Assembly (NCBI RefSeq): GCF_013372265.1
Contig: NZ_CP054051.1
Location: 310,001-374,000, forward strand
DNA length: 64,000 bases
Source of the DNA: Aliarcobacter cibarius
GTDB taxonomy: Bacteria; Campylobacterota; Campylobacteria; Campylobacterales; Arcobacteraceae
Reading direction: 5' to 3'
A program made the translations under genes and the position numbers. Of the stretch, positions 1 to 64,000 are shown piece after piece (within the stretch, counting starts at the first letter, position 1; the number at the start of each line of letters is the position of its first letter). The notes beneath the pieces are model-generated. The model had not been told where the DNA came from. It did not search any database and worked only from the letters and a program-made list of their open reading frames with translations.

Positions 1-702
1 GTTAATGTAATAATAAATGGAAGAAATGAACATAAAGTAGATATTGCTGTTAAAAAATTAAAAGCACTTTATAGTAATGTAAATATAGTTGGAATAACAG
101 CAGATTTAAAAGACAACGATGGCTGTAATGAGCTAATTTCTAAAGTTGGCCATATTGATATTTTGATAAATAATTTAGGTATTTTCGAACCTAAAGAGTT
201 TAAAGATATTACTGAAAATGAGTGGCTTCATATGTTTAATGTAAATGTTATGAGTGGAGTAAGACTAGCTCAACACTATTTAGACAGAATGATTGACCAA
301 AATTGGGGAAGAATAATTTTTATAACTAGCGAATCTGCTATTCAAATACCAAAAGAGATGATTCACTATGGTATGACAAAAACTGCTCAAATCTCTGTTT
401 CAAGAGGAATAGCTGAACTTACTCGTGGAACAAATGTAACTTCAAATGCAATTGTTGTAGGTCCTAGTAAATCTGAAGGTGTTGTACAGTTCATGGAAGA
501 TTTTGCAAAACAAAATAATCAAAGTTTTAAAGAGGTGGAAAAAGAGTTTTTTAAAAATATACGCCCTACTTCATTAATTCAAAGATTTGCTGAAGTTGAA
601 GAGGATGCTAATATGATTGTATATACAGCAAGTAGTTTATCAAGCGCAACAAATGGAGCAATATTAAGGGTCGATGGTGGAGTCGTTCAATCTGCATTTT
701 AG
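1..702 (+). CDS. Short-chain dehydrogenase/reductase, 5' end outside window
   Basis: The reading frame is open from base 1, so the first part of the protein, including the Rossmann glycine motif, lies upstream of the window. Visible SDR features are the INNLG segment (NNAG-like), the YGMTK segment (the YxxxK catalytic pair) with a preceding Ser in ITSES, and the C-terminal VDGG motif. These identify an NAD(P)-dependent classical SDR; the substrate cannot be read from sequence. It is followed after 72 bases by leuB on the same strand, but nothing links the two functionally. An internal ATG at 163 is not the true start, because conserved SDR sequence precedes it. Confidence 0.85.
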   Translation, partial: VNVIINGRNEHKVDIAVKKLKALYSNVNIVGITADLKDNDGCNELISKVGHIDILINNLGIFEPKEFKDITENEWLHMFNVNVMSGVRLAQHYLDRMIDQNWGRIIFITSESAIQIPKEMIHYGMTKTAQISVSRGIAELTRGTNVTSNAIVVGPSKSEGVVQFMEDFAKQNNQSFKEVEKEFFKNIRPTSLIQRFAEVEEDANMIVYTASSLSSATNGAILRVDGGVVQSAF

Positions 703-774
703 ATGTCTGTTCATCTTACTAATAATTTACATGATATCAATTTTATACATTATTAAATAAAGGAGTAAAAACTA

Positions 775-1851
775 ATGAAAAACTATAAAATATCAATAAT
801 AAAAGGTGATGGGATAGGACCAGAGATAGTTGATGAGACTATAAAAGTTCTAAATGCAGTTGCTAAAAAATGTGATTTTACTCTTAGTTATAAAGAGTAC
901 CTAATGGGTGGTATTGCTATTGATACAACAGGTGTTCCACTTCCAGATGAAACTGTTGATGGTGTTTTAAATTCTGATGCTTGTTTGTTTGGTGCTATTG
1001 GTGGTGCTAAATGGGATTCTTTACCAAGAGATTTAAGACCTGAAACAGGACTTTTAAAATTTAGAGAAAAAATGGGTGTTTATGCTAATTTAAGACCTGC
1101 AATTGTTTATGATGAACTTGTAAATGCATCTACACTAAAACCTGAAGTTATTTCTGGTTGTGATATTATGGTTGTAAGAGAACTTATTGGTGGTATATAC
1201 TTTGGACAACCAAGAGAGAATGATGGATTTAAAGCATTTAATACAATGGTTTATACAAAACCAGAAATAATTAGAATTGGTAAAACAGCATTTGAACTTG
1301 CAAAAAAAAGAGATAAAAGAGTTTGCTCTGTTGATAAAGCTAATGTTCTTGAAGTATCTCAACTTTGGAGAGATACTATGAATGAATTAAGTAAAGATTA
1401 TCCAGATGTTGAATTAACTCATATGTATGTAGATAACGCAGCAATGCAACTTGTAAGAAATCCAAAACAATTTGATGTAATTGTAACTGGAAATATATTT
1501 GGAGATATTTTGTCTGATACAGCTTCAATGGTGGTTGGTTCAATTGGATTACTTCCTTCAGCTTCAACAGGTGATAAAACTGCAATTTATGAACCAATAC
1601 ATGGATCAGCACCAGATATTGCAGGACTAGGAATTACAAATCCAATTGCAACTATTTTAAGTGCTGCTATGATGTTAAAATATACACTAAATGAAGAGAA
1701 AGCATCAGATTTAATAGAACAAGCAATAAAAGATGCATTAAAAGATGGATATAGAACAAAAGATTTAGCAGCATTTGATGCAAAAGAAGTATTAAATTGT
1801 GTTGCTATGGGTGATAAAATAGTTGAGTATATCAATAAATATAAATTCTAA
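775..1851 (+). CDS. leuB: 3-isopropylmalate dehydrogenase
   Basis: This 358-residue protein has the length and motifs of LeuB, which oxidises and decarboxylates 3-isopropylmalate with NAD+ in leucine synthesis in the cytoplasm. The N-terminus carries GDGIGPE. The segment [20 protein letters not shown] matches the LeuB substrate-specificity loop, unlike isocitrate dehydrogenase. [12 protein letters not shown] and the metal-binding stretch [13 protein letters not shown] are present, and the C-terminal part has [12 protein letters not shown]. The ATG is preceded by an AAGGAG ribosome site about nine bases upstream. No other leu genes are in the window. The gene appears intact. Confidence 0.97.
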
Positions 1852-1912
1852 ATTTTTGAATAAATCTAAAATTAAAACTTATTAATAATCATAAAATTAT
1901 TTTGAAAATAAA

Positions 1913-1940
1913 AAAGGGAGTAGAAATTTCTACTTCCTTT
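1913..1940 (-). terminator. Hairpin terminator between leuB and the giant adhesin gene
   Basis: Two 14-base arms fold into a hairpin with little or no loop and one G-U pair. Read on the minus strand the hairpin is followed directly by a T-rich tail, so it fits best as the rho-independent terminator of the adhesin gene. On the plus strand the tail is weak, but the hairpin could also slow transcription out of leuB. Confidence 0.7.
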
Positions 1941-1944
1941 CGAT

Positions 1945-4900
1945 TTAAGAATTTGTGATTGTAGTTTCAATTGTATTTTGAATAAGCACTTTATACGATG
2001 AATCTTCATTACTTGTAAATACATTATATACCGTATTATCAGTATCCGTAAATGTATTATTTGATTTAACCCAGTTATCACTTGTATTATCTACTAAACC
2101 TTTATCTATTAAATTAACCATATCGTTAGATCCTGCAGTAATTTTTAAGATATGATCTGTTGACTTAATTCCAGTGTCCACATGAGTAATTCCTGCTTCT
2201 TGAGGAGTCATATCCATAACATCTGATAAAGTTAATTTAGTTAATAAATTTGCACTTGTATCACTTGATAAATCAATTTTTTCAATATTTTTTATTATTG
2301 AATTATCTAAATTAGAGAAATCTATATCATCCCCATTCATTAATTTTAATACATCATTTCCTGCTCCACCATCAATTAATTTTTCAGTTCCGTTATAATC
2401 TATAGTATCATCTCCAGCCCCAGCTTCAATTGATACTATAAAATCTTTATTTACTGTAATTGTTGATGAATCTGTACCATCTTTAGAAGTTACACTTGCA
2501 GTAATGCTATTTAAACTTGATAAATCTAATTGAGTTGAACTAATCAATGTAACAGTTGCATCTCCAGAAGAATTAATATCTATTGTATAACTTCCATCCA
2601 CATTTGCAGTTAATCCATCAATTGTTACACCTACTGGTAAATTATCAAGAGTTATATCAGATAATGTTTCTCCATTATCAGTCAATCCTGCATCTAATGC
2701 AATTGTATAATGATAACTTTCTACACTACTTAAAACTTTAAAATCACTAAGAGATACTGTTTCAGCATCTGCAGTTGAACCTGAAACAAAATTTATTGTA
2801 GCTTCACCATTTGAATTTAGAACTACAGTAAAAGTATAATTATCTACATTAAAATCATCATTATAACTTTTAACTAAATTATTACTATTTACTGTTCCAT
2901 TATAAACTCTAAATGTATCATCACCTTCCCACCTACTATTTGAACGTGCATCAAAACTAACTGTAACAGTTTTATTTGCATATGCACTACCAAGAGAAAT
3001 AACTTTACTATAAGTATTTCCATCTGCAATAGTTGTATTTTCATATGTTGCAACTGGAATTGGATTTAAAGTAGAAACTACTTCAACATCTGATATATTC
3101 ATATCAAGCGTTGGAGTTGATGCTGTATCATCAATATCAACATTTATTTTTACATCAAAACTTGTTGTATCTCCATCTTCATCAGAAGCAAAAACTTTGA
3201 AAGATTTTTCTAAATCTTGTATAAATTTATCTGCACTTGTTACATATGTATATGCACCATTTGAGAAATTAAATGTCAAAGTTCCATTCCAGTTATTTAT
3301 TGTTACTGTATTATTTGATGAAGTATAATCACTTGCATTATATGTTGTACCATTTACTTCTATTGCATCAATAGAAATTACGCCATTTCCTCCACTAATA
3401 GTACTATATGCATTTCCACTTATTTGTTCACTTGCAAGGTTAACTAAAATATTACTTAATTGATACTCATCTGTAATTACTATTGTAGTATTTCCTTGTT
3501 CAGCAGAAGCAAGAGCATCTAAATAAGTAGTACTAAATCTTCCACTATTTACTGCAATTACATTTAATTCATCTACATATGTATCAACAAAAGTATTCCA
3601 TGCTGTTTTATAACTTGTATCTAACCAACCAGATTCAGAATCTGTACCAACATTAAACCATACATCCCTTCCTTCATTATTTTCAGATGTTGGCGCACCA
3701 TCAGAAATAAAATATGCAACAGTTTTATCTGCTGTAGGCTCTGTATAATTACTATATGTTGCAGAAACACCTGCCTCATAATTTGTAGAATTTCCAGTAT
3801 TTAAACTATTTACAGTAGCTATTGCACTATTTACATCATTTAGAATCCAATCATATGAAGTTCCACTATCACTAAATGTTACAAGTTTTACATTAACAAT
3901 ATAATTATCAGCATATGCATTTAACATATTTTTAATTGCATCTTTTGCTAAAGCTAATCTTTTTGTATCATTAATATCATCATCCATACTACCTGAAAGA
4001 TCTAATGTTATTACAACATTTACTGTCTCTCTAGTATCGCCTAAAGTCATATCAAATACTTTATCTGTACTTTCAGGAATTAAATCAACTTTATTAAATT
4101 GCACATCAAAATCTGTACTATTTTGATCATTATCTGCATCAGTTATTGTTGCTGTAAAATTCATTGACAAATCTTCATTAAATATTACAGTTTCGCTTAC
4201 AGAATAACTAAAAGCTACTTTTACACTTGTTGTATTTGTACCATTAAATCCAGTTGTTACTCTAACATAATCAATCGCTTCCCCATTTGATAAAGAAACA
4301 GAATAAGACGATAAATTTCCACCTGTATAAGTGTTTGAAATAGGAGTAAGGCTCTTGTCACTATTTACAATAAAATCACCATGAACACTATCTAATAATA
4401 TAGTTTGTTTTGTTGTTCCATCAACTCCTGTTAACTCTATATAAATAACATCTCCCGTATTAAATGAGTTTTCACCTGTTCCTGTAAAATTTAATGTTAT
4501 TAAATTTGTTTCATTATCAGGATTAAAATATAAAGACTCACTTGTATATACTCCATTTTTGTAATAACTCTCTAACAAATTATTACTCAATCCAATACCT
4601 GTTCCTGAAACATTTATTGTACTACCAACTGTTGTTGATGAAATAATATTAGTTGTTGTTGAATTAACATAATTAACTAATGTTAAACTATTACCTTCAA
4701 CTTCTGCGTAAATTTTTGCACTATATATATCTTTTGTAACTGCATCTTGATATTCAACAATATAAGTATCAGTTGGACCTGATGCTTTGATACTACTTGA
4801 AAATTCATTATAACTAATCTCTACAGTTTGAGGTAAAGAAGCTGCAACCACTTTATAAGTACCATTATCATTAAGTGTCAAATCAAAATTATATGTCGTT

Positions 4901-7900
4901 CCATTGTAGACAAAAGTTCCACTTCCAGTATTTGAACTATTATCAAAAGTAAAAGTTGTTGTTGGAATTAAAACATTATTAACTTTAACCCAATTTAACT
5001 CAACATCTGCACCTAATGTCATTGAATTATTATCTGCACCTATAGTCTCTGACCAAGTTCCTATTGCAATAGTTGGAGTTGTTGTATTATTTATTGCATC
5101 TGTGAAGTTTACTGTTGGTACATCATCTTTAATAGTAACAGTTAATGTATCTGCTGCTGATGTATCTCCATCTGAATCTTTTACAGTTACACTAAACGTA
5201 TCTTCGATTCCATCGATGTTTGCACCTTGTGTTGTATGCTTTAGTGTATTGTCACCTAAAGTATAAGACCAACTATATGCACCATTTGTATTAGTAACTG
5301 TTAATAAACCATATGTACCTTGTACTGTTCCACCATTTGTTACATCTGTTGTTCCAACGAATACTTGTGAAACTGAATCATTTCCTGTTGTAATTGTAAA
5401 TGTTCCTGTTGTTGTCTCAGCTGTACTTAAAGGAGTAGAACCATCTGATAATGCAGCCTCATCAACTGCTCCAGAAGTTGTTGTAATTGTTGGAGTTGAA
5501 TCTGCTGCTAATGTAACATTTACTGTTGCTGTATCTATATCTCCATCTTTATCTGTAACTGTGTAAGTAAAGCTATCTGTTCCTTCTTGACCTGCTGTTG
5601 GAGTATATGTGAATGTTCCATCATTATTGTATACAACTGTTCCGTTTGTTGGTTGTGTAGAAACATAAACTTTTGTAGTATCTGTCCAATCTACACCATC
5701 TGCACCAGCTGTTACATCTCCTTTTATATCTACTGTTACTGCTGTATCTTCTGCTGGTGTTAATGCATTTGTATGATCAACTGCTGTTACAACATCATCT
5801 TTAATAGTAACAGTTAATGTATCTGCTGCTGATGTATCTCCATCTGAATCTTTTACAGTTACACTAAACGTATCTTCGATTCCATCGATGTTTGCACCTT
5901 GTGTTGTATGCTTTAGTGTATTGTCACCTAAAGTATAAGACCAACTATATGCACCATTTGTATTAGTAACTGTTAATAAACCATATGTACCTTGTACTGT
6001 TCCACCATTTGTTACATCTGTTGTTCCAACGAATACTTGTGAAACTGAATCATTTCCTGTTGTAATTGTAAATGTTCCTGTTGTTGTCTCAGCTGTACTT
6101 AAAGGAGTAGAACCATCTGATAATGCAGCCTCATCAACTGCTCCAGAAGTTGTTGTAATTGTTGGAGTTGAATCTGCTGCTAATGTAACATTTACTGTTG
6201 CTGTATCTATATCTCCATCTTTATCTGTAACTGTGTAAGTAAAGCTATCTGTTCCTTCTTGACCTGCTGTTGGAGTATATGTGAATGTTCCATCATTATT
6301 GTATACAACTGTTCCGTTTGTTGGTTGTGTAGAAACATAAACTTTTGTAGTATCTGTCCAATCTACACCATCTGCACCAGCTGTTACATCTCCTTTTATA
6401 TCTACTGTTACTGCTGTATCTTCTGCTGGTGTTAATGCATTTGTATGATCAACTGCTGTTACAACATCATCTTTAATAGTAACAGTTAATGTATCTGCTG
6501 CTGATGTATCTCCATCTGAATCTTTTACAGTTACACTAAACGTATCTTCGATTCCATCGATGTTTGCACCTTGTGTTGTATGCTTTAGTGTATTGTCACC
6601 TAAAGTATAAGACCAACTATATGCACCATTTGTATTAGTAACTGTTAATAAACCATATGTACCTTGTACTGTTCCACCATTTGTTACATCTGTTGTTCCA
6701 ACGAATACTTGTGAAACTGAATCATTTCCTGTTGTAATTGTAAATGTTCCTGTTGTTGTCTCAGCTGTACTTAAAGGAGTAGAACCATCTGATAATGCAG
6801 CCTCATCAACTGCTCCAGAAGTTGTTGTAATTGTTGGAGTTGAATCTGCTGCTAATGTAACATTTACTGTTGCTGTATCTATATCTCCATCTTTATCTGT
6901 AACTGTGTAAGTAAAGCTATCTGTTCCTTCTTGACCTGCTGTTGGAGTATATGTGAATGTTCCATCATTATTGTATACAACTGTTCCGTTTGTTGGTTGT
7001 GTAGAAACATAAACTTTTGTAGTATCTGTCCAATCTACACCATCTGCACCAGCTGTTACATCTCCTTTTATATCTACTGTTACTGCTGTATCTTCTGCTG
7101 GTGTTAATGCATTTGTATGATCAACTGCTGTTACAACATCATCTTTAATAGTAACAGTTAATGTATCTGCTGCTGATGTATCTCCATCTGAATCTTTTAC
7201 AGTTACACTAAACGTATCTTCGATTCCATCGATGTTTGCACCTTGTGTTGTATGCTTTAGTGTATTGTCACCTAAAGTATAAGACCAACTATATGCACCA
7301 TTTGTATTAGTAACTGTTAATAAACCATATGTACCTTGTACTGTTCCACCATTTGTTACATCTGTTGTTCCAACGAATACTTGTGAAACTGAATCATTTC
7401 CTGTTGTAATTGTAAATGTTCCTGTTGTTGTCTCAGCTGTACTTAAAGGAGTAGAACCATCTGATAATGCAGCCTCATCAACTGCTCCAGAAGTTGTTGT
7501 AATTGTTGGAGTTGAATCTGCTGCTAATGTAACATTTACTGTTGCTGTATCTATATCTCCATCTTTATCTGTAACTGTGTAAGTAAAGCTATCTGTTCCT
7601 TCTTGACCTGCTGTTGGAGTATATGTGAATGTTCCATCATTATTGTATACAACTGTTCCGTTTGTTGGTTGTGTAGAAACATAAACTTTTGTAGTATCTG
7701 TCCAATCTACACCATCTGCACCAGCTGTTACATCTCCTTTTATATCTACTGTTACTGCTGTATCTTCTGCTGGTGTTAATGCATTTGTATGATCAACTGC
7801 TGTTACAACATCATCTTTAATAGTAACAGTTAATGTATCTGCTGCTGATGTATCTCCATCTGAATCTTTTACAGTTACACTAAACGTATCTTCGATTCCA

Positions 7901-10900
7901 TCGATGTTTGCACCTTGTGTTGTATGCTTTAGTGTATTGTCACCTAAAGTATAAGACCAACTATATGCACCATTTGTATTAGTAACTGTTAATAAACCAT
8001 ATGTACCTTGTACTGTTCCACCATTTGTTACATCTGTTGTTCCAACGAATACTTGTGAAACTGAATCATTTCCTGTTGTAATTGTAAATGTTCCTGTTGT
8101 TGTCTCAGCTGTACTTAAAGGAGTAGAACCATCTGATAATGCAGCCTCATCAACTGCTCCAGAAGTTGTTGTAATTGTTGGAGTTGAATCTGCTGCTAAT
8201 GTAACATTTACTGTTGCTGTATCTATATCTCCATCTTTATCTGTAACTGTGTAAGTAAAGCTATCTGTTCCTTCTTGACCTGCTGTTGGAGTATATGTGA
8301 ATGTTCCATCATTATTGTATACAACTGTTCCGTTTGTTGGTTGTGTAGAAACATAAACTTTTGTAGTATCTGTCCAATCTACACCATCTGCACCAGCTGT
8401 TACATCTCCTTTTATATCTACTGTTACTGCTGTATCTTCTGCTGGTGTTAATGCATTTGTATGATCAACTGCTGTTACAACATCATCTTTAATAGTAACA
8501 GTTAATGTATCTGCTGCTGATGTATCTCCATCTGAATCTTTTACAGTTACACTAAACGTATCTTCGATTCCATCGATGTTTGCACCTTGTGTTGTATGCT
8601 TTAGTGTATTGTCACCTAAAGTATAAGACCAACTATATGCACCATTTGTATTAGTAACTGTTAATAAACCATATGTACCTTGTACTGTTCCACCATTTGT
8701 TACATCTGTTGTTCCAACGAATACTTGTGAAACTGAATCATTTCCTGTTGTAATTGTAAATGTTCCTGTTGTTGTCTCAGCTGTACTTAAAGGAGTAGAA
8801 CCATCTGATAATGCAGCCTCATCAACTGCTCCAGAAGTTGTTGTAATTGTTGGAGTTGAATCTGCTGCTAATGTAACATTTACTGTTGCTGTATCTATAT
8901 CTCCATCTTTATCTGTAACTGTGTAAGTAAAGCTATCTGTTCCTTCTTGACCTGCTGTTGGAGTATATGTGAATGTTCCATCATTATTGTATACAACTGT
9001 TCCGTTTGTTGGTTGTGTAGAAACATAAACTTTTGTAGTATCTGTCCAATCTACACCATCTGCACCAGCTGTTACATCTCCTTTTATATCTACTGTTACT
9101 GCTGTATCTTCTGCTGGTGTTAATGCATTTGTATGATCAACTGCTGTTACAACATCATCTTTAATAGTAACAGTTAATGTATCTGCTGCTGATGTATCTC
9201 CATCTGAATCTTTTACAGTTACACTAAACGTATCTTCGATTCCATCGATGTTTGCACCTTGTGTTGTATGCTTTAGTGTATTGTCACCTAAAGTATAAGA
9301 CCAACTATATGCACCATTTGTATTAGTAACTGTTAATAAACCATATGTACCTTGTACTGTTCCACCATTTGTTACATCTGTTGTTCCAACGAATACTTGT
9401 GAAACTGAATCATTTCCTGTTGTAATTGTAAATGTTCCTGTTGTTGTCTCAGCTGTACTTAAAGGAGTAGAACCATCTGATAATGCAGCCTCATCAACTG
9501 CTCCAGAAGTTGTTGTAATTGTTGGAGTTGAATCTGCTGCTAATGTAACATTTACTGTTGCTGTATCTATATCTCCATCTTTATCTGTAACTGTGTAAGT
9601 AAAGCTATCTGTTCCTTCTTGACCTGCTGTTGGAGTATATGTGAATGTTCCATCATTATTGTATACAACTGTTCCGTTTGTTGGTTGTGTAGAAACATAA
9701 ACTTTTGTAGTATCTGTCCAATCTACACCATCTGCACCAGCTGTTACATCTCCTTTTATATCTACTGTTACTGCTGTATCTTCTGCTGGTGTTAATGCAT
9801 TTGTATGATCAACTGCTGTTACAACATCATCTTTAATAGTAACAGTTAATGTATCTGCTGCTGATGTATCTCCATCTGAATCTTTTACAGTTACACTAAA
9901 CGTATCTTCGATTCCATCGATGTTTGCACCTTGTGTTGTATGCTTTAGTGTATTGTCACCTAAAGTATAAGACCAACTATATGCACCATTTGTATTAGTA
10001 ACTGTTAATAAACCATATGTACCTTGTACTGTTCCACCATTTGTTACATCTGTTGTTCCAACGAATACTTGTGAAACTGAATCATTTCCTGTTGTAATTG
10101 TAAATGTTCCTGTTGTTGTCTCAGCTGTACTTAAAGGAGTAGAACCATCTGATAATGCAGCCTCATCAACTGCTCCAGAAGTTGTTGTAATTGTTGGAGT
10201 TGAATCTGCTGCTAATGTAACATTTACTGTTGCTGTATCTATATCTCCATCTTTATCTGTAACTGTGTAAGTAAAGCTATCTGTTCCTTCTTGACCTGCT
10301 GTTGGAGTATATGTGAATGTTCCATCATTATTGTATACAACTGTTCCGTTTGTTGGTTGTGTAGAAACATAAACTTTTGTAGTATCTGTCCAATCTACAC
10401 CATCTGCACCAGCTGTTACATCTCCTTTTATATCTACTGTTACTGCTGTATCTTCTGCTGGTGTTAATGCATTTGTATGATCAACTGCTGTTACAACATC
10501 ATCTTTAATAGTAACAGTTAATGTATCTGCTGCTGATGTATCTCCATCTGAATCTTTTACAGTTACACTAAACGTATCTTCGATTCCATCGATGTTTGCA
10601 CCTTGTGTTGTATGCTTTAGTGTATTGTCACCTAAAGTATAAGACCAACTATATGCACCATTTGTATTAGTAACTGTTAATAAACCATATGTACCTTGTA
10701 CTGTTCCACCATTTGTTACATCTGTTGTTCCAACGAATACTTGTGAAACTGAATCATTTCCTGTTGTAATTGTAAATGTTCCTGTTGTTGTCTCAGCTGT
10801 ACTTAAAGGAGTAGAACCATCTGATAATGCAGCCTCATCAACTGCTCCAGAAGTTGTTGTAATTGTTGGAGTTGAATCTGCTGCTAATGTAACATTTACT

Positions 10901-13900
10901 GTTGCTGTATCTATATCTCCATCTTTATCTGTAACTGTGTAAGTAAAGCTATCTGTTCCTTCTTGACCTGCTGTTGGAGTATATGTGAATGTTCCATCAT
11001 TATTGTATACAACTGTTCCGTTTGTTGGTTGTGTAGAAACATAAACTTTTGTAGTATCTGTCCAATCTACACCATCTGCACCAGCTGTTACATCTCCTTT
11101 TATATCTACTGTTACTGCTGTATCTTCTGCTGGTGTTAATGCATTTGTATGATCAACTGCTGTTACAACATCATCTTTAATAGTAACAGTTAATGTATCT
11201 GCTGCTGATGTATCTCCATCTGAATCTTTTACAGTTACACTAAACGTATCTTCGATTCCATCGATGTTTGCACCTTGTGTTGTATGCTTTAGTGTATTGT
11301 CACCTAAAGTATAAGACCAACTATATGCACCATTTGTATTAGTAACTGTTAATAAACCATATGTACCTTGTACTGTTCCACCATTTGTTACATCTGTTGT
11401 TCCAACGAATACTTGTGAAACTGAATCATTTCCTGTTGTAATTGTAAATGTTCCTGTTGTTGTCTCAGCTGTACTTAAAGGAGTAGAACCATCTGATAAT
11501 GCAGCCTCATCAACTGCTCCAGAAGTTGTTGTAATTGTTGGAGTTGAATCTGCTGCTAATGTAACATTTACTGTTGCTGTATCTATATCTCCATCTTTAT
11601 CTGTAACTGTGTAAGTAAAGCTATCTGTTCCTTCTTGACCTGCTGTTGGAGTATATGTGAATGTTCCATCATTATTGTATACAACTGTTCCGTTTGTTGG
11701 TTGTGTAGAAACATAAACTTTTGTAGTATCTGTCCAATCTACACCATCTGCACCAGCTGTTACATCTCCTTTTATATCTACTGTTACTGCTGTATCTTCT
11801 GCTGGTGTTAATGCATTTGTATGATCAACTGCTGTTACAACATCATCTTTAATAGTAACAGTTAATGTATCTGCTGCTGATGTATCTCCATCTGAATCTT
11901 TTACAGTTACACTAAACGTATCTTCGATTCCATCGATGTTTGCACCTTGTGTTGTATGCTTTAGTGTATTGTCACCTAAAGTATAAGACCAACTATATGC
12001 ACCATTTGTATTAGTAACTGTTAATAAACCATATGTACCTTGTACTGTTCCACCATTTGTTACATCTGTTGTTCCAACGAATACTTGTGAAACTGAATCA
12101 TTTCCTGTTGTAATTGTAAATGTTCCTGTTGTTGTCTCAGCTGTACTTAAAGGAGTAGAACCATCTGATAATGCAGCCTCATCAACTGCTCCAGAAGTTG
12201 TTGTAATTGTTGGAGTTGAATCTGCTGCTAATGTAACATTTACTGTTGCTGTATCTATATCTCCATCTTTATCTGTAACTGTGTAAGTAAAGCTATCTGT
12301 TCCTTCTTGACCTGCTGTTGGAGTATATGTGAATGTTCCATCATTATTGTATACAACTGTTCCGTTTGTTGGTTGTGTAGAAACATAAACTTTTGTAGTA
12401 TCTGTCCAATCTACACCATCTGCACCAGCTGTTACATCTCCTTTTATATCTACTGTTACTGCTGTATCTTCTGCTGGTGTTAATGCATTTGTATGATCAA
12501 CTGCTGTTACAACATCATCTTTAATAGTAACAGTTAATGTATCTGCTGCTGATGTATCTCCATCTGAATCTTTTACAGTTACACTAAACGTATCTTCGAT
12601 TCCATCGATGTTTGCACCTTGTGTTGTATGCTTTAGTGTATTGTCACCTAAAGTATAAGACCAACTATATGCACCATTTGTATTAGTAACTGTTAATAAA
12701 CCATATGTACCTTGTACTGTTCCACCATTTGTTACATCTGTTGTTCCAACGAATACTTGTGAAACTGAATCATTTCCTGTTGTAATTGTAAATGTTCCTG
12801 TTGTTGTCTCAGCTGTACTTAAAGGAGTAGAACCATCTGATAATGCAGCCTCATCAACTGCTCCAGAAGTTGTTGTAATTGTTGGAGTTGAATCTGCTGC
12901 TAATGTAACATTTACTGTTGCTGTATCTATATCTCCATCTTTATCTGTAACTGTGTAAGTAAAGCTATCTGTTCCTTCTTGACCTGCTGTTGGAGTATAT
13001 GTGAATGTTCCATCATTATTGTATACAACTGTTCCGTTTGTTGGTTGTGTAGAAACATAAACTTTTGTAGTATCTGTCCAATCTACACCATCTGCACCAG
13101 CTGTTACATCTCCTTTTATATCTACTGTTACTGCTGTATCTTCTGCTGGTGTTAATGCATTTGTATGATCAACTGCTGTTACAACATCATCTTTAATAGT
13201 AACAGTTAATGTATCTGCTGCTGATGTATCTCCATCTGAATCTTTTACAGTTACACTAAACGTATCTTCGATTCCATCGATGTTTGCACCTTGTGTTGTA
13301 TGCTTTAGTGTATTGTCACCTAAAGTATAAGACCAACTATATGCACCATTTGTATTAGTAACTGTTAATAAACCATATGTACCTTGTACTGTTCCACCAT
13401 TTGTTACATCTGTTGTTCCAACGAATACTTGTGAAACTGAATCATTTCCTGTTGTAATTGTAAATGTTCCTGTTGTTGTCTCAGCTGTACTTAAAGGAGT
13501 AGAACCATCTGATAATGCAGCCTCATCAACTGCTCCAGAAGTTGTTGTAATTGTTGGAGTTGAATCTGCTGCTAATGTAACATTTACTGTTGCTGTATCT
13601 ATATCTCCATCTTTATCTGTAACTGTGTAAGTAAAGCTATCTGTTCCTTCTTGACCTGCTGTTGGAGTATATGTGAATGTTCCATCATTATTGTATACAA
13701 CTGTTCCGTTTGTTGGTTGTGTAGAAACATAAACTTTTGTAGTATCTGTCCAATCTACACCATCTGCACCAGCTGTTACATCTCCTTTTATATCTACTGT
13801 TACTGCTGTATCTTCTGCTGGTGTTAATGCATTTGTATGATCAACTGCTGTTGGCAGAGCATCATTCACAACAATATCAAACGTACCAGTAGCTGTATCT

Positions 13901-14820
13901 CCATCAACATCTGTTACAACATAATTCACAGAAAAATTTATATTATCTTCAGTTGTGCCATCAGGATGATTTATTGCAGCTATTTGGTTAACATCATAAG
14001 TATATGTTCCTCCAACATTATTTAATGTAATAGTTATAACAGGTACACCATTTTGAATAACAGTCATTATATTACCAGTTACACTTGATGTAAATCCAAA
14101 AGAAGAATCAGCTGTAATACTACTTAAAATAACACTACCTGCTCCATTTTGACCAAAATTAACAGATAGAGGATTTCCAATACTATCAATACTTAAAGTA
14201 TCATCATCTAATGAAACATTCGGATTTATACCAGTTGTAGGAACATCATCTATAGGTAATACTTCCTCTTCAACTAGAAGTGGTCTATTATCAACAACTT
14301 CATCTATAGTAGTTGTTGTTATAACAGTATCTCTTAAATCAGTAACAATATTTGTTTCACCTGCTGTTCTATCTTCAAGTCTTACAGGAATAAGCCCAAT
14401 AGCTTCTGTTCCTTGATCACCACCTGCTGCAGGAGCTTCTTGATTAATTTGACTTTCGATTTGTTCTGGTGTTAATGTTGCTTCTGCTGTTTGTACAGGA
14501 TTTTCTTCTTGTACTCCATTATCACTTTGAGATAATAAATCAGCAACTGTTTTATCTTCAACTACTGTATCCTCTATTAGTTCTCCTGCTAATAAAGTAA
14601 TATCAAATAATTGCTCACTATTTCCAAGAATTTGTATTTCTTGAGAATTATCAGAAAGAGCTACTTTGATTGAGTTAGAATTACTATTTGATGAACTTCC
14701 AATTATTACATCACCTTCTTTAAGAATATCTCCTACTTTAGCAATTACAACCGTTCCATCTGGATGTTTAATAAAAAATGATCCATCTTTAGATGTTATT
14801 GTACCTATTGTGTTAGCCAT
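1945..14820 (-). CDS. Giant VCBS-repeat adhesin with retention module, vWA domain and RTX-like C-terminus
   Basis: The 4,291-residue protein starts at an ATG with an AAAGGAGAG ribosome site. Residues 1-80 resemble the retention module of LapA/BapA-type adhesins, which holds the N-terminus in the outer-membrane secretion channel. A Pro/Glu-rich linker and one VCBS-like domain follow. Residues about 324-3,235 are 13 units of 224 residues, each with a cadherin-like part (TPAEDTAV ... YTVTDKDGD) and a VCBS part (VDEAALSDG ... DSDGDTSAADTLTVTIKDD). Near residue 3,605 a von Willebrand A domain has the MIDAS motif DLSGS. Near 4,130-4,170 GAGDDTI and GGAGND resemble calcium-binding RTX nonapeptides, followed by a probable type I secretion signal. 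The family works in surface attachment and biofilm. No type I secretion genes are in the window. The absence of frameshifts over 12.9 kb suggests the gene is maintained. Confidence 0.93.
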   Translation of the reverse strand: MANTIGTITSKDGSFFIKHPDGTVVIAKVGDILKEGDVIIGSSSNSNSNSIKVALSDNSQEIQILGNSEQLFDITLLAGELIEDTVVEDKTVADLLSQSDNGVQEENPVQTAEATLTPEQIESQINQEAPAAGGDQGTEAIGLIPVRLEDRTAGETNIVTDLRDTVITTTTIDEVVDNRPLLVEEEVLPIDDVPTTGINPNVSLDDDTLSIDSIGNPLSVNFGQNGAGSVILSSITADSSFGFTSSVTGNIMTVIQNGVPVITITLNNVGGTYTYDVNQIAAINHPDGTTEDNINFSVNYVVTDVDGDTATGTFDIVVNDALPTAVDHTNALTPAEDTAVTVDIKGDVTAGADGVDWTDTTKVYVSTQPTNGTVVYNNDGTFTYTPTAGQEGTDSFTYTVTDKDGDIDTATVNVTLAADSTPTITTTSGAVDEAALSDGSTPLSTAETTTGTFTITTGNDSVSQVFVGTTDVTNGGTVQGTYGLLTVTNTNGAYSWSYTLGDNTLKHTTQGANIDGIEDTFSVTVKDSDGDTSAADTLTVTIKDDVVTAVDHTNALTPAEDTAVTVDIKGDVTAGADGVDWTDTTKVYVSTQPTNGTVVYNNDGTFTYTPTAGQEGTDSFTYTVTDKDGDIDTATVNVTLAADSTPTITTTSGAVDEAALSDGSTPLSTAETTTGTFTITTGNDSVSQVFVGTTDVTNGGTVQGTYGLLTVTNTNGAYSWSYTLGDNTLKHTTQGANIDGIEDTFSVTVKDSDGDTSAADTLTVTIKDDVVTAVDHTNALTPAEDTAVTVDIKGDVTAGADGVDWTDTTKVYVSTQPTNGTVVYNNDGTFTYTPTAGQEGTDSFTYTVTDKDGDIDTATVNVTLAADSTPTITTTSGAVDEAALSDGSTPLSTAETTTGTFTITTGNDSVSQVFVGTTDVTNGGTVQGTYGLLTVTNTNGAYSWSYTLGDNTLKHTTQGANIDGIEDTFSVTVKDSDGDTSAADTLTVTIKDDVVTAVDHTNALTPAEDTAVTVDIKGDVTAGADGVDWTDTTKVYVSTQPTNGTVVYNNDGTFTYTPTAGQEGTDSFTYTVTDKDGDIDTATVNVTLAADSTPTITTTSGAVDEAALSDGSTPLSTAETTTGTFTITTGNDSVSQVFVGTTDVTNGGTVQGTYGLLTVTNTNGAYSWSYTLGDNTLKHTTQGANIDGIEDTFSVTVKDSDGDTSAADTLTVTIKDDVVTAVDHTNALTPAEDTAVTVDIKGDVTAGADGVDWTDTTKVYVSTQPTNGTVVYNNDGTFTYTPTAGQEGTDSFTYTVTDKDGDIDTATVNVTLAADSTPTITTTSGAVDEAALSDGSTPLSTAETTTGTFTITTGNDSVSQVFVGTTDVTNGGTVQGTYGLLTVTNTNGAYSWSYTLGDNTLKHTTQGANIDGIEDTFSVTVKDSDGDTSAADTLTVTIKDDVVTAVDHTNALTPAEDTAVTVDIKGDVTAGADGVDWTDTTKVYVSTQPTNGTVVYNNDGTFTYTPTAGQEGTDSFTYTVTDKDGDIDTATVNVTLAADSTPTITTTSGAVDEAALSDGSTPLSTAETTTGTFTITTGNDSVSQVFVGTTDVTNGGTVQGTYGLLTVTNTNGAYSWSYTLGDNTLKHTTQGANIDGIEDTFSVTVKDSDGDTSAADTLTVTIKDDVVTAVDHTNALTPAEDTAVTVDIKGDVTAGADGVDWTDTTKVYVSTQPTNGTVVYNNDGTFTYTPTAGQEGTDSFTYTVTDKDGDIDTATVNVTLAADSTPTITTTSGAVDEAALSDGSTPLSTAETTTGTFTITTGNDSVSQVFVGTTDVTNGGTVQGTYGLLTVTNTNGAYSWSYTLGDNTLKHTTQGANIDGIEDTFSVTVKDSDGDTSAADTLTVTIKDDVVTAVDHTNALTPAEDTAVTVDIKGDVTAGADGVDWTDTTKVYVSTQPTNGTVVYNNDGTFTYTPTAGQEGTDSFTYTVTDKDGDIDTATVNVTLAADSTPTITTTSGAVDEAALSDGSTPLSTAETTTGTFTITTGNDSVSQVFVGTTDVTNGGTVQGTYGLLTVTNTNGAYSWSYTLGDNTLKHTTQGANIDGIEDTFSVTVKDSDGDTSAADTLTVTIKDDVVTAVDHTNALTPAEDTAVTVDIKGDVTAGADGVDWTDTTKVYVSTQPTNGTVVYNNDGTFTYTPTAGQEGTDSFTYTVTDKDGDIDTATVNVTLAADSTPTITTTSGAVDEAALSDGSTPLSTAETTTGTFTITTGNDSVSQVFVGTTDVTNGGTVQGTYGLLTVTNTNGAYSWSYTLGDNTLKHTTQGANIDGIEDTFSVTVKDSDGDTSAADTLTVTIKDDVVTAVDHTNALTPAEDTAVTVDIKGDVTAGADGVDWTDTTKVYVSTQPTNGTVVYNNDGTFTYTPTAGQEGTDSFTYTVTDKDGDIDTATVNVTLAADSTPTITTTSGAVDEAALSDGSTPLSTAETTTGTFTITTGNDSVSQVFVGTTDVTNGGTVQGTYGLLTVTNTNGAYSWSYTLGDNTLKHTTQGANIDGIEDTFSVTVKDSDGDTSAADTLTVTIKDDVVTAVDHTNALTPAEDTAVTVDIKGDVTAGADGVDWTDTTKVYVSTQPTNGTVVYNNDGTFTYTPTAGQEGTDSFTYTVTDKDGDIDTATVNVTLAADSTPTITTTSGAVDEAALSDGSTPLSTAETTTGTFTITTGNDSVSQVFVGTTDVTNGGTVQGTYGLLTVTNTNGAYSWSYTLGDNTLKHTTQGANIDGIEDTFSVTVKDSDGDTSAADTLTVTIKDDVVTAVDHTNALTPAEDTAVTVDIKGDVTAGADGVDWTDTTKVYVSTQPTNGTVVYNNDGTFTYTPTAGQEGTDSFTYTVTDKDGDIDTATVNVTLAADSTPTITTTSGAVDEAALSDGSTPLSTAETTTGTFTITTGNDSVSQVFVGTTDVTNGGTVQGTYGLLTVTNTNGAYSWSYTLGDNTLKHTTQGANIDGIEDTFSVTVKDSDGDTSAADTLTVTIKDDVVTAVDHTNALTPAEDTAVTVDIKGDVTAGADGVDWTDTTKVYVSTQPTNGTVVYNNDGTFTYTPTAGQEGTDSFTYTVTDKDGDIDTATVNVTLAADSTPTITTTSGAVDEAALSDGSTPLSTAETTTGTFTITTGNDSVSQVFVGTTDVTNGGTVQGTYGLLTVTNTNGAYSWSYTLGDNTLKHTTQGANIDGIEDTFSVTVKDSDGDTSAADTLTVTIKDDVPTVNFTDAINNTTTPTIAIGTWSETIGADNNSMTLGADVELNWVKVNNVLIPTTTFTFDNSSNTGSGTFVYNGTTYNFDLTLNDNGTYKVVAASLPQTVEISYNEFSSSIKASGPTDTYIVEYQDAVTKDIYSAKIYAEVEGNSLTLVNYVNSTTTNIISSTTVGSTINVSGTGIGLSNNLLESYYKNGVYTSESLYFNPDNETNLITLNFTGTGENSFNTGDVIYIELTGVDGTTKQTILLDSVHGDFIVNSDKSLTPISNTYTGGNLSSYSVSLSNGEAIDYVRVTTGFNGTNTTSVKVAFSYSVSETVIFNEDLSMNFTATITDADNDQNSTDFDVQFNKVDLIPESTDKVFDMTLGDTRETVNVVITLDLSGSMDDDINDTKRLALAKDAIKNMLNAYADNYIVNVKLVTFSDSGTSYDWILNDVNSAIATVNSLNTGNSTNYEAGVSATYSNYTEPTADKTVAYFISDGAPTSENNEGRDVWFNVGTDSESGWLDTSYKTAWNTFVDTYVDELNVIAVNSGRFSTTYLDALASAEQGNTTIVITDEYQLSNILVNLASEQISGNAYSTISGGNGVISIDAIEVNGTTYNASDYTSSNNTVTINNWNGTLTFNFSNGAYTYVTSADKFIQDLEKSFKVFASDEDGDTTSFDVKINVDIDDTASTPTLDMNISDVEVVSTLNPIPVATYENTTIADGNTYSKVISLGSAYANKTVTVSFDARSNSRWEGDDTFRVYNGTVNSNNLVKSYNDDFNVDNYTFTVVLNSNGEATINFVSGSTADAETVSLSDFKVLSSVESYHYTIALDAGLTDNGETLSDITLDNLPVGVTIDGLTANVDGSYTIDINSSGDATVTLISSTQLDLSSLNSITASVTSKDGTDSSTITVNKDFIVSIEAGAGDDTIDYNGTEKLIDGGAGNDVLKLMNGDDIDFSNLDNSIIKNIEKIDLSSDTSANLLTKLTLSDVMDMTPQEAGITHVDTGIKSTDHILKITAGSNDMVNLIDKGLVDNTSDNWVKSNNTFTDTDNTVYNVFTSNEDSSYKVLIQNTIETTITNS
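5115..13850 (-). repeat. 13 tandem copies of a 672-bp coding repeat
   Basis: The same landmark sequence recurs every 672 bases at 5121, 5793, 6465 and so on to 13185, giving 13 copies (8,736 bases). The copies read as identical by eye over the lines compared, including silent positions. 672 is divisible by three, so copy-number change by recombination would keep the frame. Each unit encodes one cadherin-like and one VCBS domain (224 residues). Confidence 0.95.
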
Positions 14821-14888
14821 AGTCTCTCCTTTTAATTTTTATATAACGTAGTATATATCTTTTAGAAAGTAAAATCTATTGTACTTGA

Positions 14889-15691
14889 GTGCAAAATAAT
14901 CTATTTTTTATTAATATAAAATTACCTATTTGCATTAAAAAAATTATTACAAAAAATTTCATAAAAAATAAAAATATATTTAAATTTAAAATTAAAATAA
15001 CTTTAACACTAATCTTTTCAATAAATCTTTTTGCAAATGATTTAGAAATTGAAAAAATCTTTAAAAATAAAAAGGTTGAAGGAACAATAGTAATCAAATC
15101 TTTAAATCAAAACAAAAGTTATATTTATAATAAACAAAGAGCAGAAACTTTTTTATCTCCGGCATCGTCTTTTAAAATACCACATACTTTAATAGCTTTA
15201 AATGAAGGAGTTGTCAGTGAAGATTCTGTGATTACTTGGGATAAAGTAATAAGCCCTGTTAAGTCTTGCAATAATGATCAAACACTAAAATCTGCTTTTA
15301 AAAATTCTTGTATTTGGTGTTATCGAGAGTTTGCTTCAAAAATAGAATTATCAAAATATAAAGAATATTTAAAACAAATGGATTATGGTAATAAAATTAT
15401 TGGAAATGATATAAAAAATTTTTGAAAAAATTATATAAAAATGATTTACCTTTTAAGAAAAAAGATATTAATACTTTAAAAAATATAATGATAGATGAAA
15501 AAAATGAGAATTATACATTAAGAGCAAAAACTGCTTGGGAAGGAAGATATGGTTGGTATGTTGGTTATGTAGAAACTAAAAATGATGTTTGGTTTTTTGC
15601 TATGAATATTGACACAAAATCAAAAGATGATTTACCAAAAAGAAAAGCTATAACTTTAGAAACTCTAAAATTAAAAGAAATTATACATTAA
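14889..15691 (+). pseudogene. Decayed class D (OXA-like) beta-lactamase gene
   Basis: Two frames together give most of a class D beta-lactamase, a periplasmic serine enzyme that hydrolyses beta-lactams. The first frame (to 15425) has a hydrophobic signal-peptide-like segment ending in LFAND, the active-site SSFK (SxxK) in SPASSFKIPHT, and the YGN motif. It then stops at a TGA just after GNDIKNF. The second frame, from about 15422, resumes with KKLYKNDLPF and contains AKTAWEGRYGWYVGYVE, the KTG region with Ala in place of Gly. About 15-20 residues of the family (FWL ... EQ region) are missing at the junction, so a small deletion also shifted the frame. No ATG precedes the signal peptide at a normal position; a GTG at 14889 is the only upstream start. 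Confidence 0.8.
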
Positions 15692-15700
15692 AGAATCCAT

Positions 15701-15730
15701 ATTCCTTTAATAAATTTATATTAAAGGAAT
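15701..15730. terminator. Perfect hairpin after the beta-lactamase remnant
   Basis: Two perfectly complementary 12-base arms (15701-15712 and 15719-15730) enclose a six-base loop. The stem is AT-rich and there is no long T tract after it, so it may be a weak terminator or an mRNA-stabilising hairpin. Confidence 0.45.
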
Positions 15731-15741
15731 AATATAAAAAG

Positions 15742-15804
15742 AGTGTGATGAAGTCTAAAATTTTGACTTAATTGAAAAAACTTCACACTTCATTACACTT
15801 TTTG
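15742..15804 (+). terminator. Probable rho-independent terminator
   Basis: The arms AGTGTGATGAAGT (15742-15754) and ACTTCATTACACT (15787-15799) pair with one G-U position across a 32-base loop, followed by a run of T. The position fits termination of the beta-lactamase transcript before the GGDEF gene. Confidence 0.5.
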
Positions 15805-15871
15805 TTTATAATAATTCTAAATTCTTTATAAATCAAAATATTTACAAAATTATTATAAGTCAGGATATAAA

Positions 15872-18139
15872 TTGAAATTTACTTTATTAATATTTATTTT
15901 ACTAACAAATCTTATATATGCAAAAACTCTAGACAAGGTTTCTATTCAGTTTAACTGGAAATATCAATTCGAGTTTGCAGGTTTTATAGCTGCAAAAGAA
16001 AAAGGTTTCTACAATGATGTGAATTTAGAAGTTGAATTTAAAGAATATGATTTACAAACAGATATTATGTATGATGTTTTAAATCAAAAAACTACTTATG
16101 GAATTTCAAATTCAAATGTAGTTTTAGACAAAAGTAAAATAGCACCAATAGTTTTATTAGCTACTTATTTACAAAAATCTCCACTGGTTTTAGTGACGCA
16201 ACCATCTATAAAGCATCCTAATCAATTAATAGGTAAAACTATCATGGGTGGAAAAGATGAGTTAAAATATAGTTCTATTGCACTTTTATTTTCACATTTT
16301 GGAATAAATAATATAAATAGTGGTTTTAATAGTAATAAATATGATTTAAATGATTTTATTGAAGGAAAAGTAGACGCAATAACAGCTTTTAGATCAAATC
16401 AATTATATGAACTTGATAAAAAAGGAATTTCATACAATATAATTGACCCTATTGATTACGGATTTGTTGTTAATGCATTAAATTTATATACTTCAAAAAA
16501 AGAAGCATTAGAAAATAAAAATAGAACATTAAAATTCATAGAAGCAACTAATAAAGGTTGGGAATATGCTTTAAACAATTCTGAAGAAATAGTTGATATT
16601 TTAATTTCAAAATATAAAGTTGAAAAATCTAAAGAAGCTTTACTTTATGAAGCAAAAATTATAAAAGAGCTTGTGATGAGGGATTTATATCCTATTGGAA
16701 AAGTAAGTTCTGACTTAGGTAAAAGATTGCTAAAACAACTTATTTATTCAGGTGCAATAGATCAAAATCAAAAAATAGAACCTATTTTTTTCGATAATGA
16801 TTTTGAACGAAATATAAATGATTTTTTTCTAACAAAATCTCAAAGAAATTATTTAGAAAATAAAAAAATTATTAATCTTTGTGTAGATCCAGATTGGTAT
16901 CCAATAGAATATGTAAAAGATAAGAAATTATATGGGTTTACATCTGATATTGTAAAATTATTTCAAGAGCAAATTCAAACAAAAATAGATTTAGTTTTAA
17001 CAAAGGATTGGAATGAATCTTTAGAAGCTGCAAAAAATAGACAATGTGATATTATTTCAGGGATATCTGCTGATTTCGAAAGAGAAAAATTCTTAAATTT
17101 TACACAACCTTTACTCTCACTACCAATTTTAATGGCAACTCAAAATGATAAACCATTTATTCAAGATATCTCCTTAATAAAAGAAAAAGTTGGTATTTTA
17201 AAAGGGCATTTTGCATTAAGTTATCTAAAAGAAAAATTTCCAAATATAGAATGGATAGAAGTATCTTCAATGAATATTGGACTTAAATTAGTAGAAAGAA
17301 ATGAAATTTATGGTTTTATTGATAATTCATTAGTCTTATCATCAACTATCCAAAAAGAATTCGCAAATAGTTTAAAAATTGGATACAGATTTGATATTGA
17401 AGACCGAATCAGTATTGGTATAAGAAACGATGAACCAATCTTATATGAAATTTTTAACAATTTAGTTAATGATTTGGATGAAGAAAAAAAACAATTATTT
17501 CTAAATAATTGGACAAAAATTGTTGAACAAGTAGGAATATTTACTTCTAAAGAAATAGTTATTTTTTCCATAGTAATAACTCTATTCTTATTTAGTCTAA
17601 TGTTTTATCAAATTAAATTAAAAAAATTAAATAAAGAATTGGAGAAACTATCTTCAACAGATAAATTAACAGGGCTTAATAATCGTTTCGAAATTGATAA
17701 AAAATTAATCTTAGAAAAAGAGAAAGTAAATAGAAATAATAAATATTCATGTAGTTTAATACTAATTGATGTTGACCATTTTAAAAAAATAAATGATACA
17801 TTAGGTCATTTAGCAGGAGATGAAATTTTAAAAGAAGTATCAAATTTGTTTATAAATAATTTTAGAAAAACAGATGCTATTGGAAGATGGGGAGGTGAAG
17901 AATTTATGATAATACTTCCATTTACAACAAAAAAACAAGCTAAAATCGTGGCTGAAAATATAAGAGTAGCTGTTGAAAATAAAATATTTTCTCAAAAAAC
18001 AAATGATCCTGTAACTATAAGTTTAGGAGTAGGAGAACTTTTAAGAAATAAAACTATAGAACAAACCTTATATAGTATTGACAAGGCCCTATATATTGCA
18101 AAAGAAAAAGGTAGAAATAAAATAGAAGTTACTAGTTAA
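15872..18139 (+). CDS. NMT1/SBP-type periplasmic sensor with GGDEF diguanylate cyclase domain
   Basis: This 755-residue membrane protein starts at TTG with a weak AGGA site. It has a signal peptide (1-18), then an NMT1/THI5-like binding domain (about 20-310) with IQFNWKYQFEFAGFIAAKEKGFY. A family-3 solute-binding domain follows (about 330-555, with INLCVDPDWYPIEY), then one membrane segment near 567-587. A GGDEF domain (about 605-755) contains the active motif GGEEF at residues 674-678 and an RxxD inhibitory site five residues before it. By family knowledge it would sense small ligands outside the inner membrane and make cyclic di-GMP inside. The ligand is unknown; NMT1 domains often bind pyrimidine or thiamine precursors. 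It stands just before the TonB-receptor operon. Confidence 0.9.
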   Translation: MKFTLLIFILLTNLIYAKTLDKVSIQFNWKYQFEFAGFIAAKEKGFYNDVNLEVEFKEYDLQTDIMYDVLNQKTTYGISNSNVVLDKSKIAPIVLLATYLQKSPLVLVTQPSIKHPNQLIGKTIMGGKDELKYSSIALLFSHFGINNINSGFNSNKYDLNDFIEGKVDAITAFRSNQLYELDKKGISYNIIDPIDYGFVVNALNLYTSKKEALENKNRTLKFIEATNKGWEYALNNSEEIVDILISKYKVEKSKEALLYEAKIIKELVMRDLYPIGKVSSDLGKRLLKQLIYSGAIDQNQKIEPIFFDNDFERNINDFFLTKSQRNYLENKKIINLCVDPDWYPIEYVKDKKLYGFTSDIVKLFQEQIQTKIDLVLTKDWNESLEAAKNRQCDIISGISADFEREKFLNFTQPLLSLPILMATQNDKPFIQDISLIKEKVGILKGHFALSYLKEKFPNIEWIEVSSMNIGLKLVERNEIYGFIDNSLVLSSTIQKEFANSLKIGYRFDIEDRISIGIRNDEPILYEIFNNLVNDLDEEKKQLFLNNWTKIVEQVGIFTSKEIVIFSIVITLFLFSLMFYQIKLKKLNKELEKLSSTDKLTGLNNRFEIDKKLILEKEKVNRNNKYSCSLILIDVDHFKKINDTLGHLAGDEILKEVSNLFINNFRKTDAIGRWGGEEFMIILPFTTKKQAKIVAENIRVAVENKIFSQKTNDPVTISLGVGELLRNKTIEQTLYSIDKALYIAKEKGRNKIEVTS

Positions 18140-18225
18140 TTTCTTTTTTATTTTAAGTAATGCTGAGAAATTCTTTATTGAAAAATGGTTATTATAATGT
18201 TTAAAAATTTTATTAAAGTTGAAAT

Positions 18226-20253
18226 ATGTATATAAAAAAACTATTTTTCCCTCTAATTTTTCCATTATCTTTGTTTTCCCAAGAACTAGATAATATATTA
18301 AATGATTTAAATGAGTATAGTGATAAAACTCATTTAAATATTAATTATAAACCAACTGCAATGACTGTTTTATATGGTAATGATTTAGAATCTTTAGGAA
18401 TAAATACACTAAGTGAAGCTTTAGATTTTATTCCTGGAATTCAAACATATTCAGGAACAGGATCTAATTCTTATATATCAATTCGTGGACAAACTCAACC
18501 CTTTAACACTATTTATGAAAAAATTGGATTTTTTATAAATAATATTAGTATAGGACCAAACTATTATCAAAATTTTCCTATTAGCTTAATAGATAGAATA
18601 GAGATATCAAAAGGCTCAACATTAGGTTTAAATAATCCTCACAGTTTTATAGCTAACGTTAATATTATTACTAAAAGTTCCATTGAAAATTCAAATAATA
18701 TTAGTTTGCAAACAGGAAGTTTTGATAAAAGATTTTCATCCCTATCTTTAAATGAAAAGCTTGGTTCTTATAATATGGGGTTAGGATTTTTCTATTTAAA
18801 AGATAATAAAAAAGTAGATGCTCCTAGTGCAAATTTAACTACAGAACAGTTTGGTACATCTTTTGACAGAAAAAAAGAATCATTAGAAGGAAAAGAAGAT
18901 ATTGGATTTTTATTATCTTTTAAAAATGATAACTTTGAGTTCTCTAATACATATATAAAAAGTAATATACAAAATAATTATGGTTTTTTCAATCTATTAG
19001 ATTTTAATGATGATGGCTATTCAGAATATGAAACAATTTCAAGTGAATTGAAATATACAAAAGATATTTCAGAAAATAATATTTTTGAATCTAAAATAGG
19101 TATTTTAGAAAATAACTATAATTTTAATTCATATTTCTATAAACTTGAACCAAACAATATTGGTTTATATAATCCACACTTTGGAATTGATTATACAAAG
19201 AGGGAAAAATATTTATCTTTTCTAATCAAAAACAAAACATTTAATAATCATGAAATTGATTTTGGAATAAATGTTTCAAGAAACTCTATTGTAAAAAATG
19301 ATTTTTATACAAATGTTGATGAAGACTATAAAATAGGAAGTTTAATAGCTGGGAAGTATTATCCAAATTCACCTAATCTTACGAAATTTAGTGGTAATGA
19401 TGGGAATATTTCAAATATAGATGATAAAACAAATATCTCTTATTATATAAATGATACATATTCATATACTGATAATTTAACTTTTTCTTTTTTAGCAAAA
19501 ATTGATGATTTTAAAGATTTTGATAATTCTAAAAGCTTTAAAGTAGGAACTGTATATTCAAACGATAATACTAATATATACAAATTTATTCTTTCAAAAT
19601 CAAGTAAAATTCCTTCTAATACAGAAGATTCAATGGTTGGACATTTAAACCTTTATGGTAATGAAGATTTAAAAAATGAAGATTTAAAAAGTGCTGAATT
19701 AATATATATTTATAGCGATAATAAAGATAAACTTAAATTAAATCTATTTTATTCAATTTATGAAAATAGTATTGATATAAAAGAATTTGAAACTAATAAA
19801 TATACTTACATGAACGAAAGTAGTAATCTCGATAACTATGGTTTAGAAGCCGAGTATTCAAAACTATTTGAAAATCGATCTAAAATATTTTTGAATAGTT
19901 CTTATAATGTTTTTGAATATAAAAATAGTTCTTATAACTTAGATATAAATACTCCAATTGTTTCAAAATTTACAACAAAATTAGGTTATATTTATCCTAT
20001 AACTTCAAAATTTACAATTAGCCCTCTTTTGAGATACTATGGAAGTAAAAATCTATTAAATGGAGAAGAAATTAATGATGTTTTATTAACTGATTTAAAT
20101 TTAATACATAAATTTTCAAAACATTCAAAACTTTCATTTGGAGTTAAAAATTTATTTGATCAAACTTATTATTATTATGGATATCAAACTAAAGATGAAA
20201 ATATGCTAAGAGAAGGAAAAACTTGGTTCACAAGTTTTAGCTATGATTTTTAG
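18226..20253 (+). CDS. TonB-dependent outer-membrane receptor
   Basis: The 675-residue protein has a signal peptide ending near LFSQ and a plug domain (about 45-160) with LSEALDFIPGIQTYSGTG and SYISIRGQ. A long beta-barrel region follows, with the typical C-terminal block GVKNLFDQTYYYYGY and a terminal aromatic residue (YDF). This is the architecture of TonB-dependent receptors, which import iron chelates, cobalamin or other large ligands across the outer membrane. The ligand cannot be told here. It overlaps the next gene by 11 bases, and the following genes overlap in turn, so the receptor is the first gene of a signalling operon. Confidence 0.9.
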   Translation: MYIKKLFFPLIFPLSLFSQELDNILNDLNEYSDKTHLNINYKPTAMTVLYGNDLESLGINTLSEALDFIPGIQTYSGTGSNSYISIRGQTQPFNTIYEKIGFFINNISIGPNYYQNFPISLIDRIEISKGSTLGLNNPHSFIANVNIITKSSIENSNNISLQTGSFDKRFSSLSLNEKLGSYNMGLGFFYLKDNKKVDAPSANLTTEQFGTSFDRKKESLEGKEDIGFLLSFKNDNFEFSNTYIKSNIQNNYGFFNLLDFNDDGYSEYETISSELKYTKDISENNIFESKIGILENNYNFNSYFYKLEPNNIGLYNPHFGIDYTKREKYLSFLIKNKTFNNHEIDFGINVSRNSIVKNDFYTNVDEDYKIGSLIAGKYYPNSPNLTKFSGNDGNISNIDDKTNISYYINDTYSYTDNLTFSFLAKIDDFKDFDNSKSFKVGTVYSNDNTNIYKFILSKSSKIPSNTEDSMVGHLNLYGNEDLKNEDLKSAELIYIYSDNKDKLKLNLFYSIYENSIDIKEFETNKYTYMNESSNLDNYGLEAEYSKLFENRSKIFLNSSYNVFEYKNSSYNLDINTPIVSKFTTKLGYIYPITSKFTISPLLRYYGSKNLLNGEEINDVLLTDLNLIHKFSKHSKLSFGVKNLFDQTYYYYGYQTKDENMLREGKTWFTSFSYDF

Positions 20254-20779
20254 AAAAATACTCCTTATACTCTCTCTACAATTTTCACTTTTTGCGAATA
20301 GTGTTTACAACTTAAATCTTTTAGATTTCCAAGCAAAAGTATTCCCAAAAATTATAATTTCCGATAACAATTTTGAAAACAAACTTGTTAAAAATAAGAT
20401 AATTCTTTCTATCTTATATGAAGATATAGATTATGATATTGCGGAAATTTTAAAAGATAAAATAGAAAAGAACTATAGTTCTTTAAAAGATTATACCTTT
20501 GAAGTAGAGATTTTAAAATATAATGAATTCGATGTTAAAAATTTAAGTACAGCTTATTTATTCTTGTTAGGAAAAAAAGAAAAACTTTTAGAAATATCAA
20601 AGATTTTAGAAAATAACAATAGGCTTAGTTTTGCTTATGATGATAGTTATTTGAAATTTGGTTTAATTTTTGGATTAACTATATCATCAAAAATAGATAT
20701 ATTTTTAAATATAGAAGCCCTAAAAAACAGCAAAATAGAACTTCAAAATTCCATATTTAGTGTGATAAAAATAAAATGA
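20243..20779 (+). CDS. YfiR-like (DUF4154-type) periplasmic protein
   Basis: The 178-residue protein has a signal peptide (MIFRKILLILSLQFSLFANS) and a small soluble domain. The C-terminal stretch LKFGLIFGLTISSKIDIFLNIEALKNS followed by a short helix resembles the end of YfiR/DUF4154 proteins, where a strand and an N-x-x-A helix recur. YfiR proteins are periplasmic repressors of membrane-bound signalling enzymes such as the cyclase YfiN. The gene overlaps the TonB receptor before it and the histidine kinase after it (ATGA overlap), so it is probably made with them and may carry the receptor's signal to the kinase. Family assignment is tentative. Confidence 0.55.
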   Translation: MIFRKILLILSLQFSLFANSVYNLNLLDFQAKVFPKIIISDNNFENKLVKNKIILSILYEDIDYDIAEILKDKIEKNYSSLKDYTFEVEILKYNEFDVKNLSTAYLFLLGKKEKLLEISKILENNNRLSFAYDDSYLKFGLIFGLTISSKIDIFLNIEALKNSKIELQNSIFSVIKIK

Positions 20780-22143
20780 GAAATTTAAGTATTGTAATTC
20801 AAATAGCTATTATAAATATTTTAGTTTTTAGTATATTCATATCAATATTTATCTATAAAAATTACTCAATTGTTTCAAATCAGTTAGTTTTACTTCAAAA
20901 TGAAAAAATAGATTCTATTATAAAAACTATAACCCCAATTATATCTATAAATCTAACTTTGGGACTAGAAGATAATATAAAAGAAATTGTAAATGAAAGT
21001 ATAAAGCTACATAAAGAATTAATAGGAATAGAAGTAATAAATAATGGTAATGAAGTTATATATAAAAACATAAATAGTGATATAAAAAATGCAAAAATGT
21101 ATAATATTATTTTAGAAGATACTATCATTAAATCTAAAATAGGTGAATTAAAAGTATTTTATACTTTTTCATCTATATACTCAAAACTTTTAAGTGAGTT
21201 TTATCAATTTTTAGCTTTTATGGCCATATTTTTTATTCTATCATTATTAATATCATCATTTTTAATCAAACAAAATTTAAAACCACTAATAAAACTAAAA
21301 GAAAGTATGAAAAATTATAGTTTGCATAAAAATAATACATTAAAAGAAGATAATTTTAAAAATGAAATTTCAGTTATAAATAACAGTGCAATAAAAATGA
21401 TAAAAAAAATTGAAGAAGAATTAGAAAAAAGAATTTTATATGAAAAAGAGATTATGCAAAAAAATCGTTTAGCTTCTATGGGTGAAATGCTAGATAATAT
21501 AGCTCATCAGTGGCGACAACCTTTAATGAAGATAAATGCGATAGTTTTAAATACAGACAGAAGTATTGAATTAAAAAAATACGATGAGAAATATTTACAA
21601 GATAGATTAAATGATATATCTCAAGCTGTATTTTATATGTCAAATACAATAGATACATTTAGAGAGTTTTTAAATCCTTTAAAAATAAAACATATTTTTG
21701 AAATTAAACAAACTATTGAAAAAAGTATAAATGTTTTAAATACTTTATTAAAAGACGTAGATATAAATATTACTGAAAAAGAGATTTATTTAGATGCTTA
21801 TGAAAGTGAGTTTATGCAAGTTATTATCTCTATTCTATCAAATTCAATAGAAATATTTAAAGAAAGAGAAATAAAAGAAAAATCTATAAATATAAATATT
21901 TATGAAAATGATAATAATTATTTAATAAATATTGAAGATAATGCAGGTGGTATAAAAAATGAGATTATAGATAAAATTTTTGAACCATACTTTACAACAA
22001 AACATAAAAGTGGTGGTACTGGAATGGGATTATATATATCAAAACTTATTATGCAAACTAGTTTTAAAGGTGATATAAAAGTACAAAATAAAGATGATAG
22101 AGCAATCTTTATCTTAGAAATACCAAAAGGAAAAGAATTTTGA
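20776..22143 (+). CDS. Membrane sensor histidine kinase
   Basis: This 455-residue kinase has membrane segments near residues 8-27 and 147-167 around a periplasmic domain of about 120 residues. The dimerisation/phosphoacceptor block is RLASMGEMLDNIAHQWRQPL, with His244 as the predicted phosphorylation site. The ATPase domain follows, with an N-box (ILSNSIEIF), the G1 box DNAGGI, and FEPYFTTK ... GGTGMGLYISK. The HQWRQPL form of the H-box is common in epsilonproteobacterial kinases. It overlaps the response regulator start by four bases, so the two form a pair. The upstream YfiR-like protein is a candidate periplasmic partner. Confidence 0.93.
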   Translation: MRNLSIVIQIAIINILVFSIFISIFIYKNYSIVSNQLVLLQNEKIDSIIKTITPIISINLTLGLEDNIKEIVNESIKLHKELIGIEVINNGNEVIYKNINSDIKNAKMYNIILEDTIIKSKIGELKVFYTFSSIYSKLLSEFYQFLAFMAIFFILSLLISSFLIKQNLKPLIKLKESMKNYSLHKNNTLKEDNFKNEISVINNSAIKMIKKIEEELEKRILYEKEIMQKNRLASMGEMLDNIAHQWRQPLMKINAIVLNTDRSIELKKYDEKYLQDRLNDISQAVFYMSNTIDTFREFLNPLKIKHIFEIKQTIEKSINVLNTLLKDVDINITEKEIYLDAYESEFMQVIISILSNSIEIFKEREIKEKSININIYENDNNYLINIEDNAGGIKNEIIDKIFEPYFTTKHKSGGTGMGLYISKLIMQTSFKGDIKVQNKDDRAIFILEIPKGKEF

Positions 22144-22616
22144 GAGAAAATCTAAAAAGTTTTACATTACTTTATGCAGAAGATGATGAATCTATACAAA
22201 TTGAAATGCTAGAGTATTTTTCTAGTTACTTTAAAGAGGTATATGTAGCTAATGATGGTAGAGAGGCTTTAGAAATTTACAAAAAAAATAAACCAGATGT
22301 TATGATTCTAGATATTTATATGCCTCATATAAGTGGCCTAGAATTAACAAAAATAGTAAGAGAAAATGATTATAAAACAAAAATTGTTTTAATAACAGCC
22401 TTTTCAAAAAATAGTGTCTTACTAGAAGCCATTAATTTAGATATAAATTACTATATCACTAAACCAGTAACTCTACAAAATATCAAAGAAATGTTAAATA
22501 AAATAGCTTTAGATTTAAGTAGAAGTTCCTCTATAATAGTTGAATTTAAAAATAATTTATCTTTTAATATAACTAGTAAAAAATTATTTAACCATAATGA
22601 AGAGATAAAGCTAAGT

Positions 22617-24162
22617 AGTCAGTCCTGAAAAACACACTTTTGGAGTTTAATTTTTTTTAATAATCCAAATTTGAAAATTTCATGGTGATTTTTAGTTGCA
22701 ATAAGAACATAATCAGTTCTTTTTGGTGTTGCAATTGTTGATAAGCTTCTTTTAATAAAGATAAATTTCCTGTAAAAAATGCATAAAAGTAGATATTCAT
22801 CCACTTTTTTAGATTAAATGCTGTTGCTGCTAGTAAAAGATTAATCTGGTCGCCAAGAAATCCTTTAAGATAATTTCTTTGCATTCTATGATCAGATTTT
22901 AAGTGTCCAATAATAGGTTCTATTGCTGCTCTTCTTCTAAATTTCTCTTTTTTGATATTAATTTGTTTAGTTGTATCTTTCTTTTGTAAATTACTTGGTA
23001 TTGAGATATCAATAACAGTTTCATTATTGATTATTATTTGTTTACTTCCTCTATATCCTCTATCACAAATAACTTCATTTATAGTTTTAGATCCTAAATT
23101 TGAAATTGTATTTTCTAATGCTAACTTTAGAGTTTTACTATCATGTTCATTTTCTCTATGTGCAGAAACTCCAACAATAATTCCTGAATTTTTAGTTGTT
23201 ACAACAGAAGCTTTTGTACCATATTCATAACCTTTATGGTCTTTACCTTTATTTACTGCATATGCATCTATTTCATGTAAAGAGTAAATTTTATTCTTTG
23301 TATTTTTCTCTTGTAAAAGTACTCTTATGTACAAGTAAAATTTAGTAGCATATTTATTATGAAGTTCAAGATTATCACCAAATTTTCTATCAATATCTCT
23401 AAGAATTGTTTTTGCAATTGTTCTGAGTCTTTTCATAGAAGCTTTTGCTTTTATAATCTTTTTTGGATGTCTAAAGAATCTTAAATTTATTCTATGTTGT
23501 TTTATCTCTTTGATATAGCTTCTTCTTAGTTTAATATTTTCAACTTTTACTATTTTATGCAAATGGTTAATTATTTTAATTGCTAGTTTACCATCTGTTG
23601 GGTAGGTTAAATTACTCTCTTGAATAGTTGTATCAGCTATTACTTGTGATTCATTTAGATTTTCATTACTATGAATTTCAATACTATGTTTAAAAATAAA
23701 TTCAAATCCTTTTTTACCTATTCTATTTCTAAAATAAACTAAATCAGTACTATGACATGGTAATGCTGTTTGGAAATCACTAAATCCACAGAAATATTGA
23801 AAGTATGGATTTCTTTTCCAAGCAATAACTACATTTTCATCACTAAGATTTTCTAACTGTTTTAGTAATAGTAATCCAACCATTAAACGAATTGGTTTAG
23901 CTGGTCTTCCCTCTTTAGAGTAATATTGTGCAAATTCATCTTCAAATTTCGACCACTTAATTGTATCTGCTAAAACAACTAAAGGATCTTTTGAATCTAA
24001 CATATCCATTAATGAACCATAAAAGAGATTTTTCTGCACTTATTTCTCCAAATTTCGACCAATAATTTAGTCATATTTCATATATAATTGGTCGAAATTA
24101 TAGCAAAAAAGTAGTGACAAATGCCTTAATTAAGGTATTTGTAGTGTTCTTCAGGAGTGACT
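22617..24162 (-). mobile_element. IS5-superfamily insertion sequence, 1,546 bp
   Basis: Both ends begin AGTCA(G/C)TCCTGAA(A/G)AACAC when read inward, giving imperfect terminal inverted repeats of about 19 bases. AAGT is present immediately outside each end (22613-22616 and 24163-24166), a four-base target duplication as in IS5-type elements. The element carries one transposase gene on the minus strand and interrupts a response regulator gene whose halves rejoin exactly when it is removed. The insertion looks recent because both gene halves are still clean. Confidence 0.9.
22657..24039 (-). CDS. IS5-superfamily transposase (DDE type)
   Basis: The 460-residue transposase has a DUF772-like N-terminus (GRPAKPIRLMVGLLLLKQL) and a DDE_Tnp_1 catalytic domain. 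The first Asp is in VIADTTIQESN, the second in VICDRGYRGSK, and the Glu in RRAAIEPIIGHLKSDH. The spacing and the YPTD motif after the first Asp match a subgroup of the IS5 superfamily. It is full length and probably active. It lies within terminal inverted repeats and on the strand opposite to the interrupted gene. Confidence 0.92.
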   Translation of the reverse strand: MQKNLFYGSLMDMLDSKDPLVVLADTIKWSKFEDEFAQYYSKEGRPAKPIRLMVGLLLLKQLENLSDENVVIAWKRNPYFQYFCGFSDFQTALPCHSTDLVYFRNRIGKKGFEFIFKHSIEIHSNENLNESQVIADTTIQESNLTYPTDGKLAIKIINHLHKIVKVENIKLRRSYIKEIKQHRINLRFFRHPKKIIKAKASMKRLRTIAKTILRDIDRKFGDNLELHNKYATKFYLYIRVLLQEKNTKNKIYSLHEIDAYAVNKGKDHKGYEYGTKASVVTTKNSGIIVGVSAHRENEHDSKTLKLALENTISNLGSKTINEVICDRGYRGSKQIIINNETVIDISIPSNLQKKDTTKQINIKKEKFRRRAAIEPIIGHLKSDHRMQRNYLKGFLGDQINLLLAATAFNLKKWMNIYFYAFFTGNLSLLKEAYQQLQHQKELIMFLLQLKITMKFSNLDY

Positions 24163-24372
24163 AAGTAAAAAAGAGAGTGATTTACTAGAACTTTTTTGTA
24201 AGAATATAAACAAATCTATTAAAATAGAGGATATTATGGCTTATTGTTGGAGTGATATAAATTCTGAAGTATCTTTTGAAAGCGTAAAATCATTAGTAAG
24301 TGGATTAAGAAAAAAGTTAACAAAAGATTGTATTTCAAATATATATGGAGTTGGATATATTTTAAACAATAA

Positions 24373-24399
24373 TTAGCACTTAATCTTGACAAGTGCTAA
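24373..24399 (+). promoter_or_regulatory. CIRCE-type operator upstream of hsp20
   Basis: The arms TTAGCACTT and AAGTGCTAA are perfect reverse complements separated by exactly nine bases. This is the CIRCE layout (consensus TTAGCACTC-N9-GAGTGCTAA), with one change per arm that keeps symmetry. CIRCE is bound by the heat-shock repressor HrcA. The right arm overlaps the -35 box of the hsp20 promoter, and the left arm covers the stop codon of the split response regulator gene. Confidence 0.85.
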
Positions 24400-24414
24400 A
24401 TTATATGATATTAT
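24386..24414 (+). promoter_or_regulatory. Sigma-70 promoter of hsp20
   Basis: TTGACA (24386-24391) and TATTAT (24409-24414) are spaced by 17 bases, near consensus. The -35 box falls inside the CIRCE element, so bound HrcA would block RNA polymerase. Confidence 0.8.
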
Positions 24415-24468
24415 TCCATTAACTTGATACATATACTATCAAGTTTAAATAATAAATAGGAGATTATC

Positions 24469-24885
24469 ATGTTAATAACAAAATTCGATCCATTTAAACA
24501 ATTAAGAGAAATAGAAAAAAGTTTATATTCACAAAACACAAATAATGAGGGGGTTAGTGCTTTTGTACCAACAGTGAATACAAGAGAAGCTGAATTTGCA
24601 TATCATATTGATGTTGATTTACCTGGAGTTAAAAAGGAAGATATTAAAGTAGATTTAAACAAAGGTGTACTTACAATTAGTGGAGAAAGAAAAACTAAAG
24701 ATGAAGTAAAACAAGAAGACTACTATAAAATAGAAACGTACTTTGGAAAATTCTCAAGAAGCTTTACACTTCCAGATAATGCAGATATTGAAAATATCGA
24801 AGCAAAAAGTGATAATGGAGTTTTAGAAGTTATTATTCCAAAACTAAAAGATGATGTATCTAAAAAATCTATAGAGATTAAATAA
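24469..24885 (+). CDS. hsp20: Small heat-shock protein, Hsp20/alpha-crystallin family
   Basis: The 138-residue protein has an alpha-crystallin domain from about residue 38 to 135: YHIDVDLPGVKKEDIKVDL, GVLTISGERK, FSRSFTLPDNAD and the closing GVLEVIIPK. These chaperones bind unfolding proteins without ATP. The ATG follows an AGGAG site. A CIRCE-type operator overlaps its promoter, which predicts HrcA control and heat induction. A hairpin terminator follows, so it is transcribed alone. Confidence 0.95.
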   Translation: MLITKFDPFKQLREIEKSLYSQNTNNEGVSAFVPTVNTREAEFAYHIDVDLPGVKKEDIKVDLNKGVLTISGERKTKDEVKQEDYYKIETYFGKFSRSFTLPDNADIENIEAKSDNGVLEVIIPKLKDDVSKKSIEIK

Positions 24886-24901
24886 TAAAAAATTCTAAAA
24901 G

Positions 24902-24930
24902 AAACTAGAGATATTTATCTCTAGTTTTAA
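24902..24930 (+). terminator. Terminator of hsp20
   Basis: AAACTAGAGA and TCTCTAGTTT form a perfect 10-base stem around a six-base loop, followed by TTAACTAACT. The position just after the hsp20 stop supports termination. Confidence 0.7.
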
Positions 24931-25006
24931 CTAACTAAAAAAATTTATTTCACTCATTCTTTCTGACAACTAACTACATATAATAAAATTATTATGTTAC
25001 TATTAT

Positions 25007-25585
25007 TTAATTAAACAATAAGGGGAACATACTGTCAGTTAAACATGAAAATAAAGAAATCATTTTGCAAGATAATACAATTGTAAGTCGTAGAGATTTT
25101 CTAAAATTAGTAATTTCACCTGTTCTTTGATTTACAATTGGCATTGTAAGACCACTGTAGTCTATAAAAAGTTTATCTCCACCATAATGTATTTGTCTCA
25201 TTGAAGGATTTACTGTTTGTAAAAATTTATTGTAGTAACGATTAAATTGACTATAGCTATAGATATTCGGGTTATTTACTGAAATCTCTTCATATAAGAG
25301 TTTTCTAGTCATCCCTTTTTGTGAAAGTTCATAATGTACATTATTCCAATCTATTTCAATAACTGCAGTTGTTGATTTCTTTTCAGCTGGTTTTTTAGGA
25401 TGAAATAGTTGTTCTACCTCTAAATCATTTAAATTTAATGTTTTTTCCAAAGAGAGATTCATTTCATTAAATGAATTTACATAATTAGCAACACTATTCC
25501 TGGAAACTCCAGTAATAGTTTGTATTTGTCTATTTGACAATTGATTAAGAAATTTTAATCTTAATAGTTCTTTGATTTTACTCAT
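25007..25585 (-). pseudogene. istA: Truncated IS21-family transposase (istA fragment)
   Basis: The 192-residue frame matches the N-terminal part of IstA. A helix-turn-helix (LSNRQIQTITGVSRNSVANYV) is followed by the region up to the first catalytic Asp in GDKLFIDYSGLTMP. After about residue 165 the sequence no longer looks like IstA and ends early, where a full IstA would continue for about 300 residues. The partner ATPase gene istB is absent. The fragment is therefore the start of a deleted IS21 element whose end lies at about 25,600-25,757. Confidence 0.8.
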
Positions 25586-25599
25586 AGCTATTCTCCTGA

Positions 25600-25757
25600 T
25601 GATCTACACCTTTTTTAGGTGTATTATATTGAAGAATACTTCGAAACTTAACTCAAACTTATAGACGCATCATAAAGGTTTTAGTGGCTCACTTTGAGAT
25701 GCGCACACTGGCCAAATCATGATGCGTCAGCTGGCCAAGTGTGAATGCGTGCGGTGG
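25600..25757. mobile_element. End of the IS21-family remnant with repeated terminal motifs
   Basis: Between the istA start and the next pseudogene are repeated short motifs: CTGGCCAA occurs twice, each near a GATGCGT or AATGCGT element, together with variants of GTGGCTCA/GTGGCTAA. Multiple short repeats near the ends are typical of IS21-family elements, where the transposase binds. The exact outer end is not certain. The neighbouring metallophosphoesterase sequence begins at about 25,757. Confidence 0.55.
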
Positions 25758-26843
25758 CTAAATTCTTTGCGTCTCGACATGTTGATGATAAAGTTGTTGC
25801 AATGCCTGATTCCTTACTTTATGCAGCTAATGTTTATAAAAGAGATGTAGAACTTTTTTACATGGGTGTTATAGATGGTTCTGATCCTTATGGTGATATT
25901 ATAAAAGCAGGTCCTGTTAAAAATTTTACATCTGCACCAACTGTAGTTCCAGATGTAAAACGTAGATCATTAACTAAACTAGAGTGGACAAAAGAGTTTT
26001 TTAATACAACAAGTGAGCCTAAAGGGCATGGATTTAATTTAGTTTCTAAAGATAAACCAGTAGATTTTGGTTGTTATAGTTTCATGCCTAAATCAAATAT
26101 TCCTATAAAAATTATCTGTTTAGATAATACACAAAGAGAAGATGACAATGATCCAAGTATTCACGGAAGAGGATTCTTAGATGAAGATAGATGGAATTGG
26201 TTAAAAAAAGAGCTTGCAGATGGTACTAAAAATGATCAACTTATGATTATAGCATGGCACATTCCAATAGAAGTTATGCCATACAAAGAGTATAACAATG
26301 ATAAAGATACATATATGGATTGGTATGAGAATACTCGAGGAGGAACAATTGAAAATGCAGTAACATTAAAAGGATTAATAGATGAACTTCACAGCCATCC
26401 AAATTTTTTAATGTGGAGGCAGGACATAGACACGTAAATACTGTAAAAGCTTTTGTTGATGATAAGCCAGAAAGAGGTTTTTGGCATGTTGAGACATCCT
26501 CATTGCATGATTTTCCTATACAAATGCGTATGTTTGATATTAATTTAAATAGTGATTATTCAATTTCTATAGATGCAATAAATGTCTCACCAGCTGTAAA
26601 AGAAGGAACACCTGCATATAAAGGATTCAAATATGCAGTTGCTGCTCAACAATTACAAAAATGGATCTAAATCCAAAATTAAATTTGGCTGATCCAAAAT
26701 ATGATGTAGATGGAATTGACCCAACTATTAGACCTATTGATGAAAGTATTGCCTCTTATAATGCCAAACTTTTGAAAAAACTAACACCAAAACTAACACC
26801 AAAAATGAAAGCAAAAATGAAAAAATTGTTTCCTTCTATTTAA
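25757..26843 (+). pseudogene. 5'-truncated, frameshifted metallophosphoesterase gene
   Basis: Three adjoining frames together give the C-terminal part of a large metallophosphoesterase that resembles the TIGR03768 group. The first frame (to 26437) contains ICLDNTQ and the metal-binding-like IIAWHIPIE. The frame then shifts at about 26,415, where LMW should run into AGHRHVNTVKAF (the conserved GHxH motif). The second frame stops at 26670, and the tail (MDLNPKLNL ... ASYNAKLLKKLTPK) lies in a third frame from 26661. The N-terminal half with the first metal motifs is missing where the IS21 remnant abuts. Two frameshifts plus truncation make it non-functional. Confidence 0.78.
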
Positions 26844-26873
26844 TATTAACTTACAATCTTTATTGGAATTAAA

Positions 26874-26906
26874 CTTGCTCCGGCTTTTTTTAGTCGGAGT
26901 TTTAAT
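26874..26906 (+). terminator. Probable terminator after the metallophosphoesterase remnant
   Basis: CTCCG and CGGAG pair across a T-rich loop, followed by TTTTAATA. The GC-rich short stem stands out in this AT-rich region. Confidence 0.5.
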
Positions 26907-27007
26907 AAAATAAGTCTATTCCATATATTAAACAATATTATGCAACTAAGTTGCATTTAAAACTTATTTGCTAGTATTTCAAAACAGAAAATTAAATAAG
27001 AGAAAAT

Positions 27008-27277
27008 ATGGAAAATATAAAAATAAAATTAAAAGATGTTATTCAAACCGTGATGATTCCTGAATCACAAGAATTTATAAAAGAACTAAAAGAAGTTTTA
27101 AAAAAAGAGGAACAAATTGAAAATGATATAAATGCACTTGTAGACATGAAATCATTCATAATTGAACTTCAAGATATAATAAGTGCTATTGATAAGAATT
27201 TACTATCAGATGCTGAAGCTGAAGAAATTTACAATAAAATAAATCACATGTTAGAAGAACATGAAGATGAACACTAA
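27008..27277 (+). CDS. Small acidic hypothetical protein
   Basis: This 89-residue, highly charged, mostly helical protein has no signal peptide or membrane segment. The ATG follows a weak AAGAGA site. No family is recognised. It stands alone between the broken metallophosphoesterase gene and the minus-strand outer-membrane protein gene. The regular spacing of hydrophobic residues (KELKEVLKKEEQIENDI) suggests a helical hairpin or coiled coil. Reality of the gene is likely but not proven. Confidence 0.5.
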   Translation: MENIKIKLKDVIQTVMIPESQEFIKELKEVLKKEEQIENDINALVDMKSFIIELQDIISAIDKNLLSDAEAEEIYNKINHMLEEHEDEH

Positions 27278-27435
27278 ACTATAGACTTATTAAAATATTG
27301 AAATTATAAGATACTTATATAAATTTTGAAACTACAAATTTTTATAAGTAGTGTTTTCCTTACTTTCACCCCCCCCTAGGTAGTGTTCATAACTAATTTA
27401 TGTATTATTTGGCTTAATTAAAAAAAATTATTAAA

Positions 27436-27464
27436 TAAAAAGTAGAAAGTCTACTTTTTTATTT
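27436..27464 (-). terminator. Terminator of the outer-membrane protein gene
   Basis: AAAAGTAGA and TCTACTTTT pair across a three-base loop, with A/T runs on both sides, so the hairpin can act on both strands. It lies just downstream of the stop of the minus-strand gene. Confidence 0.65.
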
Positions 27465-27479
27465 AGAAAAGTTTAAAAA

Positions 27480-28082
27480 TTAAAATTTGTAGTTAATACC
27501 TACAAATGTTCCTACAGAGTATTTTAGTTCAAGATTTGTTACTGCAACCGAACCATCTACTGATTTTCTTTTACCATCAGTATCTAAATTATATTTTGTA
27601 TAAATTACTCCTAATTCAAATTCAATATTTCTTGTAATATCATAAATATATCCAGCTTGTGCTCCATACGAAAATCCTGACATGTCATAATCAGTCATAT
27701 CTTTTTTTCCCTCAAAGTTAGAAATTCCAGCATGAGCTCCTATATAAAATCTATTTTCATTGTTTACTGGAATTAAATAGTCATATCCTACAAAAAAATT
27801 ATGAATATTGCCCTCATTATCAAATGTCGGTGAATAAGATAAAGATACTCTATGTGTTTTATCTAAAACTGCCCCTCCCTTTAAGTTTGCAAGTGTTGCA
27901 GTAGTATTATCTTTATCTTTTGTAGTTCCAGAATCAATAAAAACATATCCTGGTGTTTTAATATTTTCTTCTGTTTTACTCCAGCTAACTCCAACTCCAG
28001 CTCCTAAAAAGGGTTGTACATCAACTGCCATTACAGATGTTCCTAAAGCTAATGAACCGGCAATTATTAATGATTTTTTTAT
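27480..28082 (-). CDS. Outer-membrane beta-barrel protein, apparent ATA start codon
   Basis: From residue 18 on, the sequence is a small beta-barrel: alternating hydrophobic strands, GAGVGVSWSK, FFVGYDYLIPV, FYIGAHAGISNF, SYGAQAGYIYDITRNIEFELGV, and a C-terminal Phe in VGINYKF. An ATG at 28031 would start the protein inside its own signal peptide (just before AVDV). Reading upstream in frame gives KKSLIIAGSLALGTSVMA, a complete signal peptide, preceded by ATA at 28080-28082 and an AAAGGA ribosome site eight bases further up. No ATG, GTG or TTG is available there. Either ATA serves as a rare start, or an ATG was mutated and secretion is lost. It is 200 residues with the ATA start. Function unknown beyond surface location. 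Confidence 0.75.
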   Translation of the reverse strand: MKKSLIIAGSLALGTSVMAVDVQPFLGAGVGVSWSKTEENIKTPGYVFIDSGTTKDKDNTTATLANLKGGAVLDKTHRVSLSYSPTFDNEGNIHNFFVGYDYLIPVNNENRFYIGAHAGISNFEGKKDMTDYDMSGFSYGAQAGYIYDITRNIEFELGVIYTKYNLDTDGKRKSVDGSVAVTNLELKYSVGTFVGINYKF

Positions 28083-28212
28083 TTTTATTTTCCTTTATTT
28101 TTTATATATTATTCTACTAAATTGATGTAAATTAATTGTAATTTACATAATAATATTATTGAAGAATAGCTAATTAATTTCCAAAATACTCATTAATTTA
28201 TTGATTTACAAA

Positions 28213-28572
28213 TTAACTTTTATATTTCAAAAAATATTTAAAATCAATAGTTTTTTTGCTTTCATTAATAGCTTTTTGATATGATTCTTCATCTATTTTT
28301 AAAATATAATTATTTTCAGCCAATATAACTCTTATTTTCTCCAAAAAAATATTGAACTCATAATTGTTAAGTTCTAATAAATTTTTATTATTTGGGATAC
28401 CTATTAAACATCTAAAAAAAATATTATATGCTTTAAGCTTTTCTTTTAATGAAAAATCTTTTGTTTTTAATGATTTTAAAAGATATCCATTATATTTCAA
28501 ATCAATATTGGCACTTAAAATTTCTTCTAATATTTTTGAATAAAATTTTTGTTGTCTACTCGAAATCATCAA
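28213..28572 (-). CDS. Hypothetical protein, 119 residues
   Basis: A Lys/Leu-rich soluble helical protein with no signal peptide, membrane segment or recognised motif. It is the last of a minus-strand series (TraG-like ATPase, cyclotransferase-like, membrane protein, this gene) with short gaps, so it is probably cotranscribed with plasmid-type genes. Function not recognised. Confidence 0.55.
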   Translation of the reverse strand: MMISSRQQKFYSKILEEILSANIDLKYNGYLLKSLKTKDFSLKEKLKAYNIFFRCLIGIPNNKNLLELNNYEFNIFLEKIRVILAENNYILKIDEESYQKAINESKKTIDFKYFLKYKS

Positions 28573-28597
28573 TTTATCCTTTAAATTCTATAAATAA

Positions 28598-29059
28598 TTA
28601 TTGATTTTCATTCATTACTTTCAAAATCATTCCAACATCTTTTTCTGATTGAACCTCTATTTCAAAATTTATTTTAAAAGTTTCCGATTTATCCATTAAA
28701 GTCAATCCTTCAAGATCTGCTTTCGTTAAATCTCGACTTATTATTAATTCATCAATAAATTCCCTAAAAGCTTGATATTTTTGATTATCTTCACTATTTT
28801 TAATATCTTCTGCCATTTTATTATAATTATATTTATCCATTTTCATCGGTAAGAATAAATCAATATCATTAAAATAAATAAATGATATTGTCATTACTCC
28901 TGATAGCAAAATAGAAAAAATAGAAGTTTTAAACAATATTTTTCTTTTCAAAAATGTATACATAACAAATGAAACAAATGAAGCAATTAAAAGAATCCAT
29001 GTTAAATCTATTGCATAAATATTAAATATATTTAAAAAATCTTGTTTTGAGAATATCAC
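28598..29059 (-). CDS. Hypothetical inner-membrane protein
   Basis: The 153-residue protein starts at GTG after an AAGGA site. It has two membrane segments, near residues 18-36 (LTWILLIASFVSFVMYTFL) and 44-63, then a charged soluble domain of about 85 residues. No family is recognised. It lies between the cyclotransferase-like gene and another unknown gene on the minus strand, 17 bases after the former, suggesting cotranscription. Confidence 0.6.
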   Translation of the reverse strand: MIFSKQDFLNIFNIYAIDLTWILLIASFVSFVMYTFLKRKILFKTSIFSILLSGVMTISFIYFNDIDLFLPMKMDKYNYNKMAEDIKNSEDNQKYQAFREFIDELIISRDLTKADLEGLTLMDKSETFKINFEIEVQSEKDVGMILKVMNENQ

Positions 29060-29076
29060 TTAAAATCCTTTATAAT

Positions 29077-29484
29077 TTAAATTAAAAAACTATTTTTATA
29101 ATTATCATTCCATTCATTAATTGGCATAGAATAATCAACAGCATTTAAATAACTCTTTTCATTTTTGAAGTATACTAAAGCTTCAACTATAGAATTATTT
29201 TCAAGTTTTACTTTTATGAACTCTTTTAGATATAAATTCGGATAATTTTCAAGATAATCTAAATCATCTAGTACTTTTTTAGAATTTGTTTTAAAAACTT
29301 CACCTTTTATTTGTTGAACGTTTTCACTTTTAATTAAAAAAGGGAAATTTTTATTACTGCAAGGATACATTTGATAATTATCACAAGTAATAGCATTTGA
29401 TATAAATATTGCATCATTTAAAAAATGATTATTAGAAAATCCTCTTTTTAAAGTTCCATATGTAAATACATAAATCTCTTTCAT
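29077..29484 (-). CDS. Gamma-glutamylcyclotransferase-like (AIG2/GGCT) protein
   Basis: The 135-residue protein begins VFTYGTLKRGFSNNHFL, the phosphate-loop-like YGTL motif of the GGCT/AIG2 fold. It continues with YPCSNKNFPFL, IKGEVFK and LDDLDYLENYP, where an acidic residue in the D-x-E-x-Y/P block is the usual catalytic acid. Such enzymes cleave gamma-glutamyl amine or amino acid bonds, but the substrate of small bacterial members is mostly unknown. The ATG has an AAAGG site. It sits in the plasmid-like block, 84 bases after the TraG-like gene. Confidence 0.78.
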   Translation of the reverse strand: MKEIYVFTYGTLKRGFSNNHFLNDAIFISNAITCDNYQMYPCSNKNFPFLIKSENVQQIKGEVFKTNSKKVLDDLDYLENYPNLYLKEFIKVKLENNSIVEALVYFKNEKSYLNAVDYSMPINEWNDNYKNSFLI

Positions 29485-29568
29485 TTAATTAACCTTTTAT
29501 GTTTTTTAGTTGTTAATATTTATTTTCTCTTTTTAAGAAAAATTTATAGTTAAAAAAGAAAAATATTC

Positions 29569-31185
29569 TTAGGCTGTTTCATCATCTAACATTAACTTCT
29601 TAATTCTTTTTACTATTTCATCAACACTAGAATCATCATCTAAACTTGTTTCTATCTCTTCTTCATTTATATTTTCAACAATTAACTCTTCATACTCATT
29701 AAATTCAAAATCATCTATAAAGTAATGCCTATAGCTATTATCACTATAACTATATTTTTTCTTAAATGATTGAAAATCTGGATAAGATATATATTTAGTT
29801 TCAAAAATATCATTATCAATAGTTTGAACTAATACTTTATAATCTTCTATTAATTTCTCATCATACTTTAAAATATATATTTCATCTATATATGCTTCAT
29901 AATCACTAAATGCTAAAATCAAATTAGATTTTTGAAATTGATGTTCTACTTTAATTAAATCTTTACTTTCAAAAAACATTGGTTGTGCAGTAGCTTTTTT
30001 CATTGTATTTAAATCTATGTATTCAAATTTTCCTTTTATTTCATTACTATTTGTTGCAAAACTATATTTTGAGACAATATTTGTATAAAGCTCTTCAAAC
30101 TTACTTTCTCCTAATTTATTTTCTAAAAGAACTTCATCTTGCGTAGTTAATATGTACTCAAATTTACTCTCTCTACAAACATCAACTTGAGGTAAATAAT
30201 CCTTATTTAAAATCTTTTGTGCTTCATCAATAAATATAGTAACTGGATGCATACTGCTAAATAAACCTCTTTGAAGTCTAGTGTATATTGCTAAATTTAA
30301 TATATTCATACTATTTTCGTTAAGTGTAGAAACATCTATAATAACTATTTTACCAGCTCTTAGTTCTTCAACCACATCTATTTTTGAACTATTTAAAAAA
30401 TCTTTGCTAGCTACATCCATAAGAACACTGTTTAAATGATTTAAAACTGCACTTCTACCAGTATCAGTATCTTTTTTTATATTTTTATAATATTCTAATG
30501 TTTCAACTAAATCTTTTAATTTTACACATCTAAATTTATATGATTCTAAATATTGTTCATACTCTTGTTTTAAATCTTTTGTAAAGTTTATTTTATTTAT
30601 TTGACTCTCTATAAAATCAATAGCTCTTGACGCATTTTGAACAAACTCTTTCATACTGTCAATACAATTTACATATTTAAGAACTTGTTTAAAAGATAAC
30701 TCTTTTAAAAATTCTAATTCTCTAATATCAGAATGTGAATACTCTCTTGCCCATGAGTGGTATAACTCTTTAACTAAATAATTAATATCTTTATGAATCT
30801 TTGCAACTGTTTCAAATAGACTTCTAGCAGCATTATCCCAATATGGATCTCTTTCACTATTGTTTGAAGCAATAAGTGATAAATAATTAAGATTTAAATA
30901 ATCAAAAAGATTTATTTTAGCTCCCCAAGGTTTACCTATTTCTATTACTTTATTTAACTTATCATACTTATTTGCAATATATTTAACTTGTGTATGTAAA
31001 TTTCCTTTAAAATCATAAACCAACACTCCAAAGTCATCTTTTATTCTATCTTCAATATTTGGCAATATTGCACATGAAGTTTTTCCACTACCTGTTCTTC
31101 CAAAGATAATTGCATTAGTAAAATCATGATTTATTACTAAATTATTAACAACTCTTGATTCTTTTCTATTAAAACCTAGTTCCAT
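29569..31185 (-). CDS. TraG/VirD4-like coupling ATPase
   Basis: The 538-residue protein has Walker A GRTGSGKT at residues 29-36 and Walker B TIFIDEAQ near residue 321, followed by the sensor region ILTTQDE. This order, with WDNAARSLFETVA between, is that of the TraG/TraD/VirD4 ATPases that feed DNA to conjugation channels. It lacks the usual N-terminal membrane segments: the nucleotide site starts within 30 residues of the start. It may be a soluble form, like TraD-type mobilisation ATPases. No relaxase or mating-pair genes are in the window, so its partner is missing or elsewhere. An acidic tail (EEEIETSLDDDSSVDEIV) ends the protein. Confidence 0.8.
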   Translation of the reverse strand: MELGFNRKESRVVNNLVINHDFTNAIIFGRTGSGKTSCAILPNIEDRIKDDFGVLVYDFKGNLHTQVKYIANKYDKLNKVIEIGKPWGAKINLFDYLNLNYLSLIASNNSERDPYWDNAARSLFETVAKIHKDINYLVKELYHSWAREYSHSDIRELEFLKELSFKQVLKYVNCIDSMKEFVQNASRAIDFIESQINKINFTKDLKQEYEQYLESYKFRCVKLKDLVETLEYYKNIKKDTDTGRSAVLNHLNSVLMDVASKDFLNSSKIDVVEELRAGKIVIIDVSTLNENSMNILNLAIYTRLQRGLFSSMHPVTIFIDEAQKILNKDYLPQVDVCRESKFEYILTTQDEVLLENKLGESKFEELYTNIVSKYSFATNSNEIKGKFEYIDLNTMKKATAQPMFFESKDLIKVEHQFQKSNLILAFSDYEAYIDEIYILKYDEKLIEDYKVLVQTIDNDIFETKYISYPDFQSFKKKYSYSDNSYRHYFIDDFEFNEYEELIVENINEEEIETSLDDDSSVDEIVKRIKKLMLDDETA

Positions 31186-31368
31186 AACAAAATCTCCGTG
31201 TTGATTTATATAATTAAAATGGTTAAATATATTAATATATGATATAATATACGAATATAAAGCAGATTTAGTATTATATATTAATATTAAACTTTTGTCA
31301 AGATTGATAATTGTTTAGTGTTTATTAGATACAATAAGAAAAACTTTCATATATTAAGTAGGCTAAAA

Positions 31369-32007
31369 ATGACTCGTGAAAAAATCATGGTTGATTTATT
31401 TGAATTCTCATCTCCAACATATTATAAATGGACAAAACATCAAAAAAGAAAGATATTTGATCTACTTGATTATGCTTTTACGCTAGAAGAATTAGAGGAA
31501 TATTTAACAACAAATAGAATAAAAAGAGTTGATAAGGAAAAAAGTTTCGAAATATTAGAGAATTCATCAATAGATTTTTTAACTAAATTAGCCCAAGAAA
31601 CAGACTACCAATATTTGAACAAAATAATTAAGCTATTTATTGAACATTACAATGAAAATTCAAATTCTATATCATTAGAACTATTTGCTGAAAAACTTTA
31701 CTCTAAAAAGATATTTTTTGAAATAGCCGATAAAAATTATAATGCAAAAATGATTTTTAAAACTGTAGATACATTTAAAAATGAACATCTATCTATCTTA
31801 AATTATATTTGTAAAAATTATGATAATTTAAAAACTGAAATAGAAAAAATCACTGATAGACTGCATAGAGAATTTTTTGAAATTCAAGAATATGATGATT
31901 ATGATATGTATCAAGATGATTCAGAAAATAATTATGAAGATGAAGATAATGGCCCTGAATTACGTTTTGCTTTTGAAATGGAAGACTATAAAGAAAAAGA
32001 TGAGTGA
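31369..32007 (+). CDS. Hypothetical protein with N-terminal helix-turn-helix-like segment
   Basis: From the ATG at 31369 (preceded by AGTAGG) the protein has 212 residues. Its beginning, MTREKIMVDLFEFSSPTYYK followed by WTKHQKRKIFDLLDYAF, resembles a small helix-turn-helix used by plasmid regulators. The middle is helical and the C-terminus is strongly acidic (DDYDMYQDDSENNYEDEDNG). A GTG at 31318 would add 17 residues but has no good ribosome site. The gene is divergent from the TraG-like gene and convergent with the large helicase gene. Function unknown; a regulator of the plasmid block is an inference. Confidence 0.6.
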   Translation: MTREKIMVDLFEFSSPTYYKWTKHQKRKIFDLLDYAFTLEELEEYLTTNRIKRVDKEKSFEILENSSIDFLTKLAQETDYQYLNKIIKLFIEHYNENSNSISLELFAEKLYSKKIFFEIADKNYNAKMIFKTVDTFKNEHLSILNYICKNYDNLKTEIEKITDRLHREFFEIQEYDDYDMYQDDSENNYEDEDNGPELRFAFEMEDYKEKDE

Positions 32008-32083
32008 ATTATTTTAAATTTTATCTCATAAAAAAGTAAATAAAATTATACATTTAAAATCAGAAAAATTATCAAAATAATAT

Positions 32084-35000
32084 TTAAGTGATTATATTCT
32101 TTTGCATAATAATTTTACAAAGAGGATGTTTTAAAACTTTATTTAAATTTTTATCTTCCCATAAAACAATATATTCTACAATACAATCCTTAAATAGATA
32201 ACCTTTCTCAAATTTTTCCAGTATCAATAAATTAAATCTACTTGATAATGTTGCTACTATTTTATTTTCAAATATTAAACATAAATTTTTAAAATTCTCT
32301 TTTTTCTCAATAGTTAATTTAACTCCAGAAATCAATGAATTATTCACAACAAATTTTTCATAATCAAATCCTAGGTTTAGATCTTCTAAAGACATTACAT
32401 GAGTAAATGTTTTACTTTCAATGAGATACTGTTGTTCGTCATAAAAATATTTTATATAATCTTTTTTATTGCTAATATCTCTTCCATTTCTAAATATATT
32501 TAATTCATCTTTTGCTCTTGTCATTCCAACATAAAAAAGTCTCTTTTCTTCATCATTTATCGGGTTTCCATCTACTAATAGATAGACTTTATCAAATTCT
32601 AAACCTTTCGATTTATGAATCGTTGAAATAATTATATTTTTATTATAAATTTCAAAATCTTCTAATCTTATCTCTTCTAAATAACTAATCCACTCTGAAA
32701 TCTTATAACTGTCACTTTCATTCAAAAATTTATCAATAATTTTATGAAGTAAAGATATATTCACAGAATTTTTAAATTTACTCTCTGTAAATTTTAATGC
32801 TTTTTCAAAATAAATCTCTTTGTAAGATATCTCTTCTTCTAAATAGCTATTTAAAACTTTATCAAATTCAATTAATTCTATTATATTTTTTAATTCAAAT
32901 TTATCTCGTTCAATTAAATATCTAGCATCAATATTATTATCTTGTAATATTGAATAAATATCTAAAACCATTTCATTTGTTTTTACCAAAATTGCAATAT
33001 TACTTATACTTTTCTCTTGTTTTACAAGCTCTATAAGAGGAATTATCATATTTTTTGATAAAAAAGAATAAATATTTATTGAACCAGAATCTAAACTATT
33101 TGAATATAAAGGCTTAGTTTTATAACGCTTTGTTACTTTTGTAATAAAATCATTTGAATAATTTACAATATCTTTTTTACTTCTAAAGTTACAAAGTAAC
33201 TCGTATTGTTTGTATACTTCATTACCATCTTCGTCATAACCAAACTCTTTCTTATATTTATCTATAAAATTAACTTGTGCTCCATTAAAATCCATTATGC
33301 ATTGATCATCATCTCCAACAGCAATAATTTTAATATCTTCATTAGTTGCTTTATAAATTGCTTTTACAAACTCAAAACTTTTTTCATTAATATCTTGAAA
33401 TTCATCTAAAACTAAAATAGTAATATGTGGTAAAGTTATCTCTTTTTCATTTATTTGTCTTGTTGCCTCTTCAATAGCATTTTCAAGAATTATTTTATTT
33501 TCTTTATTCGCTACTCTTGCAATTAATTTTAGTGCATATGAGTGAAATGTTTGAATTTCAACATCATAAGACAAAGCACCAATTAAACTATTTAGTCTTG
33601 TCTTAAACTCCATTTTTGCACTTTTAGAAAAAGTTAACATCATAAATTGCTCTGGCTTTATATCTTCAGTTAAAATCAAAGAAGCAATTTTATGGACAAG
33701 AACTTTAGTTTTACCACTCCCTGGACCAGCAAGAATCATCATAGCTTTTGTATCTTTATCATTAATAATTTCTTTTTGTTCTTCTGACATTTTTTCAAAT
33801 ATTTTGTTATATCTTTTTTGAGTAATTGGTTTTGAGATTTTCTCTTTTGAAAGTTTATACTTATCTTTAAAATTCTCATAAGATAAAGTAAAATAGTCTC
33901 TTAAAAATAAAATGGCTTTATGATCGTCATCCTTCAACCTTTTCGCATATTCTCCCATTATGTGAATAGATTCTATTTTTGTTTGATAATGCTGTTCTAA
34001 TCTATTTTTATACTCATTATTTGTATATTTTCTTTTTGTTTGAAATTTTTCTTCTTTTTCTATAATCATTGGAGAATAATTTATAAATCGCCCTTTTAAT
34101 AATTCCAAAATATTTAAATGATGTAAATATAATAATGCTTTATCAATTTCTTCAATATCATATTCTTTATTCATTGAGTCATGTAATATTTTTAAAGAGA
34201 TAACAATTTCCTCTTTTTGTTTATTATTTAAATCTTTTGTTAGAATAGATAAAGTTTTTTCACTAATTATATGGTTTTTGTGAATTCTATCTTTTAAATT
34301 TTGTAAGTTCTCAAATTTAAAATACCATAAGTCTTGTTCTCTATTTTGTCTACTAAAAATAAAATTTGATTTACTTCTCCAATTTTTAATTATTGATTTA
34401 ATTAATTCAGATTCATTTTTTGTAGTTAACTCTTTTTTATTTAACTCCTCATTTAATTCTCTAATTCTAACTCTTGAACTATTTAATAACTCTAAATAGT
34501 TAAACAGTACTAATTCTATCTCTTTAATTTTTTTAAATTTATTTAAACTATAAATACTTATTTCCAAACTTAAATCTTTACTGTCACCTAAAAGTTCTAA
34601 TTGTTTTAATTGATTAATAGCTAATGAAATTTCATTTTTTGTGTATCCTAAAATATGTGCTAATTCATCAACCTGCACTGCTTCAGGTTTACCTCTTCCA
34701 ATAATATTTTGTAAAACAAGTATTAATCTTTGCTTTTCTTCTTCAGAATAAAATGATTCCTTTAGCTTTATATGTAATTTTTCCATTGATTTAGAAACTA
34801 TAGAATCAGCAAAAAAATTAGTTTTATTTCTTTTTCTACTAATATAACCTTCTCTTTCTAGTTCTAATAATGCTGTTTTAACTTTAGTACTGTAGTCTGA
34901 TGATTTATCTTCTACATCCCAACCAGCATCTTTTGCTAATTCAAATGCTGTTTTATTAATTGCATTACCTTTTGATCTTTTAATTACTAAAAATATAGAA

Positions 35001-36883
35001 TTTATTTCACTTGCAGTTAATTTTGATCTATTTAATGAAACAAAATGTTTATCCAAATCATCTTCATCAAATAAAATAGGACAATATGCTTCAAAATTTT
35101 CATCTCTAGCCCCTCTTCCAGCTTCTTGTGCATAATTTTCTAAGGAATCAGATATTTCGTAATGTATAACATTTGTAATATTTGCTTTATCAACTCCCAT
35201 TCCAAAAGCAGTTGTTGCAACAATTATATCTACCCTATTTTCAATATAATCTTTTAATATTTGCATCTTTTCTTGAGATTCAATTTTTGAATGAAAAGAT
35301 TTTACTATTTTATTTGTATCCATTGCTATTTTATTTGCTATTTCATCACAATTTTTTGTAGATGTTGGAATATAAACTAAAGTTGCACCATCATGCTCAT
35401 TTATTAATTTTAAAAGTTCTAAATACTTATATTTTCCACTTGATGGTATTGATTTATATTTTAAATTTTTTCTTTCAGGTACAGCTAAATATTTATCAAG
35501 TTTAATCGATAATCCTTCTAAAAAGTAATTTTCTATATCTTTTATTACACTAGGTTTCCCTGTTGCAGTAAAACATGAAATTGGAATATGATTTTGAAAA
35601 TTCTTTTTATCTAACAAATCTTTTATAAATTCACATATATAATAGTAATCTTGCCTAAAATCATTCCCCCAAGTTGATAAACAATGTGCTTCATCAATAA
35701 CAAATCTTTCAATAAGTCTATTTTTTAAAATATTAAATATTGTGTTTGAACGTAAAGATTCTGGTGCTATATATAAAATATCAGCTTCACCATTAACAAC
35801 TTGTTCAACTGCTTCACTTCTTTCTAATGGGCTCATGAATCCACTAATTGCAACTGCTTTATAATTTGCAACTTTCAAATTAAAACTTTTTATATGATCT
35901 TCAATCAAAGCTTGAAGTGGAGAAATAACTACTGTTAAACCTTTATAAGAATTTGATTTGAAAATTGCAGGTAACCAAAAAGTAAAAGTTTTTCCACCAC
36001 CTGTTGGTAAAATTGCTAGAAAAGATTCATCTCTTAAAGAAGCTTCTACTATTTCTCTTTGTGAAATAGATGGATTATCAAGAATATTGGCATTCAATCG
36101 TGGAAATTCTCTAAATGTACCAAATCCAAAAACTTCTTTTGAAAAATCACTTAAAATTTTATTTGATAATTCCCTATCAAAACAAAGTTTTTTTTGGATT
36201 TCAACAATATTTGGATAAGAAAATAAAATCTTTGGAGGATGAGCTTTAATTTCAATATATGGAGTCAATAAAGCTAATATATAAGCTAATTCAACTTTAT
36301 TTGAAATCAATACATCTTTCAAATACTCAAAATTAACAATAGTTTTATTATGTTTATTTTTTATTAAATTGAATAAATCTTCAAAATTTAAATCTATCAA
36401 TTTAGTACTTAAACATATATATTCAAAAAAACCACTAAAATATTGATTATTTTTAAGAAGTGAGTAAAATATATTTTTAGTATCATTTGGTATTTCATTA
36501 AATCGTTCTAATAATTTATCAAATAATATAGCAGTAATTTTAGAATCTTCAACTGGATTATTATCAAAATCATCTTCATTCTTATAATTTTTTGGTAAGC
36601 TATGGATTGTTTTTTCATTAAAAAGTAGTAAAGACAATGGTAAAGTATCTATTATTTTATAATTTACTATATCTTTGTATAAACTACTATATTTCAATAT
36701 ATTTAAATCAAAATCGATGAAATTATGTCCTGAAATAAAATCTGTTTTACAAATACTAATAAATTTTTTTGCTTCTTCTATTGAAGATGTTTTAAAATTA
36801 GAATTTTTATAAACTAGTCCTACTTCATTTATTTTTTTAGTTTTAATACTAGCTTCAATATCACAAAAAATTATATTATTCAA
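32084..36883 (-). CDS. Exonuclease-RecQ-UvrD fusion helicase
   Basis: This 1,599-residue protein joins three nucleic-acid enzymes. Residues 1-130 look like a DEDDh 3'-5' exonuclease: FCDIEAS, GHNFIDFD, and a late HSLPKNYK ... EDSKITAILFDKLL block. Residues about 265-700 are a RecQ helicase: Walker A LPTGGGKT near 292, DEAHCLSTWG near 396, ATTAFGMGVDKANI, and the QEAGRGARD motif. Residues about 1,035-1,500 are a UvrD/Rep-type helicase: AGPGSGKT near 1,052, LDEFQDIN, VGDDDQCI, and ISTIHKSKGLEFDKV. The start is TTG with an AGGA site. Both helicases move 3'-5' in characterised members. Role unknown: repair, replication restart or defence. It is divergent from parA. Confidence 0.88.
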   Translation of the reverse strand: MNNIIFCDIEASIKTKKINEVGLVYKNSNFKTSSIEEAKKFISICKTDFISGHNFIDFDLNILKYSSLYKDIVNYKIIDTLPLSLLLFNEKTIHSLPKNYKNEDDFDNNPVEDSKITAILFDKLLERFNEIPNDTKNIFYSLLKNNQYFSGFFEYICLSTKLIDLNFEDLFNLIKNKHNKTIVNFEYLKDVLISNKVELAYILALLTPYIEIKAHPPKILFSYPNIVEIQKKLCFDRELSNKILSDFSKEVFGFGTFREFPRLNANILDNPSISQREIVEASLRDESFLAILPTGGGKTFTFWLPAIFKSNSYKGLTVVISPLQALIEDHIKSFNLKVANYKAVAISGFMSPLERSEAVEQVVNGEADILYIAPESLRSNTIFNILKNRLIERFVIDEAHCLSTWGNDFRQDYYYICEFIKDLLDKKNFQNHIPISCFTATGKPSVIKDIENYFLEGLSIKLDKYLAVPERKNLKYKSIPSSGKYKYLELLKLINEHDGATLVYIPTSTKNCDEIANKIAMDTNKIVKSFHSKIESQEKMQILKDYIENRVDIIVATTAFGMGVDKANITNVIHYEISDSLENYAQEAGRGARDENFEAYCPILFDEDDLDKHFVSLNRSKLTASEINSIFLVIKRSKGNAINKTAFELAKDAGWDVEDKSSDYSTKVKTALLELEREGYISRKRNKTNFFADSIVSKSMEKLHIKLKESFYSEEEKQRLILVLQNIIGRGKPEAVQVDELAHILGYTKNEISLAINQLKQLELLGDSKDLSLEISIYSLNKFKKIKEIELVLFNYLELLNSSRVRIRELNEELNKKELTTKNESELIKSIIKNWRSKSNFIFSRQNREQDLWYFKFENLQNLKDRIHKNHIISEKTLSILTKDLNNKQKEEIVISLKILHDSMNKEYDIEEIDKALLYLHHLNILELLKGRFINYSPMIIEKEEKFQTKRKYTNNEYKNRLEQHYQTKIESIHIMGEYAKRLKDDDHKAILFLRDYFTLSYENFKDKYKLSKEKISKPITQKRYNKIFEKMSEEQKEIINDKDTKAMMILAGPGSGKTKVLVHKIASLILTEDIKPEQFMMLTFSKSAKMEFKTRLNSLIGALSYDVEIQTFHSYALKLIARVANKENKIILENAIEEATRQINEKEITLPHITILVLDEFQDINEKSFEFVKAIYKATNEDIKIIAVGDDDQCIMDFNGAQVNFIDKYKKEFGYDEDGNEVYKQYELLCNFRSKKDIVNYSNDFITKVTKRYKTKPLYSNSLDSGSINIYSFLSKNMIIPLIELVKQEKSISNIAILVKTNEMVLDIYSILQDNNIDARYLIERDKFELKNIIELIEFDKVLNSYLEEEISYKEIYFEKALKFTESKFKNSVNISLLHKIIDKFLNESDSYKISEWISYLEEIRLEDFEIYNKNIIISTIHKSKGLEFDKVYLLVDGNPINDEEKRLFYVGMTRAKDELNIFRNGRDISNKKDYIKYFYDEQQYLIESKTFTHVMSLEDLNLGFDYEKFVVNNSLISGVKLTIEKKENFKNLCLIFENKIVATLSSRFNLLILEKFEKGYLFKDCIVEYIVLWEDKNLNKVLKHPLCKIIMQKNIIT

Positions 36884-36928
36884 AATTCATCCTAAATTTT
36901 AAACTATGGTTGATTTTTATAATAACAA

Positions 36929-36964
36929 TTAAATGTAATATTTTTGTAAAAATATTACATTTAA
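36929..36964. promoter_or_regulatory. 36-base palindrome between the helicase gene and parA
   Basis: Two perfect 17-base arms (36929-36945 and 36948-36964) enclose only two bases. The arms contain AAATGTAATATTT. It lies in the divergent intergenic region, so it may be an operator, a cruciform-forming site or a terminator against read-through. No T tract follows on either strand beyond the arms themselves. Confidence 0.6.
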
Positions 36965-37005
36965 AATACTTTTAATCAATATTTTAATTTAAAAACTATA
37001 GTTAT

Positions 37006-37019
37006 TCGTTATGTAACGA
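37006..37019. promoter_or_regulatory. parS/operator-like palindrome, copy 1
   Basis: TCGTTATGTAACGA is a 14-base near-palindrome, 109 bases before parA. A close copy lies at 37101-37114 and a third at 42475-42488. Repeated palindromes beside parAB are typical of ParB-binding centromere sites or of partition-operon operators. Confidence 0.65.
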
Positions 37020-37100
37020 GTAATAAATATTTATATCATAAACATTTCGTGTATTACTTGTTTTATAAAAATATTTATGCTAATATTAAACAAATATTAC

Positions 37101-37114
37101 TCGTTATATAACGA
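37101..37114. promoter_or_regulatory. parS/operator-like palindrome, copy 2, next to parA start
   Basis: TCGTTATATAACGA is a perfect 14-base palindrome ending 13 bases before the parA ATG, almost at its ribosome site. A bound protein there would affect parA expression directly. Confidence 0.7.
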
Positions 37115-37127
37115 ATAAAGGAAAAAA

Positions 37128-38042
37128 ATGGAAAAAAATCTTGGTGAAGTTATAGGTGTTACAGTTCAAAAAGGTGGTGTTGGTAAATCAACTTTTTCAC
37201 AAGCATTAGCATACTCTTATGCAAATAAAGGTTATAAAACAGCATTAATAGATTTAGATCCTCAAGCAACTCTTTCAGGCGCATTTTTTGGATATTCTTA
37301 TGGTGCATTTACATATACTGAAGAAAATGGTGTAATTAAATATGATGTAAGTAATATAACAAATGTTTTTAGAAATGAAAATGTAAGCCCTATTTCTATT
37401 AAAACTACTAAATATATTGATAATCCTAATAAAGGTAAAATGTTACAACCACATTATCTTGAGGATACAATTGAAATTGACTTTTTCCCATCAAATTTTC
37501 AACTATTAAACTTAACAGAATCAGATGATTTTAAAAGAGATGAAAAGATAACTATATTATCAAATTTTATAAATAATTTAAAATCTAAATATGATAAAAT
37601 TATTATTGATGCCCCACCTTCTTTTGGAATAATTACAACTGCAATATTAAAATGTGCAAAATCTATTTTAATACCTATTCCAACTAAAAATGTTGATACT
37701 GATGGAATGGTTGGTTTTTTTAGAACCTTAGATAAAATTTTTATATCTGAAAATTTAAATAATCTAGAAAAAATTGTTTTAGTTCCTAATATGTTTGATA
37801 AAAGAATTAGTGATGCAAAAGAAACTCTTGCAGAAATTAAAAGAATACCTACCCTACTTCATGAAACTCAAAATCTTAGAAATATAAAATGTAAAGTTAT
37901 GAATCCATTTCCACAAAAATCTTGTGTTCAAGAAGCTCCTAGCTTAAAATATTTTTTAGTTCCATATATAATGGACTTTCAAAGATCACAAAATCAAGAT
38001 TTAATTTTAATGATTGATAACATAGCTGATGAATTAAATTAA
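37128..38042 (+). CDS. parA: Plasmid partition ATPase ParA
   Basis: The 304-residue protein has a deviant Walker A box KGGVGKST at residues 15-22, ALIDLDPQATLS after it, and IIIDAPPSFG as the Walker B region. This is a ParA/Soj-type ATPase that moves plasmid or chromosome copies apart with ParB. There is no N-terminal helix-turn-helix, so it is the short (type Ib-like or chromosomal-like) form. The ATG follows AAAGGA. parB follows after 12 bases. A palindrome lies just before the gene and probably takes part in control or partition. Confidence 0.93.
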   Translation: MEKNLGEVIGVTVQKGGVGKSTFSQALAYSYANKGYKTALIDLDPQATLSGAFFGYSYGAFTYTEENGVIKYDVSNITNVFRNENVSPISIKTTKYIDNPNKGKMLQPHYLEDTIEIDFFPSNFQLLNLTESDDFKRDEKITILSNFINNLKSKYDKIIIDAPPSFGIITTAILKCAKSILIPIPTKNVDTDGMVGFFRTLDKIFISENLNNLEKIVLVPNMFDKRISDAKETLAEIKRIPTLLHETQNLRNIKCKVMNPFPQKSCVQEAPSLKYFLVPYIMDFQRSQNQDLILMIDNIADELN

Positions 38043-38054
38043 GGATATAACAAT

Positions 38055-39071
38055 ATGGCAAAAGTTAAACCTCAAAGAATCACTTCTATAAATAACACTA
38101 TAGACGAGTTAAAAGCTGAGCAAGAAATTGTACTAAAAAATAATACAACTGTTACTCTAGTTGATATAGATCTAATACATGAACTAAAATTAGAAAATGA
38201 TATATTGATGCACAATCGTATTTCTTATTCAAAATCTAAATTACTTGAACTAGCTGAAAATATATCAAAACTAGCAAAAGAAGGCACAGGTATTTTAGGA
38301 ACAGGTCTACTAAATCCTGTTATGTTAAGAAAAAAAGATGGTAAATTAGAGAGAATCCATGGTGAAAACAGAATTCGAGCTTTGAAATTAAATGGTTCAA
38401 AACAAGTGCCTGCAATTATTTTGGAGAATGTAAGTGATGAACTTGCAAGATTTATGAGATCTAGTGAAAATTTAAATAGAGAAGATTTAAATACTTATGA
38501 TGAAACATTATCTATTTTAGAACATATTCAACTGGCATGTAACTTTAAAGATATTGAAAGTGTTAAAAGTTTTTTAAATAAAGTTAAAAACTTTCAAGCT
38601 GGAAAAAGTAGTTTAAATGAAGAGGAAAAGATTCTACATAAAAATGTTAGTGATGTTTTTGAAAAAATAGGGCGATTTGATATTATTACATTTGTTGATA
38701 GATTATCTGTCTTAAAATTAGATCCTTTAATTAAACAAGCTTTAATAGATGAACAAATAACTTACAGTCAAGCTAAAGTATTAAAATCTAAATTAAAAAA
38801 TCCTAATGAAATAACAAAAATTTTAGAATTATTGAAAAATAAAAAATTATCTGTAAATGAGTTAAAAATTTATATAGATAATTTAAAAAAATCGACAACT
38901 AAAGATGAACCTGTAAATAAAAATATTTTTGATAAAGTTAATTATTACTCTAAAAGATTATCTAAAAAAGTTTATTCTTCATTATCCCAAGAAGATAAAT
39001 TATTTATAGATTTAAAATTAAAAGAGATAGAAAAAATTTATTTAACTATTAATTCAAAAATAGAAAAATAA
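38055..39071 (+). CDS. parB: ParB-like partition DNA-binding protein
   Basis: The 338-residue protein has a ParB/sulfiredoxin-type N-terminal domain with RIHGENRIRALKLNG, the counterpart of the GERRxRA box that binds CTP in characterised ParBs. RSSENLNREDLNTYDE follows, then a helix-turn-helix region with ITYSQAKVLKSKLK. It should bind the centromere and stimulate ParA. The start has an AAGGA site and the gene is cotranscribed with parA. The likely targets are the TCGTTATATAACGA palindromes before parA and at the rep/dnaB junction. Confidence 0.9.
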   Translation: MAKVKPQRITSINNTIDELKAEQEIVLKNNTTVTLVDIDLIHELKLENDILMHNRISYSKSKLLELAENISKLAKEGTGILGTGLLNPVMLRKKDGKLERIHGENRIRALKLNGSKQVPAIILENVSDELARFMRSSENLNREDLNTYDETLSILEHIQLACNFKDIESVKSFLNKVKNFQAGKSSLNEEEKILHKNVSDVFEKIGRFDIITFVDRLSVLKLDPLIKQALIDEQITYSQAKVLKSKLKNPNEITKILELLKNKKLSVNELKIYIDNLKKSTTKDEPVNKNIFDKVNYYSKRLSKKVYSSLSQEDKLFIDLKLKEIEKIYLTINSKIEK

Positions 39072-39082
39072 TCTCTTTTTTT

Positions 39083-39142
39083 CTTAGAGAGTTTATTTAT
39101 TTTTATAAGACTTTTTATAAAGTATTTATATGAATCTCTCTA
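39083..39142 (+). terminator. Possible terminator after parB
   Basis: CTTAGAGAG near 39083-39091 and its complement CTCTCTAAG near 39136 can pair across an AT-rich loop of about 45 bases. A shorter pairing nearer the stop codon is also possible. No clear T tract follows, so the call is weak. Confidence 0.3.
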
Positions 39143-39159
39143 AGTCCTACTGTATCGAT

Positions 39160-40930
39160 ATTAGAAGCTATTTACTTACATATAATATGTGAATTTCATC
39201 ATCTCAAATGAGATGTTATAGCATATGAATAGAGAATATCTACATCTCAAATCATATGCTAATAGGCATATATAACATATAAAATGAGAAAATATAAAGT
39301 TAAATAAGATCAATAATTTTATAAAACGAATATAGTATCAGCTTATAAACTAGGGAATAGGGGGCATTTAATCAGAATAAATAGTTTATAAATAGATATA
39401 ACATATAAAATGAGAAGTTTTAGACTTATCATTAAATATGAGAGAATTAAAACAATTTTTCTCAAATTGTATGTTAATAGGCAGTCTTTAGCATATAAAA
39501 TGAGAAATGTAAATATGATGGAAGTAATAAATTTTAATAGGTAATCGTAATAATGGAATTACTTATAAATACTGAAATATTCAACTAACATATAATTTGA
39601 GAAATAAGATAAAAAAACTCTCAATGAATTGATAATATTCTCAAATCATATGCTAATAGGCATATATAACATATAAAATGAGAAAATATAAAGTTAAATA
39701 AGATCAATAATTTTATAAAACGAATATAGTATCAGCTTATAAACTAGGGAATAGGGGGCATTTAATCAGAATAAATAGTTTATAAATAGATATAACATAT
39801 AAAATGAGAAGTTTTAGACTTATCATTAAATATGAGAGAATTAAAACAATTTTTCTCAAATTGTATGTTAATAGGCAGTCTTTAGCATATAAAATGAGAA
39901 ATGTAAATATGATGGAAGTAATAAATTTTAATAGGTAATCGTAATAATGGAATTACTTATAAATACTGAAATATTCAACTAACATATAATTTGAGAAATA
40001 AGATAAAAAAACTCTCAATGAATTGATAATATTCTCAAATCATATGCTAATAGGCATATATAACATATAAAATGAGAAAATATAAAGTTAAATAAGATCA
40101 ATAATTTTATAAAACGAATATAGTATCAGCTTATAAACTAGGGAATAGGGGGCATTTAATCAGAATAAATAGTTTATAAATAGATATAACATATAAAATG
40201 AGAAGTTTTAGACTTATCATTAAATATGAGAGAATTAAAACAATTTTTCTCAAATTGTATGTTAATAGGCAGTCTTTAGCATATAAAATGAGAAATGTAA
40301 ATATGATGGAAGTAATAAATTTTAATAGGTAATCGTAATAATGGAATTACTTATAAATACTGAAATATTCAACTAACATATAATTTGAGAAATAAGATAA
40401 AAAAACTCTCAATGAATTGATAATATTCTCAAATCATATGCTAATAGGCATATATAACATATAAAATGAGAAAATATAAAGTTAAATAAGATCAATAATT
40501 TTATAAAACGAATATAGTATCAGCTTATAAACTAGGGAATAGGGGGCATTTAATCAGAATAAATAGTTTATAAATAGATATAACATATAAAATGAGAAGT
40601 TTTAGACTTATCATTAAATATGAGAGAATTAAAACAATTTTTCTCAAATTGTATGTTAATAGGCAGTCTTTAGCATATAAAATGAGAAATGTAAATATGA
40701 TGGAAGTAATAAATTTTAATAGGTAATCGTAATAATGGAATTACTTATAAATACTGAAATATTCAACTAACATATAATTTGAGAAATAAGATAAAAAAAC
40801 TCTCAATGAATTGATAATATTCTCAAATCATATGCTAATAGGCATATATAACATATAAAATGAGAAGAAAAACTATAAAAACTAATTTTTTGAGAAAAAT
40901 ATCTATCCTTTAGCATATTTTTTGAGAAAT
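39160..40930. other. Iteron-containing replication origin (oriV)
   Basis: This 1.8-kb gene-free region between parB and rep is packed with copies of one motif of about 18 bases, TA(A/G)CATATAAAATGAGAA, in both orientations. Within the first repeat unit direct copies lie at 39273-39290, 39399-39416, 39489-39506 and 39586-39603; inverted copies lie at about 39245-39265 and 39459-39480. Flanking variants occur near 39220 and at about 40910-40928, just before rep. Iterons next to a Rep_3-type initiator are the hallmark of theta-replicating plasmids; Rep binds them to open the origin and control copy number. Confidence 0.85.
39245..40866. repeat. Four tandem copies of a 394-bp unit carrying iterons
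   Basis: The landmark AATAGG near the start of each unit recurs at 39261, 39655, 40049, 40443 and 40837, exactly 394 bases apart. There are four full copies plus a 46-base partial fifth. They read as identical by eye. Each unit holds six iterons (four in one direction, two in the other) and the phrase AGGGAATAGGGGGCATTTAA is avoided elsewhere. Amplification of a whole iteron block is unusual compared with simple iteron arrays. Confidence 0.93.
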
Positions 40931-40980
40931 TTAAGAAAGATTTGATAATATACAATAACATTTTAAGAAAAAGAGACGAT

Positions 40981-42492
40981 ATGAAAAAAGATGTTTTAAT
41001 GACAAAGCAACAACTATTAGCGGAAGAGCAAAAAAAACTGTTTAAAAATAGAAAAGTTGTTCAACTTAATAAATTTATAAAAGGTGATGTCTCTCCCTTT
41101 ACAGTAAATGATTTAAAAATATTCAAGCTTATCATATCAAAAGTAGATAGTAAAGATTCTCTTTTTCAAGATTTTTATGAAATAACAACTGATGAAATTA
41201 GACATCTCAACATTAACGAAAAGCATTTATACAGTGAAACAAAAAAATCTTTAAAAAGATTAGCTAATATTTATATTACTTTTGAAGAAGAAAACTCTTT
41301 TAGAGAAGTAGGGCTTATTAGAAATGATTTTAAATTTGATAAGTATTCAAAGAAGATATTAATTAATTTTAATGATGATATGAGTGAATACTTAATAAAT
41401 TTAAAGAAAAATTTCTTCATGTACGATTTAATAGATATTGTTAATTTTAAATATAAACATACTTTAAAACTTTATGAATATTTTAAATCAAATTCTTTAA
41501 ATGTAATCAAACTAAAAGTAGAGACAATTAAAGAGATATTGGATTTAAAAAATAAGTATATTAGATATACTAACTTTAAAAAAGATGTAATTGAAGTAAT
41601 TATTGATGAAATTAATACTAGTTCAAATACTCTTTATTTGAAATACTCTGAAGAAAAAATTGGACCAAAAGTTGAATATATTATATTTCATGTAACTAGA
41701 ATAAATAGTGATGTTTTATTAGAAGGTTCAATTAGTGAAAGTAGACCATATTCATACTTATATGAAAAAGAGTGTAAATATTTAGGAAAATATTATACAG
41801 TGCAAAGTGTTACTTTAGAAGATAATCTAATAGTATTAAAAGAGCAACATTCAAATAATCAAACAAATATAGTTTGTGAAAATAGAGATAAATTAGAAGA
41901 ACAACTTAAAAAACTATTTCCTAATGATTTTGTTCAAGATAGTAAAGATACAGAATTAGATGAAATTGAAAGATTAAGTGCAATAAAAGATTTTAGAGCC
42001 TTTAAATCAAAAGTTGTTGAGAAATTTAGAGGTAAAGAAATTGGTAATAATATGCCAGGATTTGATGAAGATACAATATTCAAAATAGATGAAGATAGTG
42101 GTTATTTATTTAATACTGAAACTGGAAAAATTATTACTAAAGAAGAAAGTTTAGTAATTTGGAAATATCTATACAACAATAAAGATAAAGTAGGGCAAGT
42201 ACAAATAATAAAACCAGAGTTTATTAATAATATAGAACAGTTTATTAATAAAATTATATATATTACAAAAAACGACTCTTTTGGAAACAAAGAGAGTATA
42301 AAATATGTTGTAACGGATATAAAAGAAGAGTTAGATAGCAAAGGTATAACAAAATACAGATTACATATAAATAATCTAGAGGATCCAACTCAAGATGTTG
42401 AGAAATCAAAATCACTTTTAACATTTGAGCAAATTAAGTTATTTATTGAAGAAAATAGCGTTGAAAAAAATTACTCGTCATATAACGAATAA
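40981..42492 (+). CDS. rep: Plasmid replication initiator, Rep_3 (RepB) family
   Basis: From the ATG at 40981 the protein has 503 residues. A TTG at 40942 would add 13. Residues 20-240 fit the two winged-helix domains of Rep_3 initiators: FTVNDLKIFKLIISKV near the start, then KYKHTLKLYEYFKS and the second domain with LKVETIKEILDLKNKYIRYTNFKKDVIE, the conserved helix-turn-helix block. About 250 extra residues follow with no recognised fold. It should bind the iterons upstream and recruit the helicase encoded next to it. The last codons (NYSSYNE) contain a copy of the parAB palindrome. dnaB-like gene follows after 14 bases. Confidence 0.88.
   Translation: MKKDVLMTKQQLLAEEQKKLFKNRKVVQLNKFIKGDVSPFTVNDLKIFKLIISKVDSKDSLFQDFYEITTDEIRHLNINEKHLYSETKKSLKRLANIYITFEEENSFREVGLIRNDFKFDKYSKKILINFNDDMSEYLINLKKNFFMYDLIDIVNFKYKHTLKLYEYFKSNSLNVIKLKVETIKEILDLKNKYIRYTNFKKDVIEVIIDEINTSSNTLYLKYSEEKIGPKVEYIIFHVTRINSDVLLEGSISESRPYSYLYEKECKYLGKYYTVQSVTLEDNLIVLKEQHSNNQTNIVCENRDKLEEQLKKLFPNDFVQDSKDTELDEIERLSAIKDFRAFKSKVVEKFRGKEIGNNMPGFDEDTIFKIDEDSGYLFNTETGKIITKEESLVIWKYLYNNKDKVGQVQIIKPEFINNIEQFINKIIYITKNDSFGNKESIKYVVTDIKEELDSKGITKYRLHINNLEDPTQDVEKSKSLLTFEQIKLFIEENSVEKNYSSYNE
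42475..42488. promoter_or_regulatory. parS/operator-like palindrome, copy 3, in the end of rep
   Basis: TCGTCATATAACGA matches the two sites before parA with one base changed. The flanks also agree (TTAC before, ATAA after), so similarity extends over about 20 bases. It is inside the last codons of rep, 19 bases before the dnaB-like start. Confidence 0.65.
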
Positions 42493-42506
42493 AAATAGGG
42501 GATAAT

Positions 42507-43832
42507 TTGGATTTTACAAATATACTAAATATTGAAAGATTGATTTTAAGTTCAATTATTTTTGACTATGAACAGATTTTTGAAGTTTCATTAATTTTAA
42601 AAAAAGATGATTTTTATTTAAAAGCACATCAAGACATATATGAGGTCATGTTAAATCTACAGGAAGAGGGTTTACCAATTGATGAGGAGTTTATTAGAAA
42701 TAGAATTTCAAGAGAGAATTTCAATGAAAATATTTTATTAGATATAGTAAGCTCAAAACCAATTACAGAACCACAAGCTTATGCTTTGGAGCTTAAAGAG
42801 AGTTCTAAATTAAGAAAATTAGAGTATCTTTCTAAAAATATTATAGTTAATATAAGTAATGAAAAAAATAGTCAAGATATTATTACTAATATTCATATTA
42901 ATATAGAAAATATTGAAAATGAAACTTTACAAAAGATTCCTTCAATAAAAGATACGATTAAAGAGATCAAAGAAGATATGAAAAAAGCTTCACTAAATGG
43001 ATCTAAAATTTTGGGACAAAGCAGTGGATTAGATGCTTTAGATAATATTATTGGTGCTTTTGAAGATGGAGATTTAATTGTAATTGCAGCAAGACCTTCT
43101 ATGGGTAAAACAAGTATTATTTCAACAATAGCAACACAAGCTTTAAAAGATAAAAATGGTGTATTAATAGAATCTTTAGAAATGCCTAGAAAAAAAATTG
43201 TAAGTAGATTAATTGCATCAAAATCTGGAGAAAGTTTAACTGATTTAAAAAAAGGATTAATTAGAAATATTGATAACTTTAATGAAGCAGTTGATTTTTA
43301 CGAAAATTCTGAATTAATTATACATGATAAAGCATATCCAACAATTTTAGAACTCCAAAATAGAATAAAAGTAACTTTAAGAAAAAATCCTAATATAAAA
43401 AATGTATTTATTGATCATACAGGTAAAATTCAACTATTAGGAAAAACTAGGGAAGATATAGAAATAGGTCATATTAGTGCAATGTTAAAGAAAATTGCAA
43501 GAGATTATAACATTAGAGTTTTTTTACTTCAACAATTAAATAGATCATTAGAGTCACGAGAAAATAAAAGACCTATGTTAAGTGATTTAAAAAATTCTGG
43601 AAACATTGAGGAAGATGCAGATATTGTTTTAGGTTTATACAGAGATGCTTATTATAAAAAAGAAAAAAATAAACCAAGCATGTTTAGTCAAGGCAATATA
43701 GAGGATGCAGAGATATTAATTTTGAAAAATAGAGATGGTAGAGTAGGTACGGCTAAAGTTTCTTTTGAAGGAAAATCTGCAAGATTTCTCAATAAAGTAG
43801 AAAATGAACCTACAATTATTGAGTTTGAATAG
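42507..43832 (+). CDS. Plasmid-type replicative helicase, DnaB family
   Basis: The 441-residue protein has a DnaB N-terminal domain (ILNIERLILSSIIF, AHQDIYEVMLNL) and the RecA-like C-terminal domain. Walker A is ARPSMGKTS near residue 200, Walker B is NVFIDHTGKIQLL, with FLLQQLNRSLE and LSDLKNSGNIEEDADIVLGLYRD after it. It is a hexameric 5'-3' helicase. It starts at TTG with a good AGGGGA site. Its position right after rep suggests it serves the plasmid origin, in addition to a chromosomal dnaB expected elsewhere. Confidence 0.9.
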   Translation: MDFTNILNIERLILSSIIFDYEQIFEVSLILKKDDFYLKAHQDIYEVMLNLQEEGLPIDEEFIRNRISRENFNENILLDIVSSKPITEPQAYALELKESSKLRKLEYLSKNIIVNISNEKNSQDIITNIHINIENIENETLQKIPSIKDTIKEIKEDMKKASLNGSKILGQSSGLDALDNIIGAFEDGDLIVIAARPSMGKTSIISTIATQALKDKNGVLIESLEMPRKKIVSRLIASKSGESLTDLKKGLIRNIDNFNEAVDFYENSELIIHDKAYPTILELQNRIKVTLRKNPNIKNVFIDHTGKIQLLGKTREDIEIGHISAMLKKIARDYNIRVFLLQQLNRSLESRENKRPMLSDLKNSGNIEEDADIVLGLYRDAYYKKEKNKPSMFSQGNIEDAEILILKNRDGRVGTAKVSFEGKSARFLNKVENEPTIIEFE

Positions 43833-43889
43833 TTTGCTAAGATACACTAGTCAGTCGTTTTGAAAAAAACAAAATAATTTTATTTTATT

Positions 43890-44235
43890 TCACTCAGATA
43901 ATGTTTCAGTAATACTTTTTCTAACTTCTAAGGGATCTTCAACAAATTTAAATATTACAAAGCTAGATCCAGTTCCTGTTAATTTAACATTACCATATCC
44001 AAATATTCTACCTAATATACTTTGTTCTACTTCAACAGTTTCTACTCTATTTAAATTCATTTCTTCTGTTTTTCTAGCAATTAAACCATTTTTAAATACT
44101 ACTCTTTTATTTGTAATAGCCTGTTCCGTTGTATAAAGAATTATTATATAGTACAAAGCAAATAATAGAGTTATTCCAAATGTTAATAAAGATAGTATGA
44201 TGCAAAAGAATATTAGTAATTTTATATGCAAAAAT
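43890..44235 (-). pseudogene. PH-domain (bPH_2/YdbT-like) membrane protein, 5' truncated
   Basis: The frame reads two hydrophobic segments (LLIFFCIILSLLTFGITLLFA and following) and then a bacterial PH-like domain: YTTEQAITNKRVVFKNGLIARKTEEMNLNRVETVEVEQSILGRIFGYG ... VKLTGTG. That is the conserved part of the bPH_2 family. The N-terminus is lost where IS21-type terminal sequence begins at about 44,235; the open frame that continues to 44,315 is read through the insertion sequence. Function of the family is not well known. It is convergent with the dnaB-like gene and marks one edge of the plasmid-like block. Confidence 0.7.
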
Positions 44236-44660
44236 CGGTCTGAACTGGACACCAATGTCGGAGTGAAGCCGGACACTAAAAGGTAAAAACCGATAATTAA
44301 GATTAAATTCAGCAAATGAGATTTTCTAAATTTATATACTTCAAAAATAGAATTTTTTGGAGTAGAAATGAGGAAAATAAAAATGGAAAAGATTGCAGAA
44401 ATTATTAGACTGCATTTTAAATTAGATTTGTCAGTAAGACAAACATCAAGTGCATTAAATGTATCTAGAAGTAGTGTTGGTGATTATTGTCAAAAGTTTA
44501 AATATCTAAATTTAGATGTTGATGATTTTCTAAAACTAAGTATTGAAAAACAAGAAGAATTACTCTTTCCAAAGACTCCAAATATCTCTCAATTAGATAA
44601 TAAAAAAGTATTTCCAGATTGTAATTACTTGCATAATGAACTAAAAAAAAGAAAAAAAAC
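44235..44660 (+). mobile_element. IS21-family remnant (end plus start of istA)
   Basis: At 44,235-44,280 CTGGACACC and CCGGACACT recur 27 bases apart, like the multiple end repeats of IS21-family elements. An istA start follows at 44368: HTH segment LSVRQTSSALNVSRSSVGDYCQ, then FPDCNYLHNELKKRK. The IstA sequence breaks off near 44,655, where sequence of a different gene (Fic fragment, opposite strand) begins. This element differs in protein sequence from the IS21 remnant at 25 kb. Confidence 0.7.
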
Positions 44661-44730
44661 AGATAAGTATTTAATTGTTGCATCTGCAATATTTTCAGCT
44701 TCCTTTACATATATCTTTTTTAAAGAATAA
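44368..44730 (+). pseudogene. istA: istA 5' fragment
   Basis: About 95 residues match the IstA N-terminus (helix-turn-helix and following linker). The last 25 residues (DKYLIVASAIFSASF ...) are read antisense to a Fic fragment and are not IstA. Without catalytic domain or istB it cannot transpose. Confidence 0.7.
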
Positions 44731-44810
44731 GATTTATTTTTAGGAAGTTTTAATCCTGATGTATCGTCAAGTGGTGTTGCATCATCTATTGGCTTTGTGC
44801 TATCAATCAT
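44655..44810 (-). pseudogene. N-terminal fragment of a Fic-family protein
   Basis: Read on the minus strand from an ATG at 44810, the frame gives TPLDDTSGLKLPKNKSYSLK and VKEAENIADATIKYLS. This resembles the first 50 residues of Fic/mobile-mystery-protein-B type proteins (TPLD...GLIP... then an E-x-x-N-I helix). The Fic catalytic motif would lie far downstream and is absent, because the IS21 remnant replaces it at about 44,655. Fic proteins add AMP or other groups to targets and often act as toxins. The call rests on a short match. Confidence 0.45.
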
Positions 44811-44879
44811 TTACGCAACCCATAATCTATTTCTATATCGCCCTGTAAAAATTCTTTTCTAAATATACGTAAATAATAT

Positions 44880-44901
44880 ACATATTTTATATAAAATATG
44901 T
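44880..44901. promoter_or_regulatory. Operator-like palindrome upstream of hipA
   Basis: ACATATTTTAT and ATAAAATATGT are perfect reverse complements with no gap, a 22-base palindrome 35 bases before the hipA start. Toxin-antitoxin operons of the HipBA type are autoregulated at such palindromes, so this is the likely operator. Confidence 0.6.
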
Positions 44902-44936
44902 AATAATACGCAGATAATAGTATATATGGAGCAACA

Positions 44937-46217
44937 ATGGTAATTGTAAAAGCATGGGATAAAGAAGTAGGACAGCTTGTTGATAATAAAAAAGGTTCTA
45001 TTTTATTTAAATATTCAGATGAGAACCTTTTAGAATTTTCTCCTATTAAAATGCGAATAGGAAATAGAAGTGTGCAAAATTTTAGTCATATTAAATATCA
45101 ATATGGTTTACCTGGTCTTATAAGTGATAATTTACCAGGTAGATATGGTATGGAATATATGGATAGATTTCTATTTGAACATTTAAAAAGAAAGCCAACT
45201 ATACTTGAAAGACTAAAATTTTTAGGAACTCATACAATTGGTGCTTTAGAGTTTCATCCATCAGAGTATGATACAAATGAGTATAAAGAGATACTAAGTA
45301 TTTCTAATTTATATAAAGAATCTAAAAATTTATTAGATAAAGAGAATAAAGAACTTAACAATGCCCAAGCAGCTTTAAAAACATTAATTGCCATTTCAAA
45401 TTCTGCAGGTGGTGGTGCTAGAGCAAAAGCAACGGTTGGGTTTAATAAAAAAGATAACACTATTAGTCTATTACGAAAACAAGATGAATTGAAAGAGGAA
45501 TATTTACCTGTAATAATAAAATATGATGATAAAGATATCTCTATGTATCCTATGTTAGATAGTAAATATAAAGATGCATCTATACCTACAAAGTTAGAAT
45601 ATATATACTATTTATTTGCTAAACAATTAGACATTACAATGAGTGAGTGTCAACTGCTAGTTTGTGAAGGTCATACTCACTTCTTAACTTATAGATTTGA
45701 TAGAATAAAAGAACAAAGATTTCATATGCACTCATTTGCTGGTTTAATGCATATTGATCCAGCAGATACAACAAATGATTATATTGACCTTTTAAGATGT
45801 GCCAATAAATTAAACATTTCAAGTTCACAAATAGAACAAATTGTAAAACTAATGCTATTTAATGCAATATTTGGAAATAAAGATGACCATGCAGCTAATT
45901 TTTCATTTCTTATGAATAATATTGGAAAATGGGCATTTGCTCCTGCATATGATTTAACATATGCAAGTAATGGTTATCATCAGATGTATGTTGGTGTTAA
46001 TGTTTTAAATAGAATAACTTACGATAAGTTACAAGAGCAAGTTAAGCCTTTTGGTATTAGTGATACTTTTTTAAAAGAAACAATTAAAAAAATGATAGAT
46101 TTAAAGCATAGTCAATTAGTAAAAACATTTTTAGATTATGAGATACCAGAAAGTTTTGCAAAACATATATTACAAGATACAAAAGCTGTAGATGAGCTTT
46201 TAACTAAAGGAGTTTAA
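44937..46217 (+). CDS. hipA: HipA-family serine/threonine kinase toxin
   Basis: The 426-residue protein has the HipA fold. The N-terminal subdomain contains FSHIKYQYGLPGLISDNLPGRYG (where related HipAs have F-x-x-LLPEG). The ATP-binding loop region is GGGARAKATVG. The catalytic block is FGNKDDHAANFSF with Asp316 as predicted base (N-x-D-x-H-x-x-N), and the metal-binding block is APAYDLTYA with Asp339. Characterised HipA kinases phosphorylate glutamyl-tRNA synthetase or related targets and cause dormancy. The ATG follows GGAG, with a 22-base palindrome upstream. The antitoxin-like gene follows one base after its stop, the reverse of the E. coli hipB-hipA order. Confidence 0.88.
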   Translation: MVIVKAWDKEVGQLVDNKKGSILFKYSDENLLEFSPIKMRIGNRSVQNFSHIKYQYGLPGLISDNLPGRYGMEYMDRFLFEHLKRKPTILERLKFLGTHTIGALEFHPSEYDTNEYKEILSISNLYKESKNLLDKENKELNNAQAALKTLIAISNSAGGGARAKATVGFNKKDNTISLLRKQDELKEEYLPVIIKYDDKDISMYPMLDSKYKDASIPTKLEYIYYLFAKQLDITMSECQLLVCEGHTHFLTYRFDRIKEQRFHMHSFAGLMHIDPADTTNDYIDLLRCANKLNISSSQIEQIVKLMLFNAIFGNKDDHAANFSFLMNNIGKWAFAPAYDLTYASNGYHQMYVGVNVLNRITYDKLQEQVKPFGISDTFLKETIKKMIDLKHSQLVKTFLDYEIPESFAKHILQDTKAVDELLTKGV

Positions 46218-46218
46218 A

Positions 46219-46596
46219 ATGGCAGAATTAGATTTCAGCTTAGCAACAACAGAAGAGATATTAAAAGAATTAGGTAAAAGAGCAAAAGAAAAGAGAAAAA
46301 GAGAAATAGAATATTTTGGTAGCCAAAAAGATTTTGCTAAACATATAGGTATGACAAGTAGGAGATATCAAGAGTTTGAAATAAGTGGAAAGATAACTTT
46401 AGAAAAATTCATTGATGTTTTAAGAGGACTAGAAGTATTAGAAGATATCCAAGAACTATTAAATAAAAAAGATGAAGACTTTTTTAATAAAAAAAGAAAT
46501 GTTAAAGAAATGGCTTTACCAAAAAAAGATACAAAATCTAGTGATGTTAAACAAAAAAACGATATTGATGTCCACATTCCGAACGTGTTTGAATAA
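46219..46596 (+). CDS. HTH antitoxin-like partner of HipA (HipB-like)
   Basis: The 125-residue protein contains a helix-turn-helix of Xre/Cro type: FGSQKDFAKHIGMTSRRYQEFEISGKITLEKFIDVLRGLEVLEDI. It is encoded one base after hipA, so it should be the cognate antitoxin and operon repressor. The C-terminal segment is basic and disordered-looking (KKDTKSSDVKQKN). The final residues NDIDVHIPNVFE are encoded by the left copy of a 79-base duplication that is also found in the remains of the second hipA. The original C-terminus is therefore uncertain. Confidence 0.75.
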   Translation: MAELDFSLATTEEILKELGKRAKEKRKREIEYFGSQKDFAKHIGMTSRRYQEFEISGKITLEKFIDVLRGLEVLEDIQELLNKKDEDFFNKKRNVKEMALPKKDTKSSDVKQKNDIDVHIPNVFE

Positions 46597-46633
46597 TATT
46601 ATTTTCAAATATGTTCTTAGATATCATTTCTCT
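46555..46633. repeat. 79-base direct repeat, left copy
   Basis: An exact 79-base sequence occurs here and again at 47087-47165. It contains the last codons of the HipB-like gene on the plus strand and, on the minus strand, codons of a HipA fragment. The two copies sit immediately outside the 453-base inverted-repeat element. Confidence 0.92.
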
Positions 46634-47086
46634 CCTGACTTCATCACTTTTTCATAATTATTAAAAAAATGGTCTCAAAAACTCGAATTCATGGGCCTCT
46701 AATTTTAAAATTGGGTGACCCACGATATAATTTTATATGTTTATACGTAAAATAAGAAGTTAAAATTGTAGTATTATTATTTAAATCTCATAAAATAAAT
46801 CAAAAATATAATTATTTAACTACTTAAAATACAATATTTATCGAATTATTGTATAAAAGCCTTAAGTTGATTCAATAATTTCTTATAAAGTTTATAAAAA
46901 ATGTAAAATAAGTATAGAAAAAATTTATGACAAAAATTTGTTAGTAAAAAAGCATTTGAACATTTTAAACAATATACAGAATAGAATAAATTAATCAAAA
47001 GAAAGAATATAAATTTTGAATTTTTACAACTAAAAATACAAAATATTATAGATTTTTAATTTGGGTGACCCATTGATGAAGTCAGG
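46634..47086. mobile_element. 453-bp non-coding element with 13-base terminal inverted repeats
   Basis: The ends are CCTGACTTCATCA (46634-46646) and its exact reverse complement (47074-47086). A GGGTGACCC palindrome occurs near each end (about 46712 and 47063). No open frame is visible inside. It lies exactly between the two copies of a 79-base duplication, as expected of a transposed element that makes an unusually long target duplication; long duplications are known for some IS1634/IS4-type elements. It is probably a MITE or decayed IS. Confidence 0.7.
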
Positions 47087-47818
47087 AAAAACGATATTGA
47101 TGTCCACATTCCGAACGTGTTTGAATAATATTATTTTCAAATATGTTCTTAGATATCATTTCTCTATCAAATCTTTCAACTTGAAGGACTATTTCATCTT
47201 CAAAATTTACTATTTGAATATTTGGAGTTTTTAATCCAGCAATAGAGGCTAATTTTAGAGATAAATATTCGTTAAGAACTAAATTATCATCATTTGATTC
47301 AAATTTTAAAATATGTGTTGATGCTAGTTCTCCTTCTCCAAATCCAAATTTATTATCAAGAATTGTAATTGGTAATTTATCTTGAACTCCTGCAACACTT
47401 AATCGTACATTTCCATCCCAAACAGCAATAGGTACATTTTTTCTATCTTTTATTCTATGTGATAATTCTGAAATTGTAATTTCTCTAAAACTTGTTATAA
47501 ATGTATTATGTTCTAAATTAAAAGTTAATGCACCTGTTGTATCTTTACCAATTAGCTGAATAAGAGCAAATAGATTATTTTTAGAAATATGATACATATT
47601 AGTTAATATTTCTCTACCTTTACCCTCTGGTAATAGATTTCTATAAAATTTTTAATTACATTATTTGATATTATCGAATCAAATTTCATATAAGGAGATA
47701 ATTCAAAACCTTTTATTTTCCAATCATGACTATATTCAAAAGAAAAAACATCATCTATTGGTTCATATTTTAATATCCCAACTTCATCTTTATCATAAAA
47801 AATATTTAATTGTGTCAT
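47082..47818 (-). pseudogene. hipA: Broken second hipA gene
   Basis: The start (47818, MTQLNIFYDKDEVG) is a HipA N-terminal domain. A frameshift lies at about 47,640: one frame reads on into a stop, while the next frame carries RNLLPEGKGREILTNMYHIS, the conserved LPEG region. The second frame then gives GKDTTGALTF, SVAGVQDKLPI (the ATP-loop Gln motif), STHILKFE and QVERFDR. The catalytic and metal-binding blocks that should follow are missing; the frame ends in the 79-base repeat and the inverted-repeat element. It cannot be an active kinase. Confidence 0.82.
47087..47165. repeat. 79-base direct repeat, right copy
   Basis: Exact copy of 46555-46633. In this copy the sequence continues without a break into the hipA remnant on the minus strand, so this side is the ancestral context for hipA. 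Confidence 0.92.
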
Positions 47819-47821
47819 TTA

Positions 47822-48064
47822 TTATTCCAATATTAGTTTTAAGCCAAACATTTTTGCCACATATAAAGCTGTTGATAATCTAACACCATCTGAGCCTTTT
47901 TCTAGCCTAATTAAAGTTGTAGTATTAATATTACAAAGTTGTGCTGCTTCAACCAAAGTCAAACCTTGACTTGTTCTTTTATATTTTAGATGTTTCCCAA
48001 AATCTTTTACATCTGTAATAACATTGTTGTTAGGAATAGTAGATATTTTTACATTTTTTGCCAT
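47822..48064 (-). CDS. hipB: HipB-like antitoxin of the broken second hipBA locus
   Basis: The 80-residue protein has a clear Xre-type helix-turn-helix: DFGKHLKYKRTSQGLTLVEAAQLCNINTTTLIRLEKGSDGVRLSTALYVAKMFGL. It sits three bases before hipA2 in the usual antitoxin-first order. It is intact, so it may still repress its own promoter or act on the related intact module. Repeated TATACTTTTGTATA-like palindromes upstream are its likely operators. Confidence 0.85.
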   Translation of the reverse strand: MAKNVKISTIPNNNVITDVKDFGKHLKYKRTSQGLTLVEAAQLCNINTTTLIRLEKGSDGVRLSTALYVAKMFGLKLILE

Positions 48065-48096
48065 TATAAATCCTAGAAAATAGATTTTATATCTAT

Positions 48097-48218
48097 AATT
48101 ATACTTATGTATATTTTATTTATTGAATAATTAATTATAGCTTTAAAATTATACTTTTGTATAATATAATACTATTTTAATCAGTAATTAATTATAAATT
48201 ATACAAAAGTATAATTTA
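48097..48218. promoter_or_regulatory. Three operator-like repeats upstream of hipB2
   Basis: Related sequences lie at about 48099-48115 (ATACTTATGTAT), 48147-48165 (ATACTTTTGTAT) and 48197-48217 (ATACAAAAGTAT, the reverse complement). The second and third form an inverted pair about 50 bases apart. Arrays of palindromes before hipB are known autoregulatory operators. Confidence 0.6.
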
Positions 48219-48269
48219 TTTTGATTATAACAAATGGCTTAATTAAAAAACTGATATTACACAAATCTT

Positions 48270-48494
48270 ATAGATTCAAATCCATTTGATGGGATTGTGC
48301 AAAAATCGGAAAGACTTGAACAGTGTTTACACTTTTATTTGAACACTAATTTTAAATATATTTCACAAGCAACTCAAAAAAAGATTAAAGATATTTTTAG
48401 TTAAGATATTACAATTAATAAAAATAGTAGAAGATTTGATTTTGCATTATATGATAACTCTAATAATAAAATTTATTAAATTGAAATTAATAAC
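48270..48494 (+). pseudogene. Remnant of a type II restriction endonuclease
   Basis: One frame reads IDSNPFDGIVQKSERLEQCL, then NTNFKYISQATQKKIKDIF, a stop, NKNSRRFDFALYDN, KIY, a second stop and IEIN. The RRFDF ... IEIN spacing looks like the PD-(D/E)xK-type core of DpnII-like restriction enzymes, where it is followed by a conserved glycine-serine stretch. Here two in-frame stops and loss of the rest show decay. No companion methyltransferase is in the window. The match is from memory and short. Confidence 0.5.
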
Positions 48495-48723
48495 AAATTC
48501 TTAAAAGTAAAATATTAAATAAAAAATTATTAATTCGAAGTTATGATATATAGATTGAAATACAAAAGATTATTTATTAAGCACTGACATTGAAACGATT
48601 GTGAATTGAATGATTTTATGTTGCTACTTTGTAAATAAATTATGAAGTTTAATTTAAAATTATTATTTAAGAGTGTAAAATCCAAAATTTCCAAAATTTA
48701 AGCGACATTTAAGCGTATAGCTC
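48495..48723. other. Intergenic, no gene seen
   Basis: AT-rich sequence between the restriction-enzyme remnant and the rRNA promoter. No open frame of note, no hairpin with T tract. An A/T-rich stretch directly before the -35 box may act as an UP element. Confidence 0.5.
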
Positions 48724-48752
48724 TTGACAACTGAGAAAAATCCTATTATAAT
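48724..48752 (+). promoter_or_regulatory. rRNA operon promoter
   Basis: TTGACA (48724-48729) and TATAAT (48747-48752) are both perfect consensus boxes at the ideal 17-base spacing, about 240 bases before 16S. This is the strongest promoter in the window. A GATCTTTAAAAA-type leader sequence follows. Confidence 0.9.
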
Positions 48753-48991
48753 TCCCGTCCAATTTGACCGAGAGAGGTTAAGTTAAGATCTTTAAAAAAT
48801 GAAGTAAGTTTGTAAAGATAATAATCTTTGTAAACCGAATATGTTAATCTTAAATATTCAATACAAAAAAATAATGAACAAGAAGTCAAATTCTTGTCTA
48901 TAAATTTGAGTGATAATTTTGTAATTTAGTAATAAAAAACAAAAATGTCAGTTTCATACACTACATAATGATTAATTAGATTAATCAATAA

Positions 48992-50509
<1,518 letters not shown>

Positions 50510-50612
50510 CAGAGAAATAAGTTAAGATTTGTTTCTTAACTATTCAGAAAAACAAAGAAGATTTAAGATAATATGTTCGGTTTATAAAGATTATTTGAAA
50601 AAATAGGTGAAG

Positions 50613-50689
50613 GGGCCTATAGCTCAGCTGGCTAGAGCGCTCGACTGATAATCGTGAGGTCTCAGGTTCAAGTCCTGATAGGCCCACCA
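50613..50689 (+). tRNA. tRNA-Ile (GAT)
   Basis: The acceptor arms GGGCCTA and TAGGCCC pair, the D-loop has AGCTCAGCTGG, the anticodon loop is CTGATAA (GAT) and the T arm has GGTTCAAGTCC. CCA is encoded. 77 bases, in the usual 16S-23S spacer. Confidence 0.97.
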
Positions 50690-50699
50690 TAAATAATCT

Positions 50700-50775
50700 G
50701 GGGAATTAGCTCAGCTGGGAGAGCGCCTGCTTTGCACGCAGGAGGTCAGCGGTTCGATCCCGCTATTCTCCACCA
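50700..50775 (+). tRNA. tRNA-Ala (TGC)
   Basis: The acceptor arms are GGGGAAT/ATTCTCC, the anticodon loop reads TTTGCAC (TGC), and the T arm has GGTTCGATCCC, with CCA encoded. 76 bases, ten bases after tRNA-Ile, as in many bacterial rRNA operons. Confidence 0.97.
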
Positions 50776-51147
50776 TCTATTAAACTTAAGAGTGTAAGAG
50801 CTTTTAAAGTTTTAATATAAGTTTTATAATATGATTATAAGATTTATATTAGAACTTAAAAAAATAGGTTTCTAAATGATATTTAAAAATATAATGTTAA
50901 AGTCTTTAAAATTTTTTCGTAAATTTGAATAGCGATATTTGAATTTAAATAAAAAAATTTCATATCTAAAAAATTTAATAGAGATATTAAATATAACTAT
51001 AGATAACACAACTATATTATTGAACAATATGTTTAATAAGATAGTAGCCAAAGAATATTATCAAATTTAGAAGTTGTAGTTTACTATAACTTTTAGGCAA
51101 GAAAAAAGGAACCTGAATAAAATCGTAAGATTTTTTTAGGCTCCGTT
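50776..51147 (+). other. tRNA-Ala to 23S spacer
   Basis: 372 bases of AT-rich transcribed spacer. No tRNA or open frame is seen. It will contain processing stems for 23S rRNA; part of the sequence just before 51,148 should pair with sequence after the 23S 3' end. Confidence 0.6.
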
Positions 51148-54060
<2,913 letters not shown>

Positions 54061-54224
54061 AACAATTTTCTTTGGTTTACTATCTTATTAAGCATATTTA
54101 TTATGTTTAATTAGTGTTTATTAATATAGATACAAATATGAAATACAAATAAAGACTTTAACATTAGATTCTCAAAATCACAATTTGAGTGTTAAGAGTT
54201 TATTCAAGCTTTTAACACTCGAAT

Positions 54225-54342
54225 TTGCTGGTGGTTAAAGAGAAGTGGAAATACCCAGCCCCATTCCGAACCTGGTAGTCAAGCACTTCATCGCCGATAA
54301 TACTGCAGGGTCCCCTTGTGGAAACGTAGGTCGCTGCCAGTT
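54225..54342 (+). rRNA. rrf: 5S ribosomal RNA
   Basis: The 5' and 3' ends TGCTGGTGG and CGCTGCCAG pair, and the internal CCCATTCCGAACCTGG is the conserved 5S loop. Length about 118 bases, after a 164-base spacer from 23S. Confidence 0.95.
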
Positions 54343-54379
54343 CATTTGAGTAATATTATGGTATAAAAGTACCAGTTCT

Positions 54380-54441
54380 AGCCTTTATCAAACTATTAAG
54401 ATGCAAATGCTTTCTTTAGTGGTTTGGTGAAGGCTTTTTTT
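54380..54441 (+). terminator. rRNA operon terminator
   Basis: AGCCTTTATCAAACTA pairs with TAGTGGTTTGGTGAAGGCT using G-U pairs and a two-base bulge, directly followed by seven T. It closes the rRNA operon. Confidence 0.8.
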
Positions 54442-54776
54442 ATGGGGTTTTTTTAGGTTTTAATATATAAATATATATTTAGAAAATCTCTTTTATTAAT
54501 TAAATTCAAATTAACTACTATTTTATATTTAATAATCCTAAAAACTTTTGAATTGATATTTTGTTTTTTTTATTTCTAAAGAAATAGTATTTTAAATATG
54601 TTATTAATCTAAAATTAAGAAATGTTTCGCAATAATTTCATTATACAAATTAGGGTTAAATGTAATCCGAAGGGCTGAATTATTTTAGCTCCTATGCTTG
54701 GGACTTTTATTAAGAAGCAAGAAAGTAAATTAGCTGTGAGAAATTCACAATGTGTCATTAATAAAAAGGATTTATT
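54442..54776 (+). other. Intergenic region upstream of flagellin
   Basis: 335 bases, AT-rich, without a gene. The promoter of the flagellin gene must lie here, but neither a convincing sigma-28 box (TAAA ... CGATAA) nor a sigma-54 box (GG ... GC) was found. A less AT-rich stretch at about 54,664-54,720 looks like a 5' untranslated leader. The flagellin ribosome site is AAGGA six bases before the ATG. Confidence 0.5.
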
Positions 54777-55619
54777 ATGAGAATTAATACAAACGTTTCA
54801 TCTTTAACAGCTCAAGAAGCTGCTCAAAACACTACTAAAACTATTACTGGTTCTTTAGAAAAACTAAGTACTGGTTTAAAAATTAACAAGGCATCTGACG
54901 ATGCTTCTGGTTTAGCTATTGCTGATAAGTTAAGAACTCAAGCAACTTCAATTAATCAAGGTATTGCTAATGGTAACTCTGCTGTTGCTTTATTACAAAT
55001 CGCTGATAAATCTATGGGTGAACAGTCTAACATTCTTGATACTGTTAAGGCTAAGTTAATTCAAGCTAATACTGATACTACTTCTGCTGATGGTAGAGAA
55101 GCTATTAGAAAAGATATTACAAAACTTTTAAAACAGTTAGATAATATTGCAACTCAAACTAACTATAATGGTACAGCTCTTTTACAAGCTTCAGCAACAA
55201 GTAATGCAATTTCAGGAGGATTAAATTTCCAAATTGGTGAAAAAGCTACTGATGTTATTACAAATACTGGAATTAGATCTAATACACAAGGATTATCTTT
55301 AACGGGATTAAGTTTAGCAGCAAGTGGTTTAACAAAAACTGTTGCTTCAGCTCAACAAACTATAGTTGATAAAGCTATAACAACATTAAATGGATATAGA
55401 GGGGACATAGGTTCGACTCAAAACCAAGTTGAATCTGCTGTTAGAAACTTAATGACTCAAGCTACTAATGTTAAAGCTGCTGAATCTATTATCAGAGATG
55501 TTGATTATGCTGCTGAAAGTGCTAATTTCAACAAACAAAACATTATCGCTCAAGCTGGTTCTTATGCTATTAGCCAAGCTAATGCTGTTCAACAAAATGT
55601 ATCTAGACTTTTACAATAA
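54777..55619 (+). CDS. flaA: Flagellin
   Basis: The 280-residue protein has the conserved flagellin N-terminus (MRINTNVSSLTAQEAAQ, LSTGLKINKASDDASGLAIAD) and C-terminus (IRDVDYAAESANFNKQNIIAQAGSYAISQANAVQQNVSRLLQ). The central part is only about 60-80 residues, so the variable D2/D3 domains are nearly absent, as in short Arcobacter flagellins. It polymerises into the flagellar filament after type III export. The adjacent Maf-like factor and the nonulosonic acid operon suggest that it is glycosylated. Two hairpin terminators follow. A second flagellin gene is not in the window. Confidence 0.97.
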   Translation: MRINTNVSSLTAQEAAQNTTKTITGSLEKLSTGLKINKASDDASGLAIADKLRTQATSINQGIANGNSAVALLQIADKSMGEQSNILDTVKAKLIQANTDTTSADGREAIRKDITKLLKQLDNIATQTNYNGTALLQASATSNAISGGLNFQIGEKATDVITNTGIRSNTQGLSLTGLSLAASGLTKTVASAQQTIVDKAITTLNGYRGDIGSTQNQVESAVRNLMTQATNVKAAESIIRDVDYAAESANFNKQNIIAQAGSYAISQANAVQQNVSRLLQ

Positions 55620-55633
55620 GTCTATCCTATTTT

Positions 55634-55672
55634 AAGCAAGTGATCCTTCACTTGCTTCCAATAACTCTTTTT
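55634..55672 (+). terminator. Flagellin terminator
   Basis: AAGCAAGTGA and TCACTTGCTT form a perfect ten-base stem with a four-base loop at 55634-55657, followed 12 bases later by a run of nine T. Confidence 0.8.
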
Positions 55673-55676
55673 TTTT

Positions 55677-55709
55677 AAAGGAAGGTTTTAATCCTTCCTT
55701 TATTCTTTT
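55677..55709. terminator. Second hairpin between flagellin and maf genes
   Basis: AAAGGAAGG and CCTTCCTTT pair around a seven-base loop, with T-rich sequence on the plus side and a T run (complement of the preceding A/T tract) on the minus side. It can serve as terminator for both converging genes. Confidence 0.7.
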
Positions 55710-55728
55710 AAGCATAAACTTTAAATTA

Positions 55729-57765
55729 TCATACTAATTTTTTTGTTATATTTATATAATCTTCTAAAATATCTATTAATTGAAAAATAAATACCTCTTT
55801 TATCTTATTTACCTTTTTAGTCTCATCTTTTACTGTTTTCTCATTAAAATAATATTTTAAATAAGGAATAATCAATAAATAGTATTTATCTAATATTAAA
55901 CTTAATATCCTAAATTTAACAGCATCTAACTCAATAAATATCTTTTCTACACAATTTTCATAAAACTCTTCAAAATCTTTGAATTGTTTATCTTTTATCT
56001 CTTTTAAATTAATATTTATAAAATCTTCTATATATTTGATATCCGAATTTAAATCTAATATTTCATTCTCATCTAATCGATTTTTTGAAAAAGCTTTTAA
56101 TCTATCTTTTATTGAAATATTTTTAATATCAATTTCTTTTAAACTCTCTATGTTTATATCTTCAATTTTAGTTGGAATTGTTGATTTAAAATAAGCACCA
56201 TTTTGTGATAAGTTATAAATATTTATATCATCTGGTTTATCTCTTAAAATTTGTTGATCTATAAAATTTATAGAGGTATAAAATAGTGCTGATGTTGTTA
56301 CTTCATCTTGGAAATTCCCTTTAACTTTTAAAGTGCTATGATTTAATCCAAAAGAGTTTCTATTATCTATCCTATTTAAATCAAATATTTTTTTAACAGA
56401 ATCACTATTTTTTGAGTGTGTTTCTCCTGTTTTTTGATTTAATGCTAAATCTAAACCTATTAGATAAATCTCTTTAACATTTAATAACATTAGTATATGA
56501 AGAGTTATTTCTCCAACACTATACCCATGAAAAGCAATATTATTTTTAAATAGTTTTTTAAATAGTTCAAAGGTAAAAACTCTATTTTTATCAAATTTAT
56601 TTAATGTTTTATCATTTGTTATTGCTGAAGCTAGAATTATTGTATGAGCTGGTATATCTTTTATAGCTTCATCATTAAATTGAACATCATTTACTATTTG
56701 CATTTCATCAACTGTAGATATAATATCAACTCTAATACCATTTGCTAAAAGTTTTTTATAAGCTGCTCCAATACTTACTATAAGAAATCTATTTTGGTTC
56801 TGTTTTATCCACTCAAGATTTTCATCTAAAGATGGACCAGCAGCTATATATAAAACTGGAGTATTTTTAAGGTAATCAAACTCTTTAGAAATAGTCTCAA
56901 ATTGTGGGAAATTATACTCTTCTTGTAATCTTTTAGCTGTTCTATTTAGAGATATATATAATATTCTATTATAGTCATAAATTGTTGGCTTACTTGAAGC
57001 TATAATCCCTAAAATTCTTGAAATATAGCTATCTATATTTATTCCCGTTGTTGAAAATTTTAGTAGATAATTATCATACTTATATATATCTAAAAATAAC
57101 CCTATTTTCTCTTCTTCTTTATATGCTTCATCCATTATCGAGAAAATCACACCTTTTTGTGCCAAAATCTTGTAATCAACTGTAAATAAAGAGAGTCTAA
57201 AAATTTCCAAGTTTTTCTCTAAAACGATATATAAATCAGCATTAACCTTTTTTGATATTCTTGGAATATGTCTTCCTAAAAGAGTTCCTAAAAATATAAA
57301 TTTCTTAATATTTTTTAATTTCTTCTTTTTATCATCTAGGTAATCTTTTGTAATATTTGTATACTCTTTCATTTTATTAGAAGAATAAGCTAAAGTTTCA
57401 TCTTTATTAAAACTAAATCTATTTTCAGCCTTTACATCAAATATATTTTTATATAAAAAAAGCTCCTCTACATTTAAAATTGCATTTTTCTCATCTAATT
57501 CAACTTTTCTTACAAGTTCATCAGTCTTCTTTTTTGGTTGTTTATTATATAAATATTTATTATTTACAATATCAAATATATCAAAATCACCATCTTGCAT
57601 ATTAAATTCTAATGCATACTTCTCTTCATAAGTTCCGTTTTCTATCATTCTTGATAGCTCATCTATTCTATGATAAAGTTCGTTGTCGTACTCGCTTAAA
57701 AAAGCAAGATTTGCTAAAAATGTAGTTGTGAGTGCATTTTGTAATTGTATTTGGGCTTCTGTCAT
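55729..57765 (-). CDS. maf: Motility accessory factor (Maf/DUF115), flagellin glycosylation
   Basis: From the ATG at 57765 (AGGA site; an earlier ATG at 57798 has none) the protein has 678 residues. The central DUF115/MptE-like domain includes VLYIAAGPSLDENLEWI near residue 310, then LANGIRVDIISTVDEM and GYSVGEITLHILMLL with LIGLDLA. These are the Maf hallmarks, distantly like sialyltransferases. In Campylobacter, Aeromonas and others, Maf proteins are needed to place pseudaminic or legionaminic acid on flagellin before export. The location between flagellin and the legionaminic acid operon supports this role. Confidence 0.88.
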   Translation of the reverse strand: MTEAQIQLQNALTTTFLANLAFLSEYDNELYHRIDELSRMIENGTYEEKYALEFNMQDGDFDIFDIVNNKYLYNKQPKKKTDELVRKVELDEKNAILNVEELFLYKNIFDVKAENRFSFNKDETLAYSSNKMKEYTNITKDYLDDKKKKLKNIKKFIFLGTLLGRHIPRISKKVNADLYIVLEKNLEIFRLSLFTVDYKILAQKGVIFSIMDEAYKEEEKIGLFLDIYKYDNYLLKFSTTGINIDSYISRILGIIASSKPTIYDYNRILYISLNRTAKRLQEEYNFPQFETISKEFDYLKNTPVLYIAAGPSLDENLEWIKQNQNRFLIVSIGAAYKKLLANGIRVDIISTVDEMQIVNDVQFNDEAIKDIPAHTIILASAITNDKTLNKFDKNRVFTFELFKKLFKNNIAFHGYSVGEITLHILMLLNVKEIYLIGLDLALNQKTGETHSKNSDSVKKIFDLNRIDNRNSFGLNHSTLKVKGNFQDEVTTSALFYTSINFIDQQILRDKPDDINIYNLSQNGAYFKSTIPTKIEDINIESLKEIDIKNISIKDRLKAFSKNRLDENEILDLNSDIKYIEDFININLKEIKDKQFKDFEEFYENCVEKIFIELDAVKFRILSLILDKYYLLIIPYLKYYFNEKTVKDETKKVNKIKEVFIFQLIDILEDYINITKKLV

Positions 57766-57812
57766 GTTTATCCTCGTTATAATACATTTATCAATCAAAG
57801 TTTAAAATATGG

Positions 57813-58188
57813 ATTGAAGTTCTATGAAACTCATAGTTCTCACAAAGGCTAATAAACAAGTTTTCTTCCTTTTATGATTTAAATACCTATATATAAATTT
57901 GGAGGTTTGTTATATCATGTTTTTTTCGGGGGGGTGATATTGTAAAAAAAGACACGATATTTATATTTTGGATAAGACTAAAGACTTAGCTTGCAAATTA
58001 TAGAGACATCTTAGGAATAAGAGAGCTAAAACTTTGGATATAGATTTTACCGATATTGAATCAATAGGAACATTTTTCAAAGTGAGTGCAAGCATAGAAA
58101 TGAGAATTCTATTTAATTTAATATAAAAAAAGTAAACTTGTTAGTTTAATATTTGTGAGAACAATAAATTTTTATAGAACTTTGATCT
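57813..58188. repeat. Element of about 376 bp with long imperfect inverted ends
   Basis: The left end (from GATTGAAGTTCTATGAAA) and the reverse complement of the right end (from GATCAAAGTTCTATAAAA) agree through GTTCTCACAAA and on to AACAAGTTT, about 80 bases in all with mismatches. The middle holds a run of seven G at about 57928 and short open stretches without a recognised match. The layout suits a MITE or decayed insertion sequence. No target duplication could be set with certainty. Confidence 0.55.
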
Positions 58189-58516
58189 AAAAAATGTATC
58201 AATTTTAATTTGATCATTTGAACACTTTATTAAAAAATGCTCAAAAAATCAAATTATAAAGAACACTCTAAAAAATAGTTGAGATTATTTAAGTTATTCT
58301 TTATAAGACGGTTCTTTTATATTTATTAAATTTTTATTATTTTAAAATTTTGACCTCATTTTTTTAAAAGCTATTAATACTTAAATTGTTTTATAAAGTA
58401 TTAATTTAAGTTGCATCTGTATCTCGAAGTAATACTATACAATCTTGTTTTAAGAATTATTAATAGTAGTAATACTATCTGCTACATAATCTAGTAGTTT
58501 AGACTAGTTTTTTTTA
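58189..58516. other. Intergenic region downstream of the ptm operon
   Basis: About 330 AT-rich bases. TAATTTGAT and ATCAAATTA can pair around 58205-58258 as a weak hairpin. No gene is seen. Short homopolymer runs suggest worn sequence. Confidence 0.4.
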
Positions 58517-59287
58517 TCATAAACTAAAACCATCATCAACAATTATATTTTGTCCATTTACATACTTACTCATATCACTTAATAAATAAACTAATGTTCC
58601 TTTTAAATCACTATTATCAAGCATTCCTTTATTTAAACATTTTTCTTTATATTTTTCTAAAAAAGCTTCTGGTTGATTATCAAAAATTCCTCCTGGACTC
58701 AAAGCATTTACTTTGATATTCATACCTTTAAAATATTTTGCCATATATTTTGTAAGATGAATAAGCCCTGATTTTATAGCTGCATATTCAACAGGCATAG
58801 TCATATGTGTATTATCATATATTTCAAATTTTGGAGCAACTATACCATAAATAGAACTAATATTGATAATATTTCCATTTCCTTGTTTTTTAAAATATTG
58901 AGCAAATTGTTGAGATGCAGTAAAGTACCCTCCTAAATTTAATCCCAAATTTTGTATAAAATCTTCATATTCAACATCGAAAAAATGTCTTCCATAGTTT
59001 TTATTTCTAGGATAAGCATTGTTTACTAAAGCATCAATTCTTTGATATTTATCATTTAAAGAATCTATACAATTATTTAAAGAACTTTTTGAAGTAATAT
59101 CAAGTTTTATAAAATCTATATTTATAGTATTTAACTCTTTTGATAAATCGTCTTTTACTTTTAATCCTATTTCTTTATTTATATCTGCTATTATTGCTAT
59201 GCCACCATTTTCAACAACAGCTTTTACAAATTCTTTTCCTATAAGACCTGCTCCACCTGTAATTACTACAACTTTTTCTTTAAGCAT
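58517..59287 (-). CDS. ptmA: Flagellin modification SDR oxidoreductase PtmA
   Basis: The 256-residue SDR has the cofactor motif TGGAGLIGKEF (TGxxxGxG), DALVNNAYP, a Ser in INISSIYG, the catalytic YAAIKSG (YxxxK) and SPGGIFDNQP. Position after ptmB, with an eight-base overlap, matches C. jejuni ptmB-ptmA. PtmA has been placed in the early steps of legionaminic acid synthesis in C. jejuni, although its exact reaction is not certain. It is the last gene of the operon. Confidence 0.85.
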   Translation of the reverse strand: MLKEKVVVITGGAGLIGKEFVKAVVENGGIAIIADINKEIGLKVKDDLSKELNTINIDFIKLDITSKSSLNNCIDSLNDKYQRIDALVNNAYPRNKNYGRHFFDVEYEDFIQNLGLNLGGYFTASQQFAQYFKKQGNGNIINISSIYGIVAPKFEIYDNTHMTMPVEYAAIKSGLIHLTKYMAKYFKGMNIKVNALSPGGIFDNQPEAFLEKYKEKCLNKGMLDNSDLKGTLVYLLSDMSKYVNGQNIIVDDGFSL

Positions 59288-59984
59288 TATTTTTTTCCTT
59301 CATTAGAAATTCTACAAATTTAAAATCAAGTTCATTATCTATATCTATTGATCTTTCTTCTGGCATAACATAAAGCCCAGTATTTTCTAAGAATAGAGAG
59401 TCTTTATTTAAAATAATATCTCTTTTCCAAATATAAATTGAAGCATTCATATCATAGCTTTTTGGAGCATCTTGTCTTCTTACAATTGAATTATCAAGTT
59501 TTTTTGATAAATATACTTTTCCATCTTTATCTTGCTCAACTAAATTAAAATATGGACTTCTTCTACTAGGCATTGCTGTTATTAAATTATCATTGTCATT
59601 TTCTTTAAACTGTTTAAAAGAGTTTATTATATCTTCTACACTTCTAAGAGGTGCAGTTGCATCTAAATCAATCAAATAATCAAAAGTTTTATTATAGTGT
59701 TCTTCACTTCTTTTAAAAGCATCTTTTATAACATCAAGTTTACCTGCAGTATCACTTGCCATTTCTTCACTTCTTTTAAAAAAAACCTCTGCTCCATATT
59801 GTTTTGCTACATTTGCGATATCATCACTATCTGTACTAATTACAATATGTTCAAAAAGACCTGAATCTTTTGCCTGTTCTATAGTATAAGCAATAAGCGG
59901 TTTTCCATTTAATTCTTTGATATTTTTATTTTTAACACCTTTTGAACCACCTCTTGCACAAATTGTACATAAGATATTACTCAT
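59280..59984 (-). CDS. ptmB: CMP-nonulosonate cytidylyltransferase (PtmB/LegF)
   Basis: The 234-residue protein has the cytidylyltransferase N-terminus CARGGSKGVKNKNIKELNGKPLIAYT, the STDSDDIA motif and the metal-binding DLDATAPLRS. Family members activate sialic-acid-like sugars with CTP; in this gene order it corresponds to C. jejuni PtmB/LegF, which makes CMP-legionaminic acid. It overlaps the oxidoreductase gene before it by four bases and ptmA after it by eight. The activated sugar would be used by the Maf factor. Confidence 0.88.
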   Translation of the reverse strand: MSNILCTICARGGSKGVKNKNIKELNGKPLIAYTIEQAKDSGLFEHIVISTDSDDIANVAKQYGAEVFFKRSEEMASDTAGKLDVIKDAFKRSEEHYNKTFDYLIDLDATAPLRSVEDIINSFKQFKENDNDNLITAMPSRRSPYFNLVEQDKDGKVYLSKKLDNSIVRRQDAPKSYDMNASIYIWKRDIILNKDSLFLENTGLYVMPEERSIDIDNELDFKFVEFLMKEKNNA

Positions 59985-60889
59985 CTGTTTTGCTCCTGTA
60001 TAGTTGATATAGTATCCATTACTTCTAAAGCTTCTTTAAAAGTACAGATATTTTTTTGTAGATTAAAAATATCTAAATGCATTTTTTCAAACATATAGTT
60101 TCTTTCCAAATTTGAAAAACTATATATTTCTTCAAGTCCAGTTTTATTTTTTTTAGTTAATTTAGCTGATATAAAATCTAACTCATAAGTATGTTCAAAA
60201 GTTTCAACAAATAATCTTCTATGAGTATTTTTACTTATATAATCTATTGAAATGTTTACCAAAATATCTTTGTATGTCTTTCCAATTAACATAGTTAAAT
60301 CATCAGAATTTATCTCTAAATCGGAAATTTTCACCTGATAGCTTTTTATCTCATTTATTTGCCCACATAACCATTGAATATAATCAATTTCATGACTTAA
60401 ATCTAATAATACTCCACCACCATCTTCTTTTTTTGCACTATAACAATCTTTATAATTTGTATTTGGTCTCCAAAATGGTAAGTATTGTCCACATTTTGCA
60501 TTTGCTAAAATAATATTTTCATCTTTTAACAAGTCTTTTAATTTTTCAAGTAATGGATGAAATCTAAGAACATAACCAACAAATATTTTATTATTTATTA
60601 TTCTTAAATCTTTTTTTGATTCGAATAGAGGTTTTTCACAAAAAATTAATTTATTTTTTACATTTTCTTCTAAATATTTTAATTGTTCGAAATGTTTGTT
60701 TGTTTCTGATGCTATTACAAAATAGTCATATTGGTTTATTTTATCTACAACTTCTAAATTTTTATAACAAATTTTATTTTCAATATTTTGTTTAGTAACC
60801 AAATCTATATTTTGAACTCCAAATAGTTTAGATAAAATGTCATAATGTCTTTTTCCAATTGAGCCAAAGCCTATAACTAAAACTTTCAA
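59981..60889 (-). CDS. ptmF: Gfo/Idh/MocA oxidoreductase (PtmF-like)
   Basis: The 302-residue protein begins KVLVIGFGSIGKRHYDIL, a Rossmann motif, and has EKPLFESKKD (the EKP motif) and DLSHEIDYIQWLCG in the C-terminal domain. It is an NAD(P)-dependent sugar oxidoreductase of the Gfo/Idh/MocA family. Its place between ptmE and ptmB is that of C. jejuni ptmF. The reaction is not firmly known; it has been tied to making the amino-sugar precursor. It abuts ptmE with no gap and overlaps ptmB by four bases. Confidence 0.82.
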   Translation of the reverse strand: MKVLVIGFGSIGKRHYDILSKLFGVQNIDLVTKQNIENKICYKNLEVVDKINQYDYFVIASETNKHFEQLKYLEENVKNKLIFCEKPLFESKKDLRIINNKIFVGYVLRFHPLLEKLKDLLKDENIILANAKCGQYLPFWRPNTNYKDCYSAKKEDGGGVLLDLSHEIDYIQWLCGQINEIKSYQVKISDLEINSDDLTMLIGKTYKDILVNISIDYISKNTHRRLFVETFEHTYELDFISAKLTKKNKTGLEEIYSFSNLERNYMFEKMHLDIFNLQKNICTFKEALEVMDTISTIQEQNR

Positions 60890-61936
60890 TTAAAATACCA
60901 ATCCATATTCTTCATTTGCTTTTTTATATTCTTCCATTCTTCCAATATCTAACCAATATTCGTGAATAGGAAAAGATAAAATTTTTCTTTTTCTTTCTAT
61001 CAATATATTAAAAAGTGTTGGCATGTCAAAAAACTCATTTTTTGGAATAAATTCAAAAATATTTGGAGATAATACATAAATTCCTGCATTTACAAAGAAT
61101 TTTTTTATTGGTTTTTCTACTATTGAAATTATTTTATCATTAATTGTTTCTACTACTCCATACGGAATTTGATACTCATACTCTCTTACACACATGGTAG
61201 CGTTTGCATTTGCAAAGGAGTGAAAATCTAATAAATTTGAAAAATTTACATCAGTTAATAAATCTCCATTCATTACAAAAAAAGGCTCATTTGGTTTATC
61301 TTTTAAAAGGCTCAAAGCTCCAGCTGTGCCAAGCCTTGTATTTTCTTTAATATAATCTATATTTACACCAAAATCACTTCCATCTTTAAAATAGTTTTTT
61401 ATAATATCACCTTTATAGTTTAAGCTAATTGTAATATTAACAAATCCATGACTTGCAAAATTTTTAATAATTGTTTCTAAAATAGGCTTATTTCCAACTT
61501 TTAACATTGGTTTTGGAATATCCTCTGTAAGTGGTCTTAATCTTGTACCAAGTCCTCCTGCCATTAAAATAACTCTATTTCTCTTATTTGTAGTTTTAAG
61601 TAAAGTTGATAAATTTACTATATCAACTAAAATATTATTTTTATCTATAATTGGAATTTGATAAATTTGATTTTTTATAGCTTTTTGTATAATTTTATCT
61701 TTTGACTCGGTATTTAAAGATGTAATAGGTTTCTTAAAATATAAATCATTTATTGTATCATCTAAAGTATAATTTTTTAGAAGCCCTCTTCTAATATCTC
61801 CATCAGTTAAAGTACCTAACAATTTATCATTTTCATCAACTACTAATGCTATTTGCATCGAACCTTTATCTATTATTTCCAATGCTTCTTTTATTGTTGA
61901 ATTTTGTTTTAATTTTATATTTTCTATGTTTTTCAT
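60890..61936 (-). CDS. ptmE: CBS-domain nucleotidyltransferase PtmE (GlcN-1-P guanylyltransferase type)
   Basis: The 348-residue protein has two CBS domains (about residues 8-115) followed by a sugar-1-phosphate nucleotidyltransferase domain with LMAGGLGTRLRPLTEDIPKP and FFVMNGDLLTDVNF. This fusion is the PtmE architecture; C. jejuni PtmE makes GDP-glucosamine, the entry to the GDP-linked legionaminic acid pathway. The CBS domains may sense adenosine nucleotides. It overlaps the PIG-L gene by four bases (ATGA) and abuts the oxidoreductase gene. Confidence 0.87.
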   Translation of the reverse strand: MKNIENIKLKQNSTIKEALEIIDKGSMQIALVVDENDKLLGTLTDGDIRRGLLKNYTLDDTINDLYFKKPITSLNTESKDKIIQKAIKNQIYQIPIIDKNNILVDIVNLSTLLKTTNKRNRVILMAGGLGTRLRPLTEDIPKPMLKVGNKPILETIIKNFASHGFVNITISLNYKGDIIKNYFKDGSDFGVNIDYIKENTRLGTAGALSLLKDKPNEPFFVMNGDLLTDVNFSNLLDFHSFANANATMCVREYEYQIPYGVVETINDKIISIVEKPIKKFFVNAGIYVLSPNIFEFIPKNEFFDMPTLFNILIERKRKILSFPIHEYWLDIGRMEEYKKANEEYGLVF

Positions 61937-62592
61937 AAGATTTCCTTTAAAAGCACAAAACTTTCAGCATATTCATAACCACAAGTAGCACCTCTAAGTG
62001 TTGCTAATGCTCTTAGATTTCTTTCACTTCGTGGAAATGGATGTTCTGCTATTTCACTTTGAAAAACTTTCATAATCTCAATTTTCTTATCAAAGTATTC
62101 ACTTATATCTACAAATACATTTGGAATAAAACTATCTTCTTTAGTGCTTGGGGCAAACTCTGTTTCACTTAAAGTTTCTATCATATATATTTTTTTGACA
62201 AATGGGTATCTAAATGATTTAGTACAACTATAACTTGCTTCAAATATTTTTCTATGATCGCTATGAACATCACCTTTAAATGGAAGATATATAATATTTG
62301 GTTTAACTTCATTTATCACTTGTGAGATTTTTCCTACAAGTTCACTCATACTATATTCATCTACTTGCATAGTTTTTAATCTTAAATTATGCACACTATC
62401 AAAATTATATAGTTTTGATACTTCGTCAATCTCTTTTTCTCTTGTTTCATAATAGTTATGATTTTTATCTATGGTTGTACATATAAGCCAATGTATTTCA
62501 TCTCCATTTGCTTTATGCTTAAGTAATGTTCCACCACAGCCCAATGTTTCATCATCTGGATGAACTGCTATTACTAGAATTTTGTTTTTCAT
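61933..62592 (-). CDS. PIG-L/LmbE-family N-acetyl sugar deacetylase
   Basis: From the ATG at 62592 the protein has 219 residues; a longer start at 62616 lies inside legG and is less likely, since ATG here overlaps the legG stop as ATGA. The zinc motif AHPDDETLGCGG is at residues 10-21 (AHPDDE) and the later VHSDHRKIFEA supplies the HxxH-type pair. PIG-L enzymes remove acetyl groups from GlcNAc derivatives. Its insertion between legG and ptmE suggests action on a GlcNAc precursor or on an acetamido group of the nonulosonic acid, but the substrate is unproven. Confidence 0.85.
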   Translation of the reverse strand: MKNKILVIAVHPDDETLGCGGTLLKHKANGDEIHWLICTTIDKNHNYYETREKEIDEVSKLYNFDSVHNLRLKTMQVDEYSMSELVGKISQVINEVKPNIIYLPFKGDVHSDHRKIFEASYSCTKSFRYPFVKKIYMIETLSETEFAPSTKEDSFIPNVFVDISEYFDKKIEIMKVFQSEIAEHPFPRSERNLRALATLRGATCGYEYAESFVLLKEIL

Positions 62593-63755
62593 ATTAGTTT
62601 TCTTTTCGTATACCATTTTTCATCATTTAAATTAATTTCATCTAAAAAACTAACAATTTTTTTGTGAGCGTAGCCATCTCCATAAGGATTTATTAAATTT
62701 TTTACAAATTCTCTATAGTCTTCATCGTAAAAAGCTTTATTAATAGCATTCTTAATTATAATTTTATCATATCCTACAAATTCAACGTTTCCAGCATTTA
62801 ACCTACCTTTTTGTCTATTTCCTATATTTACAACTGGCAATTTATAAAGTGGTGCTTCTAATATACCCATACTTGAATTACCAACTAAAACTTTTGCATT
62901 TCTCATTAAATTAACAAATATTTCTCTTGGTAAAGTTTTATAAAATTTTATGTTTTCATTACAATTATCATCTATAGCTTTTAAAATATCATAAGAACCC
63001 GGATCTGTATTTGGATAAATACCTATTACTTTAATTTTTTTCTCGATAGCAAATTCACTGATTGCTTTCATTGATATATTCATTTGTTCATAGCTATCTT
63101 TAACTTCCGATGATAATGGATGCTTTAAAACAACTATATATTCATTATTGGCGATGTCAATCTTTAGAAAATCACTTAACTCATTTCTATCAATTATTTT
63201 TGTTTCTAAAATATTATTAAGTGCAGGATTTCCACTAAAACAGATTCTAAACTCTTCTTCACCTAATTTTTTTATATTTTCTGCATAAGTATTTGCTGTA
63301 GCAAAATGAATATGAGCAAGTTTACTACAAGCTATTCTTATTGGATCATCAGAATTTCCATAAACAGGATCTCCTCCTCCAATATGGGCAACTAAAACAT
63401 CCATATAATTACCAACAACACAAGTTGCTATACTTTCTTCTCTATCTCCAACAAAAATTAAAAAATCTGGTTTTTCCCTATCAACAGTTTGAGTAAGTCC
63501 TTCTATTAATAGTCCTACTCCTTTGGATCTTTGAGTTTTTCTATTTGTCATAAGTAAATAATCAATTTTTTCAACTATTTCAAAACCATCTTCTTCTATT
63601 TTTTCTAAAGTAAATCCATGCCAATCAGAAAGGTGAGCACCAGTAACAACAATTTTTAAATCAAAGTTTTTACTATTTTGTAACTCTTTTAAAACAGGAT
63701 ATAAAATATCATATTCAGAACGAATTCCAGTTACTGCTAATATCTTTTTTTTCAT
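62589..63755 (-). CDS. legG: NDP-sugar hydrolysing 2-epimerase (LegG/NeuC family)
   Basis: The 388-residue protein matches hydrolysing 2-epimerases: VTGIRSEYDILYPVL at the start, VTGAHLS, FVGDREE, HIGGGD, and the C-terminal GNSSMGILEAP and NIGNRQKGR motifs. In legionaminic acid synthesis LegG releases the nucleotide and inverts C2 of the diacetamido sugar to give the mannose form. The NeuC sialic acid branch is a possible alternative, but the ptmE-ptmB-ptmA neighbours favour LegG. It overlaps the HAD gene before it (ATGA) and the PIG-L gene after it. Confidence 0.87.
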   Translation of the reverse strand: MKKKILAVTGIRSEYDILYPVLKELQNSKNFDLKIVVTGAHLSDWHGFTLEKIEEDGFEIVEKIDYLLMTNRKTQRSKGVGLLIEGLTQTVDREKPDFLIFVGDREESIATCVVGNYMDVLVAHIGGGDPVYGNSDDPIRIACSKLAHIHFATANTYAENIKKLGEEEFRICFSGNPALNNILETKIIDRNELSDFLKIDIANNEYIVVLKHPLSSEVKDSYEQMNISMKAISEFAIEKKIKVIGIYPNTDPGSYDILKAIDDNCNENIKFYKTLPREIFVNLMRNAKVLVGNSSMGILEAPLYKLPVVNIGNRQKGRLNAGNVEFVGYDKIIIKNAINKAFYDEDYREFVKNLINPYGDGYAHKKIVSFLDEINLNDEKWYTKRKLI

Positions 63756-64000
63756 TTATTTTCTCCCAAAAAATTCTTTACTTCTAGTAAGCTATTAATA
63801 TTATAATTATGTGGAAACTCAATATTTGAAGCATAACCATTCATAAATCTCAAAGCTTTTATTCCAACTTTTGTTGCTCCAATAATGTCTGTATAAGGAT
63901 GGTCTCCTATAAAAAGAACATCTTCTTTTTTAACATTTAAAAGTTTTAAAGTTTGTATATATGGTTTTTCATGTGGTTTTTCAAACTCTTTCCCAAACTC
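63752..64000 (-). CDS. HAD-family phosphatase, 3' part only
   Basis: The frame is open from the window end and reads 82 residues to a TGA that overlaps the legG ATG. KPYIQTLKLLNVKKEDVLFIGDHPYTDIIGATKVGIKAL contains the late HAD motifs (Lys and GDHPYTD), so it is a haloacid-dehalogenase-type hydrolase. The nucleophile Asp lies upstream, outside the window. The start of the gene is not visible. Overlap with legG places it in the same operon, perhaps as a sugar-phosphate phosphatase. Confidence 0.8.
   Translation of the reverse strand, partial: EFGKEFEKPHEKPYIQTLKLLNVKKEDVLFIGDHPYTDIIGATKVGIKALRFMNGYASNIEFPHNYNINSLLEVKNFLGENK

Follow-up and report, generated by a model that had tools for sequence, protein, structure and literature searches.

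Tandem 394-bp iteron blocks between parB and rep of a Rep_3 replicon flanked by rRNA operons in Aliarcobacter cibarius

The genome is a single contig of 2,336,659 bp, and the window, the 64-kb stretch of DNA analyzed here, corresponds to its positions 310001-374000. Coordinates are those of the window unless the genome is indicated. The genes of a plasmid-type replicon are found in the window in the order parA-parB-array-rep-dnaB. The parA gene (37128-38042, + strand) encodes a partition ATPase (PF13614/PF01656), and the product of parB (38055-39071, +) contains the ParB_N and HTH_ParB domains (PF02195 and PF17762). The rep gene (40981-42492, +) encodes a Rep_3 initiator of 503 residues. Its matches to the WH1 (PF01051, 1.7e-19) and WH2 (PF21205, 6.7e-13) domains are both above the cut-off, and it also has a profile match to RepE of the F plasmid (PDB 1rep, 1e-12). 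An initiator is thus located beside the region that the original prediction, made from the letters alone, took to be an iteron origin. The last gene encodes a plasmid-borne DnaB-like replicative helicase (42507-43832, +; PF03796/PF00772), which suggests that Rep loads its own helicase. Rep has a C-terminal extension of ~250 residues past WH1 and WH2; it is kept in relatives down to 46-48% identity (L061) and is not present in the more distant Reps of ~320 residues. The AlphaFold model of Rep, calculated from nine sequences, is poor (mean pLDDT 66.9, pTM 0.27). The replicon is most closely related to plasmids that exist free in Aliarcobacter and Arcobacter. The array lies in the 1909-bp spacer between parB and rep, and by its sequence it is assigned as the iteron region of a Rep_3 (PF01051) replicon that belongs to an Arcobacteraceae megaplasmid family.

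The iteron is 18 bp in length (consensus TAACATATAAAATGAGAA) and is present in both orientations. A position weight matrix (PWM), built from 11 related arrays and used with a cut-off of at least 12 bits, detects 31 sites within the 1.9-kb spacer and one site in the other 62 kb of the window. The chance expectation for the 31 sites is ~0, as the shuffled spacer has 0.2 sites on average even when the cut-off is lowered to 10 bits. With up to two mismatches allowed, 17 of the 18 sites in the 2.34-Mb genome are located in the array, and the genome-wide search for chromosomal long-range titration sites finds none apart from one near-match. Elsewhere in the window, an open reading frame of 4291 residues (1945-14820, - strand) has internal repeats about 672 bp apart and probably encodes a giant repeat surface protein. 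Between 5388 and 13780, chance iteron hits in it follow the same 672-bp period.

A repeat search, with TRF included, finds a unit of 394 bp in the spacer, in 4.1 copies (39245-40866) and with 100% matches. The four full copies (block 1, 39245-39638; block 2, 39639-40032; block 3, 40033-40426; and block 4, 40427-40820) are identical to each other in a script comparison of the entire region (39245-40820), and they are followed by the first 46 bp of a fifth block (40821-40866). Each block contains four direct and two inverted iterons. In block 1, the direct iterons are at 39273, 39399, 39489, and 39586, and the inverted ones are at 39244 and 39459. The partial fifth block carries two iterons, at 40820 (inverted) and 40849 (direct). 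The parB-proximal module (39176-39236) has iterons of alternating orientation, at 39176 (+), 39197 (+), 39201 (-), and 39219 (+), the second and third of which overlap in a palindrome. On the other side of the blocks, a single rep-proximal iteron is found (40911-40928, +). Overall, the PWM assigns 24 sites to the blocks, 2 to the partial fifth copy, and 5 to the flanks. The original prediction of four identical 394-bp blocks, each with six two-way iterons, and of about 24 iterons plus flanking variants is therefore borne out; the range given there, 39160-40930, takes in the flanking iterons besides the blocks.

Textbook iteron origins have helically phased runs of 21-22 bp repeats, DnaA boxes, and an AT-rich unwinding element. 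Here, multiple sites of ~18-22 bp adjoin rep, as in other Rep_3 iteron replicons, but they are spaced ~30-130 bp apart in both orientations rather than arranged as contiguous, helically phased direct iterons, the usual Rep_3 form. No obvious helically phased run of 21-22 bp repeats is seen in the spacer, and by inspection the iteron spacings in the blocks are in general not multiples of 10.5 bp. Of the 30 other Rep_3 loci sampled from Campylobacterota, many have such 21-22 bp runs. A DnaA-box origin was considered and set aside, as no exact DnaA box (TTWTNCACA) is found in the spacer. The GC content of the spacer is 17-27% throughout, and it does not pick out a distinct AT-rich unwinding element. 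The best promoter-like site before rep, TTGAGA-16-GATAAT (40922-40949), overlaps the last iteron. Autorepression of rep would be expected, because this iteron covers the -35 of the promoter-like site. The same arrangement of iteron and promoter is visible in the spacer of the related plasmid pAFAEC.

A free counterpart of the replicon is the A. cibarius plasmid pACIB (NZ_CP043858, strain H743), a circular record of 237.5 kb. The Rep, DnaB, and ParA proteins of the window and pACIB are 100% identical, and the ParB proteins differ by one residue. The array of pACIB is in the same place and has five blocks, in the order 394-268-268-394-394. The PWM count is 35 sites, as compared to 31 here. The 268-bp unit corresponds to the 394-bp unit minus exactly 126 bp, which lie between two identical 21-bp iteron-containing stretches. 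As read from these units, the blocks recombine through the iterons. Two SNPs are common to all the long blocks of pACIB and absent from all four blocks here, while the flanks of the array show no differences on the 3′ side and two on the 5′ side. The original prediction had ascribed the identity of the blocks to recent amplification or homogenization, in agreement with these replicon-specific SNPs. Because the blocks are identical within a replicon and different between replicons, the array appears to evolve in concert, for which unequal exchange or conversion at the iterons would be the simplest mechanism. In a separate part of pACIB, a predicted tet(L) gene (25794-27173 of locus L022, 180793-182172 of NZ_CP043858) is located between genes for a small replication protein and a mobV relaxase.

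The number of blocks is unlikely to be an assembly artefact, because the independently assembled pACIB, with its five blocks in the same place, and eight other plasmids, with 4.5-5.5 copies of a block, have the same design. Draft assemblies err in the opposite direction. Short-read drafts appear to collapse such arrays, as may be the case in a metagenome-assembled (MAG) locus (L056) with a Rep 82% identical and a spacer of only 571 bp.

The same iteron is found in pACIB, pAFAEC, pACLO, pACRY43158, pCNAC48, and relatives by the motif search that the original prediction had called for, and the number of sites ranges from roughly 13 to 35 across the family. The eight other plasmids, from the A. 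cryaerophilus group and A. faecis, have a different block, of 228 bp. It is present in 4.5 copies in seven of the eight, despite block divergence of up to 26 nt. The mean difference between blocks of the same plasmid is 0-2.2 nt in six of these plasmids and 4.9 and 9.3 nt in the other two, and blocks of different plasmids differ by 3.5-26.5 nt. A block of 201 bp is repeated 3.3 times in pACLO. More distant relatives have a 364-bp block in 2.1 copies (L063) or a period of ~132 bp (L059); in another locus (L058), the site positions point to one duplication of ~726 bp. The block architecture is, by these comparisons, common to most sampled plasmids of the family for which the sequence is complete, with block sequences that differ. 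The locus L054 (Rep 82% identical) has about 15 iterons with ~100-bp spacing. The blocks therefore appear to be recurrent in the family yet not obligatory, because L054 attains a similar length without them. The spacing of the parB-proximal module (105, 130, 148, 173, and 191 nt past parB) is similar in most of the close relatives.

No comparable block is found in the 30 other Campylobacterota Rep_3 loci, a sample that includes short flanks and draft assemblies. Two tandem repeats near Rep_3 genes were rejected as candidates: one with a 126-bp unit (L103) looks like a coding repeat, and the other (69 bp, 5.6 copies; L108) has no obvious iteron. Each 394-bp block has one G-rich stretch (CTAGGGAATAGGGGGCATTTAATC, 39350-39373 in block 1), always at the same place, and the 268-bp units lack it. 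A G-run like it is found in the 228-bp block of pAFAEC, on the reverse strand.

In theory, and in a few plasmids that have been studied well, copy number and incompatibility are set by how many iterons there are and how they are arranged. We consider it very probable that the array is the replication and copy-control region of the replicon, serving as a sink for Rep and a platform for handcuffing, with blocks that recombine and with the replicon integrated at rRNA operons (see below). Rep would bind the 18-bp sites in both orientations, and at the promoter site it would limit its own synthesis. It would fill the array, and then either open the DNA near rep or couple the arrays on sister molecules. 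With so many sites, the array could be a strong Rep sink and handcuffing platform, and a large, par-equipped replicon would be kept at low copy number. Recombination between iterons would add, remove, and shorten blocks, and repeated exchange would keep the blocks uniform within a replicon while the replicons drift apart. Other iteron replicons are known to be subject to titration and to handcuffing or looping (PMC6090056, PMC13028717).

The dosage effect of the blocks on copy number is what we infer here. Alternatively, the blocks could be a neutral by-product of slippage or recombination in AT repeats, with no effect of their number on copy number. The sequence and length of the block vary by plasmid (394, 268, 228, 201, and 364 bp), L054 has none, and homogenization alone suffices to explain their identity. 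On the other hand, the blocks arise repeatedly in the same spacer, every block holds several intact iterons, and the 4.5 copies of the 228-bp block are kept in spite of its divergence. The neutral explanation is a serious possibility, though on balance we do not favor it. The stronger version of the dosage effect, that the blocks are a recurrent and selected copy-number dial, their number altered by iteron recombination, homogenized by exchange, and tuned in each lineage, is tentative and rather doubtful. With its varied site numbers and block lengths and its fresh indels ending in iterons, the family offers a natural test of how iteron dosage evolves and of how it would act on copy number.

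The right boundary of the integrated replicon is an rRNA operon detected with Rfam (rrn2; 48701-54360, + strand, genome 358701-364360). Another operon (rrn1; genome 49917-55566) is a direct repeat of rrn2, and rrn2 is 99.9% identical to both rrn1 and the rrn of pACIB. Between rrn1 and rrn2 is a segment of ~303 kb that holds the replicon and, in addition, several stretches matching pACIB, collinear or rearranged. pACIB itself has one rrn, with hipA upstream, as at rrn2, and the flank of rrn1 downstream, as expected of an excised circle. In A. faecis, the YccA-like gene and the flagellin flanks enclose one rrn and nothing else, with no island ends, and the homologous plasmid is free. There are six rrn operons here, as compared to five in three relatives with a separate plasmid, none of them plasmid-borne. 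The operon of pACIB is in itself a plasmid-borne rRNA operon that could serve as a chromosomal integration site; the three related plasmids have none. The direct rrn copies on both sides, the relative whose empty site has just one rrn, and the free form, pACIB, all indicate that the replicon has been inserted into the chromosome, with an rRNA operon in direct orientation at either end; the original prediction had raised integration only as a condition. In the simplest account, an rrn on the plasmid would have recombined with one on the chromosome in a single crossover.

The integrated state is read from one assembly, joined through 5.65-kb repeats. The plasmid and the chromosome could instead have been misjoined through the identical rrn operons, and the replicon would then really be a free plasmid of ~300 kb. 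The junctions coincide exactly with the 5.65-kb repeats, and the same replicon occurs free as pACIB. However, the genome is one contig, and real homologous recombination predicts the rrn-flanked topology equally. We regard a misjoin as unlikely, but it deserves some weight. If the 303-kb segment is treated as circular, the minimum of its detrended cumulative GC skew is at genome position 346,904, 2.3 kb off the array, in favor of initiation in this region. The corresponding minimum is ~3.7 kb from the array in pACRY43158; against this reading, it is 34 kb away in the IS-rich pACIB. The dnaA gene is at genome position ~300; provided that oriC is close to it, the plasmid origin and oriC are about 350 kb apart. 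As one replicon exists both free and fused at rrn, the activity of a plasmid origin after fusion could be followed here.

The original prediction also proposed that, if the plasmid is integrated, an excess of iterons may silence its origin. Surplus iterons can inhibit iteron origins by titration and handcuffing (PMC6090056, PMC13028717), and a fused ori2 of Vibrio cholerae can be silent (PMC6284228). This part of the prediction is not supported, because the autonomous pACIB has more iterons (35 as compared to 31), with identical Rep and DnaB. Of the V. cholerae fusions, one has a second origin that fires; in another, NSCV2, the second origin is silent, which is attributed to the position of crtS rather than to iteron number (PMC6284228). 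Silencing by iteron overdose is therefore improbable.

Rep is probably the ligand of the iterons, in both orientations. In eight Arcobacteraceae loci, made up of the window and seven relatives with Rep identity down to 37-42%, the motif TGAGAA/TTCTCA occurs 4-14 times per kb 5′ of rep, as compared to 0.4-1.6 times per kb in other places. In the same loci the TGAGAA half of the site is kept and the other half changes by lineage. The motif is not clearly enriched in three loci that are more distant still (L065-L067). The array stays with rep rather than traveling with parAB: the sites are 5′ of rep also in L063 and L064, where parAB is 3′ of dnaB, and in L061, where no par is detected on the 7.5-kb contig.

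The better candidates for ParB sites are two parS-like palindromes 5′ of parA, TCGTTATGTAACGA (37006-37019) and TCGTTATATAACGA (37101-37114), which are apart from the iterons. No other match to TCGTTNNNNAACGA occurs in the window, the array included, and 0 would be expected by chance; most members of the family have such a pair 5′ of parA. Judged by sequence, the TCGTTNNNNAACGA palindromes are likelier ParB sites than the iterons. Several relatives have an extra copy of TCGTTNNNNAACGA close to the 3′ end of rep, and L063 has two palindromes of the TTCCGTTCCAGAACGGAAA type, a different parS-like site, between dnaB and parA (7779-8060). The array does adjoin parB, its parB-proximal module holds a 16-bp palindrome (CATCTCAAATGAGATG), and in D. 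radiodurans 18-bp repeats 5′ of parAB bind DnaA and ParB, the repeats beside parAB in the secondary replicons of Deinococcus being proposed as the centromere (PMC7671480). Nevertheless, with a separate palindrome pair before parA, L063 included, with sites that remain at rep where par is elsewhere or undetected, and with the last iteron inside the rep promoter, ParB is unlikely to be the main ligand, and a parS centromere in place of Rep iterons is highly improbable.

The replicon, with Rep as the likely ligand of its array, can be compared with several known systems. RepE and oriS-incC of the F plasmid are similar in having a Rep_3 initiator with WH1 and WH2, iterons 5′ of rep, and an operator in the rep promoter. 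The second iteron set of F, incC, is a locus of copy control and incompatibility; it consists of five iterons, and oriS of four (PMC13028717), as compared to about 31 sites here. In contrast to F, the sites here are two-way, lie far apart, and are grouped in 394-bp blocks that follow one another in tandem on one side of rep. The Rep is ~500 residues with its long C-terminal extension, and the replicon has its own plasmid DnaB and no exact DnaA box in the spacer. The ori2 of V. cholerae (RctB; ori2-min and ori2-inc) likewise has many initiator sites of varied roles beside the initiator gene, with titration, handcuffing, and par nearby (PMC6090056), and natural fusions place it in chromosome 1 (PMC6284228). 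However, its initiator is of an unrelated family, its sites are distinct 12-, 29-, and 39-mers without homogenized higher-order blocks, and it is Dam-dependent.

Among Rep_3 replicons, plasmids carrying rrn have been described (Anda et al. 2023, PMC10645730), with the initiator and the rrn on one replicon as here. Arcobacter is absent from the main text of that paper, and no description of these block arrays was found in the open-licence literature. In contrast to those plasmids, the chromosome here retains its own rrn, and the shared rrn would be the site of crossover. The closest similarity is to pACIB, pAFAEC, pACLO, pACRY43158, and pCNAC48, in gene order, iteron, and block-amplified spacer. 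The Rep identity is 63-82% (100% for pACIB). These plasmids are free and have a lineage-specific block length and sequence, whereas the replicon here appears to be integrated. As judged from these comparisons, it belongs to a known class, the Rep_3 iteron replicons, and has an unusual anatomy, with widely spaced, two-way sites in homogenized higher-order blocks.
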